A stretch of 64,000 bases of DNA, taken from contig NZ_JAAALE010000009.1 in assembly GCF_009905735.1 (NCBI RefSeq), forward strand, positions 1-64,000. Reading direction: 5' to 3'. Numbering within the stretch: position 1 is the first letter of the stretch; each line of letters opens with the position of its first letter. Below, one piece after another: positions 1-64,000 of this stretch. The notes under the pieces are model-generated. The model was not told where the DNA came from. It ran no database searches and worked only from the letters and a program-made list of their open reading frames with translations. Origin of the DNA: Porphyrobacter sp. SLTP. GTDB taxonomy: Bacteria > Pseudomonadota > Alphaproteobacteria > Sphingomonadales > Sphingomonadaceae. The position numbers were made by a program, and so were the translations under genes.

Positions 1-53
1 ATGCGCTGGTCGAATTCGGCAATGATGACGGCCTCCAGGTCTTCGGCGGCGGG
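1..53. repeat. Inverted copy of bases 341-393 (fold-back at window edge)
   Basis: Bases 1-52 equal the reverse complement of 342-393 except for one difference (C at 33, where the inner copy reads T on that strand). The switch point lies in a GGC/GCC-rich stretch shared by the proline linker and a glycine run of the barrel gene. The pattern fits an assembly fold-back at a contig end, or a tail-to-tail paralogue whose remainder lies outside the window. Confidence 0.85.
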
Positions 54-769
54 GGGGCTGCGACGGGAGCCGGCGCGGGACGACCACCGAAGTTGTAGGT
101 CAGGCTCGCCAGCACCGAATGCGCCGAGTAATCCGCGCGCAGATCGCGGCCATTGGCGGCCTGCAAATCGAAGTTGTCCGCGACGAAATAACGGTACTTC
201 ACGCCGAGATCGACATTGTCGGTCACCGCAAGGCGCGCGCCAGCCAGCAGCTGCCACGCGAAATCGGTCGCGCTGTCGTCAATCACGGTGCCAACGCCAG
301 CCACGTCGACCGGGAGCTTCATGTTGGCAATACCAACGCCGCCGCCGCCGAAGACCTGGAAGCCGTCATCATTGCCGAATTCGACCAGCGCATTGACCAT
401 GCCGCTGTAGATTTCGAGATCGCGCGAGTTCTGCACGCGTGTGCCCGAAGGAACGGTCAGGCCGCCCGGCAGGATTGCCGAATTCACCACGGTCAGGCCT
501 TCATAGCCGGCGCGCTTGTAGCCGCCTTCTGCTTCGAGCCGGAACGCGCCGAAATCGTAACCGATCACGACATCGCCATCGAGGCCGAGATTGGTGTCGG
601 CAAAGGCCGCGTTGTTGTAGGTATCGTTGCCGGTGTCGATGTCGACATCGACCTGATCGTCGAAGCTGACGCCGCCATTGATGCCGATATAGGCTTGGCC
701 TTCACGTGCGAATGCGGGGGCGGCGACGATCATCGCTGCGCCTGCCATGAGAATTGCAGTCTTTTTCAT
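1..769 (-). CDS. OmpA-family outer-membrane beta-barrel protein, 3' end missing
   Basis: This frame starts at the ATG at 769-767 and stays open to the window edge. The product begins with a clear signal peptide (about residues 1-21, ending APAFA) and continues as an eight-stranded-barrel type protein with alternating aromatic/hydrophobic strands (for example YIGINGG, VVIGYDFG, LGVKYRYF, VLASLTYNFGG). It then enters an Ala/Pro linker (RPAPAPVAAPPPP), which in this family leads to a C-terminal peptidoglycan-binding OmpA domain. That domain is not present. From about base 53 down to 1 the sequence is instead an inverted copy of the gene's own middle, so the real 3' end is unknown and the last 17 or so codons should not be trusted. 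The role is inferred to be outer-membrane structural or cell-wall anchoring. Confidence 0.75.
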   Translation of the reverse strand, partial: MKKTAILMAGAAMIVAAPAFAREGQAYIGINGGVSFDDQVDVDIDTGNDTYNNAAFADTNLGLDGDVVIGYDFGAFRLEAEGGYKRAGYEGLTVVNSAILPGGLTVPSGTRVQNSRDLEIYSGMVNALVEFGNDDGFQVFGGGGVGIANMKLPVDVAGVGTVIDDSATDFAWQLLAGARLAVTDNVDLGVKYRYFVADNFDLQAANGRDLRADYSAHSVLASLTYNFGGRPAPAPVAAPPPPKTWRPSSLPNSTSA

Positions 770-1016
770 TGTTTTAATCTCTCGAAAAGGGGTGCCCGGA
801 GGTAACTGGCGCCGCTCTGTGCCACAGGTGTGACACACGGGTATTGAGAGCGGCGAGTGGGATAGTGTCGCGATGGTCGGAATGTTTCATGACACCGGGA
901 CGAAACGTGTCAGCGATTGGGCGAACCGATTGCCAAGGCCTATAAGCAGAGGCATGAACACAGCCTGTGCCGTTTCTGCGCGGCGAAATTAAATCACAAT
1001 GGGAGAGAGACAGACA

Positions 1017-2624
1017 ATGGCCGGAACCAGGCTCGGGGCAATGCAGGACTGGACCATGCGGGTGACCGCAGTGATCGATCACGCCGCGCGCGAAGCGCCG
1101 GAACGCGAGATTGTCAGCCGTTGGGCCGACGGAAGTGAGACGCGCACGAACTGGGCAGGCATCCGCCGCGATGCGCTGAAGATGGCGCAGGCGTTACAGC
1201 GTTTGGGGCTGAAGCCGGGCGACAAGGTCGCGAGCCTCGCGATGAACCACTCCCGCCACCTGGTCAGCTGGTATGGCGTGGCGGGGATGGGCGGGGTGCT
1301 CCACACCGTGAACCCGCGCCTGTTCGATGATCAGCTCGATTACATCGTCAACCACGCCGAAGACCGGGTGCTGTGCTATGACGCGGCGTTCCAGCCGATC
1401 GTCGATCGGATGCGCGAGCGCTGGACCACAGTCGAGCATTACATTTGCTACGATAGCGGCGCGCATTCCCCCGCCTTTGAAGACTGGATCGCGGCAGAGG
1501 ACGGCGATTTCGAGTGGGTCATGGGGCCGGAAACCGACCCCTGCATGATTTGCTACACCTCCGGCACCACGGGCAATCCCAAGGGCGTGCAATACGAGCA
1601 CCGCTCGACCGTGCTCCACGCCATGAGCGGGCTGCAACCGGCGGCGTTCAATTTCAGCTCGGCCTCGGTGATGCTGCCGGTGGTGCCAATGTTCCACGCA
1701 GCGAGCTGGGGCTTGCCCTATGCGGGCGCGATGGCGGGGATCAAGTTCGTGTTCTCGGCGGTGAACGATCCCGCGGTGCTCCACGATCTGATGCTGCGTG
1801 AAGGCGTGACGGACAGCGCGGGCGTGCCGACCGTATGGCTGGCGCATTTCCAGTATTGCGACCATGAAGGCCTTGATCTGCCGCCCCTGAAAGCCGCCAC
1901 CATCGGCGGCTCGGCCGCGCCGAAGTTCATGATCGAGCGCTTGCTGAAGAATGGCACCCGTGTGCAACACGCCTGGGGCATGACCGAAACCAGCCCCATC
2001 GGGACAGTGGGTGGGCCGACCTGGGACTGGGACAGCCTCACGCTGGAACAGAAGGTCGAGAAAACCGCCATGCAGGGCCGCCCGATCTTCGGTGTCCAGC
2101 TGCGCACCGTCGATCTTTCCGACATGGCGACTGAGCTGCCGCGCGACGGCAAAACCTCCGGCGCGCTCCAGATCCGCGGGCCGTGGGTGATCAAACGCTA
2201 CTTCAAGGCCGAGAAGGACGCGGTCGGCAATGACGGGTGGTTCGACACCGGCGATGTCGGCATCCTCCACCCCGACGGCACGCTGCAACTGACCGACCGC
2301 ACCAAGGACGTGATCAAGTCGGGCGGCGAGTGGATCAGCTCGGTCGAGCTTGAGAACGCGGCGTGCGGGCACCCGGCGGTGGCGGAAGCCGCCTGCATTG
2401 GCATCTACCACCCCAAGTGGGACGAGCGCCCGGTGCTGTTCGTGGTCAAGAAGGCGGGCGCGGAGGTCTCGGGCGATGACATCATCGAACACCTGAAGCC
2501 GCTGATCGCCAAGTGGTGGCTGCCCGATGCGGTCGAATTCGTCGACGACATCCCGCACACCGCAACCGGCAAGATCAGCAAGAAGGACCTGCGTGACCGC
2601 TTTGCGGATTACACGCTTGGCTGA
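1017..2624 (+). CDS. Fatty-acyl-CoA synthetase (AMP-forming acyl-CoA ligase)
   Basis: The product is a 535-residue ANL-superfamily adenylating enzyme that would activate a fatty acid with ATP and load it onto CoA for beta-oxidation or lipid use. The P-loop-like motif [11 protein letters not shown] is at residues 180-190, the GMTE motif at 321-324, the WFDTGD hinge motif at 408-413, and the catalytic lysine in TGK at about 519. Length is normal for medium/long-chain acyl-CoA ligases. I chose the ATG at 1017 because GGGAGAGAG at 1001-1009 is well spaced before it; the in-frame ATG at 999 has no such site. It heads a tight operon with the acetyltransferase and DUF1330 genes. Chain-length preference cannot be read from the sequence. 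Confidence 0.85.
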
Positions 2625-3135
2625 CCTGACCATCCGGCCTGCGCGCGCGAGCGATGCGCAGGCCGTTTGCGACATTTACGCGTTTCACGTCGCGCACAGC
2701 ACGGCGACCTTCGACACGGTTGCCCCCGATGCAGCGGCGTGGGCGGAGAAGATCGCGGCCGTCTCCGCGCGCGGCTGGCCGTTTCTTGTCGCCGAGCGGG
2801 ACGGTGCGGTGCTTGGCTATTGCTACGCCACACAGTTCCGCGACCGCGCCGCCTATGCGCGGACCTGCGAGGACAGCATCTATGTTGCCGACACGGCGCG
2901 CGGGGGCGGGGTGGGCTCGGCCTTGCTCGCTGCCCTGGTCGAAGCCGCGCGGGCGAGCGGCTTCGAGCAGATGATCGCGGTGATCGGCGGGGGCGAACCG
3001 GCCTCGATCGCGCTCCACACCAAGTGCGGCTTTGTCCACGCGGGCCGGATGCGCAATGTCGGCTTCAAGTTCGGACGCAGGCTCGATACGGTCTATATGC
3101 AATGTGATCTGACGCTGGAGGGACATGAGCGATGA
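2617..3135 (+). CDS. GNAT N-acetyltransferase, phosphinothricin/methionine-sulfone type
   Basis: This is a GNAT-fold acetyltransferase of about 172 residues. The acetyl-CoA pyrophosphate-binding signature RGGGVG lies at about residues 95-100, and the C-terminal region (SIALHTKCGFVHAGRM) is typical of the PAT/MnaT subfamily, which acetylates amino-group substrates such as glutamate analogues. The start is uncertain: no ATG suits the family length, and I use the TTG at 2617, which overlaps the end of the acyl-CoA ligase; the TTG at 2602 is an alternative. It is translationally coupled to its neighbours. The substrate is not known. Confidence 0.75.
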   Translation: MADLTIRPARASDAQAVCDIYAFHVAHSTATFDTVAPDAAAWAEKIAAVSARGWPFLVAERDGAVLGYCYATQFRDRAAYARTCEDSIYVADTARGGGVGSALLAALVEAARASGFEQMIAVIGGGEPASIALHTKCGFVHAGRMRNVGFKFGRRLDTVYMQCDLTLEGHER

Positions 3136-3569
3136 CCTGCGAAACCTATATCGACCCCTCGCCGGTGAACTTTCAGGCCTTCAAGGACCTGCCCCGCGAT
3201 ACGCCGATCAATATGCTGAACCTATTGCTTTATCGGGATTTGGCCGAATATCCCGAGGGCCACGAACACGCGGGCAAGGGCTGGAGCGGCAAGCGCGCCT
3301 ATGAGGAATACGGCAAAACCAGCGGCCCGATCTTCCAGCGCGTCGGCGGCAGCATCCTGTGGCGCGGGAGCTTCCAATCGGTCGTGACGGGGCCGGAGGG
3401 CGAGCGCTGGCACGATGGCTTTATCGCCCAATACCCCAATGCGGGTGCGTTCTTCGCGATGTTGAAGGACCCGGAGTATCAGCAGGCCGTGGTCAACCGC
3501 ACCGCGGCGCTGGTGGATAGCCGCTTGGTGCGCTTTGCGCCGGGTGAGGCCGGGGCGGCGTTCGGGTGA
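3132..3569 (+). CDS. DUF1330-family protein
   Basis: The product is a 145-residue soluble protein of the dimeric alpha+beta-barrel type. The motif PINMLNLLLYRD at about residues 25-36 and the later FIAQYPNAGAFFAMLKDPEYQ segment match the DUF1330 family, whose biochemical role is unsettled. The start ATG overlaps the stop of the preceding acetyltransferase (ATGA at 3132-3135), so the two are probably translated together. The stop lies one base from the stop of the convergent radical SAM gene. Confidence 0.75.
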   Translation: MTCETYIDPSPVNFQAFKDLPRDTPINMLNLLLYRDLAEYPEGHEHAGKGWSGKRAYEEYGKTSGPIFQRVGGSILWRGSFQSVVTGPEGERWHDGFIAQYPNAGAFFAMLKDPEYQQAVVNRTAALVDSRLVRFAPGEAGAAFG

Positions 3570-3570
3570 G

Positions 3571-4656
3571 CTAGAGCAACCGCAACTGCCCACCCACCTC
3601 CGGCGCGCGGAACCGTGAGCAATCCAGCTCAAACCGCGCTTTACCGATCCCCGCCCGCTTGCATGCGACCTTGAACCGCGCACGGATCAGGTCGGCCCAG
3701 ACGCCTTGCGGGTTGAAGCGGCTGTGGAAGTTGGGGTCATTGTCGCGCCCGCCGCGCATTTCGCGCACGATGCTCATCACCTTGCCTGCGCGTTCAGGGT
3801 AGTGGACCGCGAGCCATTCGCGGAACAGGGGCGCGACTTCGTGGGGGAGGCGCAGGGGGATCCAGTTGACGCTCCGCACCCCTCGCCGGGCGACTTCGGC
3901 GATGGTGGCTTCGATGAATTCGTCAGTGATTGCCGGGATGATCGGCGAGATCGAGCAATGCACTGGCACGCCAAGTTCCACCAGCCGCCCCAATGCCGCG
4001 AGTCGCTTGGCAGGCGCAGCACAGCGTGGTTCGAGCTTGGCGGACAGGATGGGGTCAAGGCTCGTCACCGAGATCGACACGGCCACCAGCTTCTCGCGCG
4101 CCAGCGCGGCCAGCAAGTCGGCATCGTCCAGCACGCGGTCTGACTTGGTGGTGATGGTGACGGGGTGGCGGGCTTCCAGACACACCTCCAGCACTTGGCG
4201 CGTGATGCGGTAATCGCGCTCGATCGGCTGATAGGGATCGGTGTTGGTGCCCATCGCGATCGGCTTGGGGCGGTAGCCGCGCTTCGCCAGCGTCGCTTTG
4301 AGCAATTCGGCCGCGTTGGGCTTGGCAAACAGCCGCGTCTCGAAATCGAGGCCGGGGGAGAGATCGTGGTAGGCGTGAGTGGGGCGGGCGAAGCAATAGA
4401 CGCAGCCATGCTCGCACCCGCGATAGGCGTTGATCGAGCGGTCAAACGGTACATCGGGCGATTGGTTGAAGGTGAGGATCGACTTGGGCCGCTCCTCGAT
4501 CACCGTGGTGCGGAGCTTGACCGGCGGGCCGTCGAGCGATTGCACATGGTCGCGCCAGTCCCCATCGACCTCGCGCTCCGCCAGCCCGAACCGGGTAGGG
4601 ACCGCCCCCGATTGTGCACCGCGACCTTTGACCGGAGAATGTTTCACGTGGAACAT
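3571..4656 (-). CDS. PA0069-family radical SAM protein (SplB-like)
   Basis: The product is a 361-residue radical SAM enzyme. The cluster-binding motif CxxxCxxC is at Cys81, Cys85 and Cys88 (CEHGCVYC), followed by a TIM-barrel-like region and the ending typical of the PA0069 group, which resembles spore photoproduct lyase; the substrate is unknown. The N-terminus reads MFHVKHSPVKGRGA. The KGRGA element near the start is normal for the family, and MFHVKH is encoded by the palindromic parS-like site at 4640-4655, so start codon and ParB site coincide. It is convergent with the DUF1330 gene. Confidence 0.85.
   Translation of the reverse strand: MFHVKHSPVKGRGAQSGAVPTRFGLAEREVDGDWRDHVQSLDGPPVKLRTTVIEERPKSILTFNQSPDVPFDRSINAYRGCEHGCVYCFARPTHAYHDLSPGLDFETRLFAKPNAAELLKATLAKRGYRPKPIAMGTNTDPYQPIERDYRITRQVLEVCLEARHPVTITTKSDRVLDDADLLAALAREKLVAVSISVTSLDPILSAKLEPRCAAPAKRLAALGRLVELGVPVHCSISPIIPAITDEFIEATIAEVARRGVRSVNWIPLRLPHEVAPLFREWLAVHYPERAGKVMSIVREMRGGRDNDPNFHSRFNPQGVWADLIRARFKVACKRAGIGKARFELDCSRFRAPEVGGQLRLL
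4640..4655. promoter_or_regulatory. Candidate parS (ParB-binding) site
   Basis: The 16-mer TGTTTCACGTGGAACA differs by one base from the well-known bacterial consensus TGTTTCACGTGAAACA. ParB-family proteins load onto such sites to organise the origin region of the chromosome. It spans the first codons of the radical SAM gene on the minus strand. No parA or parB is in the window. Confidence 0.7.
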
Positions 4657-4764
4657 TTACGGAACAAAGGTGCGTTTGCCAAGACCTGCTACAATCGCAA
4701 CGCGACGCCTCTACCTGCGAACCGCTTGGCAACTGCCCCGGTACGAAGTGACAACCACTGGCCG

Positions 4765-5295
4765 TCAGACTTCCTTCAACCGCGGCATCAGCTCGACAAA
4801 ATTGCAGGGCCGATTGCGGCTGTCGAGTTGCTCTGCGAGAATCCCGTCCCAGCCGTCTTTCACCGCGCCGTTCGATCCGGGCAGGGCAAAGATATAGGTG
4901 CCGCGCGCCACCACCGCGCAGGCGCGGGACTGGACGGTGCTGGTGCCGATGGACTGGAAGCTGAGCCAGCGGAACAGTTCGCCAAAGCCGGGAATGTCGC
5001 GGGCACCTGCAATCAGTGACAGGGCTTCGGGAGTGACATCGCGGCCCGTCAGACCCGTGCCGCCCGTGCTGACCACAGCGTCGATGGCAGGATCGTCGAT
5101 CCAGGCATCGAACTGGGCAGCGAGCAGCTTCGCATCATCCTTCACGATCATTCGGGCGGCGAGATTGTGCCCCGCGTCCGTGACCCGCGCCGCCAGAATA
5201 TCGCCCGAGGTGTCGGTTTCCGGCGTGCGGGTGTCCGATACGGTCAGGACGGCAATGTTGATCGGCTTGAAAACCCGGCTCTCGTCAATCGCCAC
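4765..5295 (-). CDS. moaB: Molybdenum cofactor biosynthesis protein B
   Basis: The product is a 176-residue MoaB/MogA-fold protein acting in the cytoplasm in molybdopterin handling (adenylylation-type step). The conserved STGGTGLTGRDVTPE segment at residues 76-90 is the molybdopterin-binding signature, and the downstream ALPGSNGAVKDGW region is also diagnostic. Length is normal. It lies 12 bases after the lytic transglycosylase gene on the same strand, so the two may share a transcript. MoaB is favoured over MogA by overall length and N-terminus, but the two are close relatives. Confidence 0.88.
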   Translation of the reverse strand: MAIDESRVFKPINIAVLTVSDTRTPETDTSGDILAARVTDAGHNLAARMIVKDDAKLLAAQFDAWIDDPAIDAVVSTGGTGLTGRDVTPEALSLIAGARDIPGFGELFRWLSFQSIGTSTVQSRACAVVARGTYIFALPGSNGAVKDGWDGILAEQLDSRNRPCNFVELMPRLKEV

Positions 5296-5307
5296 CTGCT
5301 GCGCTCC

Positions 5308-7065
5308 TCACGGCTCCAATCGGGCAGAGCGGGTCGTAGCAGCGCGCGGAAACTCAGGCCAGCGCCCTTGCGCCAGCGCCCGGCGGCTGGGCGATTGCAC
5401 GCCTGCGGCACGCTCATACATCCAGTAATTGCGCATCACGATCGCGACATAGCCGCGCGTTTCCCAATAGGGGATCGACTCCATCCAGAGCAGCGGATCG
5501 CCCTGATCGTTGATCTCGTAATTCCAGCGGCCGACCGGGGTGAGGCCGGCGTTATAGGCCGCCATGATCTTGGGCAGCACGCCGCCGGTCGCCGGGTGAT
5601 CGCGCAGCATCGCAAGGTGGCGCTGGCCATAGGCGAGATTGACCTGCGGGTCGTTCAGATCCTCGTAGCTCGCGCCGAGGCTGAGGCGGCCCGAATGATC
5701 GCGCGCCGTGCCGGGCATGATCTGCATCAGCCCGCGCGCATTGGCAGGGCTGACGGCGGAGGCGCGGAAGTTCGATTCCTGCAAGGCATGGGCAAAGGCC
5801 AGAGCCGGATCGACCTGCCACCCGCCGACCGGTTGCCAATGGGCAACGGGAAAGCGCAGGCTCGGATCGCTGCTGGTGCCGTAAGGCGCATTGTGCGCCA
5901 TGAACAGCTGGGTGGAGGGCAGGCCCATCTCGCGTGCCAGCCGGGCGAGCGCGCTGTACTGATAGGCCGGACCGATCCGGGCTTCGTGGCGCAGCACTTC
6001 GTCTGCCAGACTGGGCCGCCCGATCTCCGCGAGCGCTGCGGCCACGCGGACATTGGACCGCTGGGCGAGCTGCGCCCAATCGTCACGACTGAACGGCGGC
6101 GGCGGCGCATTCGCAGGCAGTTCGACCCCGAGCTGATCGGCGGCGAGCATCCCGTACAGCGTCTCATTCATCTGGGCTGCGGCAGACAGATGCTGCTGCG
6201 CCTGCTCAGGCTCCCGGCACCGCACCAGCGCGCGGTGGGCCCAATAATGCCCGGCGGCGGCCAGCTCGACATTGGAAGCACTGCCCGCCACCCGTGAAAA
6301 CGCGTCCCCGGCGAGCGAGCAATAGCCCAGCCGCCACGACGACAGCCCTTCGACCCACGCGCCTTCCGCAACCCACTCGCCTGAGCCTTCGGCCACGGTG
6401 CGTGCAAGCTCGAGAGCAGCGTTGTCGTTATTTTCGATATAGTGGCTCCACGCCACGCGCTGACGCCACTCGGCGCGCGCATCGCTGGAGAGCATTGGAT
6501 CGATTTCGGCAAGCAGGCGCTGCGCTTCGCCCGGATTATCGGCCTTGATCGCTTCGAGGATCAGGCTTGCGGTGGCGCTCGGCATGGTGCCGTCGTTCAC
6601 GGAGCGCGGCAGGATCCGCTTGGGCGCATAGGGCTGGCGCGCAAAGCCCTGTTCGCTCGGCAGGGGCGGCAGGTAGGTGACCCCGCGCTTGGCCCCCATC
6701 TTCGCGAGCTGCTCAGCCTGCGGGAGATCGGTGCCAGCGGCAAACCAGCTCGCGATCTGCTCGGCCGAAACCTTGGGGCTTTTGGCGTGGGTGTAGAATT
6801 CGGCGCGCGCGGCCTGAGTCAGGAGACCTTCGGGCCGTTGGGCCAGCAGGTTTTCGACCACGTCCCACTGTTCGGCGTCGATCGCGGCGAAGACCTGACG
6901 GTAGGCATTGCGCTCCTCAGGGGTCAGCACCGGCGCAATCGCCGTCTCGGCCGGGGTCGCGCCGTTCCAGCGTGCGACCAGATCGCCCGATTGCGCGGCC
7001 AGCGGCGCAGGCAGGGCCGCGGCAGCCAGCATCGTCGCTGTCAGTACGCGCAGGCGAAGTTTCAT
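5308..7065 (-). CDS. Soluble lytic murein transglycosylase (Slt-like)
   Basis: This 585-residue exported protein cleaves peptidoglycan glycan strands to 1,6-anhydro ends in the periplasm. An N-terminal signal peptide (roughly residues 1-25, ending PAPLAAQ) precedes a long helical-repeat U-domain region, then a C-terminal lysozyme-like SLT domain. The catalytic glutamate is Glu430 in LQESNF, followed by GLMQIMPGTA and AYNAG, the standard SLT motifs. I place the start at the ATG at 7065, which overlaps the stop of the upstream gene (ATGA); upstream in-frame ATGs would add residues before the signal peptide. Confidence 0.88.
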   Translation of the reverse strand: MKLRLRVLTATMLAAAALPAPLAAQSGDLVARWNGATPAETAIAPVLTPEERNAYRQVFAAIDAEQWDVVENLLAQRPEGLLTQAARAEFYTHAKSPKVSAEQIASWFAAGTDLPQAEQLAKMGAKRGVTYLPPLPSEQGFARQPYAPKRILPRSVNDGTMPSATASLILEAIKADNPGEAQRLLAEIDPMLSSDARAEWRQRVAWSHYIENNDNAALELARTVAEGSGEWVAEGAWVEGLSSWRLGYCSLAGDAFSRVAGSASNVELAAAGHYWAHRALVRCREPEQAQQHLSAAAQMNETLYGMLAADQLGVELPANAPPPPFSRDDWAQLAQRSNVRVAAALAEIGRPSLADEVLRHEARIGPAYQYSALARLAREMGLPSTQLFMAHNAPYGTSSDPSLRFPVAHWQPVGGWQVDPALAFAHALQESNFRASAVSPANARGLMQIMPGTARDHSGRLSLGASYEDLNDPQVNLAYGQRHLAMLRDHPATGGVLPKIMAAYNAGLTPVGRWNYEINDQGDPLLWMESIPYWETRGYVAIVMRNYWMYERAAGVQSPSRRALAQGRWPEFPRAATTRSARLEP

Positions 7066-7871
7066 TGTGGGGGCGACCATTGCGTCCATCTCCGCCAGAA
7101 CCGGGCTTTAAGCCGGGGCATGTCCATCAGGGAATCGAGCGTTTCGCTCACGATTACCGGGACCTTGCCGCCGGCATGGTTGATTTCGCGTAAAGGATGT
7201 TCCGCCTCATTCGCGCCAAGCATCGGCGCGAGGCCGGTGCCGAAGGCGATCAGCCGCGCCGGGCGTACCAGACTGATATGATGGCGTGTCACCGCGTCCA
7301 TCCCGCCCGCTGCCAGCATGGCCAGATCGGCCATCGGCGTGTGACAGGGCAGGGCGGCGGCGATATAGGCCGCGCTTTCATCCAGCCCCATCGCGGCCAG
7401 AATATTGGCGAGCAGGCGTCCTTGCCGCCCGGACAGCAGGCGGTCCCGGTCGGCCTCTTCGGGCTGCGGCACCAGCACCATGAGGGCTGCATTCGCTGCG
7501 CCGCGCGGCGCAATCCGGGGAAAAGCGCGCGCGGTGTCGATGCCGTGTGCCGTCATCCACCAGTCGCGGAAAGCAGCCAGATCCTGCGGGGGCGATTCGC
7601 CCAGGAGATCGCGGCGCAGCGTAGCGGGCGGCGATGGTGGCGCAGCGGGCAAGGCGCGGGCGGCGACAGATTCGCTGGCTGGGCCCGATACCTGAGCGGA
7701 ACCGCCGCGCGCTGATCCGGCTTTGTTGGCATCTGCGGCAGGCTTGGCCAAGGGCGCGTCGGCCAACCACGCCGTAGCGTCATCCGCATAGTCGCAATCG
7801 ACCCCCGCCGCGTGCCACCAGGCAAGCGCCGCTTCGAATTCGCGCGCTATTGTAAGGTCGGGCCGGCTCAT
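7062..7871 (-). CDS. Degenerate uracil-DNA-glycosylase-like protein
   Basis: The product is 269 residues. After a variable Ala/Pro-rich stretch (about residues 40-90), it carries a region resembling family-4/5 uracil-DNA glycosylases: a beta strand LMVLVPQPEEAD where functional enzymes have GEAPG-type water-activating residues, then GRQGRLLANILAAMGL, which matches the Fe-S UDG helix, and YIAAALPCHTP. The canonical C-terminal catalytic His motif is not obvious. I therefore read it as a UDG-superfamily member of doubtful activity, which is inference. It starts the minus-strand group with the transglycosylase and moaB. Confidence 0.6.
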   Translation of the reverse strand: MSRPDLTIAREFEAALAWWHAAGVDCDYADDATAWLADAPLAKPAADANKAGSARGGSAQVSGPASESVAARALPAAPPSPPATLRRDLLGESPPQDLAAFRDWWMTAHGIDTARAFPRIAPRGAANAALMVLVPQPEEADRDRLLSGRQGRLLANILAAMGLDESAAYIAAALPCHTPMADLAMLAAGGMDAVTRHHISLVRPARLIAFGTGLAPMLGANEAEHPLREINHAGGKVPVIVSETLDSLMDMPRLKARFWRRWTQWSPPQ

Positions 7872-7997
7872 TGCGGGGTCATGCTATCCATCGCGGGTCT
7901 TGACTGTCCCCGAGGGTGTTAGCAAGTGGACAATCAAGCCATATCGCCAGACTGTGCGGCCTGCGCGCCCAATACCAACAAGGATCAGGAAAGCCCC

Positions 7998-9647
7998 ATG
8001 ATCGAACGTGAATCAATGCCCTGCGATGTCGTGATCGTCGGGGGCGGTCCTGCGGGGCTGGCAGCGGCGATCCGCCTGAAGCAGATCAACGCAGACCTCG
8101 AAGTGATCGTGCTGGAGAAAGGCTCCGAAATCGGGGCGCATATCCTGTCAGGCGCGGTGGTTGATCCCAAGGCCTTGGACGAATTGCTGCCCGAATGGCG
8201 CGATCAAGGCTGTCCGATGGCGCAAACCCCCGTGACCGATAACTGGCATTGGGTGCTGTCGAAGACCGGCAAAACCTCGATCCCCCATGCGATCATGCCG
8301 CCGTTGATGAGCAATCACGGCTGCTACACCGGTTCGCTGGGCAACATGACCCGCTGGCTGGCCGAACAGGCCGAAGGGCTGGGCGTGATGGTGTTCCCGG
8401 GCTTCCCGGCCGCCGATGTGATGATCGACGAGGACGGCCGCGTTGCCGGGGTCATCACGCAGGACATGGGCGTTGCCGCCGATGGCAGCCACAAGGGCGA
8501 CTACACCCCCGGCATGGAAATCCACGCCAAGTACACCGTCTTTGCTGAAGGTGCGCGCGGCAACCTGACCAAGCGGATGAAGGCGAAGTATGATCTTGAG
8601 GCGAATTGTCAGCCGCAGGTCTATGGCCTCGGCATCAAGGAATTGTGGGACATTGATCCCAAGAAGCACAAGCCGGGCCGTGTCATCCACACGCAGGGCT
8701 GGCCGCTGACCGAAAGCGAAAGCTGGGGCGGGGGCTTCCTCTACCATCAGGCCAATGGTCAGGTGGCCTTGGGCTTCGTGACCGCGCTCGATTACAAGAA
8801 CCCCTGGGTCTCGCCCTATCAGGAATTCCAGCGCTGGAAGCAGCACCCGGCGATCCGCGAATATCTCGAAGGCGGCAAGCGGGTGAGCTACGGCGCGCGC
8901 GCGATCAACGAGGGCGGCTGGCAGAGCGTGCCCAAGCTCGCCTTTCCGGGCGGCGCTCTGATCGGCTGCGCAGCGGGCTTCGTCAACGTGCCCCGGATCA
9001 AGGGCAGCCACACCGCGATGAAGAGCGGGATGCTGGCGGCTGAAAGCATCGCGGCGGCGATTGCGGCCGGGCATGAAAAGACCGAGTTGATGGACTATGA
9101 CGCCGCCGTGCGCTCCAGCTGGATCGCGACCGAGCTGAAGGTCGTCCAGAACGCCGAGCCTGCGGTCGCCAAGTTTGGCGGTGACATCGGCACGGTGCTG
9201 GCGGGCATCGACATGTGGATGCGCACATTGAAGATCGGCCTGCCGATTTCGATGAAGCACCACAGCGACTACACGATGACCGGCCGCGCTGACCTGTATC
9301 CGAAGATCGACTACCCCAAGCCCGACGGCGTGATCACCTTCGACCGCCTCACCAATGTCGCCTACAGTTACACCAACCACGCGGAGGACCAGCCCTGCCA
9401 CCTGCAGGTGAAGGACCTCGAATTGCAGAAGGTGAGCGAGCTCGGCGTCTTCGGCGGGCCTTCGGCACGCTACTGCCCCGCGGGGGTCTATGAATGGCTG
9501 ACCGACGAGAAGACCGGCGAGCCCAAGTTCCAGATCAACTCGCAGAACTGCGTCCACTGCAAGACCTGCGACATCAAGGACCCCAACCAGAACATCAACT
9601 GGGTGACACCCGAAGGCGGCGGCGGGCCGAACTATCCGAATATGTGA
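7998..9647 (+). CDS. Electron-transfer flavoprotein-ubiquinone oxidoreductase
   Basis: The product is a 549-residue membrane-associated flavoprotein that passes electrons from ETF, reduced by acyl-CoA dehydrogenases, to ubiquinone. The FAD-binding GGGPAG is at residues 15-20. The C-terminal [4Fe-4S] ligands are visible as Cys518, Cys521 and Cys524 (CVHCKTC) with Cys493 (RYCPAG). Length fits the family. I use the ATG at 7998, preceded by AGGAA with good spacing; an open frame extends upstream to 7926 but that extension does not look conserved. It complements the acyl-CoA ligase found earlier in the window. Confidence 0.93.
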   Translation: MIERESMPCDVVIVGGGPAGLAAAIRLKQINADLEVIVLEKGSEIGAHILSGAVVDPKALDELLPEWRDQGCPMAQTPVTDNWHWVLSKTGKTSIPHAIMPPLMSNHGCYTGSLGNMTRWLAEQAEGLGVMVFPGFPAADVMIDEDGRVAGVITQDMGVAADGSHKGDYTPGMEIHAKYTVFAEGARGNLTKRMKAKYDLEANCQPQVYGLGIKELWDIDPKKHKPGRVIHTQGWPLTESESWGGGFLYHQANGQVALGFVTALDYKNPWVSPYQEFQRWKQHPAIREYLEGGKRVSYGARAINEGGWQSVPKLAFPGGALIGCAAGFVNVPRIKGSHTAMKSGMLAAESIAAAIAAGHEKTELMDYDAAVRSSWIATELKVVQNAEPAVAKFGGDIGTVLAGIDMWMRTLKIGLPISMKHHSDYTMTGRADLYPKIDYPKPDGVITFDRLTNVAYSYTNHAEDQPCHLQVKDLELQKVSELGVFGGPSARYCPAGVYEWLTDEKTGEPKFQINSQNCVHCKTCDIKDPNQNINWVTPEGGGGPNYPNM

Positions 9648-9666
9648 TGAGGGATCGCCTATCCCT

Positions 9667-9768
9667 CGTCATTGCGAGCGCAGCGAAGCAATCCAGTATC
9701 GAACGTTCCGTAAAGGCGAAGGGCTCGGTAATGGATTACCGCGTCGCCTGCGGCTCCTCGCAATGACG
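9667..9768. repeat. Palindromic intergenic repeat (type A)
   Basis: An imperfect inverted repeat of about 102 bases: left arm 9667-9695 (begins CGTCATTGCGAGCG, ends GCAATCCA) and right arm 9732-9768 (begins TGGATTACCGCG, ends CGCAATGACG). It fills the gap after the ETF-QO gene. Similar CGTCATTGCGAG palindromes recur between genes in sphingomonads. It may act as a transcript-end hairpin, but has no T tract. Confidence 0.7.
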
Positions 9769-9780
9769 AAGGATTGAAGT

Positions 9781-10149
9781 TTGGCCCACACCCAAACCGC
9801 CCAAGCGATTATCAAACTCGCGCTGCTCGCCACCGTTACGAGCGCAGGTTACGCGTCTGCGGAAGAGCCACTGCCGATGACGTCCGACGATCAGGCCTGC
9901 GAACGCGTCATGTCGGTCCTCGTCGCCAACAGGACTTTCCATGCCGATCAGCTGGCAGGCTGCGATGGCGGCAGGGATGACCAAAACCCCGGATTTTATG
10001 TCCTGCGCGTCAACGGAATCTGCGGCGACCCCCAAGGCTGCGGGACTGTGCTGATGGGCTGGTATGCGGTCGAAGCGTCCACCGGCGCGGTGCACAAATG
10101 GGACGTAGCCGAATGGCAACTCGGCGCGCGGATCGACGGACAGGACTGA
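9781..10149 (+). CDS. Small secreted protein of unknown function
   Basis: The product is 122 residues. A hydrophobic stretch (IIKLALLATVTSAGYASA, about residues 10-27) looks like a signal peptide, so the mature form of about 95 residues is probably periplasmic. It contains four cysteines in the mature part (in QACERVM, LAGCDGG, GICGD and QGCGT), suggesting disulfides. I recognise no family. The start is the TTG at 9781 with GAAGGA just upstream; the next ATG would destroy the signal peptide. Its stop overlaps the ispE start (TGATG). Confidence 0.6.
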   Translation: MAHTQTAQAIIKLALLATVTSAGYASAEEPLPMTSDDQACERVMSVLVANRTFHADQLAGCDGGRDDQNPGFYVLRVNGICGDPQGCGTVLMGWYAVEASTGAVHKWDVAEWQLGARIDGQD

Positions 10150-10946
10150 TGCGCGAAACCGCCTACGCCAAGATCAACCTTGCGCTGCATGTCCGCAGGC
10201 GGCGGGAGGACGGGTATCACGCGCTTGAGACCCTGTTCGCCTTCGTCGATGCGGGCGATGTGCTGACGGCGAAGCCGGCCGCGCAGGACAGCGTTGCCAC
10301 GTTGGGCGAATTTGCGGGCGGGCTCGACAGCCCCTTCGACAACCTCGTGGCCCGCGCGCTCACCACGCTACCGCGCCCGCAGGGCCTCGCGGTGACGCTG
10401 GAGAAGAATCTCCCCGTTGCGGCTGGTCTCGGCGGGGGGTCGGCGGATGCAGGAGCGGTGTTCCGGATCGTCGAGGCGCTCCACGGCCTGCCGGAGGACT
10501 GGCAGGCCCGCGCAGCGAAGCTCGGCGCAGATGTGCCTGCCTGCGTGCTCAGCCACACCCATATTGGGCTCGGCACCGGCACTGAGCATTTGGAGGTCGA
10601 GGATGATCTCGCCGGAACCCCGGTCCTGCTGGTCAACCCGCGCGTGCCGCTTGCGACCGGGCCGGTGTTCAAGGCGTGGGATGGGCAGGATCGCGGCGCT
10701 CTGCCGGAAGGTCCGGCGTCCACAATCGCAAGGGAAGGGCGCAACGACCTCGAAGCTCCCGCGATTTCGCTTTGCCCGGTGATCGCGGAAGTTTTGGCGG
10801 CACTGGCCGAAACCAACCCGTGGCTCGCCCGCATGTCCGGCTCCGGCGCGACCTGTTTTGCGCTCTATGACACCCCCGAGGCCCGCGACGCGGCGGCGGC
10901 CGCGATGCCTGCAGAGTGGTGGACCATGGCGGGGCGGCTGCGGTGA
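10149..10946 (+). CDS. ispE: 4-diphosphocytidyl-2-C-methyl-D-erythritol kinase
   Basis: The product is a 265-residue GHMP kinase of the non-mevalonate isoprenoid pathway, phosphorylating CDP-methylerythritol with ATP in the cytoplasm. The N-terminus (AYAKINLALHV) holds the conserved catalytic lysine region, and the ATP-binding GLGGGSAD loop is at residues 93-100. A C-terminal MSGSGATCFALY glycine motif completes the fold. The start ATG at 10149 overlaps the previous stop, indicating coupling. Confidence 0.93.
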   Translation: MRETAYAKINLALHVRRRREDGYHALETLFAFVDAGDVLTAKPAAQDSVATLGEFAGGLDSPFDNLVARALTTLPRPQGLAVTLEKNLPVAAGLGGGSADAGAVFRIVEALHGLPEDWQARAAKLGADVPACVLSHTHIGLGTGTEHLEVEDDLAGTPVLLVNPRVPLATGPVFKAWDGQDRGALPEGPASTIAREGRNDLEAPAISLCPVIAEVLAALAETNPWLARMSGSGATCFALYDTPEARDAAAAAMPAEWWTMAGRLR

Positions 10947-10962
10947 GATTCTATCCTTCACC

Positions 10963-11027
10963 CCGTTCGCATCGAGCGAAGTCGAGAGGCTGGGGCAGGG
11001 TGTCTCGACTTCGCTCGACACGAACGG
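10963..11027. repeat. Palindromic intergenic repeat (type B)
   Basis: A 65-base inverted repeat with left arm CCGTTCGCATCGAGCGAAG and a right arm ending TCGACACGAACGG. The arms pair nearly perfectly around a short GC-rich centre. It occupies the gap between ispE and the amidohydrolase gene. The TCGAGCGAAGTCGAGA core is a common intergenic palindrome of sphingomonads and relatives. Confidence 0.7.
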
Positions 11028-11036
11028 AGTTAGGTT

Positions 11037-11753
11037 GTGAGTGAGGCTTACCGCCAACTCGGCACGCCCACCCCCGGCGGGATCGTCTGCACCGCAGACC
11101 ATGCCTCCAATGCCGTGCCGCCCGACATCACCCTCGGCATCCCCGCGCAGCTGCTCCACGAGCACATCGCCGTCGATATCGGCACCGCGGCCATCGCCGA
11201 ACGGTTGGCGCAGTGCCATGCCATCCCCGCCCACATCGCTGCCGTCAGCCGCCTCGTCTGCGACCTCAATCGCGAGGAAACCGCTCCCGGCCTCGTCCCC
11301 GAAGCCAGTGACGGCCACCCGATCCCCGGCAATGTCGTTGCAGACCGCGAAGCGCGGCTCGCCCGCTTCCACCGACCCTACCATACCGCGCTGGAGCATT
11401 GGCTGGCCGCCGCCGAGCCCGCGCTGATCCTCTCGCTCCACAGCTTCACCCCGCGCCTCGCCAGCCGGGACGAGCCGCGCCCGTGGCAGGTGGGCGTGCT
11501 CTACAATCAGGACGACCGCGCCGCGCGCATCGCCATCCCGCTGCTGGCGACAGAAGGGCTGAACGTGGGCGACAATCTCCCCTATTCAGGGCGCGATCTC
11601 AATTACACCATGAACCGTCACGCCGAAGCAAAAGGCCGCCCTTACCTCGGGATCGAGCTGCGCCAAGACCTTGTTGCAACCCCCGAAACCCACACCCGTT
11701 GGGCGGCATTGTTGGCGAATATTGCGCAAAGGGTTGCGTCAGCGCTCGCCTGA
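11037..11753 (+). CDS. N-formylglutamate amidohydrolase family protein
   Basis: The product is a 238-residue cytoplasmic metal-dependent hydrolase of the HutG2/N-formylglutamate deformylase superfamily, splitting N-formyl-glutamate-like amides. Recognisable elements are CTADHASNAVP near residue 20 (metal-binding Asp/His), SRLVCDLNRE near 75 and ILSLHSFTPR near 138. The start is the GTG at 11037, overlapping the end of the type B repeat spacer. No other histidine-degradation gene is near, so the physiological substrate may differ; this is inference. Confidence 0.8.
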   Translation: MSEAYRQLGTPTPGGIVCTADHASNAVPPDITLGIPAQLLHEHIAVDIGTAAIAERLAQCHAIPAHIAAVSRLVCDLNREETAPGLVPEASDGHPIPGNVVADREARLARFHRPYHTALEHWLAAAEPALILSLHSFTPRLASRDEPRPWQVGVLYNQDDRAARIAIPLLATEGLNVGDNLPYSGRDLNYTMNRHAEAKGRPYLGIELRQDLVATPETHTRWAALLANIAQRVASALA

Positions 11754-11795
11754 AGGCAGGGGACGTTTCACAAATTGCCTTCAATGGGAAATCTT

Positions 11796-13517
11796 ATGTC
11801 GCAGAAGTTTGACAAGTCGAAGCTCCCCAGCCGCCACGTGTCGGTCGGCCCGGAGCGCGCGCCGCACCGCTCCTATTACTACGCGATGGGCATGACCGAG
11901 GAAGAGATCGCCGCGCCCTTCGTCGGCGTGGTCAGTGCGGGCAACGACTCGGCTCCCTGCAACACCACCCTGAACGCGCAGGCCGATATCTGCCGCGAGG
12001 GCGTGATCGCAGGCGGCGGCACCCCGCGCCGGTTCAACACCATCACCGTCACCGATGGCATCGCGATGGGCCACCAGGGGATGAAGTCCTCGCTCATCAG
12101 CCGCGAGATCATTGCGGATTCGGTTGAAGTATCGGTCAGAGGCCATTGTTATGACGCGCTGGTCGGCTTTGCGGGCTGCGACAAGAGCCTGCCCGGTATG
12201 ATGATGGCGATGCTCCGCCTGAACGTGCCGTCGATCTTCGTCTATGGCGGCTCGATCCTCCCCGGCACGCACCGCGGTAATGATGTGACCGTGGTCGATG
12301 TGTTTGAAGCCGTGGGCCAGTTCGCGGCCGGCAATTGCCCGCTGACCGAGCTGATCGCCTTGGAAAAGGTCGCCTGCCCCGGCCACGGTGCCTGCGGCGG
12401 TCAGTTTACCGCCAACACCATGGCCTGCGTCGGCGAGGCGATTGGCCTCAGCCTGCCCAACAGCAACATGGCCCCCGCGCCTTACCGCTCGCGTGATGAT
12501 ATCGCGGTGGCGGCGGGCAAGCAGGTGATGGAACTCGTCGCCCGCAACCTGCGCCCGCGCGACATTTGCACCCGCGAGGCTTTCATGAACGCCGCACGCG
12601 TGGTCGCGGCCACCGGCGGCTCGACCAATGCAGCGCTCCATCTGCCCGCGATGGCGAGCGAGGCGGGGATTCATTTCGATCTGTTCGACGTTGCTGAAGT
12701 CTTCAAATCAACGCCTTACATTGCGGACTTGAAGCCCGGTGGGAAGTATGTCGCCAAGGACATGCACGAAGCGGGCGGGGTCTATATGGCGATGAAGACG
12801 CTGCTCGACGGCGGGTTCATCGATCCCAACCCGATCACCGTCACCGGCAAGACCATCGGCGAGAACCTCGAAGAGATCACCTGGAACCCCGATCAGAAGG
12901 TGTTCTACGATGTGAAGACCCCGATCACGAGGACCGGCGGCGTCGTGGGCCTCAAGGGTAGCCTCGCGCCTGACGGGGCCATCGTGAAGGTCGCCGGGAT
13001 GGCGCGCCTGCAATTCTCCGGCCCGGCGCGGGTGTTCGATTGCGAGGAAGATGCCTTCGCCGCGGTTGAAAAGCGCGACATTGCTGAGGGCTGCGTGATC
13101 GTGATCCGCTACGAAGGGCCCAAGGGTGGCCCGGGTATGCGCGAGATGCTCTCCACCACGGCCGCGCTCTATGGGCAGGGCATGGGCGAGAAGGTTGCCC
13201 TCATCACCGACGGGCGCTTCTCGGGCGCCACGCGCGGCTTCTGCATCGGCCATGTCTGCCCCGAGGCCGCCGACGGCGGGCCGATCGGGCTGATCGAGGA
13301 TGGCGATATCATCAGCATCGATGCCGAGGCGGGCACCATCGAACTCGACGTGCCCGAGGACGTGCTGGCCGAGCGGCGCAAGGCCTGGCAGCCGCGCACC
13401 AATGACTACCAGTCGGGCGCCTTGTGGCGTTACAGTCAGGTCGTTGGCCTCGCACGCTACGGTGCCATCACCCATCCCGGCGCAAAGGCGGAGACCCATG
13501 TGTTTGCGGATATCTAG
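11796..13517 (+). CDS. ilvD: Dihydroxy-acid dehydratase
   Basis: The product is a 573-residue IlvD/Edd-family dehydratase, converting 2,3-dihydroxy-isovalerate and its methylvalerate analogue to the 2-oxo acids in valine and isoleucine synthesis. Iron-sulfur ligand candidates are Cys55 (SAPCN), Cys128 (GCDKS) and Cys200 (HGACGG), the three-cysteine layout of the [2Fe-2S] class. I use the ATG at 11796 with GGGAA upstream; the ATG at 11784 and TTG at 11775 are alternatives in frame. Its last 20 bases overlap the start of the next gene in another frame. Confidence 0.93.
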
Positions 13518-13845
13518 CACGCTTGCGGCCTTGGCTGTGCTGGCAGGCTGCGGCGCGGCGGAAAGTCCGCCGCCGCCGGGCGACGAGGTCGAATGCGCGA
13601 TCGGCGCAGGTGCGGCGCTCTCGCCGGTCTGCACGCTGGAGCTGGTCGGGAATGACGTCATTCTCCACCATCCCGACGGCGGTTTTCGGCGCTTGACCCG
13701 CGATCCGGCCACCGGCGCGCTTGCGCCGCGTGACGGGGCCGAGGTGCTGGTGCCCGAACAGGGCGCGGCGGGCGCGGAGGCCTTTGCCATCGGGGCAGAC
13801 CGCTATCTGATCCCGCGCACGCTCCTCGATCCGCCGCCAAAGTGA
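13498..13845 (+). CDS. Small lipoprotein of unknown function
   Basis: The product is 115 residues with a short signal sequence and lipobox LAGC, placing the lipidated cysteine at residue 18. The mature part is Pro-rich at first and then contains [30 protein letters not shown], a plausible small beta domain. The ATG lies inside the 3' end of ilvD (20-base overlap, different frame), and its stop overlaps the GTG start of nnr, so it sits in a coupled chain. I do not recognise a family. Confidence 0.7.
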
Positions 13846-15230
13846 CCGCCGCACAGGTCCTTACCGCCGCCCAGATGCGCGCTGCCGAACAGGCGCTGTT
13901 CGATGCGGGCACCAGCGTTTCGGAACTGATGGAGATCGCCGCAGGCGGCGCGGCCGAGTGGATCCGCCGGATCGCCGCCGGACGCGCGGTGACGGTGCTG
14001 TGTGGCCCCGGCAACAACGGCGGAGACGGCTATGTCATCGCCCGCCGCCTGCGTGAGGCGGGCAATGCGGTGGCAGTGATCGCTCCGCTCGACCCTGCAA
14101 CAGACGCCGCCAAAGAGGCGCGGCGGCGGTGGGACGGGCCGGTCAGCACGGCCGGAGGGGCCGGAGCTGATGTGTTCGTCGACTGCCTGTTCGGTTCCGG
14201 GCTCGCGCGGCCCCTGATCGCCGAGCACGCGTTGCTGCTGCGCGATCTGGCGGCAAGGCATCGCTACACGGTGGCGGTCGATGTGCCCTCGGGCATTGCC
14301 AGTGATAGCGGCGCGGTGCTGAACGAGCGGCTGCCCGACTTTGATCTGACCCTCGCGCTGGGCGCGTGGAAGTTTGCGCATTGGAGCCTGCCGGGCCGGG
14401 CGTTGATGGGACAGATGCGGCTTGTGCCGATCGGAATCGCACCGTTGGAGGGTGCAGCGCAGCTGGTCGAACGGCCGCGCCTCAGCGCCCCCGCGGCGGA
14501 TAGTCACAAATATCGCCGTGGGTTGCTTGGCATCGTGACCGGCGCCATGCCGGGGGCGAGCCTTCTGGCTACGGCTGCCGCCCAGCACTCGGGCGCGGGT
14601 TATGTGAAGCTGCTCGCCCCTCACGTCGATCCGCGCACGCCGCCCGATGTGGTGACGGACACTGCGCCGCTCGCCGAAGCGCTGGCCGATCCGCGTATGG
14701 CTGCGGTGTTGGTCGGGCCAGGGCTGGGCCGTGATGACGCGGCGCGCGAAAGGCTCGAAGCCGCGCTGGCGCAGGCCCCCGCACTGGTGCTGGATGCAGA
14801 CGCGCTGATGCTGCTTACCCCCGCGCTGCTCACCCGTGCTGTTCCCATGCTTGCCACCCCGCATGACGGCGAGCTTGAGGCCTTGTGCCGCAGTTTTGGC
14901 GTCATCGCGGAGACCCGCCGTGACCGGGCTTTGGCATTGGCGAGGGTCAGCGGGATGGTTGTGCTGGCCAAAGGGCCGGACAGCATCGTCGCTGCGCCCG
15001 ATGGCCGCCTCGCGCTCGGGCAGCCTGCGCCGAGCTGGCTGTCGGTGGCCGGAACGGGCGATGTGCTGGCCGGGATTGCCGCGAGCCGGATGGCGAACGG
15101 GGCCGATCCCTTTACCGCCGCCTGTGAGGCGCTGTGGCTCCACGGCGAGGCCGCACAGCGGGCGGGGGCGGCTTTCACGCCGACGCAGCTTGCCGAACGG
15201 GTGTCCGAGGCGCTAGCGGCCTGCTTGTGA
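13842..15230 (+). CDS. nnr: Bifunctional NAD(P)H-hydrate epimerase / ADP-dependent dehydratase
   Basis: The product is a 462-residue fusion that repairs damaged NAD(P)H hydrates. The N-terminal YjeF epimerase domain shows GPGNNGGDGY at residues 55-64; the C-terminal ribokinase-like dehydratase domain shows GTGD at 404-407 and AKGPDSIVAAPDGR before it. Length is normal for the fused form. The start is GTG at 13842, overlapping the lipoprotein stop, and the stop overlaps the GTG of the next gene. Confidence 0.92.
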   Translation: MTAAQVLTAAQMRAAEQALFDAGTSVSELMEIAAGGAAEWIRRIAAGRAVTVLCGPGNNGGDGYVIARRLREAGNAVAVIAPLDPATDAAKEARRRWDGPVSTAGGAGADVFVDCLFGSGLARPLIAEHALLLRDLAARHRYTVAVDVPSGIASDSGAVLNERLPDFDLTLALGAWKFAHWSLPGRALMGQMRLVPIGIAPLEGAAQLVERPRLSAPAADSHKYRRGLLGIVTGAMPGASLLATAAAQHSGAGYVKLLAPHVDPRTPPDVVTDTAPLAEALADPRMAAVLVGPGLGRDDAARERLEAALAQAPALVLDADALMLLTPALLTRAVPMLATPHDGELEALCRSFGVIAETRRDRALALARVSGMVVLAKGPDSIVAAPDGRLALGQPAPSWLSVAGTGDVLAGIAASRMANGADPFTAACEALWLHGEAAQRAGAAFTPTQLAERVSEALAACL

Positions 15231-16423
15231 CCTTATCTGAACCCATTATCCGCCTCGCCGCCAAGGGCGACGGCGTGACCGTCTCTGGCCGCCATATCGC
15301 GGGCGGCGTGCCTGGCGACATGGTGGACGCAGCTGGCACGATCACGCCGGGCCCACACCACATCGCCCCCGCCTGCCGCCATTTCGGCGTGTGCGGCGGG
15401 TGCCTGTTGCAGCACGCAGACGACACGGCGCTCGCCGAGTTTGTCGAGGGCCGGGTGGTCAACGCTGCGCGGGGGCAAGGGCTGGAACCGGCCGTATTGC
15501 TCCCCGTCCATCTCTCCCCGCCGCAGACGCGCCGCCGCGCGGGCCTCCACGGGCTGCGCACGGCCAGGGGCGCGGTCTTGGGCTACCGCGAGGGCGGTTC
15601 GCACCGTGTGGTCGATCTGGCCGAATGCCCGGTGCTGCACCCCGCGCTGGCCGCGCTGATCGCGCCGCTCCGGCGGTTTGTGGCGGCGCACGGGCCAAAA
15701 GGGATGGTCGGAATCGATCTGACCTTGGCGGATCAGGGCGTGGAAGCGGGCCTGATGCACTTCCCGATCGAAGGGCTTGGCCCGACCGAGGCGACGCTCG
15801 ATTTCGCGCGCGATCAGGGGCTTGCAAGGCTTACCATAGACCAAGGCTATGGTCCTGAGACCCTTTGGGAGCCTGAACCCGCGACGGTGACATTGTCAGG
15901 CGTGCCAGTGAGCTTGCCCTCGGGCGCCTTCCTTCAGGCGGCTGCTGATGCGGAGCGCGTGATGGTCGCCGATGCTGCGGAATGGTTGGCGGGTGCTGGG
16001 GTCGTTGCGGATTTGTTTGCTGGGCTTGGCACTTTTGCCTTTGCGCTGCGGGGAGGACGCAAGGTGCTGGCGGTCGAAGCGGAACGCGCCGCGCATCTCG
16101 CTTGCAAGGCGGCCGGGGCGATGATTGGGGGGCGGGTGTTGGCGCTCCACCGCGATCTGTTCCGAAGCCCGCTTCAGCCCGAGGAATTGAACCGCTTCGA
16201 CGCCATTCTGCTCGATCCGCCGCGGGCTGGTGCCCGTGCTCAAGTCGCGGAAATCGCCGCGAGCACGGTCGCCCGGGTGGTCTATGTCAGCTGCAACCCC
16301 TCAAGCTGGGCGCGCGATGCCGCTGTGCTGGCAGAGGCAGGGTTCCGGCTTGCGAAGCTGCGCCCGGTTGGCCAATTCCGCTGGTCGACCCACGTGGAAT
16401 TGGTAAGCTATTTCGAGCGTTAA
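15227..16423 (+). CDS. TrmA/RumA-family RNA (uracil-5-)-methyltransferase
   Basis: The product is a 398-residue class I SAM methyltransferase modifying uridine in rRNA or tRNA. Iron-sulfur ligands typical of RumA are visible at Cys50, Cys56 and Cys59 (CRHFGVCGGC) and Cys134. The SAM-binding DLFAGLGTFA, the DPPRAGA motif and the catalytic Cys356 (VSCNPSSW) are all present. The GTG start at 15227 overlaps the nnr stop. The stop shares a TTAA with the stop of the convergent XrtA hydrolase gene. Which RNA position is methylated cannot be read from the sequence. Confidence 0.85.
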   Translation: MTLSEPIIRLAAKGDGVTVSGRHIAGGVPGDMVDAAGTITPGPHHIAPACRHFGVCGGCLLQHADDTALAEFVEGRVVNAARGQGLEPAVLLPVHLSPPQTRRRAGLHGLRTARGAVLGYREGGSHRVVDLAECPVLHPALAALIAPLRRFVAAHGPKGMVGIDLTLADQGVEAGLMHFPIEGLGPTEATLDFARDQGLARLTIDQGYGPETLWEPEPATVTLSGVPVSLPSGAFLQAAADAERVMVADAAEWLAGAGVVADLFAGLGTFAFALRGGRKVLAVEAERAAHLACKAAGAMIGGRVLALHRDLFRSPLQPEELNRFDAILLDPPRAGARAQVAEIAASTVARVVYVSCNPSSWARDAAVLAEAGFRLAKLRPVGQFRWSTHVELVSYFER

Positions 16424-17211
16424 GCGCGCAAGCTTTCTAGAATTCGCGCTTCCAGCCACGCGCGGTGCTCCGGCTCGACATAGGCATGGCCTGCGCCTTC
16501 GCAGCGGTAGATGCGCGGGTCGTTCCTGTCCCACGCGGCTTCGAACACTTGCGCGGTGCGGTCTGCCGTCGCGACGAGGATGCGCACCTGCCCGGTGAAG
16601 CTCGCCAGCCCGGCGGCCATGTCCTGCGCGAGGCTCGACGGTGGCGGGGGCGGGCGCAGGGCGTGGACAATACCGCGCGCCAGCTTGCCAAGGTTTACAC
16701 CTCCGCCCAGCAACCGCATGACCTCACGCGGGTTTTTCAGCTTTTCCAGATAGCGCGCGCGAATTGCGGCCGGGGGCGGCGTGTCGTCGGCCGCGCCTTG
16801 GCTTTCGTCCTGCTCGATTGTCCAGGGGTTCGACAGCACCAGCCCATCGCAGCCTGCACCGCCCGCCAGCATCAGCGCAGACGCCGCATCACAATTGCCG
16901 AAAGCGACCACCCGCGCGAGCTGCGGTGTCATCGCGCGGAAAGCATCGACGGCGCAGGCAATGTCCTTGGCAGATTGGCGGAACCCGCGGTTTTGGCCCT
17001 CGCTGTCGCCAATCCCGCGCCTGTCGAACCGGAACACCGGAAAGCCTGCCCCGGCGATCCGCGCGGCCATGTCGGCCTGTCCGCCGAACGCGCCCGAGCG
17101 GATCTCGTTGCCGCCGCTGACAATCAGCAGCCCGGTCGTCCCCGGCGCGGTGTCGAGCGTGCCGGCCAGCGTCAGACTGCCGCAACCGAAGGTGTGAGAA
17201 AGCCGCGTCAT
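16420..17211 (-). CDS. Hydrolase 1, exosortase A system-associated
   Basis: The product is a 263-residue alpha/beta-hydrolase matching in order and motifs the hydrolase-1 family found only in XrtA exopolysaccharide loci. It contains SGGNEIRSGAFGGQ near residue 32, an RFDRRGIGDS strand-turn at about 61-70, and a nucleophile-elbow sequence GNCDA at 105-109 where Cys107 replaces the usual serine. The substrate is unknown. It is the last gene of a four-gene minus-strand unit and overlaps its upstream neighbour by ATGA. Confidence 0.85.
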   Translation of the reverse strand: MTRLSHTFGCGSLTLAGTLDTAPGTTGLLIVSGGNEIRSGAFGGQADMAARIAGAGFPVFRFDRRGIGDSEGQNRGFRQSAKDIACAVDAFRAMTPQLARVVAFGNCDAASALMLAGGAGCDGLVLSNPWTIEQDESQGAADDTPPPAAIRARYLEKLKNPREVMRLLGGGVNLGKLARGIVHALRPPPPPSSLAQDMAAGLASFTGQVRILVATADRTAQVFEAAWDRNDPRIYRCEGAGHAYVEPEHRAWLEARILESLRA

Positions 17212-17897
17212 GGCGCTGAATTTCCGATACTTTCGACGATAATCGCGGCGAGACGATCGGCCTGCCCAGCGTCTTCGTCAGGCTCGGCGCGCAGCCATAG
17301 GCCGGGGCCTCCGACCATGCTTTGGGCAATGTCCATCTGGCCCGGGGCGAGCGCCGGTTCGGCGGTTTCGAGTTCGCGGAACATCGCCGCCCCGATGGGC
17401 CAGCCGCCCAGCACCAGACCGGACTCGCGACCTTGCGCCATAAGCCCCTCAGACGTTTCGGCCATTCCGGCCTCTCGCGCCGCAATGGTACGCGCGCGGA
17501 TCATGCCGCGCAGCAGCTTGGGGCCGGTTTGTGCCGTATAGTGCCAACCGGGCAGCGAAGCCGGCGCGACAAGCGCGCCCGCCCGGATCGCCAGCACATG
17601 GGTCGCGCCCAGCGCTTCGCCCGCAGCGGCCATGCCCGCGCGCCAGCTTGCCAGTGTTTGATCTTCAAGCGGAGCAAGGCTCTCGTTGCAACCCGGCAGA
17701 TCGGGCAGCAGCGTGTCGATCCCCGCCGCATCCAGCCGCCGCATTACCTCGATGGTGAACCGGCGCAGCTTGTTCGCTTCATCGAACCATGCCGGGCACA
17801 CCAGCACCCGGACCGTGCGGCCGCGATCGAAGGCGACCAGCAATTCCTCAGACGGAGATCCACCGTCGGGCCCCGGATGGTTCCACGTGAAAATCAC
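17208..17897 (-). CDS. Alpha/beta-hydrolase-like protein of the XrtA locus
   Basis: The product is 229 residues. The N-terminal half reads like an alpha/beta-hydrolase core (VRVLVCPAWFDEANKLRR, TLLPDLPGCNES near residue 65, then a THVLAIRAGALVAP strand) but the nucleophile elbow is not clear: the position expected for GxSxG reads IRAGA. It corresponds in location to hydrolase 2 of XrtA loci. It may be a catalytically altered partner of hydrolase 1; that is inference. It overlaps hydrolase 1 by four bases. Confidence 0.65.
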   Translation of the reverse strand: MIFTWNHPGPDGGSPSEELLVAFDRGRTVRVLVCPAWFDEANKLRRFTIEVMRRLDAAGIDTLLPDLPGCNESLAPLEDQTLASWRAGMAAAGEALGATHVLAIRAGALVAPASLPGWHYTAQTGPKLLRGMIRARTIAAREAGMAETSEGLMAQGRESGLVLGGWPIGAAMFRELETAEPALAPGQMDIAQSMVGGPGLWLRAEPDEDAGQADRLAAIIVESIGNSAP

Positions 17898-17930
17898 CCG
17901 AGAGGCACCCTGGAGGAGGTCAAGCCCGAC

Positions 17931-18227
17931 CTAGCGCGGGTTGAGCTTTGCCCGCGCAAACGCCAGCAGGCCACCATAAGTCTCAAGCATCTCGCCATCG
18001 ACATCGTCATCCTCGATCACGATGCCGAGCCGGTCTTCCATTTCGGTCAGCAATCCGGCGACCGCCATCGAGTCCAGCTCGGGAAGATGGCCGAACAACC
18101 CCGATTCCGGACCGAAGGCAGCGGCCTGTGCCGGGTCGAGCCCCAGAACATCGGCGATCAACGCCTTGAGTTCGCTATCGAGCGCGGCTTCGCCTGCTGC
18201 GCTATCGATGTTCGGAATGGTGGTCAT
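17931..18227 (-). CDS. Acyl carrier protein of the XrtA locus
   Basis: The product is a 98-residue acidic carrier protein. The phosphopantetheine attachment site is Ser53 in the motif ELDSMAV, with the usual acidic helix (LTEMEDRLGIVIEDDD) after it. It would carry an acyl or aminoacyl group on a thioester arm for the neighbouring ligase, acyltransferase or hydrolases. It belongs to the minus-strand group between the acyltransferase and the hydrolases. Confidence 0.85.
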   Translation of the reverse strand: MTTIPNIDSAAGEAALDSELKALIADVLGLDPAQAAAFGPESGLFGHLPELDSMAVAGLLTEMEDRLGIVIEDDDVDGEMLETYGGLLAFARAKLNPR

Positions 18228-18318
18228 TTATGCCCAAATCCCTGTGTTTGGCCGTGGCGGCGGGGCTTAGCCATGCGCGGGGCTGGGTGCAAGCATTGCG
18301 GGCCCGCACCCGCGCGCC

Positions 18319-19305
18319 TCAGGCCCCGTTATGGCGCAGCAGGCGCTTGGCGAGCGGGGGCCAGCTTTTCGGCTGTGCCGGGTCGAGACAATCGACGCGG
18401 AAACGTGGACGCACATCCTCCATCCAGTCGGCCTTGTAGCCCTGATCGCCGGTGCCGAAGTCGACAAGGTCGACGTGGTCCACATCGATCACGTGCTGGA
18501 ACAGCGCGGCGGTCAGCGTGGTGCCGGCCGATAACGGCTTGTGGCTCTCAAGATGGGCGAGCTTATGAATGTAAGCAATTGAATTTTCGACAGTCCAGCA
18601 TTGCGCTGCGACCGCGATGCCTTCGGCTCGGGCCACACCCAAGCGCAGCCGTCCCGCAGTGCCTTCCGCCTCGGCGAAGGCACGCAGCATGGCGGGTTGA
18701 TCCTCGGCGGGTTTCCAGCTGGCAGCATAGATCGCTTCGTAATCGGCCCAGACGTCCGCGTCGAAGTGGGTGAGCACCTCCACCTCGACCTTCTTCGCCT
18801 TGCGTTTCAGCGTCGTGCGCAGGGCGCCGGGGCGGCTCTCCCAATATTCGGCAAAGCTGCGCCCGCGCACGGGCAGGATGTGGTTGATATCGCAAGGTTC
18901 CACCGCAACCTTCCAGCCAACGTTGCGGAACGCACGGGCGAGCCGCTCGGCTGACCCATCCTCGCCCGGCACGGGTTCGAGCGTCACCCGATATCCGCGC
19001 GTTTTCAGCTGCCGGGCAATCGCTTCGAGCAGCCGGTCACCCGCTGCGCCGGCCGGAGCAAGCTCGCGCCAGGTAAAGCTGTACCAGTTGCGCAAGGGAA
19101 TGATTCGCCCGCCATCTTCGGTCAAGGCGAGGGCGGCGGCGCTATCGGCGTCGCTCGCCATGGCGATCAATGGAACGAGCCCGGTCTCCGCCAGCAGCGC
19201 AAACCACTCGGCACGGTCGAACGGCGCGGGAGTGCCGCTGCCTGCTCCTTTGGCGCTCAACGCTTGCAAGACGTTAACGCTATCGTGATACCGCGCTTCG
19301 ATCAC
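18319..19305 (-). CDS. GNAT/CelD-like acyltransferase of the XrtA locus
   Basis: The product is about 328 residues with a C-terminal FemAB/GNAT-like domain: YWESRPGALRTTLKRKAKK near the middle, then VAAQCWTVENSIAYIHKLAH and HVDLVDFGTGDQGYKADW, a signature shared with BcsL/CelD-type acyltransferases of polysaccharide loci. I place the start at a GTG at 19305; no ATG precedes a convincing site and the frame stays open further upstream, so this is tentative. It is divergent from the acyl-CoA ligase, with starts about 10 bases apart. The acyl donor may be the carrier protein encoded next to it (inference). Confidence 0.75.
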   Translation of the reverse strand: MIEARYHDSVNVLQALSAKGAGSGTPAPFDRAEWFALLAETGLVPLIAMASDADSAAALALTEDGGRIIPLRNWYSFTWRELAPAGAAGDRLLEAIARQLKTRGYRVTLEPVPGEDGSAERLARAFRNVGWKVAVEPCDINHILPVRGRSFAEYWESRPGALRTTLKRKAKKVEVEVLTHFDADVWADYEAIYAASWKPAEDQPAMLRAFAEAEGTAGRLRLGVARAEGIAVAAQCWTVENSIAYIHKLAHLESHKPLSAGTTLTAALFQHVIDVDHVDLVDFGTGDQGYKADWMEDVRPRFRVDCLDPAQPKSWPPLAKRLLRHNGA

Positions 19306-19314
19306 TGTAAAAGA

Positions 19315-20874
19315 ATGCTCCTGACTATGCCGCACCAGCCTGATCCCGCCTTGCGCCCGCTTGACCACCTTGCCGAACTGGCGGGGGCGGCGGGGCGTGG
19401 GGAGAACCCGGCGCTGGTGCTGCGCGAGGGTACGCTTAACCACAATCAGTTAAGACAGCGTGTCGCGCGGCTCGCCGGATGGCTGGCCGAGATGGTGCCG
19501 GACAAGGGTGCGCGTGTGGCAAGCTGGGCGGCGAAGGGCGAGATCACCTGCCTGCTGCCGCTCGCTACCGCGCGGGCTGGGCTGGTGCATGTGCCGATCA
19601 ACCCGCTGCTGAAACGCGCGCAGGCAGCGCATATCCTCGCCGATAGCGGGGCGAAGCTGCTGATCGGGACGGGCTCGCGGCTTGCCTCGCTGGAGCCGGG
19701 CGATCTTCCGCCGGGTTGCGCCGCGCTGGGTGAGGCTGAAGCGCTGGCAGCCGCTGAGGCTGCTGCGCGAGAATTGGGGCCGTCCGAGGCTGATCCTGGG
19801 GAGCTGGCAGCGATCCTCTATACCTCGGGCTCGACCGGTCGCCCGAAGGGCGTCATGCTGAGCCATGCCAATATGTGGCTCGGCGCGGTGAGCGTGGCGC
19901 ATTATCTCGGGCTGGCCGATGACGACGTGACGCTCGCCGTGCTGCCGCTGTCCTTTGATTACGGGCAGAACCAGCTTTTGAGCACCTGGTATGCGGGTGG
20001 TTGTGTGGTGCCGCTCGATTTCCTGTTCCCCAAGGATGTCGCCAAAGCCTGCGCGAAGCATGGGGTAACGACGCTCGCAGCCGTTCCGCCCCTGTGGGTG
20101 CAACTGACCGAGATCGACTGGCCCGCGGAGGCGTGCGCGCCTTTGCGACGGCTCACCAATAGCGGCGGGGCCTTGACGGTGGATCTGGTGCGATCCTTGC
20201 GCGGCCTGTTTCCCGACGCGCGCCTGTTCCCGATGTACGGCCTGACCGAGGCGTTTCGGTCGACCTTCCTTGATCCCAAGCTGGTTGATTCGCATCCAAC
20301 ATCAATGGGTAAGGCGATCCCCTTCGCAGAGATTCTCGTGATCAATGATGCAGGTGATATCGCCGCTGATGACGAGGAGGGCGAGCTGGTCCATTGCGGC
20401 CCACTGGTCGCGCAGGGCTATTGGCAGGACCCGGAGCGCACGGCGGAGCGCTTCAAGCCTGCACCGGCCGCATCGGCCTATGGCGGGATGGCGGTGTGGT
20501 CGGGCGACCGGGTGCGGCGCTCGGCGGAGGGGCTGCTCTATTTCGCCGGACGGCGCGATGCGATGATCAAGAGCGCAGGCAACCGCATCAGCCCGCAGGA
20601 AATCGAGGAAGCCGCGCTGGCCTCAGGTCTGGCTGCCGAAGCGGTCGCGCTGGGCGTGGCTCATCCGCGCTTGGGCCAAGCGGTGCATCTGGTGGTGCGC
20701 GGCGCCGCAGACGAAGCGGCGCGGGCGGAATTGCCCAAGCGGCTCCAGCGCGACCTGCCAAATTTTATGCAGCCCCAGCACATCCATTGGCGCGAGACGA
20801 TGCCCTTGAACCCCAACGGCAAGATCGACCGCACCGCCTTGCAGGCCCAGCTCAATCAGGAATTTGCCCCATGA
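19315..20874 (+). CDS. Acyl-CoA ligase (AMP-forming), exosortase A system-associated
   Basis: The product is a 519-residue ANL adenylating enzyme. The YTSGSTGRPKG motif is at residues 169-179, with YGLTEAF and the terminal NGKIDR lysine also present. In XrtA loci this family always accompanies the PLP decarboxylase and carrier protein, and probably loads a carboxylic or amino acid onto the carrier. Start is ATG 19315 or ATG 19327; neither has a strong ribosome site. The end overlaps the decarboxylase by ATGA. Confidence 0.9.
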   Translation: MLLTMPHQPDPALRPLDHLAELAGAAGRGENPALVLREGTLNHNQLRQRVARLAGWLAEMVPDKGARVASWAAKGEITCLLPLATARAGLVHVPINPLLKRAQAAHILADSGAKLLIGTGSRLASLEPGDLPPGCAALGEAEALAAAEAAARELGPSEADPGELAAILYTSGSTGRPKGVMLSHANMWLGAVSVAHYLGLADDDVTLAVLPLSFDYGQNQLLSTWYAGGCVVPLDFLFPKDVAKACAKHGVTTLAAVPPLWVQLTEIDWPAEACAPLRRLTNSGGALTVDLVRSLRGLFPDARLFPMYGLTEAFRSTFLDPKLVDSHPTSMGKAIPFAEILVINDAGDIAADDEEGELVHCGPLVAQGYWQDPERTAERFKPAPAASAYGGMAVWSGDRVRRSAEGLLYFAGRRDAMIKSAGNRISPQEIEEAALASGLAAEAVALGVAHPRLGQAVHLVVRGAADEAARAELPKRLQRDLPNFMQPQHIHWRETMPLNPNGKIDRTALQAQLNQEFAP

Positions 20875-22097
20875 AGCCCGTCGGCCCGATCCCCGCTGGT
20901 TACGAGACGATCGCAGGCGAACTCGCCATTGGCGGCAAGCGCGCGAGCGAATTGGTCGCCGAGGCGGGGCGCACCCCGCTGTTCGTCTATTCGCGCGCGC
21001 ACCTGGATGCCCGCGTGGCGGAGTTGCGCGCGGCGCTGCCGACGCGGGTAGGGCTGAACTACGCGGTGAAGGCGAACCCGAACCTCGCCGTTATCGGCCA
21101 TATGGCGCCGCTGGTGGACGGTTTCGACATCGCCTCCTCGGGCGAGCTTGCCCTGTGCGTGGCCGTGGGGATCGACCCGCGCCGCATCAGCTTTGCCGGG
21201 CCGGGCAAGCGGGACGATGAGCTGGAGGCCGCGATTGCCGCAGGCGTGACGCTCAATTGCGAAAGCGAGGGTGAGGGCGCGCGGGCGATCGCCATCGGCC
21301 AGCGGCTTGGCAAGGCGCCGCGCATCGCGATCCGGGTAAACCCCTCCTTTGAAATGAAGGGCTCGGGGATGAAGATGGGCGGCGGGGCCAAGCAATTCGG
21401 CGTCGATGCCGAGCGCGTGCCCGAACTGGCCCGAAACCTGATCGGCGAAGGGGCCGAGTGGCGCGGCCTCCACATCTTCACCGGCAGCCAGACGCTGAGC
21501 GCGGACGCGATCATCGAAGCACAGGGCAATGTGCTGGAACTGGCCGCCGAACTTGCCGACGCGATTGGCCACGGCCTGCCCAAGCTGAACATGGGCGGGG
21601 GACTGGGGATTCCGTACTTCCCAGGCGATACGCCGGTCGATCTGGCGCGCGTCGGTGCGGCTTTGTCCGAACGTGTGGCGGATTTGCCGCCCGTCCTCGC
21701 GGATACCGAGCTGTGCATCGAACTCGGGCGCTATCTCGTCGGCGAGGCGGGCGTGTATCTGACCCGCGTTATTGACCGCAAGGTTAGCCACGGCGTGACT
21801 TACCTGGTGACGGACGGCGGGTTGCATCACCAGCTCGCCGCTTCGGGCAATTTTGGTACCGTGGTGCGGCGCAACTATCCTTCGGCCATTGCAACGCGTT
21901 ACGGGGCAGAGGTGACCGAGGAGGTCAACATCGTCGGCTGCCTGTGCACCCCGCTGGACCGGCTCGCCGACAATGCCGCGATGCCTCACGCTGACGTGGG
22001 CGATCTGGTCGCGGTGTTTTGCGCCGGGGCTTACGGCGCGACCGCCTCACCCAGTGCTTTCCTCGGTCACGGCCCGGCGGCCGAACTGCTGGTCTGA
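20871..22097 (+). CDS. PLP-dependent decarboxylase, exosortase A system-associated
   Basis: The product is a 408-residue fold-type III decarboxylase of the ornithine/diaminopimelate/arginine class. The PLP lysine is Lys67 (NYAVKANPN), the SSGE segment follows at about 88-91, and the substrate/PLP motif ELGRYLVG and a C-terminal CTPLDRL also fit. It would decarboxylate a basic amino acid or a carrier-bound analogue; the substrate is not determined. It is coupled to the ligase (ATGA) and separated by a 198-base gap from the export genes. Confidence 0.9.
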   Translation: MKPVGPIPAGYETIAGELAIGGKRASELVAEAGRTPLFVYSRAHLDARVAELRAALPTRVGLNYAVKANPNLAVIGHMAPLVDGFDIASSGELALCVAVGIDPRRISFAGPGKRDDELEAAIAAGVTLNCESEGEGARAIAIGQRLGKAPRIAIRVNPSFEMKGSGMKMGGGAKQFGVDAERVPELARNLIGEGAEWRGLHIFTGSQTLSADAIIEAQGNVLELAAELADAIGHGLPKLNMGGGLGIPYFPGDTPVDLARVGAALSERVADLPPVLADTELCIELGRYLVGEAGVYLTRVIDRKVSHGVTYLVTDGGLHHQLAASGNFGTVVRRNYPSAIATRYGAEVTEEVNIVGCLCTPLDRLADNAAMPHADVGDLVAVFCAGAYGATASPSAFLGHGPAAELLV

Positions 22098-22295
22098 CGC
22101 GTCACAACAACCTGCGTTAATCCCCGCAAAGCCGCTGTCCCATCGCGGGATAGGGCCGGATTTGGCGCTGTATAACTAACCAGATGTTCACCATTTCCAG
22201 CGACAAGAACCCCCATAACCGGGCGGTCCGTGTTGCAGGTCGCTCCTGCGCTGATACGCGCCGCCCGGCAAGAACTGGCCAAGGATCTTCGACCG

Positions 22296-22937
22296 ATGTT
22301 GTACCGTCTGCCCCCGATGCGCCTCGCAGCTCTTGGCGTCAGCGCTGCCTTGCTGGCAGCCTGCACCACTGGAGGCACGGAACTGCCATCGGCCAGCTAT
22401 GGTGACGGCAGCGTCGCCCCGTCCGAAGAATATACCATCGGCCCGCTCGACGAGATCACGATCCACGTCTGGCGCAACCCCGAACTCAGCGCCGACAAGG
22501 TGCGCGTGCGTCCCGATGGGCGGCTGACGATCCCACTGGTGCAGGACATTCCGGCCGTGGGGAAGACCGCCACCCAGTTGCAGGAATACATCGCGGGCGA
22601 GCTGGCGAAGTATATCGAGCAGCCGATTGTCTCGGTGATCGTCAACACGCCCGAGGGTAACTTCACCCAGCAGGTGCGCGTCATCGGCGCGACCGGGCAG
22701 CCGGCGTCCTTGCCGTACCGCGCCAACATGACTGTGCTCGACGCGATGATCGCGGTGGGCGGGCTCAATGAATTTGCCGCGGGCAACCGCGCCAAGCTGA
22801 TCCGGCTCGATCATGAAACCGGCACCCAGGTCGAATACCGGCTGCGGCTGTCGGACCTGATCCGCAAGGGCGATTCGACCGCCAACGTGATGCTCAAGCC
22901 GGGCGACACGATCATCATCCCCGAGAGCCGGTTCTAA
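22296..22937 (+). CDS. XrtA-system polysaccharide export lipoprotein (Wza/EpsE-like)
   Basis: The product is a 213-residue outer-membrane polysaccharide exporter of the short Wza type. The lipobox LAAC puts the lipidated cysteine at residue 23. It is followed by a polysaccharide-export domain (YTIGPLDEITIHVWRN, about residues 46-61) and a SLBB domain (VIGATGQPASLPYRANMTVLDAM). I use ATG 22296; the frame extends upstream to a TTG at 22230, but that would bury the signal peptide. It heads the plus-strand export gene series. Confidence 0.9.
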   Translation: MLYRLPPMRLAALGVSAALLAACTTGGTELPSASYGDGSVAPSEEYTIGPLDEITIHVWRNPELSADKVRVRPDGRLTIPLVQDIPAVGKTATQLQEYIAGELAKYIEQPIVSVIVNTPEGNFTQQVRVIGATGQPASLPYRANMTVLDAMIAVGGLNEFAAGNRAKLIRLDHETGTQVEYRLRLSDLIRKGDSTANVMLKPGDTIIIPESRF

Positions 22938-22952
22938 AGGGCGCGCTGGGGG

Positions 22953-24473
22953 ATGAGCGAAATCTTCGACGAGCTGCGCGCAGCGCTGTGGTCGGTATGG
23001 CACCGGCGCTGGGTCGCGATTGCGACCGCATGGGGCGTGTGCGTGCTGGGGTGGCTGGTGGTCAGCATGATCCCCAACAGCTACGAATCCAAAGCGCGCG
23101 TCTATGTCGATGTGCAGGATGTGCTCTCCAAGCAGCTCGGCATTGCCGGGGACGGCAAGGAAGAGATCATGCGCGTGCGGCAAACGCTGTCGAGCGCCAA
23201 GAATCTCGAAAAGGTCATCACCTCGACCCGGTTGGGCGAAGGCATCACCGAGCGCGGCGCGCTGGATTCGATGATCGGCGAGCTAGAGAAGAAGGTCACT
23301 GTCACCAGCGAGCAGGATAACCTGTTCGAAATCACCGCCGCTATCGGCCGGGGCGATCTGTCCGATGCCGAGAACGCCGTGCTGGCGCGCGATGTGGTGC
23401 AAAAGCTGCTCGACATCCTGCGCGAAGAGCATGTGATCGGTAACCGCACCGGGATCAGTACCGCGATTGGCGATCTCGACCGCCAGCTCGACGAGCGCAA
23501 GCTCGAACTGGAGCAGGCCGAACAGCGCCGTCTGGCGTTCGAAGCGCAATATCCCGATCTGGTCGGCGGCTCGGATAGCCTGTCGACCAAGGTCCAGCAG
23601 GCCCGCACCGAAGTGCGCAATGTCGATGCCGATCTGGCTGCGGCGGAAAGCGGCCTTGCGGCGATTTCATCGCAGCTGGCCGCCACGCCGCGCACGATTG
23701 CGGGCGGTCCGCAGGCAACCGGCCCGCGTGCCGCGCTGCAACAGGCGCAGACCCAGCTGGCCGAATTGCGCTCACGCGGGCTGACCGACAGCCATCCCGA
23801 TGTCGTCTCGACCACCAAGCAGGTTGCGATCCTCGCCCGGCAGGCTGCGGCTGCGGGCGATGACGCGGGCGGCACGCCCAATCCCGCCTATGCCTCGCTG
23901 ATCGCGATCAAGAGCGAGCGTCAGGCGACCGTCGAAGCCCTCCAGGCCCGCCGCGCCGCGCTGCAAAGCAACTTTGCCGCCCTGATGGCGAGCCAGGCGA
24001 GCGAGCCAACGGTCGCCGCCGAAGCCAACCGCATCAGCCGCGATTACGACGTGCTGCGCCAGAATTACGAAAAGCTGCTGCAAGACCGCGAGGCGCTGCG
24101 CACGCGCGGCAAGGTCGAGGACAAGGCCAGCCAGTTCCGGTTCGACATCATCCAGCAGCCCGGTGTGCCGCAAAAGCCTGCCGCGCCCAACCGTCCGCTG
24201 CTGCTGTTCGGCGTGCTGATCGTCGGGATCGGGGCAGGGGTCGCAGCGGCCTATGCGCTGGCACAGCTCAAATCCAGCTTCGCCACGCCGCAGAAGCTGG
24301 AGCGCACCTTCGATCTGCCGGTCATCGGTTCGATCTCGCTGACCGTGTCGGACGCCGCGCGCGTGATCGAACGCCGCCGGTTGATGCAGTTCGCCGGAGC
24401 CTGCGCAGGGCTTGGCATGATGTTTGTGATCCTTGTCGCCATCGAGGTCATCTCGATCGGGTCGATAGCGTGA
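22953..24473 (+). CDS. XrtA-system polysaccharide chain-length determinant (Wzz-like)
   Basis: The product is a 506-residue inner-membrane co-polymerase controlling chain length. A transmembrane helix at about 20-40 starts the Wzz domain; a long periplasmic coiled-coil follows (about 170-260 and 300-390, rich in Leu/Glu/Arg heptads); a second membrane segment lies at about 415-436 and a third at the C-terminus (477-506). It pairs with the tyrosine kinase encoded next. Length fits the XrtA group. Confidence 0.9.
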   Translation: MSEIFDELRAALWSVWHRRWVAIATAWGVCVLGWLVVSMIPNSYESKARVYVDVQDVLSKQLGIAGDGKEEIMRVRQTLSSAKNLEKVITSTRLGEGITERGALDSMIGELEKKVTVTSEQDNLFEITAAIGRGDLSDAENAVLARDVVQKLLDILREEHVIGNRTGISTAIGDLDRQLDERKLELEQAEQRRLAFEAQYPDLVGGSDSLSTKVQQARTEVRNVDADLAAAESGLAAISSQLAATPRTIAGGPQATGPRAALQQAQTQLAELRSRGLTDSHPDVVSTTKQVAILARQAAAAGDDAGGTPNPAYASLIAIKSERQATVEALQARRAALQSNFAALMASQASEPTVAAEANRISRDYDVLRQNYEKLLQDREALRTRGKVEDKASQFRFDIIQQPGVPQKPAAPNRPLLLFGVLIVGIGAGVAAAYALAQLKSSFATPQKLERTFDLPVIGSISLTVSDAARVIERRRLMQFAGACAGLGMMFVILVAIEVISIGSIA

Positions 24474-24489
24474 GGATGGGGGCCGAAGC

Positions 24490-25470
24490 ATGACCGATCA
24501 GGGAAAGATCAACCGCGAAGGCGCACGGCCGGCATCGCTGTTCGAGCGCGCTGACGCGACATTCGGGCTAGGCCCGGTGCGCACGCCGCCCGTGCCGCCG
24601 GTGCCTGAAGCAGTGCGCCCTGCGCCCGCCCCGCAACCTGCATCGCAAGCGCCCGCCGCGCTGCAGCCGGTGGCTTTCGCCAAGCCCGAGCCTGCCGCAA
24701 TACCCGCTGCGCCTCAGCCCGAAGCGCCGCGCGCTGCCGCCTTTGGCGGGCCGCTTGTCCACATCGACCGCCAGCATTTGCGCGATGGTGGGCTGATCGT
24801 GCCGGAAGACCCGGTAACCGGCCTCCTCGAAGAGTTCCGCATCGTCAAGCGCGAGCTGCTCGCCGATGCCCGTGCGGGGGCTAGCGCACTCGCCCGCCGC
24901 ATTCTCGTGTGTTCGCCCCATCCGGGCGAGGGCAAGACCTATTGCGCCACCAACCTCGCCATCGCGCTCGCTGCCGAGCGCGGGCTTGAGGTGCTGCTGG
25001 TCGATGCCGATGTGGTCAAGCCGTCAGTGGCGCTGCGCCTCGGCATCGATGTTGAGCAAGGCCTGATGGATGCGCTCGCCGATCCGGCGATCCGGCCGGA
25101 AAGTCTGGTGATCCGCACCGATATCGAAGGCCTGTTCGTGCTACCCGCCGGAACCGCCACGTCACTCGACGCCGAATATCTCGCCAGTGCGCGCACCGGT
25201 GAAGTGCTCGACCGGCTGACCCAGGGTGCGCCGGACCGCATCGTGATTTTCGACACGCCGCCCGCGCTTGCCGCATCGCCCGCCGCCGAATTGGCCCAGC
25301 ATGTCGGGCAAGCTCTGCTTGTGGTGCGCGCAGACGAAACCAGCCGCGCGGCTCTGGAAGACGCGCAGCAGCTGCTCTCGGCCTGCGGCGATATCAAACT
25401 GCTTCTGAATGCCGCGCGCTACAGCCCTTCGGGGCGGCGCTTCGGCACCTATGGCACCAAGGGGAAATGA
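24490..25470 (+). CDS. XrtA-associated tyrosine autokinase (BY-kinase)
   Basis: The product is a 326-residue cytoplasmic bacterial tyrosine kinase. A Pro/Ala-rich N-terminus (about residues 28-90) leads to the ATPase domain with Walker A SPHPGEGKT ending at residue 150 (Lys149) and Walker A' LLVDADV with Asp172 and Asp174. The C-terminus has only two tyrosines (ARYSPSGRRFGTYG) rather than a long tyrosine cluster. It likely cycles with the chain-length protein to drive polymer export. Its stop overlaps the start of the outer-membrane protein gene. Confidence 0.88.
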   Translation: MTDQGKINREGARPASLFERADATFGLGPVRTPPVPPVPEAVRPAPAPQPASQAPAALQPVAFAKPEPAAIPAAPQPEAPRAAAFGGPLVHIDRQHLRDGGLIVPEDPVTGLLEEFRIVKRELLADARAGASALARRILVCSPHPGEGKTYCATNLAIALAAERGLEVLLVDADVVKPSVALRLGIDVEQGLMDALADPAIRPESLVIRTDIEGLFVLPAGTATSLDAEYLASARTGEVLDRLTQGAPDRIVIFDTPPALAASPAAELAQHVGQALLVVRADETSRAALEDAQQLLSACGDIKLLLNAARYSPSGRRFGTYGTKGK

Positions 25471-27137
25471 CAATGCGTGCCCGCTCATTTGCCGCCGCAT
25501 TGCTGGCTGCTGGCTTGATCGCCGCGGCTGCCAATCCGGCTTACGCACAGGCCCAAGGTCAGGGTTCCGGCCAAGGTCAAGGTCAGGGGGGCGACACCCC
25601 CGGCCAGCGCAGCAACCGCGTCGTGCAGCCCTATATCGAGGTCGGGCAGATTGTCTCGGCCGAGCTGAGCCCCGGCAATGATGTCGTCACCTTCACGCAA
25701 GTCGCGGTGGGCGTGGACATCAACGTGCAGGGCCGCAACAGCGGCGCGGCGGTCTCGGTCCGTTATGAACGCAATATTGGCTATGGCGATGACAGCGTCG
25801 ACACCAACACCATCAGCGGCGTCGCACGCGGCACGCTGGCGCTGGTGCCGAACACGCTGAGCCTCGAAGCGGGCGCACTTGCCTCACGCAGCCGGATCGA
25901 CGCGGGCGGCGGCACCACCGCCAACCCGCTGGTGCGCGAAGATGCCGAAAGCCGGATCTACAGTTTCTATGCTGGGCCAAGCCTCAACACCCGCGTTGGC
26001 GATGTTGATGTGCAGGGCGTGGCGCGCGTCGGGTACAACCGCTTTGAGGCCGATGATGCGCTGGTCACGCAAGCGGGCAACACCACCGATGTGTTCGATG
26101 ACAGCGTGACCTATCTCGGCCAGCTACGCGCCGGGGTGAGTCCGGGCGAGGTTCTGCCGGTCGGCCTTGCGGTCACGGCAGGTGGCTTCCAGGAAGATAT
26201 CGGCAATCTCGATCAGCGGGTCCGCGATCTGTTTGTGCGCGGTGATGTGACACTGCCGGTGTCGCGCACCCTCGCTCTGGTGGCGGGCGCGGGTTACGAG
26301 GACGTCGAGATTTCGAGCCGCGATGCCGTGCGCGATGCCAATGGCGTACCGGTGATCGGTTCGGATGGCCGCTTTGTCACCGATCCCAACGCTCCGCGCC
26401 GGATCGCCTTTGATGTCGACGGCCTGCTGTGGGATGTCGGCGTGCTGTGGCGGCCGTCTTCGCGCACCAGCCTTCAGGCGTCGGTCGGGCGGCGGTACGA
26501 TTCCACCACCTATTACGGCACCTTCACCTACGTCCCCAGCCAGCGCAGCGCCTTTGCCGTGGCGGCCTATGACGGGGTGAGCGGCGTCGGCGGCACGCTC
26601 AACAACGCGCTTGCGGGCCTTTCGAGCGATTTCGAAGCGATCCGCAACCCGGTGACGGGTGATTTCGGCGGGCTGGTGAGCGGCACCGAAGGGCAAGCGC
26701 TGATCGGCGGCGTCGGCTCGACCCGCTCGGCCGCGTTCCGCGGGCGCGGGGTGCGTGCGTCGTATCAGCGCACAATGGGCCGCACTGTGGCGGCGCTGGG
26801 CGCGGGCTACGACCGGCGCACTTTCATCGCTGCGGCCGGGACAGTCCTCGCACCGGTGAACGGGCTGACCGACGAAAGCTACTACGTGATCGGCGGTCTC
26901 ACCCGCCAGATCGGGCAGGACGCGAACATCACCACCAATGCCTACGTCAACTGGTTCAACGCGGCCGGTAACAACAACGACGTGACGGCAACGGGCGCTT
27001 CGGCGGCCTACAACCAGTCAATCACCCAGCGGCTTGTGGGCCGGGCAGCGATTGCGGTCGATTATTTCGACAGCGAATTCACCGCCCAGGACTTCGCCTT
27101 TGCCACCGCGCTGGTTGGCCTGCGCTACAATTTCTGA
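25467..27137 (+). CDS. PEP-CTERM/XrtA-associated outer-membrane beta-barrel protein
   Basis: The product is 556 residues with a signal peptide ending near ANPAYAQ and a short Gly/Gln repeat tract immediately after it (about residues 28-42). The rest is a series of amphipathic beta strands ending in FATALVGLRYNF, with a terminal Phe typical of outer-membrane barrels. It matches the XrtA-locus outer-membrane family thought to form the polysaccharide exit pore. Start is the ATG at 25467 (ATGA overlap) or the ATG at 25473. Confidence 0.88.
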   Translation: MTMRARSFAAALLAAGLIAAAANPAYAQAQGQGSGQGQGQGGDTPGQRSNRVVQPYIEVGQIVSAELSPGNDVVTFTQVAVGVDINVQGRNSGAAVSVRYERNIGYGDDSVDTNTISGVARGTLALVPNTLSLEAGALASRSRIDAGGGTTANPLVREDAESRIYSFYAGPSLNTRVGDVDVQGVARVGYNRFEADDALVTQAGNTTDVFDDSVTYLGQLRAGVSPGEVLPVGLAVTAGGFQEDIGNLDQRVRDLFVRGDVTLPVSRTLALVAGAGYEDVEISSRDAVRDANGVPVIGSDGRFVTDPNAPRRIAFDVDGLLWDVGVLWRPSSRTSLQASVGRRYDSTTYYGTFTYVPSQRSAFAVAAYDGVSGVGGTLNNALAGLSSDFEAIRNPVTGDFGGLVSGTEGQALIGGVGSTRSAAFRGRGVRASYQRTMGRTVAALGAGYDRRTFIAAAGTVLAPVNGLTDESYYVIGGLTRQIGQDANITTNAYVNWFNAAGNNNDVTATGASAAYNQSITQRLVGRAAIAVDYFDSEFTAQDFAFATALVGLRYNF

Positions 27138-27152
27138 CGGGATAAGCGGCTC

Positions 27153-28325
27153 ATGTACGAACAATTCTACGGCTTCAGCGGGCGACCCTTCCAGCTCACC
27201 CCCGACCCGCAGTTCTATTTCGAGAGCACCAGCCACAAGAAGGCGATGAGCTATCTTGGCTATGGCCTGGCGCAGGGTGAGGGCTTCATCGTCATCACCG
27301 GCGAGGTCGGCGCAGGCAAATCGACGCTGGTCGCCCACCTGATGGAGCGGATCGATCCGGCGGCGTTGACTGTGGCGCAGGTCGTTACCTCCGCGCTCGA
27401 CGGAGCCGAGGTTGTGCATGTGGTGGCGCAAGCGTTTGGTCTGCAGGTCGAAGGGCAGGACAAGGCCGGCGCGCTCGGCGCGATCGAACGCTTCCTCCAG
27501 GACGAAGCGCGCGCGGGCCGCCGCTGCCTGCTCGTGGTCGACGAGTGTCAGAACCTTGAGCTGACCGCGCTGGAAGAGCTGCGGATGCTCTCCAACTTCC
27601 AGCTTGGCGCACATCCTTTGCTGCAAAGCCTGCTGCTCGGCCAGCCCGAGTTCCGCCGCATGGTCGCGCATCATCCGGGGCTGGAGCAGCTGCGCCAGCG
27701 GATCATCGCGTCCCACCATCTCGAAGCGCTCGATGCCAGCGAAGTCGAACATTACGTCCGCCACCGGCTCCGCCATGTGGGGTGGGACAATCGGCCGATG
27801 TTCGATGCCGGGCTGCTCGAAAGCCTTTATCGCCACACCGGCGGGATTCCGCGCCGGGTCAATCAGGTCATGAACCGCCTGTTGCTGCTGGGCGCGATCG
27901 AGGAGTGCGATACGCTCAGCCTCGCCATGCTCGACGATGTGATCGCCGAAATGGCGGCGGATCAGAACCGCGGCGCGCGCGGCGCGAGCGATCTGCGCTC
28001 CGCACCCGCCGCTGCGCCGCAGCCTGCCGCTCCGGTCGCGCAGGGCAGCCTGCCCGCGACCGAAGTCGCCGCGCTGCTGGCCGAACGCGACGCGCGCACT
28101 GCCGAGCTTGAAGCCGCGATCAGCGAATTGCAGGCCGCCGGGATGGGCCAGGGTGCAGACGGCGAAGCGCTTTCGCCCGAGGAAGCCCGCATCGCCGAAG
28201 CCCGCTTTGCCACCGCGCTCGAACGGATCGAAGCGCGGCTCGAAGAGCAGGAGCAATCCTTCCGCCATGTGCTCACCATGCTGATTGAATGGCTTGAGGA
28301 AGACCCGTCGCGCGAGGCGGCGTAA
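27153..28325 (+). CDS. XrtA/PEP-CTERM-associated AAA ATPase (ExeA/GspA-like)
   Basis: The product is a 390-residue P-loop ATPase. It opens with MYEQFYGFSGRPFQLTPDP, the hallmark of ExeA/MSHA-M-type ATPases, then Walker A GEVGAGKST (residues 50-58) and Walker B LLVVDE (Asp130, Glu131). The C-terminal third is Ala/Glu-rich and coiled-coil-like. In XrtA loci it sits with the export genes; its role is probably in assembly or secretion energetics, which is inference. Confidence 0.88.
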   Translation: MYEQFYGFSGRPFQLTPDPQFYFESTSHKKAMSYLGYGLAQGEGFIVITGEVGAGKSTLVAHLMERIDPAALTVAQVVTSALDGAEVVHVVAQAFGLQVEGQDKAGALGAIERFLQDEARAGRRCLLVVDECQNLELTALEELRMLSNFQLGAHPLLQSLLLGQPEFRRMVAHHPGLEQLRQRIIASHHLEALDASEVEHYVRHRLRHVGWDNRPMFDAGLLESLYRHTGGIPRRVNQVMNRLLLLGAIEECDTLSLAMLDDVIAEMAADQNRGARGASDLRSAPAAAPQPAAPVAQGSLPATEVAALLAERDARTAELEAAISELQAAGMGQGADGEALSPEEARIAEARFATALERIEARLEEQEQSFRHVLTMLIEWLEEDPSREAA

Positions 28326-28329
28326 CGCC

Positions 28330-29292
28330 ATGAATGCCCCTTTCCAGCCGCTCTCGGAAAGCCTTGCAACCGGCGCCAGTCATGGCGCTGCGCAGGGCAT
28401 CGTGAATGGCCTGTCGGTCGATGTCGAAGACTGGTTCCAGGTCGGCGCCTTCGAGAACGTCATCGCGCGCGGTGAGTGGGACAGCATCAAGACCCGCGTG
28501 GAGGACAATGTCTACCGCGTGATCGATCTGTTCGCTGAGGCCGATGTCAGCGCGACCTTCTTCACGCTGGGCTGGGTGGCCAAGCGGCACCCCAACATGA
28601 TCCGCCGCATCGCCGACGCAGGCCATGAACTCGCCAGCCACGGCTATGATCATGCGCGGGTGTTCACCATGGACCGTGCTGGCTTTGCCGAAGACATCCG
28701 CAAGGCACGCACCATCATTGAGGATTGTTCGGGCGTGGCAGTCACAGGCTACCGCGCGCCGAGCTTCTCGATCGATCACCGCACGCCCTGGGCCTTCGCC
28801 GAACTGGCCGAGCAGGGCTATGCCTATTCTTCCAGCGTCGCTCCGGTGGCCCATGACCATTATGGCTGGCCCGAAGCGCCGCGTTTTGCCTTCAAGCCAT
28901 TGCCGTGGTCGCCGATGATAGAGCTTCCGGTGACGACAGCGATGCTGGGCGGACGGCGCGTTGCGGCGGGCGGCGGCGGGTTCTTCCGGGTGCTGCCTTA
29001 CGCCTTTTCGCGCTGGGCGATCCGGCAGGTCAACCGCTCCGATGGCCGCCCAGCGGTGTTCTATTTCCACCCGTGGGAGGTCGATCCCGATCAGCCGCGG
29101 GTTGCACATGCGCCGCTGCGTTCGCGCTTCCGGCACTATACGGGCCTCGGCAAGATGGCTGGCAAGCTGCGCGAGTTGGTCCACGATTTTCGCTGGGGCC
29201 GGATGGATCTGGTTGCCCACCGCGAGGCGGCGCGGGCCGAGGATCTCTTTCTGTCAGCCCCTGACGCTGCGACGGCGGATATCGCGGCATGA
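28330..29292 (+). CDS. XrtA-system polysaccharide deacetylase
   Basis: The product is a 320-residue NodB-fold carbohydrate deacetylase with the DUF3473-type C-terminal region. The metal/catalytic motif DVEDW starts at residue 31, and the zinc ligands are likely His104 and His108 in SHGYDH. YRAPSFS (about 140) and FYFHPWE motifs complete the fold. It should remove N-acetyl groups from the polymer. I use ATG 28330, just after the ATPase stop; its end overlaps the FemAB gene (ATGA). Confidence 0.9.
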   Translation: MNAPFQPLSESLATGASHGAAQGIVNGLSVDVEDWFQVGAFENVIARGEWDSIKTRVEDNVYRVIDLFAEADVSATFFTLGWVAKRHPNMIRRIADAGHELASHGYDHARVFTMDRAGFAEDIRKARTIIEDCSGVAVTGYRAPSFSIDHRTPWAFAELAEQGYAYSSSVAPVAHDHYGWPEAPRFAFKPLPWSPMIELPVTTAMLGGRRVAAGGGGFFRVLPYAFSRWAIRQVNRSDGRPAVFYFHPWEVDPDQPRVAHAPLRSRFRHYTGLGKMAGKLRELVHDFRWGRMDLVAHREAARAEDLFLSAPDAATADIAA

Positions 29293-30350
29293 ACGCGCCG
29301 GTGAAAGCCGGAACGAGTGTGCGCGCTGTTGATTTCCGCGATGCACAGGATGTGCGCCGGATCGACGGCTTCCTTGCCGAAGCGGGGGCGAGTTTGTTCC
29401 ACCGACCGGCATGGCTGCAAGCAGTTGAAGCTGGAAGTGGCCAGCGCGCTTGCGGGCTTGTCGCCGAACGGCTTGGCCTCGTGACAGGCTGGCTGCCGCT
29501 CACCGAAGTGCGCTCGGCCCTGTTCGGCAAGGCGCTGGTATCGAGCGGGTTCGGCGTTGGCGGCGGGATCATCGCGACAAGCCCCGAAGCTGCGGGCGCG
29601 CTTGCGGCTGCGGCGCAGGATCACGCGGTGCGCGGCGGCTTTGCCGGGATTGAAGTGCGGGGCGGGGCGATCCCGGATGGCTGGGACAGCTGGTCGGACA
29701 AGCATTGCGGTTTCGAACGCGTGCTTGCGGCGGATGACGAGGCAGAATTGCTCGCTATCCCGCGCAAAGCCCGCGCTGAAGTGCGCAAGGGGCTGGGATT
29801 TGGCCACCGTGTCACAGTGGGCCGGAGCGCTGCTGATCTGGCCGCGCATTACGCCTGCTACAGCGAAAGCGTCCGCAACCTCGGCACTCCCGTGTTTCCG
29901 AAGCGCCTGTTCGCGGCGATGCTGGAAGTGTTTCCGACCAGCAGCGACATCCTCACCGTGTGGCAGGGCGAAAACCCGCTCGCGAGCGTGCTCAGCTTCT
30001 ACCACGATGGCGCAGTGCTACCGTTCTGGGGCGGCGGCGTCTTCGCTGCCCGGGCCGCGCGCGCCAACGAGGTGATGTATTACGAGCTGATGCTCCACGC
30101 ACGTCGGCAGGGCATGACACGGTTCGATTTCGGCCGCTCCAAGACTGGCAGCGGCCCGTTTGCCTTCAAGAAGAACTGGGGCTTTGATCCGGTGCCGCTG
30201 ACCTATGGCGCGTGGACCGCGCCCGGCCAGCCGCCCCGCAATATCGACCCGACCGATGCCAGCTACTCCCGCAAGATCGAGCTGTGGAAGAAGTTGCCGC
30301 TGCCCATCGCCAACACACTGGGGCCGTGGATCGCGCGCGGGCTCGCGTGA
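29289..30350 (+). CDS. FemAB-family XrtA/PEP-CTERM-associated protein
   Basis: The product is a 353-residue protein of the FemAB family, whose characterised relatives transfer amino acids from charged tRNA to peptidoglycan precursors. The C-terminal half has the GNAT-like core (LASVLSFYHDGAVLPFWGGG, then YYELMLHARRQGMTRFDFGRSK). In XrtA loci a FemAB protein is a constant member and may add aminoacyl groups to the polymer or a carrier-bound unit. It overlaps both neighbours. Confidence 0.87.
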   Translation: MNAPVKAGTSVRAVDFRDAQDVRRIDGFLAEAGASLFHRPAWLQAVEAGSGQRACGLVAERLGLVTGWLPLTEVRSALFGKALVSSGFGVGGGIIATSPEAAGALAAAAQDHAVRGGFAGIEVRGGAIPDGWDSWSDKHCGFERVLAADDEAELLAIPRKARAEVRKGLGFGHRVTVGRSAADLAAHYACYSESVRNLGTPVFPKRLFAAMLEVFPTSSDILTVWQGENPLASVLSFYHDGAVLPFWGGGVFAARAARANEVMYYELMLHARRQGMTRFDFGRSKTGSGPFAFKKNWGFDPVPLTYGAWTAPGQPPRNIDPTDASYSRKIELWKKLPLPIANTLGPWIARGLA

Positions 30351-31570
30351 TGGGCGAGTTCCTGTTCCTCGCCCACCGGGTGCCGTTTCCTCCCGACCGA
30401 GGTGACCGCATCCGCTCGCACCACTTGTTGAAGGCGTTGGCGCGGCTTGCTCCGGTGCATGTGGGGTGCTTTGCCGATGGGGCGGGTGAGGGTGAGATGG
30501 CGCTCGCCGCCATGGCCGCCACCCATTGCATCGCGCCGCGCACCAAGCCGCTACCGCTCGCCGGGGTTGAGGCGGTGCTGTCAGGCAAGCCGGTGAGCCT
30601 GACCGCCTTCCATTCCCGCAAGCTGGAACGCTGGGTCCGCGAAACCATCGCGGCGCGCGATATTGCGGCCATTGTCGTGTTCTCCGGCCAGATGGGTCAA
30701 TATGTCCCGGCGGATTTCAAAGGCCGCGTCGTAATCGATCTGTGCGACGTCGATAGCGCCAAGTTTGCAAGCTACGCCGCTGCCGGTGAGCGGGTGTGGC
30801 TCAACGCCCGCGAGGCGCGGTTGCTGGCGGCGGAGGAAGAACGGCTTGGCCGCCGCGCCGATGCGACCATCCTGATTTCCGAGGCAGAGGCCGCGCTCTA
30901 TCGCAGCCGGTTGACGGCACCGGGCAAGGTCAATGTGCAGGTGATCGGCAACGGGATCGACGCTGCGTTCTTCGACCCTGCCACCGTTACCCCGCACCCG
31001 GTAATCGCGGACCTGCCGGGGCCGCATTTCGTCTTCACCGGCCAGATGGACTACCGCCCCAACGAACAGGCCGCGCTGTGGGTGATCGAGGCGCTGATGC
31101 CGACACTGCGCGCGCGGTTTCCGCAGGCGATGTTTCATGTTGTGGGGCGCAACCCCACGGGCAAGCTCATGGCCCATCACGGCACCCCCGGCGTGCAGGT
31201 ATCGGGCGAGGTCCCCGACGTGCGCCCCTTCATCGCTGCCGCCGATGCCGTCCTCGCCCCGCTGCTGATCGCGCGCGGAGTGCAGAACAAGGTGCTCGAA
31301 GCGATGGCGATGGCCAAGCCCGTGGTGCTGACGCCCGATGCGGCAACCGGCATTGCCGCCACCGACGGCGAGGATTGGCTGGTGTGTCCGCCCGATCCCG
31401 CCGCCATGTGTTCCCGGATCGAGGCCTTGCTGGGTGATCCAGCGGGGTCCGTCCGGATTGGCGCGGCAGCGCGGCGCTTCGTGCTCGATCATCATGGGTG
31501 GGAGGCGATGCTGGCACCGCTCGCCGGATTGATCGGCATGGAGGGCGAGGGCCAGCGCCATGCCGCCTGA
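30350..31570 (+). CDS. PEP-CTERM/XrtA-system glycosyltransferase (GT4-type)
   Basis: The product is a 406-residue GT-B glycosyltransferase. The start MGEFLFLAHRVPFPPDRGD and the C-terminal region (FVFTGQMDYRPNEQAA, VQVSGEVPDVRPFIAAADAVLAPL, RGVQNKVLEAMAMAKPVV) match the XrtA-locus group that elongates the exopolysaccharide repeat unit. The ATG at 30350 overlaps the FemAB stop (TGATG). It overlaps the exosortase gene by 11 bases. The sugar donor is unknown. Confidence 0.9.
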   Translation: MGEFLFLAHRVPFPPDRGDRIRSHHLLKALARLAPVHVGCFADGAGEGEMALAAMAATHCIAPRTKPLPLAGVEAVLSGKPVSLTAFHSRKLERWVRETIAARDIAAIVVFSGQMGQYVPADFKGRVVIDLCDVDSAKFASYAAAGERVWLNAREARLLAAEEERLGRRADATILISEAEAALYRSRLTAPGKVNVQVIGNGIDAAFFDPATVTPHPVIADLPGPHFVFTGQMDYRPNEQAALWVIEALMPTLRARFPQAMFHVVGRNPTGKLMAHHGTPGVQVSGEVPDVRPFIAAADAVLAPLLIARGVQNKVLEAMAMAKPVVLTPDAATGIAATDGEDWLVCPPDPAAMCSRIEALLGDPAGSVRIGAAARRFVLDHHGWEAMLAPLAGLIGMEGEGQRHAA

Positions 31571-32564
31571 GACCGCCACCTTCACCCCACCGACCGCCTC
31601 TGCCAGCCTTCCGGTTGCATGGCGCGGCCCGCTTGGCGCGCTGGCTCTAACGGCGGCGGTGCTGATCGCGGTGACGGCGCAGAGCTGGGGCGCGATGCTG
31701 CACCAGTGGTGGAATATCGACACATACAACCACTTGCTGCTCGTCCCTTTCATCACCGCCTGGTTGGTGGCGTTGAAGGAGAAGGAAATGGCCGCGCTCA
31801 CGCCGCAGCCGTTCTGGCCGGGTCTGGTAGGCGTCGTTGCCGCTCTGGGACTTTGGTGGGTTGGCGAGACACGCGGCATCAACCTTGTCGCGCAAGCCGG
31901 TGCGGTGGCAGCCTTGCAGGCGGCGATCGTCACTGTGCTGGGCCTGCGGGTCAGCCTGCTGCTCGCCTTGCCGCTCGCCTTTGCCAGCTTCCTCGTGCCA
32001 TTCGGTGACGAGATCATCCCGCCGCTGCAAACCGTGACCGCCGAAATCGCCATCGCGCTCACCCATGTGAGCGGGGTGCCCGCGCGGATCGAGGGTATCC
32101 ATATCCACACGCCCGCCGGCCTGTTTATCGTCGCCGAGGCGTGCTCCGGGGTCAAATTCCTGATCGCGATGGTGACGCTCGCCGTGCTGGTGTCCTTCAC
32201 CCGCTTTGAGCGCTGGAGCCGCCGCGCGGCTTTCCTCGCCGCCTGCATCATCGTGCCAATTCTGGCGAACGGCGTCCGGGCCTGGGCGACGATCTATGTC
32301 GCGCAATTTATCGGGGCTGAGCAGGCGACCGGCTTCGACCACATCGTCTATGGCTGGATTTTCTTCGCCATCGTGCTCGCTGCGCTGCTCGGCGGGGCAT
32401 GGCGGTTCTTCGAGCGGGAGCCCGAAGCCTATGGTTGGCCCGCCACGACAATTGCCAACTGGCCCCTGATTGCCCGCGCCGAGACCCTGCGCTTTGCGCC
32501 CACCAGCGCTGCGCTCGCGATCATTGCCCTGGCGGCGATTGCCGCGCTGGCTGCGCTGCTCTAG
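31560..32564 (+). CDS. xrtA: Exosortase A, short form without EpsI domain
   Basis: The product is a 334-residue polytopic membrane transpeptidase that cuts PEP-CTERM sorting tails at the inner membrane. The catalytic triad is visible as Cys195 (EACSGVKF), Arg240 (NGVRA) and His261 (FDHIVYGW). About eight membrane helices are recognisable. The protein stops right after a last hydrophobic stretch (SAALAIIALAAIAALAALL). Many sphingomonad exosortases continue at this point into an EpsI (DUF3485) domain to about 500 residues; here that domain is absent, and the amidotransferase gene starts 11 bases later. Confidence 0.9.
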   Translation: MPPETATFTPPTASASLPVAWRGPLGALALTAAVLIAVTAQSWGAMLHQWWNIDTYNHLLLVPFITAWLVALKEKEMAALTPQPFWPGLVGVVAALGLWWVGETRGINLVAQAGAVAALQAAIVTVLGLRVSLLLALPLAFASFLVPFGDEIIPPLQTVTAEIAIALTHVSGVPARIEGIHIHTPAGLFIVAEACSGVKFLIAMVTLAVLVSFTRFERWSRRAAFLAACIIVPILANGVRAWATIYVAQFIGAEQATGFDHIVYGWIFFAIVLAALLGGAWRFFEREPEAYGWPATTIANWPLIARAETLRFAPTSAALAIIALAAIAALAALL

Positions 32565-32575
32565 GCGGCAAGACC

Positions 32576-34474
32576 ATGTGCGGGATTGCCGGGATCTTTC
32601 ATGCTGAGACGCCCAAGCCGGTTGACCCGTCGCGGGTCGAGCGGATGTGCGACGCGCTGGCTCATCGCGGGCCGGACGGGGCAGGGGTGTGGACCGACCA
32701 AGGCGTGGGCCTCGGCCATCGCCGCCTGTCGATCATCGACCTCGCCGGTTCTCCCCAGCCGATGCACACGCCCGATGGCCGCGCGGTGATCGTCTTCAAC
32801 GGCGAGATCTACAATTTCCGCGAACTGCGCCGGGAGCTGGAGCAGGCCGGTTTCACCTTCCGCACCTCAGGCGATACCGAGGTGATCCTCGCCGCGTGGC
32901 AGCGCTGGGGGGTGGATTGCCTCAAACGGCTCGACGGGATGTTCGCCTTCGCGCTGTTCGACCGTGACAAGCGCCAGCTGTTTCTCGCCCGCGACCGGTT
33001 CGGGGTGAAGCCGCTGTTCTACGCGCCGCTTTCGGATGGCAGCATCGCCTTTGCCTCGGAACTGAAGGGCCTGCTCGCCCATCCGCAACTGCGTCGCCGG
33101 ATCAATCCGCAGGCGATCGAGGCCTATATGACCTGGGGCTATGTCCCCGATACGCATTCGATTCTGGCGGGCGTCGAGAAGCTGCCTGCGGGACACTTCT
33201 GGCTGCTGGAGCAGGGCCGTGCGCCGGGCCGTCCGCAACGCTGGTGGGACATCGACTTCACCCAGCGCGAACGTGGAAGTGAAGCGGATCTCTCCGCGCA
33301 GTTGGTGCACCTGCTGCGCGAAGGTGTGCGCTCGCGCATGGTGGCCGATGTGCCGCTTGGCGCGTTTCTTTCGGGCGGGGTGGATTCCTCCGGCGTGGTC
33401 GCGCTGATGAGCGAGGCGTCGAGCCAGCCGGTGCAGACCTGCTCGATCGGCTTCGATGTCGCCGCCTATGACGAGACAAGCTACGCTCGGCAGGTTGCCG
33501 CCAAGTTCGGCGCAGACCATGCCGAGCGGATCGTCGCGACCGATGATTTCTCCGCCATCGACCAGCTGGCGGCGATGTTCGACGAGCCCTTCGCCGATGC
33601 CTCGGCGCTGCCCACTTGGCGCGTCTGCCAACTGGCGCGCGAGCGGGTGACCGTGGCGCTCTCGGGCGACGGGGCGGACGAGGCGTTCGGCGGATACCGG
33701 CGTCAGGTGTTCCATCACCACGAGGAACGCGCGCGCTCGATCCTGCCCGCTGGCCTGCGCGCGCCGCTATTCGGCACTCTGGGCCGGGCGTGGCCCAAGG
33801 CCGACTGGGCGCCGCGTCCCCTACGCGCCAAGGCGACCTTGCTGGCGCTCGCGGAGAGCGGTGAGGAAGGTTACGCGCGCGGGCTTTCCGTGACGCTCCC
33901 CGATGCGCGCCGCGCGCTCTATTCGGACAGCTTCACCGCCAGCCTCGAAGGCTTCCGTGGCGAGGATGAATTGATCGCCCTGATGCGCGCCGCGCCGGGT
34001 CGCTCGGGCCTCGATCGTGCGCAATATGCGGACCTCATGTTCTGGATGCCCGGCGACATCCTCACCAAGGTCGACCGCACCAGCATGGCGGTGAGCCTCG
34101 AAGCGCGCGAGCCGCTGCTTGATCACCGCCTTGTCGAGTTCGCCGCAAGGCTGCCCGAAGGGATGCGGGTCAAGGGCAGCACCGGCAAATACCTGCTCAA
34201 GAAGTCGCTCGAACGCTATCTGCCGCACGACATTCTCTACCGGCCCAAGCAGGGCTTCGTCACCCCGATTGCCGAATGGCTGAGGGGGCCGCTGGCGGGC
34301 GCGGCGCGGGGGATCGGGGTGAGCGGCGGGCTGGCGCAGACCGGGTTCTTCGACCCGCAAGCGATCAGCGCCATGGCCGAAGCCCATATCGCCGGACGCG
34401 TCGACCATTCGCGCACGCTGTGGCAATTGCTGATGCTGGAAAAGTCGCTGACGCAATTGGGGGTGAGCGGTTAG
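32576..34474 (+). CDS. XrtA/PEP-CTERM-system amidotransferase (asparagine-synthetase-like)
   Basis: The product is a 632-residue two-domain enzyme. Cys2 is the N-terminal glutaminase nucleophile (MCGIAG), RRLSIID and NGEIYN follow, and the synthetase domain has the pyrophosphatase loop SGGVDSS at 266-272. This family is specific to exosortase A loci and probably amidates a carboxylate of the polysaccharide or its precursor. Start ATG is at 32576. It is convergent with zapE, the stop codons overlapping by four bases. Confidence 0.92.
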   Translation: MCGIAGIFHAETPKPVDPSRVERMCDALAHRGPDGAGVWTDQGVGLGHRRLSIIDLAGSPQPMHTPDGRAVIVFNGEIYNFRELRRELEQAGFTFRTSGDTEVILAAWQRWGVDCLKRLDGMFAFALFDRDKRQLFLARDRFGVKPLFYAPLSDGSIAFASELKGLLAHPQLRRRINPQAIEAYMTWGYVPDTHSILAGVEKLPAGHFWLLEQGRAPGRPQRWWDIDFTQRERGSEADLSAQLVHLLREGVRSRMVADVPLGAFLSGGVDSSGVVALMSEASSQPVQTCSIGFDVAAYDETSYARQVAAKFGADHAERIVATDDFSAIDQLAAMFDEPFADASALPTWRVCQLARERVTVALSGDGADEAFGGYRRQVFHHHEERARSILPAGLRAPLFGTLGRAWPKADWAPRPLRAKATLLALAESGEEGYARGLSVTLPDARRALYSDSFTASLEGFRGEDELIALMRAAPGRSGLDRAQYADLMFWMPGDILTKVDRTSMAVSLEAREPLLDHRLVEFAARLPEGMRVKGSTGKYLLKKSLERYLPHDILYRPKQGFVTPIAEWLRGPLAGAARGIGVSGGLAQTGFFDPQAISAMAEAHIAGRVDHSRTLWQLLMLEKSLTQLGVSG

Positions 34475-35586
34475 TCCTCGACCCCGTGGCCCAAGGCCAT
34501 GTAATCGGCGCTCTGCATCTCATTGAGCCGGCTCACCGTCCGTTCGAACTCAAACGCCCCGTCGCCTGCCTGATACAGCGCTTCGGGCTCGGCCGCGGCG
34601 GTGACAAACAGTTTCACGCGGTGTTCGTAGAGCGCGTCGATCAGCTTGGTGAAGCGGATCGCCTCGTTGCGGTTCTCCGGCCCCATGCGCGGGATGCCGA
34701 CCAGGATTACCGTGTGAAAGCTGCGCGCGATCGCGAGATAATCCGCCGCACCGCGGTTCTCCCCGCACAGCTTCTTGAAGCTGAACACGCCGACGCCCTT
34801 GAGGCTTTTGGGCACGTGCAGCGTCCGCCCGCCGCCCAGATCGAGCGTGCCGCTGGGTACATGGGCAGCGTCTTCGGGTTCGAAGTCGGTGAGACGGAAG
34901 AACGCCTCACGCACCTGTGCTGTCGCTTTATCACCAATCGGTGCGTGCCAGGTCTTGAGGTCGCCGATCCGGTCGAGCCGGTAATCGGTCGGGCCGTTGA
35001 GCGACAAGACGTCCATCTCGCGTTCGACCAGATCGATGAAGGGCAGGAACAGCGAGCGGTTGAGCCCATCCTTGTAGAGATCGCGCGGCGGGCGGTTGCT
35101 GGTGGTGACGATCACCGTGCCCGCCTCCATCAACGCGGTGAAGAACCGCCCCATGATTGCCGCATCGGCGGTGTTGTTCACCACCATTTCGTCAAACGCG
35201 AGGCAGCGCACTTCTTCGGACAGGCGCGTTGCGACCGCGATGAGAGGGTCTTTCAACTGCGCCTTGCGCGCCTCGGCGATGCGGCGGTCGACTTCGAGCA
35301 TGAAGGCGTGGAAATGAACCCGGCGCTTGGCCGGAATGGCGAGGGTCTGGACGAACAGATCCATCAGCATTGACTTGCCGCGTCCCACGCCGCCCCAGAT
35401 GTACAGGCCGCGCGGGGGCGTGGGTTTCTTGCCGAACAGCTTGCCCAGCAGCCCGCTCGCTGGCGCCTCGGCCTCCAGCGCGGTCTGAAGCGCGGCCAGC
35501 TTTTCCGCCGCTGCGCGCTGATCCGGGTCTGCGCGCAGCTCACCGCTGGCGATCAGCGCGTCGTAGCGGGCCAGCAGCCCGCTCAC
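34471..35586 (-). CDS. zapE: Cell division protein ZapE (AFG1-like ATPase)
   Basis: The product is a 371-residue P-loop ATPase. The Walker A motif GGVGRGKS is at residues 65-72 and the Walker B region CLAFDEM near 130; YKDGLNR and the VPSGTLDLGG region are typical of ZapE. The protein modulates the division Z-ring at the inner membrane. It is coupled (ATGA) to the thioesterase gene, and both follow sdhB, an arrangement recalling the sdhB-zapE linkage of other alphaproteobacteria. Confidence 0.88.
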   Translation of the reverse strand: MSGLLARYDALIASGELRADPDQRAAAEKLAALQTALEAEAPASGLLGKLFGKKPTPPRGLYIWGGVGRGKSMLMDLFVQTLAIPAKRRVHFHAFMLEVDRRIAEARKAQLKDPLIAVATRLSEEVRCLAFDEMVVNNTADAAIMGRFFTALMEAGTVIVTTSNRPPRDLYKDGLNRSLFLPFIDLVEREMDVLSLNGPTDYRLDRIGDLKTWHAPIGDKATAQVREAFFRLTDFEPEDAAHVPSGTLDLGGGRTLHVPKSLKGVGVFSFKKLCGENRGAADYLAIARSFHTVILVGIPRMGPENRNEAIRFTKLIDALYEHRVKLFVTAAAEPEALYQAGDGAFEFERTVSRLNEMQSADYMALGHGVED

Positions 35587-36080
35587 GCGCGTGAGCGCAT
35601 CTTGCGCACGATGCCCGAATAGCTGGCGATGATATCTTCGCTTCCGTCATCGCGGGGCTGGGTCGCAAAGCCGCGCAGGAACAGCATCCGCCCGGTTTCC
35701 CGCACGATCTCGCTGACGGCGTCAAGCGGACGCGCGGGATCGCCAGCGCCCACGAATTGCGTCGAAAGTTCAACCGTGACCGAAGGTCCGGCCTCACCAC
35801 TGCCGTTGATGTGCATCGCGGCGAACAGGGCAATGTCGATCAACCCCAGCGTCACCGCGCCGTGGATGTTGTCACCAAGATTGGTGTGGCGGCGCTCGGG
35901 AAACATCCGCAGGCGACATTTGTCGCCTTCCTTGCGCACCCGCATGTCGCCGAGCACAGCGGTATTGAACCGCGTCCTGTCGACCAGATTCCAGCTGTGC
36001 CAGCCAGCCTCACCACCGCATTCCTCGGGGGCGAGGGGGTGGTGATCGAACGGCGCGTTGATGGGTTCGCTGGTCGCCAT
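35583..36080 (-). CDS. PaaI-family hot-dog thioesterase
   Basis: The product is a 165-residue hot-dog-fold acyl-CoA thioesterase. The active-site helix motif is NIHG at residues 71-74 (HTNLGDNIHGAV), followed by the central helix GLIDIALFAAMH. It would hydrolyse acyl-CoA in the cytoplasm; the preferred acyl group is unknown. It lies between sdhB (32-base gap) and zapE (four-base overlap). Confidence 0.82.
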   Translation of the reverse strand: MATSEPINAPFDHHPLAPEECGGEAGWHSWNLVDRTRFNTAVLGDMRVRKEGDKCRLRMFPERRHTNLGDNIHGAVTLGLIDIALFAAMHINGSGEAGPSVTVELSTQFVGAGDPARPLDAVSEIVRETGRMLFLRGFATQPRDDGSEDIIASYSGIVRKMRSRA

Positions 36081-36112
36081 GTCTACGCGCCTGTCCGGTC
36101 AGTCTGCGAGGA

Positions 36113-36892
36113 TCAGATCGCGCGTTCGGCCATCATCTTCTTGGTTTCAGCGATCGCTTTGGCGGGGCTGAGACCCTTGGGGCACACATTAGCGCAGTTC
36201 ATGATCGTGTGGCAGCGATAGAGGCGGAACGGATCTTCCAGATCATCCAGCCGCTCACCGGTCATCTCGTCGCGGCTGTCCGCCAGCCAGCGATAGGCTT
36301 GCAGCAGGATCGCCGGACCGAGGAACTTGTCAGAATTCCACCAATAGCTCGGGCACGAGGTCGAGCAGCAGGCACACAGAATGCACTCATAGAGGCCATC
36401 GAGCTGCTCGCGCTGCTCAGGCGATTGCAGCCGCTCCTTGCCGCTCGGCGTCGGGGTGACGGTTTGGAGCCACGGGCGGATCGACGCATATTGCGCGTAG
36501 AAGTGCGTGAAGTCCGGCACCAGATCCTTGATCACGTCCATGTGCGGCAGCGGCGTGATGCGGATCTCGCCCTTGAGGTCCTCGATCGCGGTGGTGCAGG
36601 CGAGGCCGTTCTTTCCGTTCATGTTCATCGAACACGACCCGCAGATGCCTTCGCGGCACGAGCGGCGGAAGGTCAGGGTGGGGTCGATCTCGTTCTTGAT
36701 CTTGAACAGGGCGTCGAGCACCATCGGGCCGCATTCGTCGAGATTGATCTCGAACTTGTCGTAGCGCGGGTTCTGGCCGGAGTCGGGATCGTAGCGATAG
36801 ACCTTGAACGCCTTCACGCGCCCGCCCGATGCCTTGTGCACCTTGCCCGCGGCATTGATCTTGGAATTCTTGGGGAGAGTGAAGGTCGCCAT
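36113..36892 (-). CDS. sdhB: Succinate dehydrogenase iron-sulfur subunit
   Basis: The product is the 259-residue complex II iron-sulfur subunit, linking SdhA to the quinone site. Ligands for the [2Fe-2S] cluster are Cys79, Cys84, Cys87 and Cys99; for the [4Fe-4S] cluster Cys170, Cys173, Cys176 (with Cys180 following); for the [3Fe-4S] cluster Cys227, Cys233 and Cys237 region. Length is normal. Upstream sits a 141-base gap and then an unrelated gene on the opposite strand, so sdhC, sdhD and sdhA are not adjacent here. Confidence 0.95.
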
Positions 36893-37033
36893 GAACTGAT
36901 CCCGTTTCGATTTGCACCCTATCTAACGCCATTGTCCCCCGGCGCAAGCGGGCGGTGTTGCGCGCTTTCGCACACCAGTTGAAAGCGCCTCACCTGCCGG
37001 AACCATGCGCCCGGCCAATCGCTTTGGTCCACA

Positions 37034-37789
37034 ATGGCAAGTGCAATCCAATCATCGGAAAATGGCGCGCGATGGCCGCGGGTCGCGGCGGTCTTCGGGG
37101 CGAGCGGCGGGATCGGGCGCGCGCTATGCGATGCGCTGGCAACGGGCGGGACGGAGGTAATTCATGCCGGATCGCGCGCCGGGCAGGGCCCTGATGGCGC
37201 GGGCATCCTTCCGTTCGCCTTCGATCTCAAGGACGAGGCCAGCATCGCTGCGGCGGCCGAAGTGATGCGCGCTGATCCGCCCGAGTTGGTGATCGCAGCA
37301 ACCGGCGTGCTGACGCTGGCCGATGGCACGGGGCCGGAGCGGACCTACAAGCGCCTCGATCCCGCCGCGATGGCCGAGGTTCTGGCATTGAACACCATCG
37401 GCCCGGCGCTGATCGCCAAGCATATGCTGGGGATCATGCCGCGCGGGCGGGCCTTCACTTTTGCGGCGCTTTCGGCGCGGGTCGGGTCGATCTCGGACAA
37501 CCGGCTCGGCGGATGGCATTCCTACCGGGCGAGCAAGGCGGCGCTCAATATGCTGCTGCGGAACTTCGCGCTGGAGATGGCGCGGACCCACCCCGAAAGC
37601 GTGATTGTCGGCCTGCATCCGGGTACGGTCGACAGCGGGCTGTCCCAGCCGTTCCAGTCGGGCCTTGCGGAGGGTCAGCTGACCACGCCGCAAGATGCGG
37701 CGGCCAATTTGCTGCGGGTACTTGCCGACCTGACGCCGGAGCAATCGGGCCGAGTGTTCGATTTCCGCGGGGATGAAGTCCCGGCCTGA
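37034..37789 (+). CDS. SDR-family NAD(P)-dependent oxidoreductase (CsgA/C-factor-like)
   Basis: The product is a 251-residue short-chain dehydrogenase. The cofactor motif GASGGIG is at residues 22-28, AATGVL follows, and the catalytic YxxxK is YRASK (about 160-165) preceded by a serine in SARVGSISDN. The C-terminal LHPGTVDSGLSQPF is typical of the C-factor-like subgroup. Substrate unknown. It is divergent from sdhB and followed by a methyltransferase gene on the same strand. Confidence 0.85.
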   Translation: MASAIQSSENGARWPRVAAVFGASGGIGRALCDALATGGTEVIHAGSRAGQGPDGAGILPFAFDLKDEASIAAAAEVMRADPPELVIAATGVLTLADGTGPERTYKRLDPAAMAEVLALNTIGPALIAKHMLGIMPRGRAFTFAALSARVGSISDNRLGGWHSYRASKAALNMLLRNFALEMARTHPESVIVGLHPGTVDSGLSQPFQSGLAEGQLTTPQDAAANLLRVLADLTPEQSGRVFDFRGDEVPA

Positions 37790-37859
37790 GCACAAAGCAC
37801 AGCTTTCCTTGCGCGCGCATCGGGCTACACCCGAGACGGAGCGGGAAGGGGAGCGTCGG

Positions 37860-38492
37860 ATGGGGATCACCAGCTGGTACGAAGCGAACGTGATGCCGCG
37901 CCTCATTACGTGCGCCTGTTCGCAAGGGCAGGTGATGAAGCGCCGCTCTGCGGTCGTGCCGCTGGCGCGCGGAGACGTGTTCGAGCTGGGCTGCGGCGGC
38001 GGGATCAATCACGAATTTTACGATCCCAAGGCGATCACCTCCTATGCGGGGATCGATCCGCATGAGGGCTTGCTCGACGGCGCGCGGGCAGCGGCGCGGG
38101 CGAAGGGCTGGGCGGCCGATCTTCGGCAAGGATGGGGCGAGGCGATCCCCTTCGATGACGCGAGCTTCGACTGCGTGGTGTGCACCTTTACGCTCTGCTC
38201 GGTGAACGATCCGGCGCAGGTGATGCGCGAGCTGCGCCGCGTTCTGCGTCCCGGCGGGCAAGCGCTGTTCCTCGAACATGGCCGTGCGCCCGACAATGAC
38301 GTGCGCCGCTGGCAGGAGCGGATCGAGCCGGTCTGGAAGCGCCTCGCAGGCGGCTGTCACCTGACGCGGCCGATTGCGGGCGCGCTTGCAGGCGCAGGCT
38401 TTGCGGTCGAGACTTTGGGGGAAGGCTACACGCCCAAGACTCCGCGCTTTGCCGGGTGGATGGAGTGGGGCATCGCCCGCAAACCGCAATAG
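37860..38492 (+). CDS. Class I SAM-dependent methyltransferase (UbiE-like)
   Basis: The product is a 210-residue small-molecule methyltransferase. The SAM-binding FELGCGGG is at 41-48; the post-motif CVVCTFTLCSVNDP and LRPGGQALFLEHG fit the methyltransferase-11 fold related to phospholipid or quinone methyltransferases. I use the ATG at 37860, preceded by GGGAAGGGGAG. The frame is open further upstream to 37773 inside the dehydrogenase end, but that stretch is not conserved in style. The substrate is unknown. Confidence 0.8.
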   Translation: MGITSWYEANVMPRLITCACSQGQVMKRRSAVVPLARGDVFELGCGGGINHEFYDPKAITSYAGIDPHEGLLDGARAAARAKGWAADLRQGWGEAIPFDDASFDCVVCTFTLCSVNDPAQVMRELRRVLRPGGQALFLEHGRAPDNDVRRWQERIEPVWKRLAGGCHLTRPIAGALAGAGFAVETLGEGYTPKTPRFAGWMEWGIARKPQ

Positions 38493-38496
38493 CAAA

Positions 38497-38524
38497 GGGC
38501 GGGAGAGGTTGCCCGCTCCCGCCC
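38497..38524. terminator. Candidate hairpin between convergent genes
   Basis: The perfect 9-base inverted repeat GGGCGGGAG / CTCCCGCCC (arms 38497-38505 and 38516-38524, 10-base loop) lies between the convergent methyltransferase and rne stops. It has no strong T tract on either side, so it may pause or protect transcript ends rather than act as a strict intrinsic terminator. Confidence 0.5.
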
Positions 38525-38553
38525 CATGAATGCTTGGACTTATCGGCGAGCGC

Positions 38554-41343
38554 TTACTCGCCGAAGGTGCGCTGCCACCAACCGCGGCGCGGCTTGGCCT
38601 CACCATCGGGTTCGGCATCCGCCTTGGGTGCAGGGGCCGGAGCCGCTTCTACCACTGCCGGTTCGGTTGCTTCAGCGGTTTCGGCCGGTTCGGCATCGGC
38701 CACCTTGGCCTTGCGCGGCGCGCGCTTGCGCTTGGGCTTTTCAGCCGGGGCTTCGGCAGGCGCTTCTGCGGCGGCATCGGCCGCTTCGGCAGCGATTTCC
38801 GGTGCGAGCTCGGCCGCCACTTCGGTAACCGGGACCGCTTCCTTCTTCTTGCGGGGTGCACGGACGCGCTTGGGCTTTTCTGCCGGAGCGGCTTCAGCCA
38901 CTTCGGCTTCGGGCACATCGGCAGCAACCTCAGCGTCGACCGGCGCGGCCTCTACCTCGGCTGCGGCGGCGGGCTCACCGCCATCCTGCGCTTCGCTGCC
39001 ATCGCTGTCAGCATCACCATCGGAGCCGCCTTCGCTGCCTTCGTAGGTGCCGTCACGACGCTTGCGCCCACGACCACCGCGGCGGCGGCGCTTCTTGGGC
39101 CGGCCTTCGCTGTCGGTCGCGCCGTCATTGCCGCTATCGTCGCTGCCATCGGCGGTGCGGGCTTCGCCATTGTCGTCGCTATCGCCATCAGCGCCATCTT
39201 CGGAGCTTTCACCCTCGGCGCCTTCGCCTTCATCGCCGCGATTGCGGTTGCGACCACCACGGCGGCGGCGGCGCTTCTTCTTGTTGCGGCCGCCTTCGTC
39301 ATCATTGTCCGCGCGTTCGCGGCGCGGTTGACGGGGCTCACGCTCTTCCACCTCGTCCTCGGCGAAGTCTTCCTCCTCCTCGGGCAGATCATCTTCCGGC
39401 TCGTCATCGACGATCGGTTCGAACTTGGGCGCAAAGGCCGGGCGGGGGCCGGAGCTGGAGACGGCCATCTTGGCGCCTTCATCTTCGCCTTCGGGCACCA
39501 CAGCGACATTGACGCCGTACCGCTGTTCGATCTCGACCAGATCGGCGCGCTTTTCGTTGAGCAGGTAGATCGCCGCTTCGGTGCTGGCGGCAAGCCGGAT
39601 CAGCGTGCCCTTGCCGCGCGCCGCTTCGTCTTCGATCAGGCGCAGCGCCGAGAGGCCAGCCGATGATGCGGTGCGGACCAGACCCGTGCCGTCGCAATGC
39701 GGGCAGGGGCGGGTGGTCGCTTCGAGCACACCGGTGCGCAGGCGCTGGCGGCTCATTTCCATCAGCCCGAAGCTGGAGATACGGCCGACCTGAATGCGGG
39801 CGCGATCATTCTTGAGCGCGTCCTTCATCGCCTTTTCGACCTTACGGACGTTGGAGGGGTACTCCATGTCGATAAAGTCGATCACAACCAGACCCGCCAT
39901 GTCGCGCAGGCGCAGCTGGCGGGCGATTTCCTTGGCCGCTTCAAGGTTGGTGTGAAGCGCCGTCGCTTCGATCCCGTGTTCCTTGGTCGAGCGGCCGGAG
40001 TTGATGTCGATCGAGACCAGCGCCTCGGTCGGGTTGATGATCAGGTAACCGCCCGATTTGAGCTGCACCATCGGATCATACATTGCGCGCAGCTGATCTT
40101 CGGCGCCATAGCGCTGGAACAGCGGCACCGGATCGGAATAGGCCTTCACCCGCCGGGCATGGCTGGGCATAAGCATCTTCATGAAGGCCTTGGCCGACTT
40201 GTAGCCGTCCTCGCCCTCGACGACGACTTCCTCGATTTCCTTGTTGTAGATGTCGCGGATCGCCCGCTTGATGAGGTCGCTGTCCGAATGGATCAATGCG
40301 GGCGCGACTGAGGCGAGGGTGTTCTCGCGAATCTCGTCCCACACGCGGGCGAGGTAATCGAAGTCACGCTTAATCTCGGGCTTGGTGCGGCTCATGCCGG
40401 CGGTGCGCACGATCAGGCCCATCGACTTGGGCAGCTTGAGATCGGAAACCATGTCCTTCAAGCGCTTGCGATCGCTGGTCGAGCTGATCTTGCGGCTGAT
40501 CCCGCCGCCGCTGGAGCTGTTGGGCATCAGCACGGTGTAACGCCCGGCAAGGCTGAGATAGGTGGTCAGCGCCGCGCCCTTGTTGCCGCGCTCTTCCTTG
40601 ACGACCTGAACCAGCAGCACCTGGCGGCGCTGGATCACGTCCTGAATCTTGTAGCGGCGACGCAGCGCCATGCGCTTGGCGCGCACTTCGTCGACCTGCT
40701 TGGCGCGGCTGCGGCCCTTGGCGTTGTCGCCACCCTTGCCGCCCTGGCGGCGACGGCCCCGGCGACCACGACCGCGGTCCTGATCCGAGCCATCGGCGTT
40801 CTCTTCGCCGTTCTGGTCTTCGTCGCCATTATCGGCGTCTTCGTCCGAACCGTCTTCGTCGTGCGAATTGTCGTCAGATGCGCCGCCTTCGAAGGTGGCG
40901 ACATCATCCTTGTCGGAGGTGTCGACTTCCTCGACGCCGTTTTCGGCAAAGTCTTCGGCGAGAGATTCGCCGCTTTCTTCCTCGGCATCATATTCTTCGC
41001 CGGGGGAGATGCCTTCATCTTCCTCTTCAGCGCGCAGACGCTCTTCTTCTTCTGCCGCTTCAGCCTCTTCAGCCAGCAGCGCGTCGCGATCAGCCTTGGG
41101 AATCTGATAGTAGTCGGGGTGGATTTCGCTGAAAGCGAGGAAGCCGTGGCGATTGCCGCCGAAGTCGACGAAAGCCGCCTGTAGCGATGGTTCGACCCGG
41201 GTTACCTTGGCGAGATAGATATTGCCTTTGATCTGCTTGTGTTCGGCAGATTCGAAATCGAATTCCTCAATCCGGTTGCCCTGCAGAACCGCCACCCGTG
41301 TTTCTTCCGGGTGGCGCGCATCGATAAGCATGCGCGTTGCCAT
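38554..41343 (-). CDS. rne: Ribonuclease E/G
   Basis: The product is a 929-residue endoribonuclease, the core of RNA turnover and rRNA processing. The N-terminal MATRMLIDARHPEETRVAV leads into an S1 RNA-binding domain that is interrupted by a long acidic, low-complexity insert (about residues 75-210, Glu/Asp/Gly-rich). The catalytic RNase E/G domain follows and the zinc-link cysteines are Cys547 and Cys550 (CPHC). The tail after about residue 620 is disordered, alternating acidic and basic blocks, with two near-identical KPKR.RAPRK motifs near the end. Start ATG 41343 has GGAGA upstream; an open extension to 41400 is unlikely. Confidence 0.93.
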   Translation of the reverse strand: MATRMLIDARHPEETRVAVLQGNRIEEFDFESAEHKQIKGNIYLAKVTRVEPSLQAAFVDFGGNRHGFLAFSEIHPDYYQIPKADRDALLAEEAEAAEEEERLRAEEEDEGISPGEEYDAEEESGESLAEDFAENGVEEVDTSDKDDVATFEGGASDDNSHDEDGSDEDADNGDEDQNGEENADGSDQDRGRGRRGRRRQGGKGGDNAKGRSRAKQVDEVRAKRMALRRRYKIQDVIQRRQVLLVQVVKEERGNKGAALTTYLSLAGRYTVLMPNSSSGGGISRKISSTSDRKRLKDMVSDLKLPKSMGLIVRTAGMSRTKPEIKRDFDYLARVWDEIRENTLASVAPALIHSDSDLIKRAIRDIYNKEIEEVVVEGEDGYKSAKAFMKMLMPSHARRVKAYSDPVPLFQRYGAEDQLRAMYDPMVQLKSGGYLIINPTEALVSIDINSGRSTKEHGIEATALHTNLEAAKEIARQLRLRDMAGLVVIDFIDMEYPSNVRKVEKAMKDALKNDRARIQVGRISSFGLMEMSRQRLRTGVLEATTRPCPHCDGTGLVRTASSAGLSALRLIEDEAARGKGTLIRLAASTEAAIYLLNEKRADLVEIEQRYGVNVAVVPEGEDEGAKMAVSSSGPRPAFAPKFEPIVDDEPEDDLPEEEEDFAEDEVEEREPRQPRRERADNDDEGGRNKKKRRRRRGGRNRNRGDEGEGAEGESSEDGADGDSDDNGEARTADGSDDSGNDGATDSEGRPKKRRRRGGRGRKRRDGTYEGSEGGSDGDADSDGSEAQDGGEPAAAAEVEAAPVDAEVAADVPEAEVAEAAPAEKPKRVRAPRKKKEAVPVTEVAAELAPEIAAEAADAAAEAPAEAPAEKPKRKRAPRKAKVADAEPAETAEATEPAVVEAAPAPAPKADAEPDGEAKPRRGWWQRTFGE

Positions 41344-41769
41344 TGAATAATCTCCATGCGCCCGGCCTTGCCCGCAATGGGGCATCAAGGGGGCGCGCAT
41401 TATGTGGTGAACCGGCCTGCGTGATAGCTGTGCCGGAAGGGGAAATCGCGCTTTGGCCGCCAGCGGCGCTCAGTGCGAAGCTCGTGTCTGCAATGTGGAA
41501 CGTGCGGCCGAGCGCCGCATCTTGACCCGCGAGGGCACGCACGCGCTGTTTGCGCATTGTGCTCATCGATCGGGAAAAACGTTCTGTCACTACATCAACC
41601 TGTACTGGGCCGGGTGCGAGAAATGGTGATGCCCCGGCGCAAGAGGATCGCAGGTGGAGCGCAAAGTGCGCCGTGATGCAACCTCTCTGGCAATACCGCT
41701 AGCACTGTGGGGCAAACCCCGCAACTCTATTGCGCTGGCAGGCGGCGAGACCGTAAGCACCTTACCACC
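41344..41769. other. Divergent intergenic region upstream of rne and the amidase gene
   Basis: This 426-base stretch has no convincing gene. It must hold promoters in both directions and probably a long 5' leader for rne, whose message is often autoregulated through its leader in other bacteria. I see only weak hairpins and no clear -35/-10 pair. Confidence 0.5.
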
Positions 41770-42669
41770 ATGAGTTTTCGCACTCTTCTGCTGATCGTAT
41801 TTCTGGCACCGATTGCCGTGCTTGGCGGGGCGAGCCTGCTGGGTCTGATGATCCCGGTACCCGAATGGGACCGCGATTATGTGCTGCTGTTTGCGCTCGA
41901 AGGTGAGGGCGCGGACATCGATTTGCCGCCGGTTCAGGGCCCCGACGATCCCTCGCGTCCGCTGGTGGTGATCGACGCCGGGCATGGCGGACGCGATCCG
42001 GGCGCAATCGGCACCGATCCCGAGGGGCGCAAAGTCAGCGAAAAGGACATCACCCTCGCCATCGCGCTCGCGCTGCGGGACGAATTGCTGAAGCAAGGCG
42101 GGATCCGGGTCGCGCTGACCCGCGCGGATGACCGCATCGTGCCGCTGCCTTATCGGCCAGAGATCGCCCGCTTGCTTGAGGCGGATCTGTTTATCTCGGT
42201 CCACGCCGATTCCGCCGGAGAGCGCGACGATGTCAGCGGGGCCAGCATCTACACTTTGTCCGATGAAGCAACGAGCGAGGCGGCGGCGCGTTTTGCAGCC
42301 CGCGAAAACGATGCCGACCGATTAAATGGTATCACGATTGACGGGCAAAGCGCGGCTGTCAGCACGATCCTGGTCGAACTGTCACAGCAGCGCACCCAGG
42401 AAGACGCGCTCGAATTTGCCGGCCTTGTTCTGCGCGAAGGTGAGCGCAAACTGGCGTTCGTCCCGCAGCCGAGGCGTGCCGCGGGGCTCGCGGTGCTGCG
42501 CGCGCCTGATGTGCCCTCGGTCCTGTTCGAAAGCGGCTTTGTGACCAACCTCACGGATCGTGCGCGGCTGACCACGGCTGAGGGGCGGGCCGAATATGCC
42601 GCCGTGCTGGCGCGCGCGGTCCGGGTCTATTTCGCGCGGCGCAGCGATCCTGTGGCAGACAGCGAATAG
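41770..42669 (+). CDS. N-acetylmuramoyl-L-alanine amidase (Amidase_3)
   Basis: The product is a 299-residue zinc amidase that cuts the bond between muramic acid and the stem peptide, acting in the periplasm in septum splitting. An N-terminal hydrophobic helix (residues 5-30) serves as signal or anchor. Zinc ligands are His72 (IDAGHGG), Glu91 and His145 (ISVHADS), and the catalytic glutamate is Glu254 (LFESGF). No AMIN domain is present, so it is shorter than AmiC. I use the ATG at 41770. PBP1A follows 54 bases downstream. Confidence 0.88.
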   Translation: MSFRTLLLIVFLAPIAVLGGASLLGLMIPVPEWDRDYVLLFALEGEGADIDLPPVQGPDDPSRPLVVIDAGHGGRDPGAIGTDPEGRKVSEKDITLAIALALRDELLKQGGIRVALTRADDRIVPLPYRPEIARLLEADLFISVHADSAGERDDVSGASIYTLSDEATSEAAARFAARENDADRLNGITIDGQSAAVSTILVELSQQRTQEDALEFAGLVLREGERKLAFVPQPRRAAGLAVLRAPDVPSVLFESGFVTNLTDRARLTTAEGRAEYAAVLARAVRVYFARRSDPVADSE

Positions 42670-42723
42670 GATGGGAAATCGGCTAGCCTTGGCCAATCCC
42701 CGCGTGCTAGTTGCCGCGCGTCC

Positions 42724-45258
42724 ATGACTGAGCCGACCGCCTCACCTGTTGCCGAACCCGGCGCGCCCTCGACCTGGGCTTACCTGCGCTACCGCGTGAA
42801 TCGCGATCTCGGCGGCGCGTTGGCGTGGTTCCGTGAGCGTTGGCAGCAGAGCTTCTGGTTTAAGCTGGTCGCAGGCGCCTTCGGCGTGTTCCTCGCGCTG
42901 TGGATCGCGGTGTTTGTATGGCTGGCAAGCGACTTGCCCGAAGCCGAAGCGCTGCTGACCTATGAGACGCCGCTCCCCACGGTGGTGCGTGGCTATGACG
43001 GCGAGATCGTCCATACCTATGCGCGTGAGCGGCGGGTGCAGCTCCAATATGCCGACTTCCCGCAAAAGCTGATCGAATCCTACCTCGCCGCCGAGGACAA
43101 GACCTTCTTCAGCCACGGCGGGGTCGATTTCTTCGGCACGGCCAATGCTGTGTTCGATTATGCCACCAAGTTCGGCTCAGGCGAGCGCGCGGTCGGCGGG
43201 TCGACCATCACCCAGCAGGTCGCCAAGAACCTGCTGCTGGGCGACGAATATTCGGTCACGCGCAAGCTCAAGGAAATGATCCTCGCCGGACGCATCGAAC
43301 AGGTGCTGACCAAGCAGGAGATCCTCGAACTCTACCTCAACGAAATCCCGCTCGGTCGGCGCAGCTTTGGCGTGCAGGCGGCATCGCGTGCCTATTTCGA
43401 CAAGGATGTCGACGCGCTTGAACTGCACGAGATGGCCTTCCTTGCGATCCTGCCCAAGGCACCCGAACGCTATGGCCGCAAAGGTCAGGAAGAGGCCGCG
43501 CTGGAACGGCGCAATTTCGTGCTCGGCCAGATGGAAGAGAACGGCTTCATCACCGGCTCGCAGCGCCGGGCTGCTGCGGCGCAGCCCCTGGGCCTCGTCA
43601 CCCAGCGGCGTGAGCGGAGCGTGGATGCCGGCTACTTCCTCGAAGAGGTCCGCCGCGAACTGATCACGCGGTTTGGAGAAACGGCGGAGACCGGGCCGAA
43701 CTCGGTCTATGCAGGCGGGCTGTGGGTGCGCACTTCGCTTGATCCGCAGATGCAGACCGCCGCCCGCGATGCGCTGCGCGAAGGCTTGCTGCGCTATCAT
43801 GGCGGGCGCGCCTGGGCGGGGCCGATTGCGACACTCGATGTCAGCGCGGGCAATTGGGCAAGCCAGCTGCAAAGCTCGCCGCTCGGGATCAGTTACAAGG
43901 ACTGGCGCGTTGGCGTTGTCACCAGCCGCAGCGGGCAATCGGCGCGGATCGGCTTCGCCGATGGCAAGGAAGCGCCGCTTGGCAATCTGCCCAACGCGCT
44001 GAAGGCCGGTGATGTGATCGCGGCCAGCCCGTCGGGCAATGGCTGGAACGTGCGCACAATCCCTGAAGCGCAGGGCGCGCTGGTGGTTGAGAGCGCACAG
44101 ACCGGACGGGTGCTGGCAATGCAGGGCGGTTTCGATCACCGCCTGTCAGACTTCAACCGCGCCACGCAGGCGATGCGTCAGCCGGGTTCGACCATCAAGC
44201 CTTTCGTCTATGCCGCCGGGCTCGATACCGGCATGACCCCGTCGACCCAGGTCGATAACAACCGCTTCTGCTATTATCAGGGCGCCAATCTCGGCGAGAA
44301 ATGCATTCGCGGCTCGGGCAGCGGTGGGCAACACCCGATGCGCTTCGGGCTTGAGCAATCGCAGAACATCATGACCGTGCAGATCGGCATGACGGCGGGC
44401 ATGAACAATGTCGTCAAGGGCATCGAGAAGCTCGGCATCGGCAAGTTCCCCGCCTATCCCTCGACCGCACTGGGCGCGGGCGAGACGACGCTGGTCAAGA
44501 TGGTCGCTGCTTACAGCGCGCTCGCCAATCATGGGCGGCTCAATCCGCCGACCGTGATCGACTATGTGCAGGACCGCCGCGGCAAGGTGCTGTGGCGCGC
44601 CGACAACCGTGATTGCCGCGGCTGCAATATGGCGAAATGGGATGGCAAGCCGATGCCGCGCTTCGGCGTGCGCGGCGCGCAGGCGATGGACGCGCGCACC
44701 GCGTTTCAGGTGATGCACATGCTGCGCGGCGCGGTCAGCCGTGGGACCGCGACGGTGCTCAATCCGCTCAACCTTCCGCTGTTCGGCAAGACCGGCACCA
44801 CCACCGGCCCCAAGGACGTGTGGTTCATCGGCGGCACGCAGCAGATGATCGCAGGCGCCTATATCGGTTTCGACCAACCGCGGAATATGGGCGGCTATGC
44901 CTTTGGCGGCACGATTGCCGCGCCGATCATCAAGAGCCTCATCGAGAAGACCAAGCCTAAGTGGTCTGACCTTCCTGCCGTTGCGCCTGCGGGCGTGCGG
45001 ATGGTGCGGGTCGACCGCCGCTCGGGCAAGCGTGTGTTCGATGGCTGGCCAACCGATGACCCGCGCTCCGCGATCATCTGGGAAGCCTTCAAGCCCGACA
45101 CTGAGCCAGAGCGATACACCCGGCAGGACGCGATCGCGGCCAAGCGCAACGAAATCCTCGCGCTGATCCGCGCCGGGCGGCAGAACGCCGAAAGCGCGGT
45201 GGTCGACGAGCCAGCACCCGATGCGGTCGAATTCATCGATGAAGGCGGGGTCGACTGA
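42724..45258 (+). CDS. mrcA: Penicillin-binding protein 1A
   Basis: The product is an 844-residue bifunctional class A PBP at the inner membrane, polymerising and cross-linking peptidoglycan. A membrane helix lies at about 45-70; the GT51 domain has catalytic Glu124 in AEDKTFFSHGG; the transpeptidase has Ser489 (STIK), SQN in EQSQNIM and KTG in FGKTGTT. An OB-like insert lies between the domains. Its position next to an amidase fits a cell-wall pair. Length is normal. Confidence 0.93.
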   Translation: MTEPTASPVAEPGAPSTWAYLRYRVNRDLGGALAWFRERWQQSFWFKLVAGAFGVFLALWIAVFVWLASDLPEAEALLTYETPLPTVVRGYDGEIVHTYARERRVQLQYADFPQKLIESYLAAEDKTFFSHGGVDFFGTANAVFDYATKFGSGERAVGGSTITQQVAKNLLLGDEYSVTRKLKEMILAGRIEQVLTKQEILELYLNEIPLGRRSFGVQAASRAYFDKDVDALELHEMAFLAILPKAPERYGRKGQEEAALERRNFVLGQMEENGFITGSQRRAAAAQPLGLVTQRRERSVDAGYFLEEVRRELITRFGETAETGPNSVYAGGLWVRTSLDPQMQTAARDALREGLLRYHGGRAWAGPIATLDVSAGNWASQLQSSPLGISYKDWRVGVVTSRSGQSARIGFADGKEAPLGNLPNALKAGDVIAASPSGNGWNVRTIPEAQGALVVESAQTGRVLAMQGGFDHRLSDFNRATQAMRQPGSTIKPFVYAAGLDTGMTPSTQVDNNRFCYYQGANLGEKCIRGSGSGGQHPMRFGLEQSQNIMTVQIGMTAGMNNVVKGIEKLGIGKFPAYPSTALGAGETTLVKMVAAYSALANHGRLNPPTVIDYVQDRRGKVLWRADNRDCRGCNMAKWDGKPMPRFGVRGAQAMDARTAFQVMHMLRGAVSRGTATVLNPLNLPLFGKTGTTTGPKDVWFIGGTQQMIAGAYIGFDQPRNMGGYAFGGTIAAPIIKSLIEKTKPKWSDLPAVAPAGVRMVRVDRRSGKRVFDGWPTDDPRSAIIWEAFKPDTEPERYTRQDAIAAKRNEILALIRAGRQNAESAVVDEPAPDAVEFIDEGGVD

Positions 45259-45300
45259 CCTCCCGTGGAACCGGTCGCGGGGCTGGCGGGTTAGTGTGCC

Positions 45301-45849
45301 ATGACCAGCACCCGCAACCGCTTCACCCCCTTCGCCGCACTCGCCCTGATCGGGCTCGCCGCGATGACCGTCACCTCCGCTTCGGCTGAACTGCCCAAGG
45401 GCGCCAAGGCCCCCGGCTTTGCCACCCGCGCCGCGCTGGCAGGCTCGGAGTTCGGTTTCACCCTCAGCGCCGCCTTGGCCAAGGGGCCGGTGGTGCTCTA
45501 TTTCTACCCCAAGGCCTTCACCAGCGGCTGCACGCTGGAAGCCAATGCCTTTGCCGCCGCCATGCCGCAGTTCAAGGCGGCCGGTGCGAGCGTCATCGGG
45601 ATGTCGAACGACGATATCGAAACCCTTAAGCGCTTCAGCCGTGAAGAATGCCGCGATGCTTTTCCGGTCGGCGTTGCCTCGGCCAAGATCATGGCGGCCT
45701 ATGATGTGGCGGGCAGTGGTTCGGGCTATGCCAGCCGCACATCTTATGTGATCGCGCGCGACGGCAGCATCGTTGCCGTGCATTCCGCCGCCGACTATCG
45801 CGGCCATGTCGAAAAGACCTTGGCGGCGGTGCGCGCGCTCAAGAAGTAG
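45301..45849 (+). CDS. Exported BCP-type peroxiredoxin
   Basis: The product is a 182-residue peroxidase. A signal peptide (about residues 1-29, ending TSASA) sends it to the periplasm, which is unusual for BCP/PrxQ proteins. The peroxidatic cysteine is Cys77 in FYPKAFTSGCTLE, and Cys117 in REECRDAF may resolve. Domain length and order match the AhpC/TSA fold. A candidate terminator follows. Confidence 0.83.
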   Translation: MTSTRNRFTPFAALALIGLAAMTVTSASAELPKGAKAPGFATRAALAGSEFGFTLSAALAKGPVVLYFYPKAFTSGCTLEANAFAAAMPQFKAAGASVIGMSNDDIETLKRFSREECRDAFPVGVASAKIMAAYDVAGSGSGYASRTSYVIARDGSIVAVHSAADYRGHVEKTLAAVRALKK

Positions 45850-45915
45850 GGCCCCGGGGAGCGGCGCAGCCGCTTTACAATCGCGCGCGCAGCGCTAAGC
45901 GGGGCCGACTTTTTT
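45850..45915 (+). terminator. Candidate intrinsic terminator after the peroxiredoxin gene
   Basis: Arms GGCCCCG (45850-45856) and CGGGGCC (45900-45906) enclose an inner hairpin GCGGC-GCA-GCCGC (45861-45873). Six T follow at 45910-45915. It would end the peroxiredoxin transcript just before prfB. Confidence 0.5.
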
Positions 45916-45938
45916 AGAGCATCACTGAAGGATAGACG

Positions 45939-47066
45939 ATGCGGGCCGAAGGCCAGGCTTACATCAACCGGATCGAAGCGGCGCTGGCGCTGGTGCGCCT
46001 GTCGCTCGATTGGGATCGCGCGCTGCGGAGGCTCGACGAGTTGAACGCGCGGGTGCAGGACCCGAACCTGTGGGACAATCCCAAGCAGGCGCAGGCGATC
46101 AGCCGCGAGCAGAAGTCGCTGGAAACGGCGGTGAACACCGTGAACGAAATCGCCGCGGAAATGGCGGACGCGATCGAGTTCATCGAAATGGGCGAGGCCG
46201 AGGGCGAAGACACCATCGTCGAGGATGGTCTCAAGACGCTCGCCGCGCTCGCCGACCGGGCGGATGCCGACAAGGTGCAGGCGCTGCTTTCGGGCGAGGC
46301 GGACGGCAATGACACCTATCTCGAAATCCACGCCGGGGCCGGCGGGACCGAGAGCCAGGACTGGGCCGAAATGCTGTTCCGCATGTATGGCCGCTGGGCC
46401 GAACGGCGCGGCTTCAAGGTCGACACGGTCGAATATCAGGCAGGCGAACAGGCCGGGATCAAGTCGGCGACCCTGCTGATCAAGGGCGATGGCGCCTATG
46501 GCTATGCCAAGACCGAGAGCGGTGTTCACCGCCTGGTCCGCATCAGCCCCTATGATAGCAGCGCCCGCCGCCACACCAGCTTTTCGAGCGTGTGGGTCTA
46601 TCCGGTGATCGACGATTCCTTCGAGATCGACATCAACCCGGCCGACCTCAAGATCGACACCTACCGCGCGTCGGGCGCAGGCGGGCAGCACGTCAACACC
46701 ACCGACTCCGCGGTACGTATCACCCACCAGCCCTCCGGCATCGTGGTCGCCAGCCAGCAGGATCGTAGCCAGCACAAGAACCGCGAAATCGCGATGAACA
46801 TGCTCAAGGCACGGCTTTACGAGGCAGAGATGCGCGCGCGCGAGGAAGCCGCCAGCGCCGAACACTCGGCCAAGAGCGACATTGGCTGGGGCCACCAGAT
46901 CCGTTCCTACGTCTTGCAGCCCTATCAGATGGTCAAGGACCTGCGCACCGGCGTTGTTTCGACCGCCCCTGACGCTGTGCTCGATGGCGCAATCGATCCC
47001 TTTATTTCCGCTGCGCTTGCCCAGCGGGTGACGGGTGAAAAGGTCGACATCGAGGACGTGGAGTAA
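45939..47066 (+). CDS. prfB: Peptide chain release factor 2
   Basis: The product is a 375-residue RF2 that reads UAA and UGA. The ester-hydrolysis GGQ is at 248-250. The stop-recognition tripeptide reads SPY at 203-205 in RISPYDSSARRHTSF, in place of the textbook SPF. The reading frame is continuous, with no programmed frameshift as in E. coli. The start ATG has GAAGGA upstream. The next gene follows after five bases. Confidence 0.93.
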   Translation: MRAEGQAYINRIEAALALVRLSLDWDRALRRLDELNARVQDPNLWDNPKQAQAISREQKSLETAVNTVNEIAAEMADAIEFIEMGEAEGEDTIVEDGLKTLAALADRADADKVQALLSGEADGNDTYLEIHAGAGGTESQDWAEMLFRMYGRWAERRGFKVDTVEYQAGEQAGIKSATLLIKGDGAYGYAKTESGVHRLVRISPYDSSARRHTSFSSVWVYPVIDDSFEIDINPADLKIDTYRASGAGGQHVNTTDSAVRITHQPSGIVVASQQDRSQHKNREIAMNMLKARLYEAEMRAREEAASAEHSAKSDIGWGHQIRSYVLQPYQMVKDLRTGVVSTAPDAVLDGAIDPFISAALAQRVTGEKVDIEDVE

Positions 47067-47071
47067 GCCCG

Positions 47072-47800
47072 ATGCGGCGCGGTGCGGTCTGGTCTGGTTT
47101 GGGAGTGGGCGCAGCGCTGCTGCTGGCCGGGTGCGACGGCATTGCGCCGGTCACCGGCGATCCGGCCGCAGGCGAAGTGAGTTTCCCCAGGCCCGATCGC
47201 CCGGTCGCCAAGGTCGTCTCCAACCAGTTCTCCAACGAGGACGCGCGTGACGAGCGTAACGAGGCGCAGGTCGTCATGGACCTGGCCGACCTTCGTTCCG
47301 GCATGACCGTTGCCGATATCGGCGCGGGTGAGGGCTATTACACCGTGCGCCTGGCCGAACGGGTCGGCGTGGACGGGCGCGTGCTGGCGCAGGACATCAG
47401 CCGCGAAGCGCTCGACCGGCTCGGCCGACGAGTGGAGCGCGAGCGGCTCGAGAACATCTCGATCAAGTTCGGTGATGCCGATAATCCGCAGCTTCCGCCT
47501 GACAGTTTCGACCGGATCTTCATGGTCCACATGTACCATGAAGTGACCGATCCCTACGCCTTCCTGTGGAACATGTGGCCCGCGCTGAACGCTGGCGGGC
47601 AGATTGTGGTCGTGGAAAGCGACAGCCCGGTCGGCCGCCACGGCCTGCCGCACACGCTCTTGTTCTGCGAGTTCGAAGCGGTCGGCTATGTGCTGGTCGA
47701 ATATATTGAACGCCCTGATATCAAGGGGTATTTCGCACGCTTTCAGCGCGGCACCGATCGCACCGCGCCTGATGCGATCAAGGTCTGCGAGGCCGGCTGA
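47072..47800 (+). CDS. Lipoprotein with class I SAM-methyltransferase fold
   Basis: The product is 242 residues with a signal peptide and lipobox LAGC (Cys21), so it is predicted to be a membrane-anchored lipoprotein. The mature domain has VADIGAGEGYYTV (SAM motif DIGAGEG at 82-88), an SFDRIFMVHMYHEV segment and a GGQIVVVESD strand, a complete methyltransferase-like fold. A periplasmic location is puzzling because SAM is cytoplasmic. Substrate unknown. It follows prfB by five bases. Confidence 0.8.
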   Translation: MRRGAVWSGLGVGAALLLAGCDGIAPVTGDPAAGEVSFPRPDRPVAKVVSNQFSNEDARDERNEAQVVMDLADLRSGMTVADIGAGEGYYTVRLAERVGVDGRVLAQDISREALDRLGRRVERERLENISIKFGDADNPQLPPDSFDRIFMVHMYHEVTDPYAFLWNMWPALNAGGQIVVVESDSPVGRHGLPHTLLFCEFEAVGYVLVEYIERPDIKGYFARFQRGTDRTAPDAIKVCEAG

Positions 47801-47892
47801 GAGCGCTAACCCATGAGGTTGCGAGGCGCGCCCGCCCCGACTATGGCAAGATTACGTAAGAAAGCGCGGGTTTCGCGCAAAGGGGATTTTCA

Positions 47893-49296
47893 TTGTTCAA
47901 GGGATTGAGCCCGATCGTTTATGGCGGTCGTGAAGTCTGGCCGCTGGTTGAAGGCGGCAAGGGTGTATCGGCAACCAATCATGCGAGTTCCGGCGCTTGG
48001 GCCGCTGCTGGCGGGATCGGCACGGTCAGTGCGGTCAATGCTGACAGCTATGACAATGACGGTAATCCCATCCCGCAGGTCTATCATGGCCGCACCCGTG
48101 AAGAACGGCATCAGGAGCTGATCCGCTACGCCATTGACGGCGCCACCACGCAGGTCAAACAGGCCTATGAACTCGCCAACGGCAAGGGCGCGATCAACAT
48201 CAACGTGCTGTGGGAAATGGGCGGGGCGCAGGCCGTGCTCGAAGGCGTGCTGGAAAACACCCGCGGCATGGTGACCGGCGTCACCTGCGGGGCGGGGATG
48301 CCTTACAAGCTGGCTGAAATCGCGGCGCGCTTTAACGTCTGCTATCTGCCGATCGTGAGCTCGGGCCGCGCCTTCCGCGCGCTGTGGAAGCGGTCCTATC
48401 ACAAGGTCCCCGATCTGATGGCGGCAGTGGTCTATGAAGACCCGTGGCTGGCGGGCGGGCACAATGGCCTCTCCAACGCTGAGGACCCAACCAAGCCCGA
48501 AGACCCCTATCCGCGCGTCAAGGTGCTGCGCGACATGATGCGCGCCGAAGGTGTCAGCGATGACGTGCCGATCGTGATGGCGGGCGGGGTCTGGTACCTG
48601 CGCGAATGGAACGACTGGATCGACAATCCCGAGCTGGGCAGGATCGCCTTCCAGTTCGGCACGCGGCCGCTGCTCACGCAGGAGAGCCCGATCCCCCAGA
48701 TCTGGAAGGATCTGCTGCGCACGGTGGAGCCGGGCGATGTGCTGCTCCACAAGTTCTCGCCCACCGGCTTCTATTCGAGCGCGGTGAAGACCCCGTTCCT
48801 CTATGACCTGATGCACCGTTCAGAGCGTCAGGTGCCCTATTTCAAGCGCGGCGCGGAAGAAGGCACCGTGCAGCTCGGCGAAGACGGCAAGGCGCGCAGC
48901 TTCTGGGTCAAGCCGGAAGACAAGGCCAAGGCCGAAATGTGGATGCGCGCCGGGCATACCGAGCCCCTCAAGACTCCGGACGACACGATCGTGTTCGTCA
49001 CCCCCGAAGCGCGCGACACCATCCGCAAGGACCAACAGGATTGCATGGGCTGTTTGTCGCATTGCGGTTTTTCGAGCTGGAAGGACCACGACGACTTCAC
49101 CACCGGGCGTCTGGCCGACCCGCGCAGCTTCTGCATCCAGAAGACCTTGCAGGACATTGCCCATGGCGATGATCCCGACAACAACCTCGCCTTCGCAGGC
49201 CACGCGGCTTACCGGTTCAAGACCGATCCGTTCTTCTCCAACGGCTACACCCCGAGCGTAGGCGAGTTGGTCGAGCGGATTTTGACGGGGGATTGA
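47893..49296 (+). CDS. NAD(P)H-dependent flavin oxidoreductase (nitronate monooxygenase-like) with C-terminal Cys cluster
   Basis: The product is 467 residues, larger than typical 2-nitropropane dioxygenase relatives. The TIM-barrel part has GVSATNHASSGAWAAAGGIGTVS at the start, then VTCGAGMP near 135 and IVMAGGVW near 231. The C-terminal extension carries Cys384, Cys387, Cys391 (CMGCLSHC) and Cys414, a plausible iron-sulfur or zinc site. The start is a TTG at 47893 with AAAGGGGA upstream. The reaction is unknown. Confidence 0.78.
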   Translation: MFKGLSPIVYGGREVWPLVEGGKGVSATNHASSGAWAAAGGIGTVSAVNADSYDNDGNPIPQVYHGRTREERHQELIRYAIDGATTQVKQAYELANGKGAININVLWEMGGAQAVLEGVLENTRGMVTGVTCGAGMPYKLAEIAARFNVCYLPIVSSGRAFRALWKRSYHKVPDLMAAVVYEDPWLAGGHNGLSNAEDPTKPEDPYPRVKVLRDMMRAEGVSDDVPIVMAGGVWYLREWNDWIDNPELGRIAFQFGTRPLLTQESPIPQIWKDLLRTVEPGDVLLHKFSPTGFYSSAVKTPFLYDLMHRSERQVPYFKRGAEEGTVQLGEDGKARSFWVKPEDKAKAEMWMRAGHTEPLKTPDDTIVFVTPEARDTIRKDQQDCMGCLSHCGFSSWKDHDDFTTGRLADPRSFCIQKTLQDIAHGDDPDNNLAFAGHAAYRFKTDPFFSNGYTPSVGELVERILTGD

Positions 49297-49321
49297 CCCT
49301 TCGGCGCGGTGTTGGCGGCGA

Positions 49322-50335
49322 TCAGCCCCACACCAGCGCCGTCAGCACCTGATCGGGTGGGCGGTGGCCGTCGGCCCACATGCGGATGTTGGCGATCACC
49401 TTGTGACCCGAATCCTCGCGGCCCTCCGCCGTGGCGCTGCCGATGTGGGGGAGGGTCATGACGTTGGGGTGCGCGATCAGGCGCGGATCGACATGAGGCT
49501 CGTCTGGGTACACGTCCAGACCTGCGCCTGCCAGATGCCCGGATTCCAGCGCCGCAATCAACGCCTCCTGATCGATCAATTCGCCGCGCGCGGTGTTGAT
49601 GATGCTGCTGCCCGGTTTCATCAGCGCGATCCGGCGTGCGTCGATCAGGTGGCGGGTGTCCTCGGTCAGCGGGCAGTGCAGGGTGAGGATGTCAGCCTCG
49701 GCCATCAGAGTATCGACATCGCCGACGTAGCGTGCGCCGAGCATCCGTTCCAATGCTTCGGGCAGGGGCTTGCGGTTGTAATAGGCGATCTCCAGCCCGA
49801 AGGCGCGGGCGCGGTGAGCCACCGCTTGGCCGATGCGGCCCATGCCGATGATGCCGAGCACCTTGCCTGCCAGCTTACGCCCGAGCAAGCCTGACGGCGC
49901 CCAGCCGGTCCACTTGCCACTCCGCACCAGGCCGGTGCCTTCGCGGATCCTGCGCGGCACGCCGATGATCCCGGCCATGGCGATATCGGCGGTGTCGTCG
50001 GTGAAGACGCCGGGGGTGTTGGTGACGAGGATCTTGCGCGCGGCGGCGGCAGGCAGGTCGATATGTTCGGTGCCAGCGCCGAAATTGGCGATCAGGCCCA
50101 GCCGCTCGCCAGCACCCGCGATCAGATCGGCGTCGATCCGGTCGGTCACGGTCGGCACCAGCACATCGCAATCCTGCATTGCCTTGGCCAGTTGCTCGCG
50201 CGTGAGCGGCACATCGCTCTCATTCAGCACCACATCGAACAGCTCGCGCATCCGCGCTTCGACCTCCGGCATCAGGTGGCGGGTGACGATCACGCGCGGG
50301 GCATTGGCGAGCGGACGGGTGGGGCGCTGGGTCAT
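49322..50335 (-). CDS. D-2-hydroxyacid dehydrogenase (glyoxylate/hydroxypyruvate reductase-like)
   Basis: The product is a 337-residue NAD(P)-dependent D-isomer-specific dehydrogenase. The dinucleotide-binding GMGRIG is at 164-169, and the catalytic residues Arg250 (TARGEL), Glu279 (PDEP) and His297 (PHIGS) are all present. It likely reduces glyoxylate or hydroxypyruvate, though formate dehydrogenase-like relatives exist. It is convergent with the flavin oxidoreductase gene, with a 25-base gap. Confidence 0.87.
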   Translation of the reverse strand: MTQRPTRPLANAPRVIVTRHLMPEVEARMRELFDVVLNESDVPLTREQLAKAMQDCDVLVPTVTDRIDADLIAGAGERLGLIANFGAGTEHIDLPAAAARKILVTNTPGVFTDDTADIAMAGIIGVPRRIREGTGLVRSGKWTGWAPSGLLGRKLAGKVLGIIGMGRIGQAVAHRARAFGLEIAYYNRKPLPEALERMLGARYVGDVDTLMAEADILTLHCPLTEDTRHLIDARRIALMKPGSSIINTARGELIDQEALIAALESGHLAGAGLDVYPDEPHVDPRLIAHPNVMTLPHIGSATAEGREDSGHKVIANIRMWADGHRPPDQVLTALVWG

Positions 50336-50431
50336 GGCTGACGGGCTAATGCCACAGGGCCTTTGCGGTCAAGGCGCGGATGCACACGCACTGCTTGAAT
50401 CCGCAGGGGCTAAGGCGCTATCGCTTCAGGA

Positions 50432-50929
50432 ATGCAGGGATTCCGTTTCATCTCGACGCTCAGCTTTGTGCTGATGCTGGCCGCCACCTTCGTGATCGCG
50501 CCGCTCAGCGCGCAGGACCGGACGCTGCCCTATTGGGCGAGCCTGCGGTACGAGAAGGTCAATATGCGCGTGGGGCCGAGCGCGGAATATCCCGTCACCT
50601 GGGTCTATCTGCGGCAGGGCCTGCCGGTGAAGGTGGTGCGGGTGCGCGAAGGCTGGCGCTTGGTCGAGGACCATGAAGGCACGCAGGGCTGGGTGGCTTC
50701 GAGCCAGCTCGATCCAGCGCGGGGTGGGTTGGTGATTGGAGCGGGGCTCGCCGAGGTGCGGGCTGAGCCCAGCACTGCGGCAGCCGTGAAGTGGCGGGCC
50801 GAGCCGGGCGTGGTGACCAAGCTCAAGACGTGCCGCTCAGGCTGGTGCGAAGTCGATATTGCCGGGCGCAAGGGCTGGGTCAGCGCCGCGCGCCTGTGGG
50901 GCTCCGACACGCTGCCGGGTGACGAATAA
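50432..50929 (+). CDS. Exported SH3-domain protein
   Basis: The product is 165 residues with a signal peptide (cleavage after LSA at about 27) and two SH3-like beta domains: one around residues 38-95 containing the motif NMRVGPS (44-50) and EGTQGWV, the other around 100-160 ending in AGRKGWVSAARLWG. Such bacterial SH3 proteins often bind cell-wall or secreted proteins. The partner is unknown. Confidence 0.8.
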   Translation: MQGFRFISTLSFVLMLAATFVIAPLSAQDRTLPYWASLRYEKVNMRVGPSAEYPVTWVYLRQGLPVKVVRVREGWRLVEDHEGTQGWVASSQLDPARGGLVIGAGLAEVRAEPSTAAAVKWRAEPGVVTKLKTCRSGWCEVDIAGRKGWVSAARLWGSDTLPGDE

Positions 50930-50949
50930 CGCCGCCCGGCGCGCGCACA

Positions 50950-52146
50950 TCAGATCAGTTCGACCGCGACGGCTGTCGCTTCCCCGCCGCCGATGCACAG
51001 CGAGGCGACACCGCGTGTCTTGCCCTGCTGCTTCAGCGCATTGAGCAACGTGACGATGATCCGCGTTCCGCTCGCCCCGATCGGGTGACCGAGCGCGGTG
51101 CCGCCGCCGTTGACGTTGATCTTGTCGTGCGGAATGCCGAGGTCACGCATCGCGAACATCGCGACACAGGCGAAAGCCTCGTTCACTTCAAACAGATCGA
51201 CATCGTCCACGCCCCAGCCCGCGCGGGCGAGCACCTTCTGGATCGCCGGGATCGGCGCGGTGGTGAACTGCGCGGGGGCTTGGGCGTGTGAGGCAATCGC
51301 GACAACGCGGGCGACCGGCGTAAGGCCCTTGGCCTCGGCGATGCTGGCGCGGGTGAGGACCACGGCGGCGGCGCCGTCCGAAATCGAGCTGGAGGTCGCG
51401 GCGGTGATCGTCCCGTCCTTGGCGAAGGCGGGCTTCAGCTGCGGGATCTTGTCGGGGCGGCCCTTGCCGGGGGCTTCGTCATGCTCGACCACGACATCGC
51501 CGGCGCGGGTCGAGACCGTGACGGCCACCACTTCGTCTGCAAAGGCGCCGCTGGCAATCGCGCGATTGGCGCGGGCGAGCGATTCGATCGAATAGGCGTC
51601 CATGTCCTCGCGGGTCATCTGGTAGGCGTTGGCGGTGTCCTGCGCGAAGGTGCCCATGGCACGGCCCGGCTCGTAAGCGTCTTCGAGGCCATCGAGGAAC
51701 ATGTGGTCATAGGCGGTGTCATGGCCCAGCCGCGCGCCCGAGCGGTGCTTCTTGAGGAGGTAGGGCGCATTGGTCATGCTCTCCATCCCGCCTGCGACCA
51801 CCACGTCGACGGTTCCGCTGGCCAGTGCCTCGCTGCCCATGATCACGGTTTGCATACCGCTGCCGCAGACCTTGTTCACCGTGGTCGCCTCGACCGAGAG
51901 CGGCAAGCCCGCCTTGATCGCCGCCTGACGCGCCGGGGCCTGACCGAGCCCAGCGGGCAGCACGCAGCCCATATAGGCGCGGTCAATATCCTCGCCCGCC
52001 ACGCCCGCGCGCTCGACCGCAGCCTTGACCGCGATCGCCCCGAGATCAGTCGCCGACACTTCGGACAGCGCGCCCTGCATCGCACCCATCGGGGTGCGGG
52101 CGTAAGAGAGGATCACGATCGGGTCGGCGGGGGAGAGCTGGGTCAT
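50950..52146 (-). CDS. Acetyl-CoA C-acetyltransferase (thiolase)
   Basis: The product is a 398-residue thiolase. The nucleophile Cys94 (KVCGSGMQ), His354 (ALGHPIG) and Cys384 (CIGGGE) form the active site. It could act in acetoacetyl-CoA formation or beta-oxidation. I use ATG 52146, preceded by AAGGA with good spacing; the frame opens upstream but without conservation. It is divergent from the aldehyde dehydrogenase gene. Confidence 0.92.
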   Translation of the reverse strand: MTQLSPADPIVILSYARTPMGAMQGALSEVSATDLGAIAVKAAVERAGVAGEDIDRAYMGCVLPAGLGQAPARQAAIKAGLPLSVEATTVNKVCGSGMQTVIMGSEALASGTVDVVVAGGMESMTNAPYLLKKHRSGARLGHDTAYDHMFLDGLEDAYEPGRAMGTFAQDTANAYQMTREDMDAYSIESLARANRAIASGAFADEVVAVTVSTRAGDVVVEHDEAPGKGRPDKIPQLKPAFAKDGTITAATSSSISDGAAAVVLTRASIAEAKGLTPVARVVAIASHAQAPAQFTTAPIPAIQKVLARAGWGVDDVDLFEVNEAFACVAMFAMRDLGIPHDKINVNGGGTALGHPIGASGTRIIVTLLNALKQQGKTRGVASLCIGGGEATAVAVELI

Positions 52147-52309
52147 GGCAAAGTCCTTGCGTGACATAGGGGGGTGTTCCGGGGCGGATGTAATGCTGCA
52201 ATGCGTCAAACGCAATCGCGGCCCGGATCGAAGCGCCTTGCCTTGACCTCGCCTTTGGGCGAGAACGCGTCGCAAATGAAAACGCATCTATGTCTCACGG
52301 GAGAATGAC

Positions 52310-53740
52310 ATGGCCGATGATCGCCGCGATGAACTCGAAGCCCTGCTTGCGCGCCAGCGCGCCGCCTTCACCGCCTCGCGCCCCGAGCCGTTGTCGCAGC
52401 GCAAAGACCGCATCCGCCGCGCGATCGCGTTGGTCAAGGACCACGGCGAGGCGTTCGCCAAGGCGATGAGCGCCGATTTCGGCAATCGTTCCTACGCGCA
52501 GTCGATGCTGACCGACATTGCCGCCACGGTTGGCGCGGGCAATCATGCGCTCAAGCACATGGACGCCTGGGCCAAGCCTGAGAAGCGCAAGGTGCAGTTC
52601 CCGCTCGGTCTGCTGGGGGCCAAGGCCGAGGTGCGTTACGAACCCAAGGGCGTGATCGGCATTCTCTCGCCGTGGAACTTCCCGGTGCAGCTGGCTTTCG
52701 GCCCGCTGATGCAGGTGCTGGCTGCGGGCAACCGGGCGATGATCAAGCCGTCCGAATTCACCGAGCGCACCAGCGAGCTGATGGCTGAGCTGACGGCTGA
52801 GTATTTCGCGCCCGAGGAAGTCGCGGTCGTGACGGGCAGCCCGGAAGTGGCCGCCGCATTCTCCTCGCTGCCCTTCGACCACCTGGTCTTCACCGGATCG
52901 ACCGCCACCGGCCGCCGCGTGATGCAGGCCGCCGCAGCGAATCTGGTGCCCGTGACGCTTGAACTCGGCGGCAAGTCGCCCGTCATCATGGGCCGCAGCG
53001 CCGACTTCGCCAAGGCGGGTGAGCGGATCGCGCTCGGCAAGATGATGAATGCTGGCCAGATCTGCCTCGCGCCCGATTATCTGATGGTGCCCGAAGACAA
53101 GCAGGACGAGGCCGTCGCGGGTGTCGTCGGTGCCGCCAGCGCGATGTATCCCACGCTGCTCGACAACGACGATTATGCCTCGATCGTATCCGACCGCCAT
53201 TTTGAACGGTTGCAGGGCCTCGTGTCCGACGCGAAAGACAAGGGCGCCGAGGTGATCGAGGTCAACCCGGCGGGCGAGGACTTCGCCAACTCCAACCAGC
53301 GCAAGATGCCGCTCACCATCCTCAAGAACGTGAACGACGGCATGGCTGCGATGCAGGAGGAAATCTTTGGCCCGGTTCTGCCGGTGATGACCTACAAGGC
53401 GGTCGATCAGGCGGTGGATTACATCAACGAGCATGACCGCCCGCTCGGCCTCTATTACTTCGGTGAGGACAAGGGCGAGCAGGAGCGGGTGCTGACCCGC
53501 ACGATCTCGGGCGGGGTGACCACCAATGACGTGGTGTTCCACGTCTCTATGGAAGACCTGCCGTTCGGCGGGGTCGGTCCGTCGGGGATGGGGAGCTATC
53601 ACGCGATCGAGGGCTTCCGCGAATTCAGCCACGCCCGCGCGGTCTATCACCAGCCCAAGATCGACATCGCCAAGCTCGCCGGGATGAAGCCGCCCTATGG
53701 CAAGGCGACGGAGAAGGCTGCGGCGAACATGATGAAATGA
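52310..53740 (+). CDS. calB: Coniferyl-aldehyde dehydrogenase
   Basis: The product is a 476-residue aldehyde dehydrogenase. The proton-accepting Glu218 (LELGGKSP) and catalytic Cys252 (GQICLAP) are visible, and the N-terminal and C-terminal signatures (PFGGVGPSGMGSYH) fit the CalB subgroup, which oxidises coniferyl and related aldehydes. GGGAGAA lies upstream of the ATG. The actual substrate may be another medium or aromatic aldehyde. Its stop overlaps the next start (ATGA). Confidence 0.85.
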   Translation: MADDRRDELEALLARQRAAFTASRPEPLSQRKDRIRRAIALVKDHGEAFAKAMSADFGNRSYAQSMLTDIAATVGAGNHALKHMDAWAKPEKRKVQFPLGLLGAKAEVRYEPKGVIGILSPWNFPVQLAFGPLMQVLAAGNRAMIKPSEFTERTSELMAELTAEYFAPEEVAVVTGSPEVAAAFSSLPFDHLVFTGSTATGRRVMQAAAANLVPVTLELGGKSPVIMGRSADFAKAGERIALGKMMNAGQICLAPDYLMVPEDKQDEAVAGVVGAASAMYPTLLDNDDYASIVSDRHFERLQGLVSDAKDKGAEVIEVNPAGEDFANSNQRKMPLTILKNVNDGMAAMQEEIFGPVLPVMTYKAVDQAVDYINEHDRPLGLYYFGEDKGEQERVLTRTISGGVTTNDVVFHVSMEDLPFGGVGPSGMGSYHAIEGFREFSHARAVYHQPKIDIAKLAGMKPPYGKATEKAAANMMK

Positions 53741-54978
53741 AGGCGCTCGCCGCCGCGCTGGCTGTGCTTCTGGCCCAGATCCCGGCGGTCCCGCTCGGCG
53801 CTGAGGAGCCGCCGGCGTGGCGCGCTGTCGATGCCGCGACAGGCACGATCGCAGACGTCGCCGGGCTGGAACAGTTGGCGCGCGACTTTCCGGACAGCGC
53901 CAATGTGCGGCTGCGGTTGTTCAATGCGCAGCTTGCGGCGGGAGATGGCGCGGGGGCGCTTGTCAGCCTCGCCTGGCTCAAGGCGCGCGGGCATGTGTTC
54001 GGGGCAAGGGCGCAGGCGCAGATTCCCGAACTGATCGGTCCGGCCCATGCCGAAGCGGCGCGCGCACTGCTGTTGCCATCACCCGGGGTGATCGCTGCAA
54101 GCACTATCTTCGACACGATGCAGGCCGAAGCCGGCTTGATCGAGAGCGTGTTTGTCGCGCCAAACGGCGTTGAAGCGTTGGCAACTTCGGTTTCCCGTCG
54201 GTCCGTTTATGTTCGCGGACCCGGCGACACGTGGGAGGAGACCGTAATCCCGCGCGCTTATGCCCTCTCCGGCATTGTCGCTGCCCCCGATGGGCAAGCG
54301 GGCTGGATCGCATCGGGCAATATCGACGGTTTGCCCGCTGAACCGGAAATGTTCTCCGGCTTGATCGGGTTGACCGATGAACCCGGCGCGTTTCGCTTTG
54401 TCCCTGCTCCGGCAGGGGTGGCGGTATCGGACCTTGCGGTTGGGGTGGACGGCACGGTTTACGCCAGCGATCCGCAAGGCGGCGGTGTCTATCGCGCGCG
54501 CGACGATGCACCTGCGCTTGAGACGCTCATTGCCCCCGGCACCTTCCGCTCGCCCCAAGGGCTGGCGGCCAGCGCGGATGGCGCGCGGCTCTATGTCAGC
54601 GATTACCGCTATGGGTTGGCGATGGTCGATCTTGCCAGCGGCGCAGTGCGGCGGATTTCCAGCGATGTTCCGACGGCGCTCGACGGGGTGGATGGCTTGT
54701 GGCTGCATGGTCGCGAGCTGATTGCCGTGCAGAATGGCACGAGCCCGATGCGGATCAGCGCTTTCGCTCTGTCGGAGGACGGCACTCGGATCATCGGGCA
54801 CCGCATCCTGGAACAAGCGCACCCGGAATGGACCGAGCCCCTGGGCGGCAGCATCGCCAAAGGAACGCTCTACTATATCGCCACCGGCCAGTGGGACCGT
54901 TACGAGCAAGGGCGCCTGCGCGACGGCATGGCCGCCATCCCCAACGTGATCCGCCGGTTGCCGCTCGCCCCGCGCTGA
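53737..54978 (+). CDS. Exported beta-propeller-like protein
   Basis: The product is 413 residues with a signal peptide (about 1-22). An N-terminal helical region (about 30-110, [19 protein letters not shown], tetratrico-like) precedes a repetitive beta region with SMP-30/NHL-type blades ([51 protein letters not shown]). It could be a secreted sensor or lactonase-like protein. It is coupled to calB by an ATGA overlap. No confident family. Confidence 0.7.
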
Positions 54979-55093
54979 ACGACCTGCCGCAACCTTTGTT
55001 CGATTTCCTGCAACATACCTGAGGGGTTTTCCGCGAGTCGCAGGCTTGCGCCCCGCGTGCGACAGGCTTAGGGCGACGAACGGGATTAACAGC

Positions 55094-55480
55094 TTGGACA
55101 TCGTCGTGGTCGACCTCAGCCAGTATCTACCGATACTGTTATTCGTGCTCGTGGCTTTCGGGCTCTCGATCCTGTTTGTGGTCGCGCCCATGGCGGTGTC
55201 GCGCCTCACGGGCACGCACAATCCCGATGCCGAAAAGCTCTCCGAGTATGAATGCGGCTTCCCCGCGTTCGAGGATGCGCGCAGCCAGTTCGACGTGCGC
55301 TTCTATCTGGTCGCGATCAGCTTCATCGTCTTCGACCTTGAAGCCGCCTTCCTGTTCCCCTGGGCTGTCAGCCTGGGTGAGACGGGCTGGGTTGGCTGGG
55401 GCGGCATGATGGTGTTCCTGTTCATCCTCGCGGTAGGCCTCGCTTATGAATGGAAGAAAGGGGCGTTGGACTGGGAATGA
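55094..55480 (+). CDS. nuoA: NADH-quinone oxidoreductase subunit A
   Basis: The product is the roughly 128-residue three-helix membrane subunit A of complex I. The [23 protein letters not shown] region is conserved in NuoA, and three hydrophobic helices are clear. The start is uncertain: I use the TTG at 55094 (GGGA eight bases upstream); GTG 55106 is possible. It heads the nuo operon, with no strong promoter visible just upstream, and overlaps nuoB (ATGA). Confidence 0.9.
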
Positions 55481-56055
55481 ATACCATCGTTACTCCTCCC
55501 CAAGGATTGCCCGACATTTCTGCGCTGACAACCGCCGCTGGCGGTGACGTGCGGCAGCCTGATGCGTCCTATTTCACCGCGCTTCAGACCGAAGTGAATG
55601 ACAAGGGCTTCCTCGTCACATCGACCGAGGACCTGTTCCAGTGGGCGCGCACCGGCAGCCTGTGGTGGATGACCTTCGGGCTTGCCTGCTGCGCGGTCGA
55701 GATGATCCACGTGAACATGCCGCGTTATGACATGGAGCGCTTCGGCGCTGCCCCGCGCGCGTCCCCGCGCCAGTCAGACGTGATGATCGTCGCGGGTACT
55801 CTGTGCAACAAGATGGCCCCGGCGCTGCGCAAGGTTTACGACCAGATGTCGGACCCCAAATATGTGATCAGCATGGGCAGCTGCGCCAATGGCGGCGGCT
55901 ATTACCATTATTCCTACAGCGTCGTGCGCGGCTGTGACCGGATCGTCCCGGTCGACATCTATGTGCCCGGCTGCCCGCCCACTGCCGAGGCGCTGCTCTA
56001 CGGCGTAATGCAGTTGCAGCGGAAGATCCGCCGCGTCGGCACGATCGAGAGGTAA
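55477..56055 (+). CDS. nuoB: NADH-quinone oxidoreductase subunit B
   Basis: The product is a 192-residue subunit holding the N2 [4Fe-4S] cluster, which passes electrons to quinone. Ligands are Cys71, Cys72 (ACCAVEM), Cys136 (GSCANGG) and Cys166 (PGCPP). Length is normal for alphaproteobacteria. ATG 55477 overlaps the nuoA stop. Confidence 0.95.
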
Positions 56056-56061
56056 GGGCGC

Positions 56062-56844
56062 ATGGCCGTTCTCCATTCCGCCCCCAGATACGCCTCGAAT
56101 GAAGGCGTGATTGACGCTATCAGCGAAAGCATCAGCGTCTGGCTGTTGGGCGCTACCGAAGCGCATGGCGAAGTCAGTTTCCGCGTGAAGCGTGACGACA
56201 TCGCCCGCGTGCTTGAGACGCTGCGTGATGATCACGCCTACCAGCAGCTGATGGAGATCGCGGGCGTCGATTATCCGGACCGGGCCGAACGCTTCGAAGT
56301 CGTCTACATGCTCCAGAGCCTGACCAAGAACCACCGCGTGATGGTCAAGTGCTCGGCGAGCGAGGATACGCCGGTGCCGACCGTCACCACGCTGTGGCCC
56401 AATGCCGGCTGGCTGGAACGCGAAGTGTTCGACATGTACGGCGTCACCTTTGCTGGTAACCCGGACCTGCGCCGGATCCTCACCGATTATGGCTTTGAAG
56501 GCCACCCGTTCCGCAAGGACTTCCCGATGACGGGTTACACCGAACTGCGCTATTCCGAGGAAGAGAAGCGCGTGGTGTATGAACCCGTCGAACTCGCGCA
56601 GGAAATGCGCAGCTTTGACTTCCTCAGCCCGTGGGAAGGCGCTGATTACGAGCTGCCTGGCGATGAAAAATCGCGCGGCGCGCCGACGGTGACCGAGCCC
56701 AAGACGACCGAAAAGCCCGCCGACACCGGCGCAGGGGCCAAGGCCAACGAAGCCGCGGCCAAGCCCTCTGCCCCCGAGCAAAAGGGTAGCGGCACGCCCG
56801 CCCCCGGTGCGCCAGATGCCACCTCGAAGGAGGGTGGACGATGA
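56062..56844 (+). CDS. nuoC: NADH-quinone oxidoreductase subunit C
   Basis: The product is a 260-residue peripheral-arm subunit. The conserved ending [20 protein letters not shown] is present at about residue 155, after [13 protein letters not shown]. After about residue 200 comes a low-complexity Lys/Pro/Ala/Glu tail not needed for the fold. It overlaps nuoD by ATGA, and nuoC and nuoD are separate proteins, unlike the fused form of E. coli. Confidence 0.93.
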
Positions 56845-58052
56845 CCATGCAACGCGAAGACTCGCTCACCACCACGGGCGAAGTCATCTCCAACTACACG
56901 ATCAACTTCGGCCCCCAGCACCCGGCCGCGCACGGCGTGCTGCGGATGGTGATGGAGCTGGACGGCGAAGTGATCGAGCGGATCGATCCGCATATCGGCC
57001 TGCTTCACCGCGGCACCGAAAAGCTGATCGAGCACAAGACCTATCTGCAAGCGCTGCCGTACTTCGACCGGCTCGATTACTGCTCGCCGCTGGCGATGGA
57101 GCACTCCTACGTGCTCGCCATCGAAAAGCTGCTGAACCTCGAGGTGCCGATCCGCGCGCAATATCTGCGCGTGCTGTTCGCCGAGCTGACTCGCATCTGC
57201 AACCACATGCTCAACATGGGCGCGCACATCCTCGATGTCGGCGCGTTTACGCCGAACCTGTGGATCATGGACCTGCGCGAAGATTGCCTCAACTTCTTCG
57301 AGCGGGCGAGCGGCGCGCGGATGCATTCCGCCTATTTCCGCCCCGGCGGCGTCCATCAGGACGTGCCGGAGAAGCTGCTGGTGGATATCGGCGACTGGCT
57401 CGACAATCGCTTCTTCCAGCTGTTCGAGGACGCGATGAGCCTCGTCATGGACAACCGCATCTTCAAGCAGCGCAACGTCGATATCGCGGTCGTCAGCCGC
57501 GAGGACGCAATTGCCTGGGGCTTCAGCGGACCGATGATCCGCGCGGCGGGCATTCCGTGGGATCTGCGCAAGAGCCAGCCCTATGATGTCTATGACCGCA
57601 TGGAGTTCGACATTCCGGTCGGCACCAATTCGGACTGCTACGACCGCTTCATGGTGCGCGTGAAGGAAGTCTACGAGAGCGCCAAGATCATCCGCCAGTG
57701 CCTGCGCGATATGCCGCAGGGGCCGATTGCTAGCACCGACGGCAAGGTTTCTCCGCCCAAGCGCGGCGAGATGAAGCAGTCGATGGAAAGCCTGATTCAC
57801 CACTTCAAGCTCTACACAGAAGGCTTCCACGTGCCCGCGGGCGAGGTTTACGTCGCGACCGAGAGCCCCAAGGGCGAATTCGGCGTCTATCTCGTCAGCG
57901 ACGGCACCAACAAGCCCTACCGCTGCAAGATCCGCCCCACGGCGTTCAGCCACCTTCAGGCGATGGACTTCATGTCCAAGGGCCACATGTTGCCTGATGC
58001 TACCGCCATTCTCGGCGCGATCGACGTGGTGTTCGGGGAGTGTGACCGGTGA
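56841..58052 (+). CDS. nuoD: NADH-quinone oxidoreductase subunit D
   Basis: The product is a 403-residue subunit forming the quinone pocket with NuoB. The [14 protein letters not shown] motif near residue 20 and the HRGTEKLIE motif near 60 are diagnostic, as is the C-terminal ending [15 protein letters not shown]. Length is normal. It overlaps the embedded NTF2-like gene by ATGA/GTGA style spacing. Confidence 0.95.
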
Positions 58053-58381
58053 GCAAACTCGCCATCGCCGAGCAGATGATCGCGCATTACAACGCGCAGG
58101 ATGCTGACGCCTATGTGGCGCTGATGACCGATGATGCCTGCGAGGCAGGGTACCGCGGGGCTGTGATCCGTGATGGCAAGGAAGGCACGCGCGCGGGCCT
58201 CAAGGCCATGTTCGCCGAGTTTCCGGAGAACCGCGCCGAGATCATCACTGGCTATGAACTGGGCGAATATGCGGTGCTGCATGAGCGGGTCTACCGTTCG
58301 TCGGCCGCTGAGCCGTTCGAAGTCATGTCCGTCTATTCCTTTGAGGGCGACAAGTGCTCTCGCGTGGAGTTCATCCGCTAA
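58049..58381 (+). CDS. NTF2/SnoaL-like protein inside the nuo operon
   Basis: The product is a 110-residue small alpha+beta protein ([20 protein letters not shown], then [10 protein letters not shown] and [20 protein letters not shown]) of the SnoaL/NTF2-like superfamily, which covers ligand-binding and isomerase-like proteins. It starts with a GTG at 58049 overlapping the nuoD stop, and its TAA shares a base with the nuoE ATG. It is not a complex I core subunit; its role is unknown. Confidence 0.8.
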
Positions 58382-59049
58382 TGGCTGACCGTACCCCCGC
58401 ACCCGATACCCCCGAACTGCGCGCCCGTTGGAGCGCCTTCGCGTGGACGCCGGAGAACAAGAAAACCGCCGATTGGCACATCGCCAAGTATCCCGAGGGG
58501 CGTCAACGCTCGGCGGTGATGCCGCTGCTCGATCTCGCCCAGCGGCAGGTCGGCGCGGAGACCGATACGCAGGGCTGGCTGCCGCTGCCGGTGATCGAAT
58601 ATGTCGCGGCCTATCTCGGGATGCCGGTGATCCGCGTGCTCGAAGTCGCCAGCTTCTACTTCATGTATAACTTGAAGCCCGTCGGCAAATTCCACGTGCA
58701 GGTGTGCGGCACCACGCCCTGCATGCTGCGCGGGAGCGACGACATCATGGCCGCCTGCAAGAAGCGCGGGATGGTGAAGGGCGGGATCTCGGCGGATGGC
58801 CTCTGGACCCTCACCGAGGTCGAATGCATGGGCAATTGCGCGACCGCGCCGATGGTCCAGATCAACGACGACAATTACGAGGACCTGACGCCCGAACGCC
58901 TCGACGCGGTGCTTGATGCGCTTGCCGCGGGCGAGACGCCCAAGGCGGGCACGCAGGAGCCGGGCCGTCACACCTCCGAGCCTTCGGGCGGGCCGACCAC
59001 GCTGAAGGACATGGTCAGCGCCAATCACGACTATCGGAGCGAGTGGTGA
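58381..59049 (+). CDS. nuoE: NADH-quinone oxidoreductase subunit E
   Basis: The product is a 222-residue thioredoxin-fold subunit with the N1a [2Fe-2S] cluster. Ligands are Cys109, Cys114 (VCGTTPC), Cys149 and Cys153 (CMGNC). A C-terminal stretch of about 45 residues is low-complexity. ATG 58381 overlaps the previous stop by one base; its own stop overlaps a tiny membrane gene. Confidence 0.93.
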   Translation: MADRTPAPDTPELRARWSAFAWTPENKKTADWHIAKYPEGRQRSAVMPLLDLAQRQVGAETDTQGWLPLPVIEYVAAYLGMPVIRVLEVASFYFMYNLKPVGKFHVQVCGTTPCMLRGSDDIMAACKKRGMVKGGISADGLWTLTEVECMGNCATAPMVQINDDNYEDLTPERLDAVLDALAAGETPKAGTQEPGRHTSEPSGGPTTLKDMVSANHDYRSEW

Positions 59050-59189
59050 CCGCAGTCGTCTCCATCTTCGGCGCGCTGCTGCTGGCCTTCATCGCCTACA
59101 AGGTGCTGATGGGTTTGGTGCGCGTGGGTGTGATTCTGCTCATCATCGCAGTCCTCGCGGGCCTGTGGCAGTCGGGAGCGATCGGATGA
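59046..59189 (+). CDS. Tiny membrane protein between nuoE and nuoF
   Basis: The product is 47 residues, almost wholly hydrophobic, with two likely membrane helices (VVSIFGALLLAFIAYKVL and VGVILLIIAVLAGLW). It starts with GTG 59046, overlapping the nuoE stop, and its stop overlaps the next start, so it is embedded in the operon by coupling. I recognise no family. Confidence 0.65.
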   Translation: MTAVVSIFGALLLAFIAYKVLMGLVRVGVILLIIAVLAGLWQSGAIG

Positions 59190-59374
59190 ACCCGGTGACG
59201 CTTCTGCTCGCCATCCTCGGCCTCGGCGGTTTCGCGCTCGGCGCGATATTGACCGTGACGGGGCCGCTCGAGATGGGCGTGATCGTGATGGGTCTGGGCC
59301 TTGTGTTTCAAGTGATTTCGCTGGTGCGCATCAAGCGCGCCAAACAAAGGGATGGCAGCAATGCTGGCGGATAA
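59186..59374 (+). CDS. Small membrane protein between nuoE and nuoF
   Basis: The product is 62 residues with two membrane helices ([19 protein letters not shown] and [18 protein letters not shown]) and a basic tail (IKRAKQRDG). ATG 59186 overlaps the previous stop, and its end overlaps the nuoF start by 14 bases. It is too small for a known complex I subunit; an accessory role is inference from position. Confidence 0.7.
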
Positions 59375-60653
59375 GGACCGCATCTTCACCAACGTCTATG
59401 GCTTCCAGGACTGGGGCCTGAAGGCAGCCCAGGCGCGGGGCGATTGGGACGATACCAAGGCGCTGCTCGCGCGCGGGCCTGAGGCGATCATTGAGGAAAT
59501 GAAGGCATCCGGCTTGCGCGGTCGGGGCGGGGCGGGCTTCCCGACTGGGCTCAAGTGGTCCTTCATGCCCAAGGAATCGCGCGATGGACGCCCGAGCTTC
59601 CTCGTCATCAACGCCGACGAATCCGAGCCCGGCTCCTGCAAGGACCGCGAGATCCTGCGCCATGATCCGCACAAGCTGGTCGAAGGCGCGTTGGTCGCAG
59701 GCTTCGCCATGCGTGCGCGGGCGGCCTATATTTACGTGCGCGGCGAATACATTCGTGAGGCCGAAGTGCTGCAGGCGGCGATCCATCAGGCTTACGAAGC
59801 TGGATTGATCGGCAAGAACGCCTGCGGTTCGGGCTACGATTTCGACGTCTTCATGCACCGCGGTGCGGGCGCCTACATCTGCGGCGAAGAAACCGCGATG
59901 ATCGAGAGCCTCGAAGGCAAGAAGGGCCAGCCGCGCCTCAAGCCCCCGTTCCCGGCGGGCGCGGGCCTCTATGGCTGCCCGACCACGGTCAACAACGTCG
60001 AAAGCATCGCGGTCGCGCCGACGATCCTGCGGCGCGGGGCCTCGTGGTTCTCGTCCTTCGGACGCGAGAACAACAAGGGCACCAAGCTGTTCCAGATTTC
60101 TGGCCACGTGGAAAAGCCCTGCGTGGTCGAGGAAGCGATGAGCATCCCCTTCGAGGAGCTAATCGAGAAGCACTGCGGCGGCATTCGCGGCGGGTGGGAC
60201 AATCTGCTGGCGGTGATCCCCGGCGGTTCGTCCGTGCCGCTGGTCCCGGCTGCGCAAATCCGCCACGCGCCGATGGACTTTGATGGGCTGAAGGAATTGG
60301 GCTCAGGCCTTGGCACCGCGGCGGTCATCGTCATGGACAAGTCCACCGACATCGTCCGCGCGATCAGCCGCCTCAGCTACTTCTACAAGCACGAAAGCTG
60401 CGGCCAGTGCACCCCCTGCCGCGAAGGCACGGGCTGGATGTGGCGCATGATGGAGCGCCTGCGCACCGGCGATGCGGCGATCGAGGAAATCGACATGCTG
60501 CAGGAAGTCACCAAGCAGGTCGAAGGCCACACCATCTGCGCGCTGGGCGACGCCGCCGCGTGGCCGATCCAGGGCCTCATCCGCCATTTCCGCCCCGAGC
60601 TTGAGCGGCGAATCAACGAGCATAATGCGCAATTCCAAGAGGCAGCCGAGTAA
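59361..60653 (+). CDS. nuoF: NADH-quinone oxidoreductase subunit F
   Basis: The product is a 430-residue NADH-binding flavoprotein. The FMN/NADH motif GRGGAGFP is at 54-61, and the N3 [4Fe-4S] ligands are Cys347, Cys350, Cys353 (CGQCTPC) and Cys393. I use ATG 59361 ([11 protein letters not shown], typical for related genera); the ATG at 59352 is an alternative. It overlaps nuoG by one base. Confidence 0.95.
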
Positions 60654-62668
60654 TGCCTAAAGTCACCGTAGACGGTCAGGAAATCGAGGTCCCGGCGGGC
60701 GCGACTGTGCTGCAGGCGTGCGAGCTGGCGGGCAAAGAAATTCCGCGCTTCTGTTATCATGAGCGCCTCTCCATCGCGGGCAATTGCCGCATGTGCCTTG
60801 TTGAGGTGAAGCCCGGGCCGCCCAAGCCGCAGGCCTCCTGCGCGCTGCCGGCAGCAGAGGGCCAGGAAATCCGCACCGACAGCCCGATGGTCAAGAAGGC
60901 CCGCGAGGGGGTGATGGAGTTCCTGCTCATCAACCACCCGCTCGATTGCCCGATCTGCGATCAGGGCGGCGAGTGCGATCTTCAGGATCAGGCCGTTGCC
61001 TATGGCCGCGGCGGCTCTCGCTACCACGAGAACAAGCGCGCGGTGACCGAGAAGTACATGGGCCCGCTGATCAAGACGATCATGACCCGCTGCATCCACT
61101 GCACCCGCTGCGTGCGCTTCTCCGAAGAGATCGCGGGCGTGGACGAAATCGGCGCGCTCTATCGCGGCGAGGACATGCAGATCACGACCTATCTGGAACA
61201 GGCGGCGGCGCACGAGCTTTCGGCGAACGTGATCGACCTGTGCCCGGTGGGCGCGCTGACCTCGCGGCCCTATGCCTTCGAGGCGCGGCCGTGGGAGCTC
61301 AAGAAGACGCTCAGCATCGACGTCTCGGACGCGGTTGGCGCGAACATCACGCTCCATTCCAAGGGCCGCGAAGTCATGCGCGCGCTCCCGCGCGTCAATG
61401 ACGACGTCAACGAGGAGTGGCTGTCGGACAAGGGCCGTTATCAGGTCGATGGCTTGACCAAGCGTCGCTTGGACCGCGTGTGGGTGCGCCGTGAAGGCAA
61501 GCTCCAGCCTGCTGAGTGGACCGAGGCTTTCGGGATGATCGCGGGCGCTCTGGAGGGCGACAAAGCTAGCATTGCGGCGGTGGCGGGCGATTTGCTCGAT
61601 GCCGAGACGATGTTTGCCGCCAAGGCGCTCGTCAATGCCTGCGGATCGCAGCTCACCGAAGCGCGCCAGACCGGCATGACCTATGACGTGTCGAACCTTG
61701 CGGCGGTGAATTTCAACTCGACCTTCGCGGGGATCGAGACCGCCGACGCGATCCTGATCGTCGGCAGCAATGTCCGCTGGGAAGCGGCACTGCTCAACGT
61801 CCGCCTGCGCAAGGCGGTGAAGGCGGGGGCAAAGGTCTACATCATCGGCCCCGAATGGGACCCGACCTATCCTGCGACTTTCCTCGGTTCCGACCTCAAG
61901 CTGCTGAACCGCATCCCCAAGGAATTGGGTGACGTCATGAAGTCGGCGAATCGTCCGGCAGTGATCCTCGGCGCGGCGGCGCTGGCGAAGGGCGCGCTTC
62001 CGGCGGGCCTGAAGCTGATCGACAAGTTCAACCTCGTGCGTGACGATTGGAACGGTTTCAATGTCCTCCACATTTCGGCCGCGCGGATGGCGTCGCTGAT
62101 GCTCGGCTTCACGCTGCCGGGCGGGATGGGCGATATCGCGCAAGCTGCGCCAAAGGTGCTGCTCAGCCTCGGCGCGGACGAGATGGACTACGCGCCCTAC
62201 GCGAACAGCCTCAAGGTCTATATCGGCCACCACGGCGACAAGGGCGCGCATCACGCCGACATCATCTTGCCGGGTGCGTCCTATGCCGAGAAGGACGGAA
62301 CTTACGTGAACGCCGAAGGCCGGGTGCAGTTCGCCGAGAAGGCGGTCTTCGCCCCCGGCGACGCGCGTGAGGATTGGACGATCCTGCGCGCACTTGCTGA
62401 CGCGGTGGGCGTCACCGTCGGCTTTGACAGCTTTGCCGCATTGCAGGCCAAGATGATCGCTGCAGTGCCCGCCTTGGTAGAAGAGGGCCTCGCCGATTAT
62501 GGCGCGCTTCCCAAGGCCGACAGCGGCGCGAAGTTCGAAGGCGAGCTTGCAGGCTACCCGATCAAGGACTTCTACCTCACCAACGCAATCGCCCGCGCAA
62601 GCGAGGTGATGCAGCGCTGCTCGGACGAGCTGCTCCACGGGGCGGACGTGAAGGAGGCTGCGGAATGA
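60653..62668 (+). CDS. nuoG: NADH-quinone oxidoreductase subunit G
   Basis: The product is a 671-residue subunit with an N-terminal ferredoxin-like domain. The [2Fe-2S] ligands are Cys34, Cys45, Cys48 and Cys63; the N4/N5-type cluster residues lie in [14 protein letters not shown] and HCTRCVRF. A molybdopterin-oxidoreductase-like domain makes up the rest. Length is normal. It overlaps nuoF and nuoH. Confidence 0.95.
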
Positions 62669-63798
62669 CCGCCTTCTTCCAATCCCTCGGCCTCAGCTAC
62701 GAATGGGCCTGGACCGCCGCGACCCTGACCGGGATCATCGTGATCTCGCTGCTCGTCATGTTCAGCGTCGCCATGGTGATCTATGTCGACCGCAAGGTGC
62801 TGGGCGCGATCATGATGCGGCGGGGGCCGAATGTGGTCGGGCCATTCGGTTTGCTGCAATCTTTCGCGGATGGCCTCAAGGTCTTCCTCCAAGAAACCAT
62901 CATCCCGAGCGCCGCGAACAAGGGCATCTTCCTGCTCGCGCCGATCATCACTTTCACCGTCGCGCTGGCAGCCTGGGCGGTCATCCCGTTCTCGGCGGGC
63001 GTGGTGCTGGCGGATATCAATGTGGGTCTGCTCTACATCCTCGCGATCTCCTCGATGGGGGTTTACGGCGTGGTGATGAGCGGGTGGGCGTCGAACTCAA
63101 AATACCCGTTCTTCTCGGCGATGCGCGCTTCGGCGCAGATGATCTCCTACGAAGTCTCGATCGGATTCGTGCTGGTGTGCGTGGTGCTGTTTGCTGGCAC
63201 CTTCAACATGAGCGGGATCGTCAACGCGCAGCAGGGCTTCGGGCTCGGGCTGATCAACGCCTATGCGATCCACCCGCTGCTCTTCCCGATGTGGGTGGTG
63301 TTCTTCATCTCGGCGCTGGCCGAAACCGCGCGAGCGCCGTTTGACCTCACCGAGGCCGAGAGCGAACTCGTTGCGGGCTACCAGACCGAATATTCCTCGA
63401 TGAGCTTCGCTCTCTTCTGGCTTGGCGAGTATGCGAACATCCTCTTGATGTGCTCGCTCAACACGCTGCTGTTCTGGGGCGGGTGGCTGCCGCCTCTCGA
63501 CATTCCGGTGCTTTACATGGTGCCGGGGATCATCTGGTTCCTGCTCAAGACGTTCGTGTTCTTCTTCATGTTCAGCTGGATCTGGGCCACCGTGCCGCGC
63601 TACCGCTACGACCAGCTGATGCGGCTCGGGTGGAAGGTGTTCCTGCCGATGAGCCTCGTGTTCGTCGCAGTCACCAGTGGGTACCTGATGGCGACGGGGC
63701 ATTTTGATCGCTCGATAGCGCCGACTGCGCCTGCGACCTCCACCGAAATCGTCCAAACCACCCCTGCGCAGCCTGTCGCTGTGAGAGGCCAGTCATGA
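62665..63798 (+). CDS. nuoH: NADH-quinone oxidoreductase subunit H
   Basis: The product is a 377-residue membrane subunit linking the quinone site to the pumping arm. The motifs [15 protein letters not shown] near residue 50 and [20 protein letters not shown] near 215-235 are diagnostic. About eight membrane helices are visible. The last 30 residues form a Pro/Thr/Ala-rich extension. It overlaps nuoI by ATGA. Confidence 0.95.
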
Positions 63799-64000
63799 CC
63801 ACCGTCTCCCACCTCATCAAGAGCTTCACCCTCTGGGAATTCCTCAAGGCGCACGCCTTGACGCTGAAGTATTTCTTCAAGCCCAAGGTGACGATCAACT
63901 ACCCGTTCGAGAAAGCCCCGCTTTCGCCCCGCTTCCGCGGTGAGCACGCTTTGCGGCGCTATCCGAACGGCGAGGAACGCTGCATCGCGTGCAAGCTGTG
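63795..64000 (+). CDS. nuoI: NADH-quinone oxidoreductase subunit I, cut by window edge
   Basis: The first 68 codons are present: an N-terminal amphipathic region ([20 protein letters not shown]), the conserved [20 protein letters not shown] and the first ferredoxin cysteines in ERCIACKL. The two [4Fe-4S] cluster domain continues beyond the window. ATG 63795 overlaps the nuoH stop. Confidence 0.93.

What the first reader, a model, noticed from the sequence alone, without database searches (positions are those of the whole stretch)
16420..22097. Carrier-protein amine/acyl module of unknown product in the XrtA locus
Six genes form a self-contained chemistry set: adenylating ligase, acyl carrier protein, PLP decarboxylase, acyltransferase and two hydrolase-like proteins, in two divergent units sharing one control region. 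This looks like a pathway that activates an amino acid or similar acid, decarboxylates it to an amine-bearing group, and transfers it. The product, perhaps a substituent on the exopolysaccharide or on sorted proteins, is not established as far as I know.
Basis: partly seen in the sequence, partly recalled or inferred. Interest (0 to 1): 0.72.

Follow-up and report, generated by a model that had tools for sequence, protein, structure and literature searches.

The report
Amine-tag pathway beside exosortase A
Six bacterial genes next to a surface-sugar and protein-sorting locus look like an antibiotic-style pathway that loads an acidic amino acid by its side chain onto a carrier protein, removes its main carboxyl group, and hands the resulting amine-bearing unit to something, probably on the cell surface.

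Summary
The six genes are real. NCBI knows three of them (ligase, decarboxylase, hydrolase 1) as exosortase A-associated families without assigned chemistry. The tools suggest one. The decarboxylase is nearest to BtrK, the glutamyl-ACP decarboxylase of butirosin (221 bits; best diaminopimelate decarboxylase 139), and shares the CTPxD loop with BtrK and SbnH. The ligase is nearest to VinN in its substrate-binding region and keeps VinN's Asp230, Ser299 and Arg331; seven other AMP-forming ligases of the same genome lack the Asp and the Arg. Two relatives of the ligase sit beside glutamate mutase, the source of VinN's substrate. So the core looks like VinN/VinL/VinO: acidic amino acid, side-chain thioester on ACP, α-decarboxylation, β-alanyl- (or GABA-) S-ACP. 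The GNAT has a FemX/MprF aminoacyltransferase fold. Hydrolase 1 has a cysteine nucleophile; hydrolase 2 has Arg there. In 398 genomes 27 of 30 decarboxylase genomes have XrtA, but 8 of 35 XrtA genomes lack the decarboxylase, and 12 of 19 in a second draw. It is an optional addition to the locus, most likely a polysaccharide decoration. Exact amino acid, transferase and acceptor are not shown.

The parts
16420..17211 (-). hydrolase 1 (TIGR03100): alpha/beta hydrolase with a Cys at the nucleophile elbow; Cys107, Asp217 and His242 invariant in 42 rows; candidate acyltransferase or thioesterase that ties the module to the XrtA locus (inference)
   Evidence: 211 bits; motif, invariant columns; model pLDDT 83, generic alpha/beta hydrolase folds; 27 of 27 with module and XrtA, 0 of 11 others
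17208..17897 (-). hydrolase 2 (weakly TIGR03101-like): alpha/beta-hydrolase-like probable pseudoenzyme, Arg105 at the nucleophile elbow; possible partner of hydrolase 1 (inference)
   Evidence: 31.6 bits, below cut-off; Arg in 64 of 64 rows
17931..18227 (-). stand-alone acyl carrier protein, phosphopantetheine site in LPELDSMAV
   Evidence: PF00550, 2.2e-6
18319..19305 (-). GNAT protein with a FemX/MprF aminoacyltransferase fold (GTG start at 19305); accessory
   Evidence: PF13480; pLDDT 90.9; Sba18, FemX, MprF, A-PGS among the best PDB folds
19327..20874 (+). ATP-dependent ligase (TIGR03098) with most of the VinN beta-amino-acid signature; predicted to load the side-chain carboxylate of an acidic amino acid onto the ACP
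20871..22097 (+). PLP decarboxylase (TIGR03099), BtrK/VinO-like; predicted to remove the alpha-carboxylate of the ACP-bound amino acid; PLP Lys67 in YAVKAN, CTPLD loop
22230..34474 (+). adjoining XrtA/exopolysaccharide locus (export, chain length, kinase, ATPase, deacetylase TIGR03006, FemAB TIGR03019, glycosyltransferase, exosortase A, amidotransferase TIGR03108): probable user of the module's product (inference)

Best explanation
The module is a side-chain-activating, carrier-protein-bound decarboxylation pathway of the butirosin/vicenistatin/fluvirucin type, used for surface-polymer decoration. Step 1: the VinN-like ligase adenylates the side-chain carboxylate of an acidic amino acid (most likely L-aspartate here, as no glutamate mutase E was found in the window or the fetched XrtA-type loci; L-glutamate or 3-methylaspartate possible) and puts it on the ACP as a thioester. 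Step 2: the BtrK/VinO-like PLP enzyme removes the alpha-carboxylate on the carrier, giving beta-alanyl-S-ACP (or GABA- or 3-aminoisobutyryl-S-ACP), a unit with a free primary amine. Step 3: the unit is transferred to an amine or hydroxyl of the XrtA-locus exopolysaccharide or its lipid-linked precursor, by the Fem-type GNAT where present and/or through hydrolase 1 (Cys acyl-enzyme) with hydrolase 2 as inactive partner. Shown: the genes, closest relatives, signature residues, predicted folds, gene pairing and co-occurrence. Inferred: all reactions. Least certain: which amino acid, which transferase, which acceptor.
For: Decarboxylase: best solved relative is BtrK (221 bits), against 139 for the best diaminopimelate decarboxylase. 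CT(P/S/T/G)xD loop in 40 of 40 module-type and BtrK-like loci, CE(S/T)xD in 15 of 15 lysA-type loci. Tree: lysA against BtrK, SbnH and this family, 100/100. BtrK acts on Glu-S-BtrI (PMC7857480, passages). Ligase: in the A4-A5 region VinN is the best PDB match (94.8 bits; CmiS6 75.9, linear gramicidin synthase 72.6), gap-free over the loop; VinN D230/F231/S299/R331 are D/Y/S/R here (VinN residues from PMC11253843, passages). D and R are in 33 of 33 fetched loci with a ligase match over 70% of its length and in 0 of 7 other AMP-forming ligases of this genome. Context: ligase relatives lie beside methylaspartate mutase E in L207 (ligase, mutase, decarboxylase) and L230 (ligase, MutL, MutE, B12 subunit). 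VinO needs the thioester; FlvN uses Asp (PMC11284099, passages). GNAT: top PDB folds are Sba18/Sbb17, FemX and MprF. Locus: 27 of 30 and 7 of 7 over-cut-off decarboxylase genomes have XrtA; a polysaccharide deacetylase and FemAB are in all 35 XrtA genomes searched for them.
Against: No enzyme was assayed. VinN Lys330 is Phe here, and six of 19 XrtA-type ligases have Ala where VinN has Phe231 and this ligase has Tyr, so the amino acid may differ between lineages. The fork that joins BtrK but not SbnH to this family has only 81/94, and BtrK and SbnH are long branches. A window-type GNAT is missing in 12 of 27 module+XrtA genomes, so it cannot be the general transferase. 8 of 35 and 12 of 19 XrtA genomes lack the decarboxylase. 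In L230 no decarboxylase match lies beside the ligase. In L182 the core lies beside a type III polyketide synthase in a genome without an XrtA match, so the same core can serve another purpose. An ACP match was found in 19 of 20 XrtA-type loci but in 0 of 20 outside loci (a small protein, possibly missed). The seven control ligases are the loci handed out for this genome, not all its ligases.
Confidence: 0.62

Rival explanations
1. Same chemistry, different customer: the aminoacyl-ACP goes to a small secondary metabolite or lipid, and the place beside XrtA reflects co-regulation or history only.
For: A ligase match lies in the same fetched stretch as a BtrK-like decarboxylase in 14 of 20 outside loci; in L182 the core sits by a type III polyketide synthase in a genome without an XrtA match; many XrtA genomes do without the module.
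Against: 27 of 30 and 7 of 7 over-cut-off decarboxylase genomes carry XrtA; hydrolase 1 is present in 27 of 27 genomes with both and 0 of 11 with only one; L184 and L207, outside XrtA loci, still lie near glycosyltransferase and deacetylase genes.
Confidence: 0.2
2. Free beta-alanine supply: hydrolase 1 is a thioesterase that releases beta-alanine from the ACP for pantothenate and CoA.
For: No aspartate 1-decarboxylase panD in 30 of 30 module genomes, this one included (the same search finds it in 8 of 14 control genomes); hydrolase 1 has invariant Cys, Asp and His.
Against: 7 of 8 XrtA genomes without the module also lack panD, so other routes must exist; three module genomes have no hydrolase 1 match; linkage to the exopolysaccharide locus is unexplained. 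The base rate of panD in the same families was not measured.
Confidence: 0.06
3. Ordinary reading of the family names: an acyl-CoA ligase for fatty acids plus a diaminopimelate/ornithine-type decarboxylase making a polyamine.
For: NCBI names (acyl-CoA ligase; pyridoxal-dependent decarboxylase); the second-best NCBIfam match of the decarboxylase is lysA at 241 bits, below its cut-off of 298.
Against: The Glu of the CE(S/T)xD loop that marks lysA is absent; the tree separates the family from lysA; the ligase has the amino-binding Asp and the VinN Arg that seven other AMP-forming ligases of the genome lack; a dedicated ACP lies in the divergent unit.
Confidence: 0.06
4. The aminoacyl unit supplies the amine to which exosortase A attaches sorted proteins (see the section on the most novel reading).
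For: Fem-type aminoacyltransferases build sortase's amine acceptor in Gram-positive bacteria (recalled); FemAB TIGR03019 is matched in all 35 XrtA genomes among the 38 searched, 33 over cut-off; hydrolase 1 appears only where module and XrtA are both present.
Against: 8 of 35 and 12 of 19 XrtA genomes lack the decarboxylase; stretches around XrtA in the first eight keep other locus genes.
Confidence: 0.05

Closest known systems
VinN-VinL-VinO of vicenistatin, and the FlvN route of fluvirucin B2
   Same: Stand-alone ANL ligase with Asp/bulky residue/Ser/Arg signature and short beta13-beta14 loop, stand-alone ACP, PLP decarboxylase; relatives of the ligase lie beside glutamate mutase as in vicenistatin
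   Different: No polyketide synthase, protecting ligase VinM or acyltransferase VinK among the six genes; VinN Lys330 is Phe; no glutamate mutase E found in the window; sits in an exopolysaccharide/exosortase locus of Proteobacteria; two alpha/beta-hydrolase-fold proteins of unknown role. VinO itself was not in the sequence sets searched
BtrJ-BtrI-BtrK of butirosin (BtrH as acyltransferase)
   Same: Decarboxylase is closest in sequence to BtrK; ACP-bound acidic amino acid decarboxylated; aminoacyl group then handed on (in butirosin to an amino sugar; recalled)
   Different: BtrJ is an ATP-grasp ligase (recalled), here an ANL ligase; the transferase fold is Fem/GNAT rather than BtrH (recalled); no hydroxylase among the six genes
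SbnH, FigC/FslC, AcsE decarboxylases of citrate siderophores
   Same: Alanine-racemase-fold PLP enzymes that decarboxylate amino acids whose side chain is acylated (PMC7857480, passages); SbnH shares the CTPxD loop
   Different: Substrate is a citryl amino acid, no carrier protein named; lower similarity (SbnH 129 bits)
FemX/FemA, MprF/A-PGS and streptothricin Sba18/Sbb17 aminoacyltransferases
   Same: Predicted fold of the module GNAT; aminoacyl transfer to peptidoglycan precursor, lipid or amino-sugar antibiotic (partly recalled)
   Different: Those use aminoacyl-tRNA; here an aminoacyl-ACP is proposed; 9-17% sequence identity only
NCBIfam TIGR03098/03099/03100 (exosortase A system-associated)
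   Same: Direct family membership of ligase, decarboxylase and hydrolase 1
   Different: These families are named by context; their names assign no substrate or product

Membership tests
TIGR03098 / TIGR03099 / TIGR03100 (XrtA-associated ligase, decarboxylase, hydrolase 1) | score above the curated cut-off | tested here: met
   629/592, 583/478, 211/168 bits
TIGR03101 (hydrolase 2) | score above the curated cut-off | tested here: not met
   31.6 against 202.75 bits; comparable place near the module and same Arg elbow as over-cut-off members
VinN-type beta-amino-acid adenylating enzymes | Asp230 equivalent that binds the amino group | tested here: met
   absent in 7 of 7 other own-genome AMP-forming ligases looked at
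VinN-type beta-amino-acid adenylating enzymes | bulky residue at 231 and Ser299 | tested here: met
   Tyr and Ser in the window; but Ala at 231 in L184-L187, L189, L195
VinN-type beta-amino-acid adenylating enzymes | short beta13-beta14 loop with Arg331 | tested here: met
   gap-free alignment TEAFR / TECKR; Arg in 33 of 33 loci
VinN-type beta-amino-acid adenylating enzymes | Lys330 | tested here: not met
   Phe here
VinN-type beta-amino-acid adenylating enzymes | loads Asp or 3-methylaspartate through the side-chain carboxylate | not testable with these tools
   needs an in vitro loading assay
BtrK/VinO ACP-dependent decarboxylases | closest sequence relative with solved structure is BtrK | tested here: met
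BtrK/VinO ACP-dependent decarboxylases | falls with BtrK and not with lysA in a tree | tested here: met
   100/100 for the split from lysA; only 81/94 for the fork with BtrK but without SbnH
BtrK/VinO ACP-dependent decarboxylases | requires the ACP thioester as substrate | not testable with these tools
   an ACP gene was found in 19 of 20 fetched XrtA-type loci
Diaminopimelate decarboxylase (LysA) | acidic residue in the CE(S/T)xD substrate loop | tested here: not met
   CTPLD here; CES/CET in 15 of 15 lysA-type loci
Fem/MprF aminoacyltransferases | Fem-type GNAT fold | tested here: met
   model pLDDT 90.9; Foldseek E 5.9e-14 (Sba18) and 2.2e-13 to 1.2e-12 (FemX); a prediction, not a solved structure
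Fem/MprF aminoacyltransferases | use of aminoacyl-tRNA | not testable with these tools
   sequence cannot tell tRNA from ACP donors
Catalytic alpha/beta hydrolase (hydrolase 2) | nucleophile at the elbow | tested here: not met
   Arg in 64 of 64 aligned rows

The most novel reading that the evidence does not exclude
The module makes the acceptor amine for exosortase A. A beta-alanyl or GABA group placed on the exopolysaccharide or its lipid carrier would provide the primary amine to which XrtA transfers PEP-CTERM proteins after cleavage, as the Fem-built peptide bridge does for sortase A (recalled). That would explain why exopolysaccharide and protein-sorting genes travel together; XrtA genomes without the module would use another aminoacyl donor (for example aminoacyl-tRNA) through FemAB TIGR03019.
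Probability: 0.06. Interest if true: 0.92.

Novelty: new variant of a known kind. Interest (0 to 1): 0.62.

Why it matters
Exosortase A loci are found in many environmental Proteobacteria, yet neither the structure of their polysaccharide nor the group to which sorted proteins are joined is settled, as far as I know (PMC11980579, passages, says only that some new moiety may be left attached). This work turns three context-named families into a concrete, cheap-to-test reaction sequence. If right, chemistry described for a few antibiotics serves as a regular part of bacterial surface chemistry, and it predicts a positively charged aminoacyl decoration that can be looked for directly.

Tried and rejected
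Fatty acyl-CoA ligase reading: rejected on the A4/A5 residues with own-genome controls. Diaminopimelate or ornithine decarboxylase reading: rejected on the loop motif and tree. Beta-alanine for CoA as main role: not excluded; panD is missing in 30 of 30 module genomes but also in 7 of 8 XrtA genomes without the module. Module needed for all XrtA sorting: rejected, 8 of 35 and 12 of 19 XrtA genomes lack the decarboxylase. GNAT as the universal transferase: rejected, 15 of 27. The first tblastn for hydrolase 2 recovered few divergent members and was redone from profile coordinates. A search for decarboxylase columns that follow the Tyr/Ala split of the ligase gave none under the filter used. Pfam scans of some ORFs around L203, L205, L208, L213 and L219 showed no common theme. 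A first script used a wrong ligase frame, corrected.

Literature: searches (all 10 allowed). Exosortase + decarboxylase + acyl-CoA ligase: 0 papers. TIGR03098/03099/03100/03101: one paper, naming only a TIGR03100-like hydrolase. In one search, among the 40 of 49 papers listed, no row holds exosortase or PEP-CTERM together with butirosin or vicenistatin; one archaeal genome paper holds exosortase and methylaspartate. Haft 2006 (PMC1569441) was searched for five words only; ligase, decarboxylase, hydrolase and acyl carrier do not occur in its main text. Other papers were seen as search listings or passages only. The library lacks most subscription papers, so this does not show that the idea is unpublished.
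Full report
What is there. The six ORFs are intact. NCBIfam places ligase, decarboxylase and hydrolase 1 above cut-off in TIGR03098, TIGR03099 and TIGR03100; hydrolase 2 is a weak relative of TIGR03101 (31.6 bits, cut-off 203); the carrier protein matches PF00550 and the fourth protein PF13480. The genes stand directly before an XrtA locus. The genome is close to Erythrobacter/Porphyrobacter: the best named locus, Erythrobacter ramosus, is 98% identical in the decarboxylase. In most relatives the ligase ATG at 19327 and the GNAT GTG at 19305 are the conserved starts, with 21 bp between them, and no sigma-70-like site was seen in 18900-19750. The divergent arrangement is real; a control region separate from coding sequence is hardly there.

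Decarboxylase. Among PDB sequences the best matches are the two BtrK sequences (221 bits), then diaminopimelate decarboxylases (139 bits and less) and SbnH (129). In the loop that in LysA carries the substrate-binding Glu (role recalled), the window has CTPLD; 40 of 40 module-type and BtrK-like loci have CT followed by P, S, T or G, and 15 of 15 lysA-type loci have CES or CET. An IQ-TREE of 59 rows separates lysA (16 rows) from everything else with 100/100 and makes the XrtA family one group (21 rows, 100/99); the fork joining BtrK but not SbnH to the family has 81/94, and BtrK and SbnH are long branches. According to PMC7857480 (passages) BtrK turns Glu-S-BtrI into GABA-S-BtrI, and SbnH and FigC act on citryl amino acids. 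So the family sits among decarboxylases whose substrate carries an acylated or thioester-bound side chain.

Ligase. With the whole protein, linear gramicidin synthase ranks first because two of its domains add up. With the A4-A5 region alone VinN is first (94.8 bits), then CmiS6 (75.9) and linear gramicidin synthase (72.6). VinN residues that PMC11253843 (passages) discusses for beta-amino acid selection are D230, F231, S299, K330 and R331; here they are D, Y, S, F and R in an alignment without a gap over the loop. D and R are present in 33 of 33 fetched loci whose ligase match covers at least 70% of the query and in none of seven other AMP-forming ligases of the same genome that were handed out as loci. 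The Tyr is Ala in six of 19 XrtA-type loci, so pocket size may differ between lineages. Two relatives of this ligase lie beside glutamate mutase. In L207 the order is ligase, methylaspartate mutase E (PF06368, 1.3e-141), BtrK-like decarboxylase, then a methyltransferase/PIG-L GlcNAc-deacetylase-like protein, with a glycosyltransferase nearby. In L230 it is ligase, MutL, MutE (2.8e-115), B12-binding subunit, with no decarboxylase match beside it. A search with the L207 MutE found MutE only in these two among the window and the 230 loci held. In vicenistatin the mutase is held to make (2S,3S)-3-methylaspartate, VinN's substrate; VinO decarboxylates it as thioester; FlvN uses Asp; a mutase mutant makes a product supposedly derived from Asp (PMC11284099, passages). 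As no mutase lies near the window module, Asp is my first choice of substrate, Glu the second.

Transfer. The GNAT gives a confident model (pLDDT 90.9). Its nearest solved folds are the aminoacyl-tRNA-dependent streptothricin peptide synthases Sba18/Sbb17, FemX, MprF and A-PGS, all aminoacyltransferases, although sequence identity is 9-17%. By sequence nothing in the PDB matched usefully. A window-type GNAT is present in 15 of 27 genomes with module and XrtA, in 0 of 3 with module only and 0 of 8 with XrtA only; of the 15, eleven lie next to or close to the module, two about 15 kb away and two on another contig. Hydrolase 1 has an invariant Cys at the nucleophile elbow with invariant Asp and His (42 rows) and a generic alpha/beta hydrolase fold; hydrolase 2 has Arg there in 64 of 64 rows. 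I infer that hydrolase 1 is an acyltransferase or proofreading thioesterase and hydrolase 2 its partner.

Distribution. In 398 genomes drawn from the phylum, the decarboxylase is over its cut-off in 30 and XrtA in 35, both in 27 (Fisher p about 1.5e-31; kinship is not corrected for, and 19 of the 30 are of the window's own family). In 289 genomes drawn from the class, the decarboxylase is over cut-off in 7, all with XrtA, but XrtA in 19, so 12 of 19 lack the decarboxylase (the draws share some genomes). In the first 30 plus the 8 XrtA-only genomes: ligase (E to 1e-120) 30 of 30 and 1 of 8; hydrolase 1 in 27 of 27 with both and 0 of 11 with one; FemAB TIGR03019 matched in all 35 XrtA genomes, 33 over cut-off, and 0 of 3 others; deacetylase TIGR03006 in 36 of 38. 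In stretches around exosortase of the eight XrtA-only genomes other locus genes were seen, in varying number, but no module apart from a 37-bit ligase fragment in L229. Among the 20 fetched XrtA-type loci, ligase is local in 19, ACP in 19, hydrolase 1 in 16. Thus ACP-ligase-decarboxylase is the core, hydrolase 1 appears only where XrtA is present too, and the whole is an optional addition to the locus.

Mechanism and limits. The most likely sequence is: acidic amino acid, side-chain adenylate, side-chain thioester on ACP, alpha-decarboxylation, omega-aminoacyl-S-ACP, transfer to the exopolysaccharide. I put about 0.7 on the steps up to the aminoacyl-ACP and about 0.5 on the polysaccharide as acceptor. 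The two deacetylase contexts (TIGR03006 in XrtA loci; PIG-L in L207) suggest that a sugar amine is freed and then aminoacylated, as in butirosin where the unit goes to an amino sugar (recalled). Against: L182 shows the core beside a type III polyketide synthase in a genome without an XrtA match. Beta-alanine supply for CoA remains a minor rival because panD is absent in 37 of 38 genomes.

Novelty. The gene families and their XrtA link are known from NCBI's names. The assignment to VinN/VinO/BtrK-type chemistry and a Fem-fold transferase turned up in none of my literature searches, within a library that lacks most subscription papers. I therefore rate it a new variant of a known kind: antibiotic-style omega-aminoacyl-ACP chemistry placed in a polysaccharide and protein-sorting locus.

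Noticed in passing
whole genome G000 and 37 related genomes: The aspartate 1-decarboxylase panD (TIGR00223) is absent in 37 of 38 genomes searched, this one included; the source of their beta-alanine is unknown to me.
   Followed up: partly
L230 (G626) 7841-12400, minus strand: A VinN-signature ligase in a row with MutL, methylaspartate mutase E and a B12-binding subunit, in an XrtA genome without a TIGR03099 match at E 1e-85 or better; an aminotransferase lies further upstream.
   Followed up: partly
L207 (G299) 7798-13959, minus strand: Row of ligase, methylaspartate mutase E, BtrK-like decarboxylase and a fused methyltransferase/PIG-L protein: could be a 3-aminoisobutyryl decoration cassette.
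   Followed up: partly
L182 (G653) 4522-9994: ACP-ligase-decarboxylase core beside a type III polyketide synthase and an FAD/NAD oxidoreductase in a genome of the window's family without an XrtA match.
   Followed up: no
L208 (G453) 10338-13063: Downstream of a ligase-decarboxylase pair lie a B12-binding radical SAM protein and an aminoglycoside 3-N-acetyltransferase-family protein (PF02522).
   Followed up: no
window ligase Tyr216 counted from the ATG at 19315 (VinN Phe231 equivalent): XrtA-type ligases split into Tyr and Ala types at this pocket position; six of 19 fetched XrtA-type loci have Ala, perhaps a different amino acid.
   Followed up: partly
window 32399-34474: TIGR03108 asparagine-synthase-like amidotransferase in the XrtA locus; a related gene follows the module decarboxylase in L185 and L195. 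Possibly amidates an acidic sugar or the same product.
   Followed up: no
window 16420-16423: Hydrolase 1 and the ORF on the other strand (15134-16423) converge and overlap by 4 bases.
   Followed up: no
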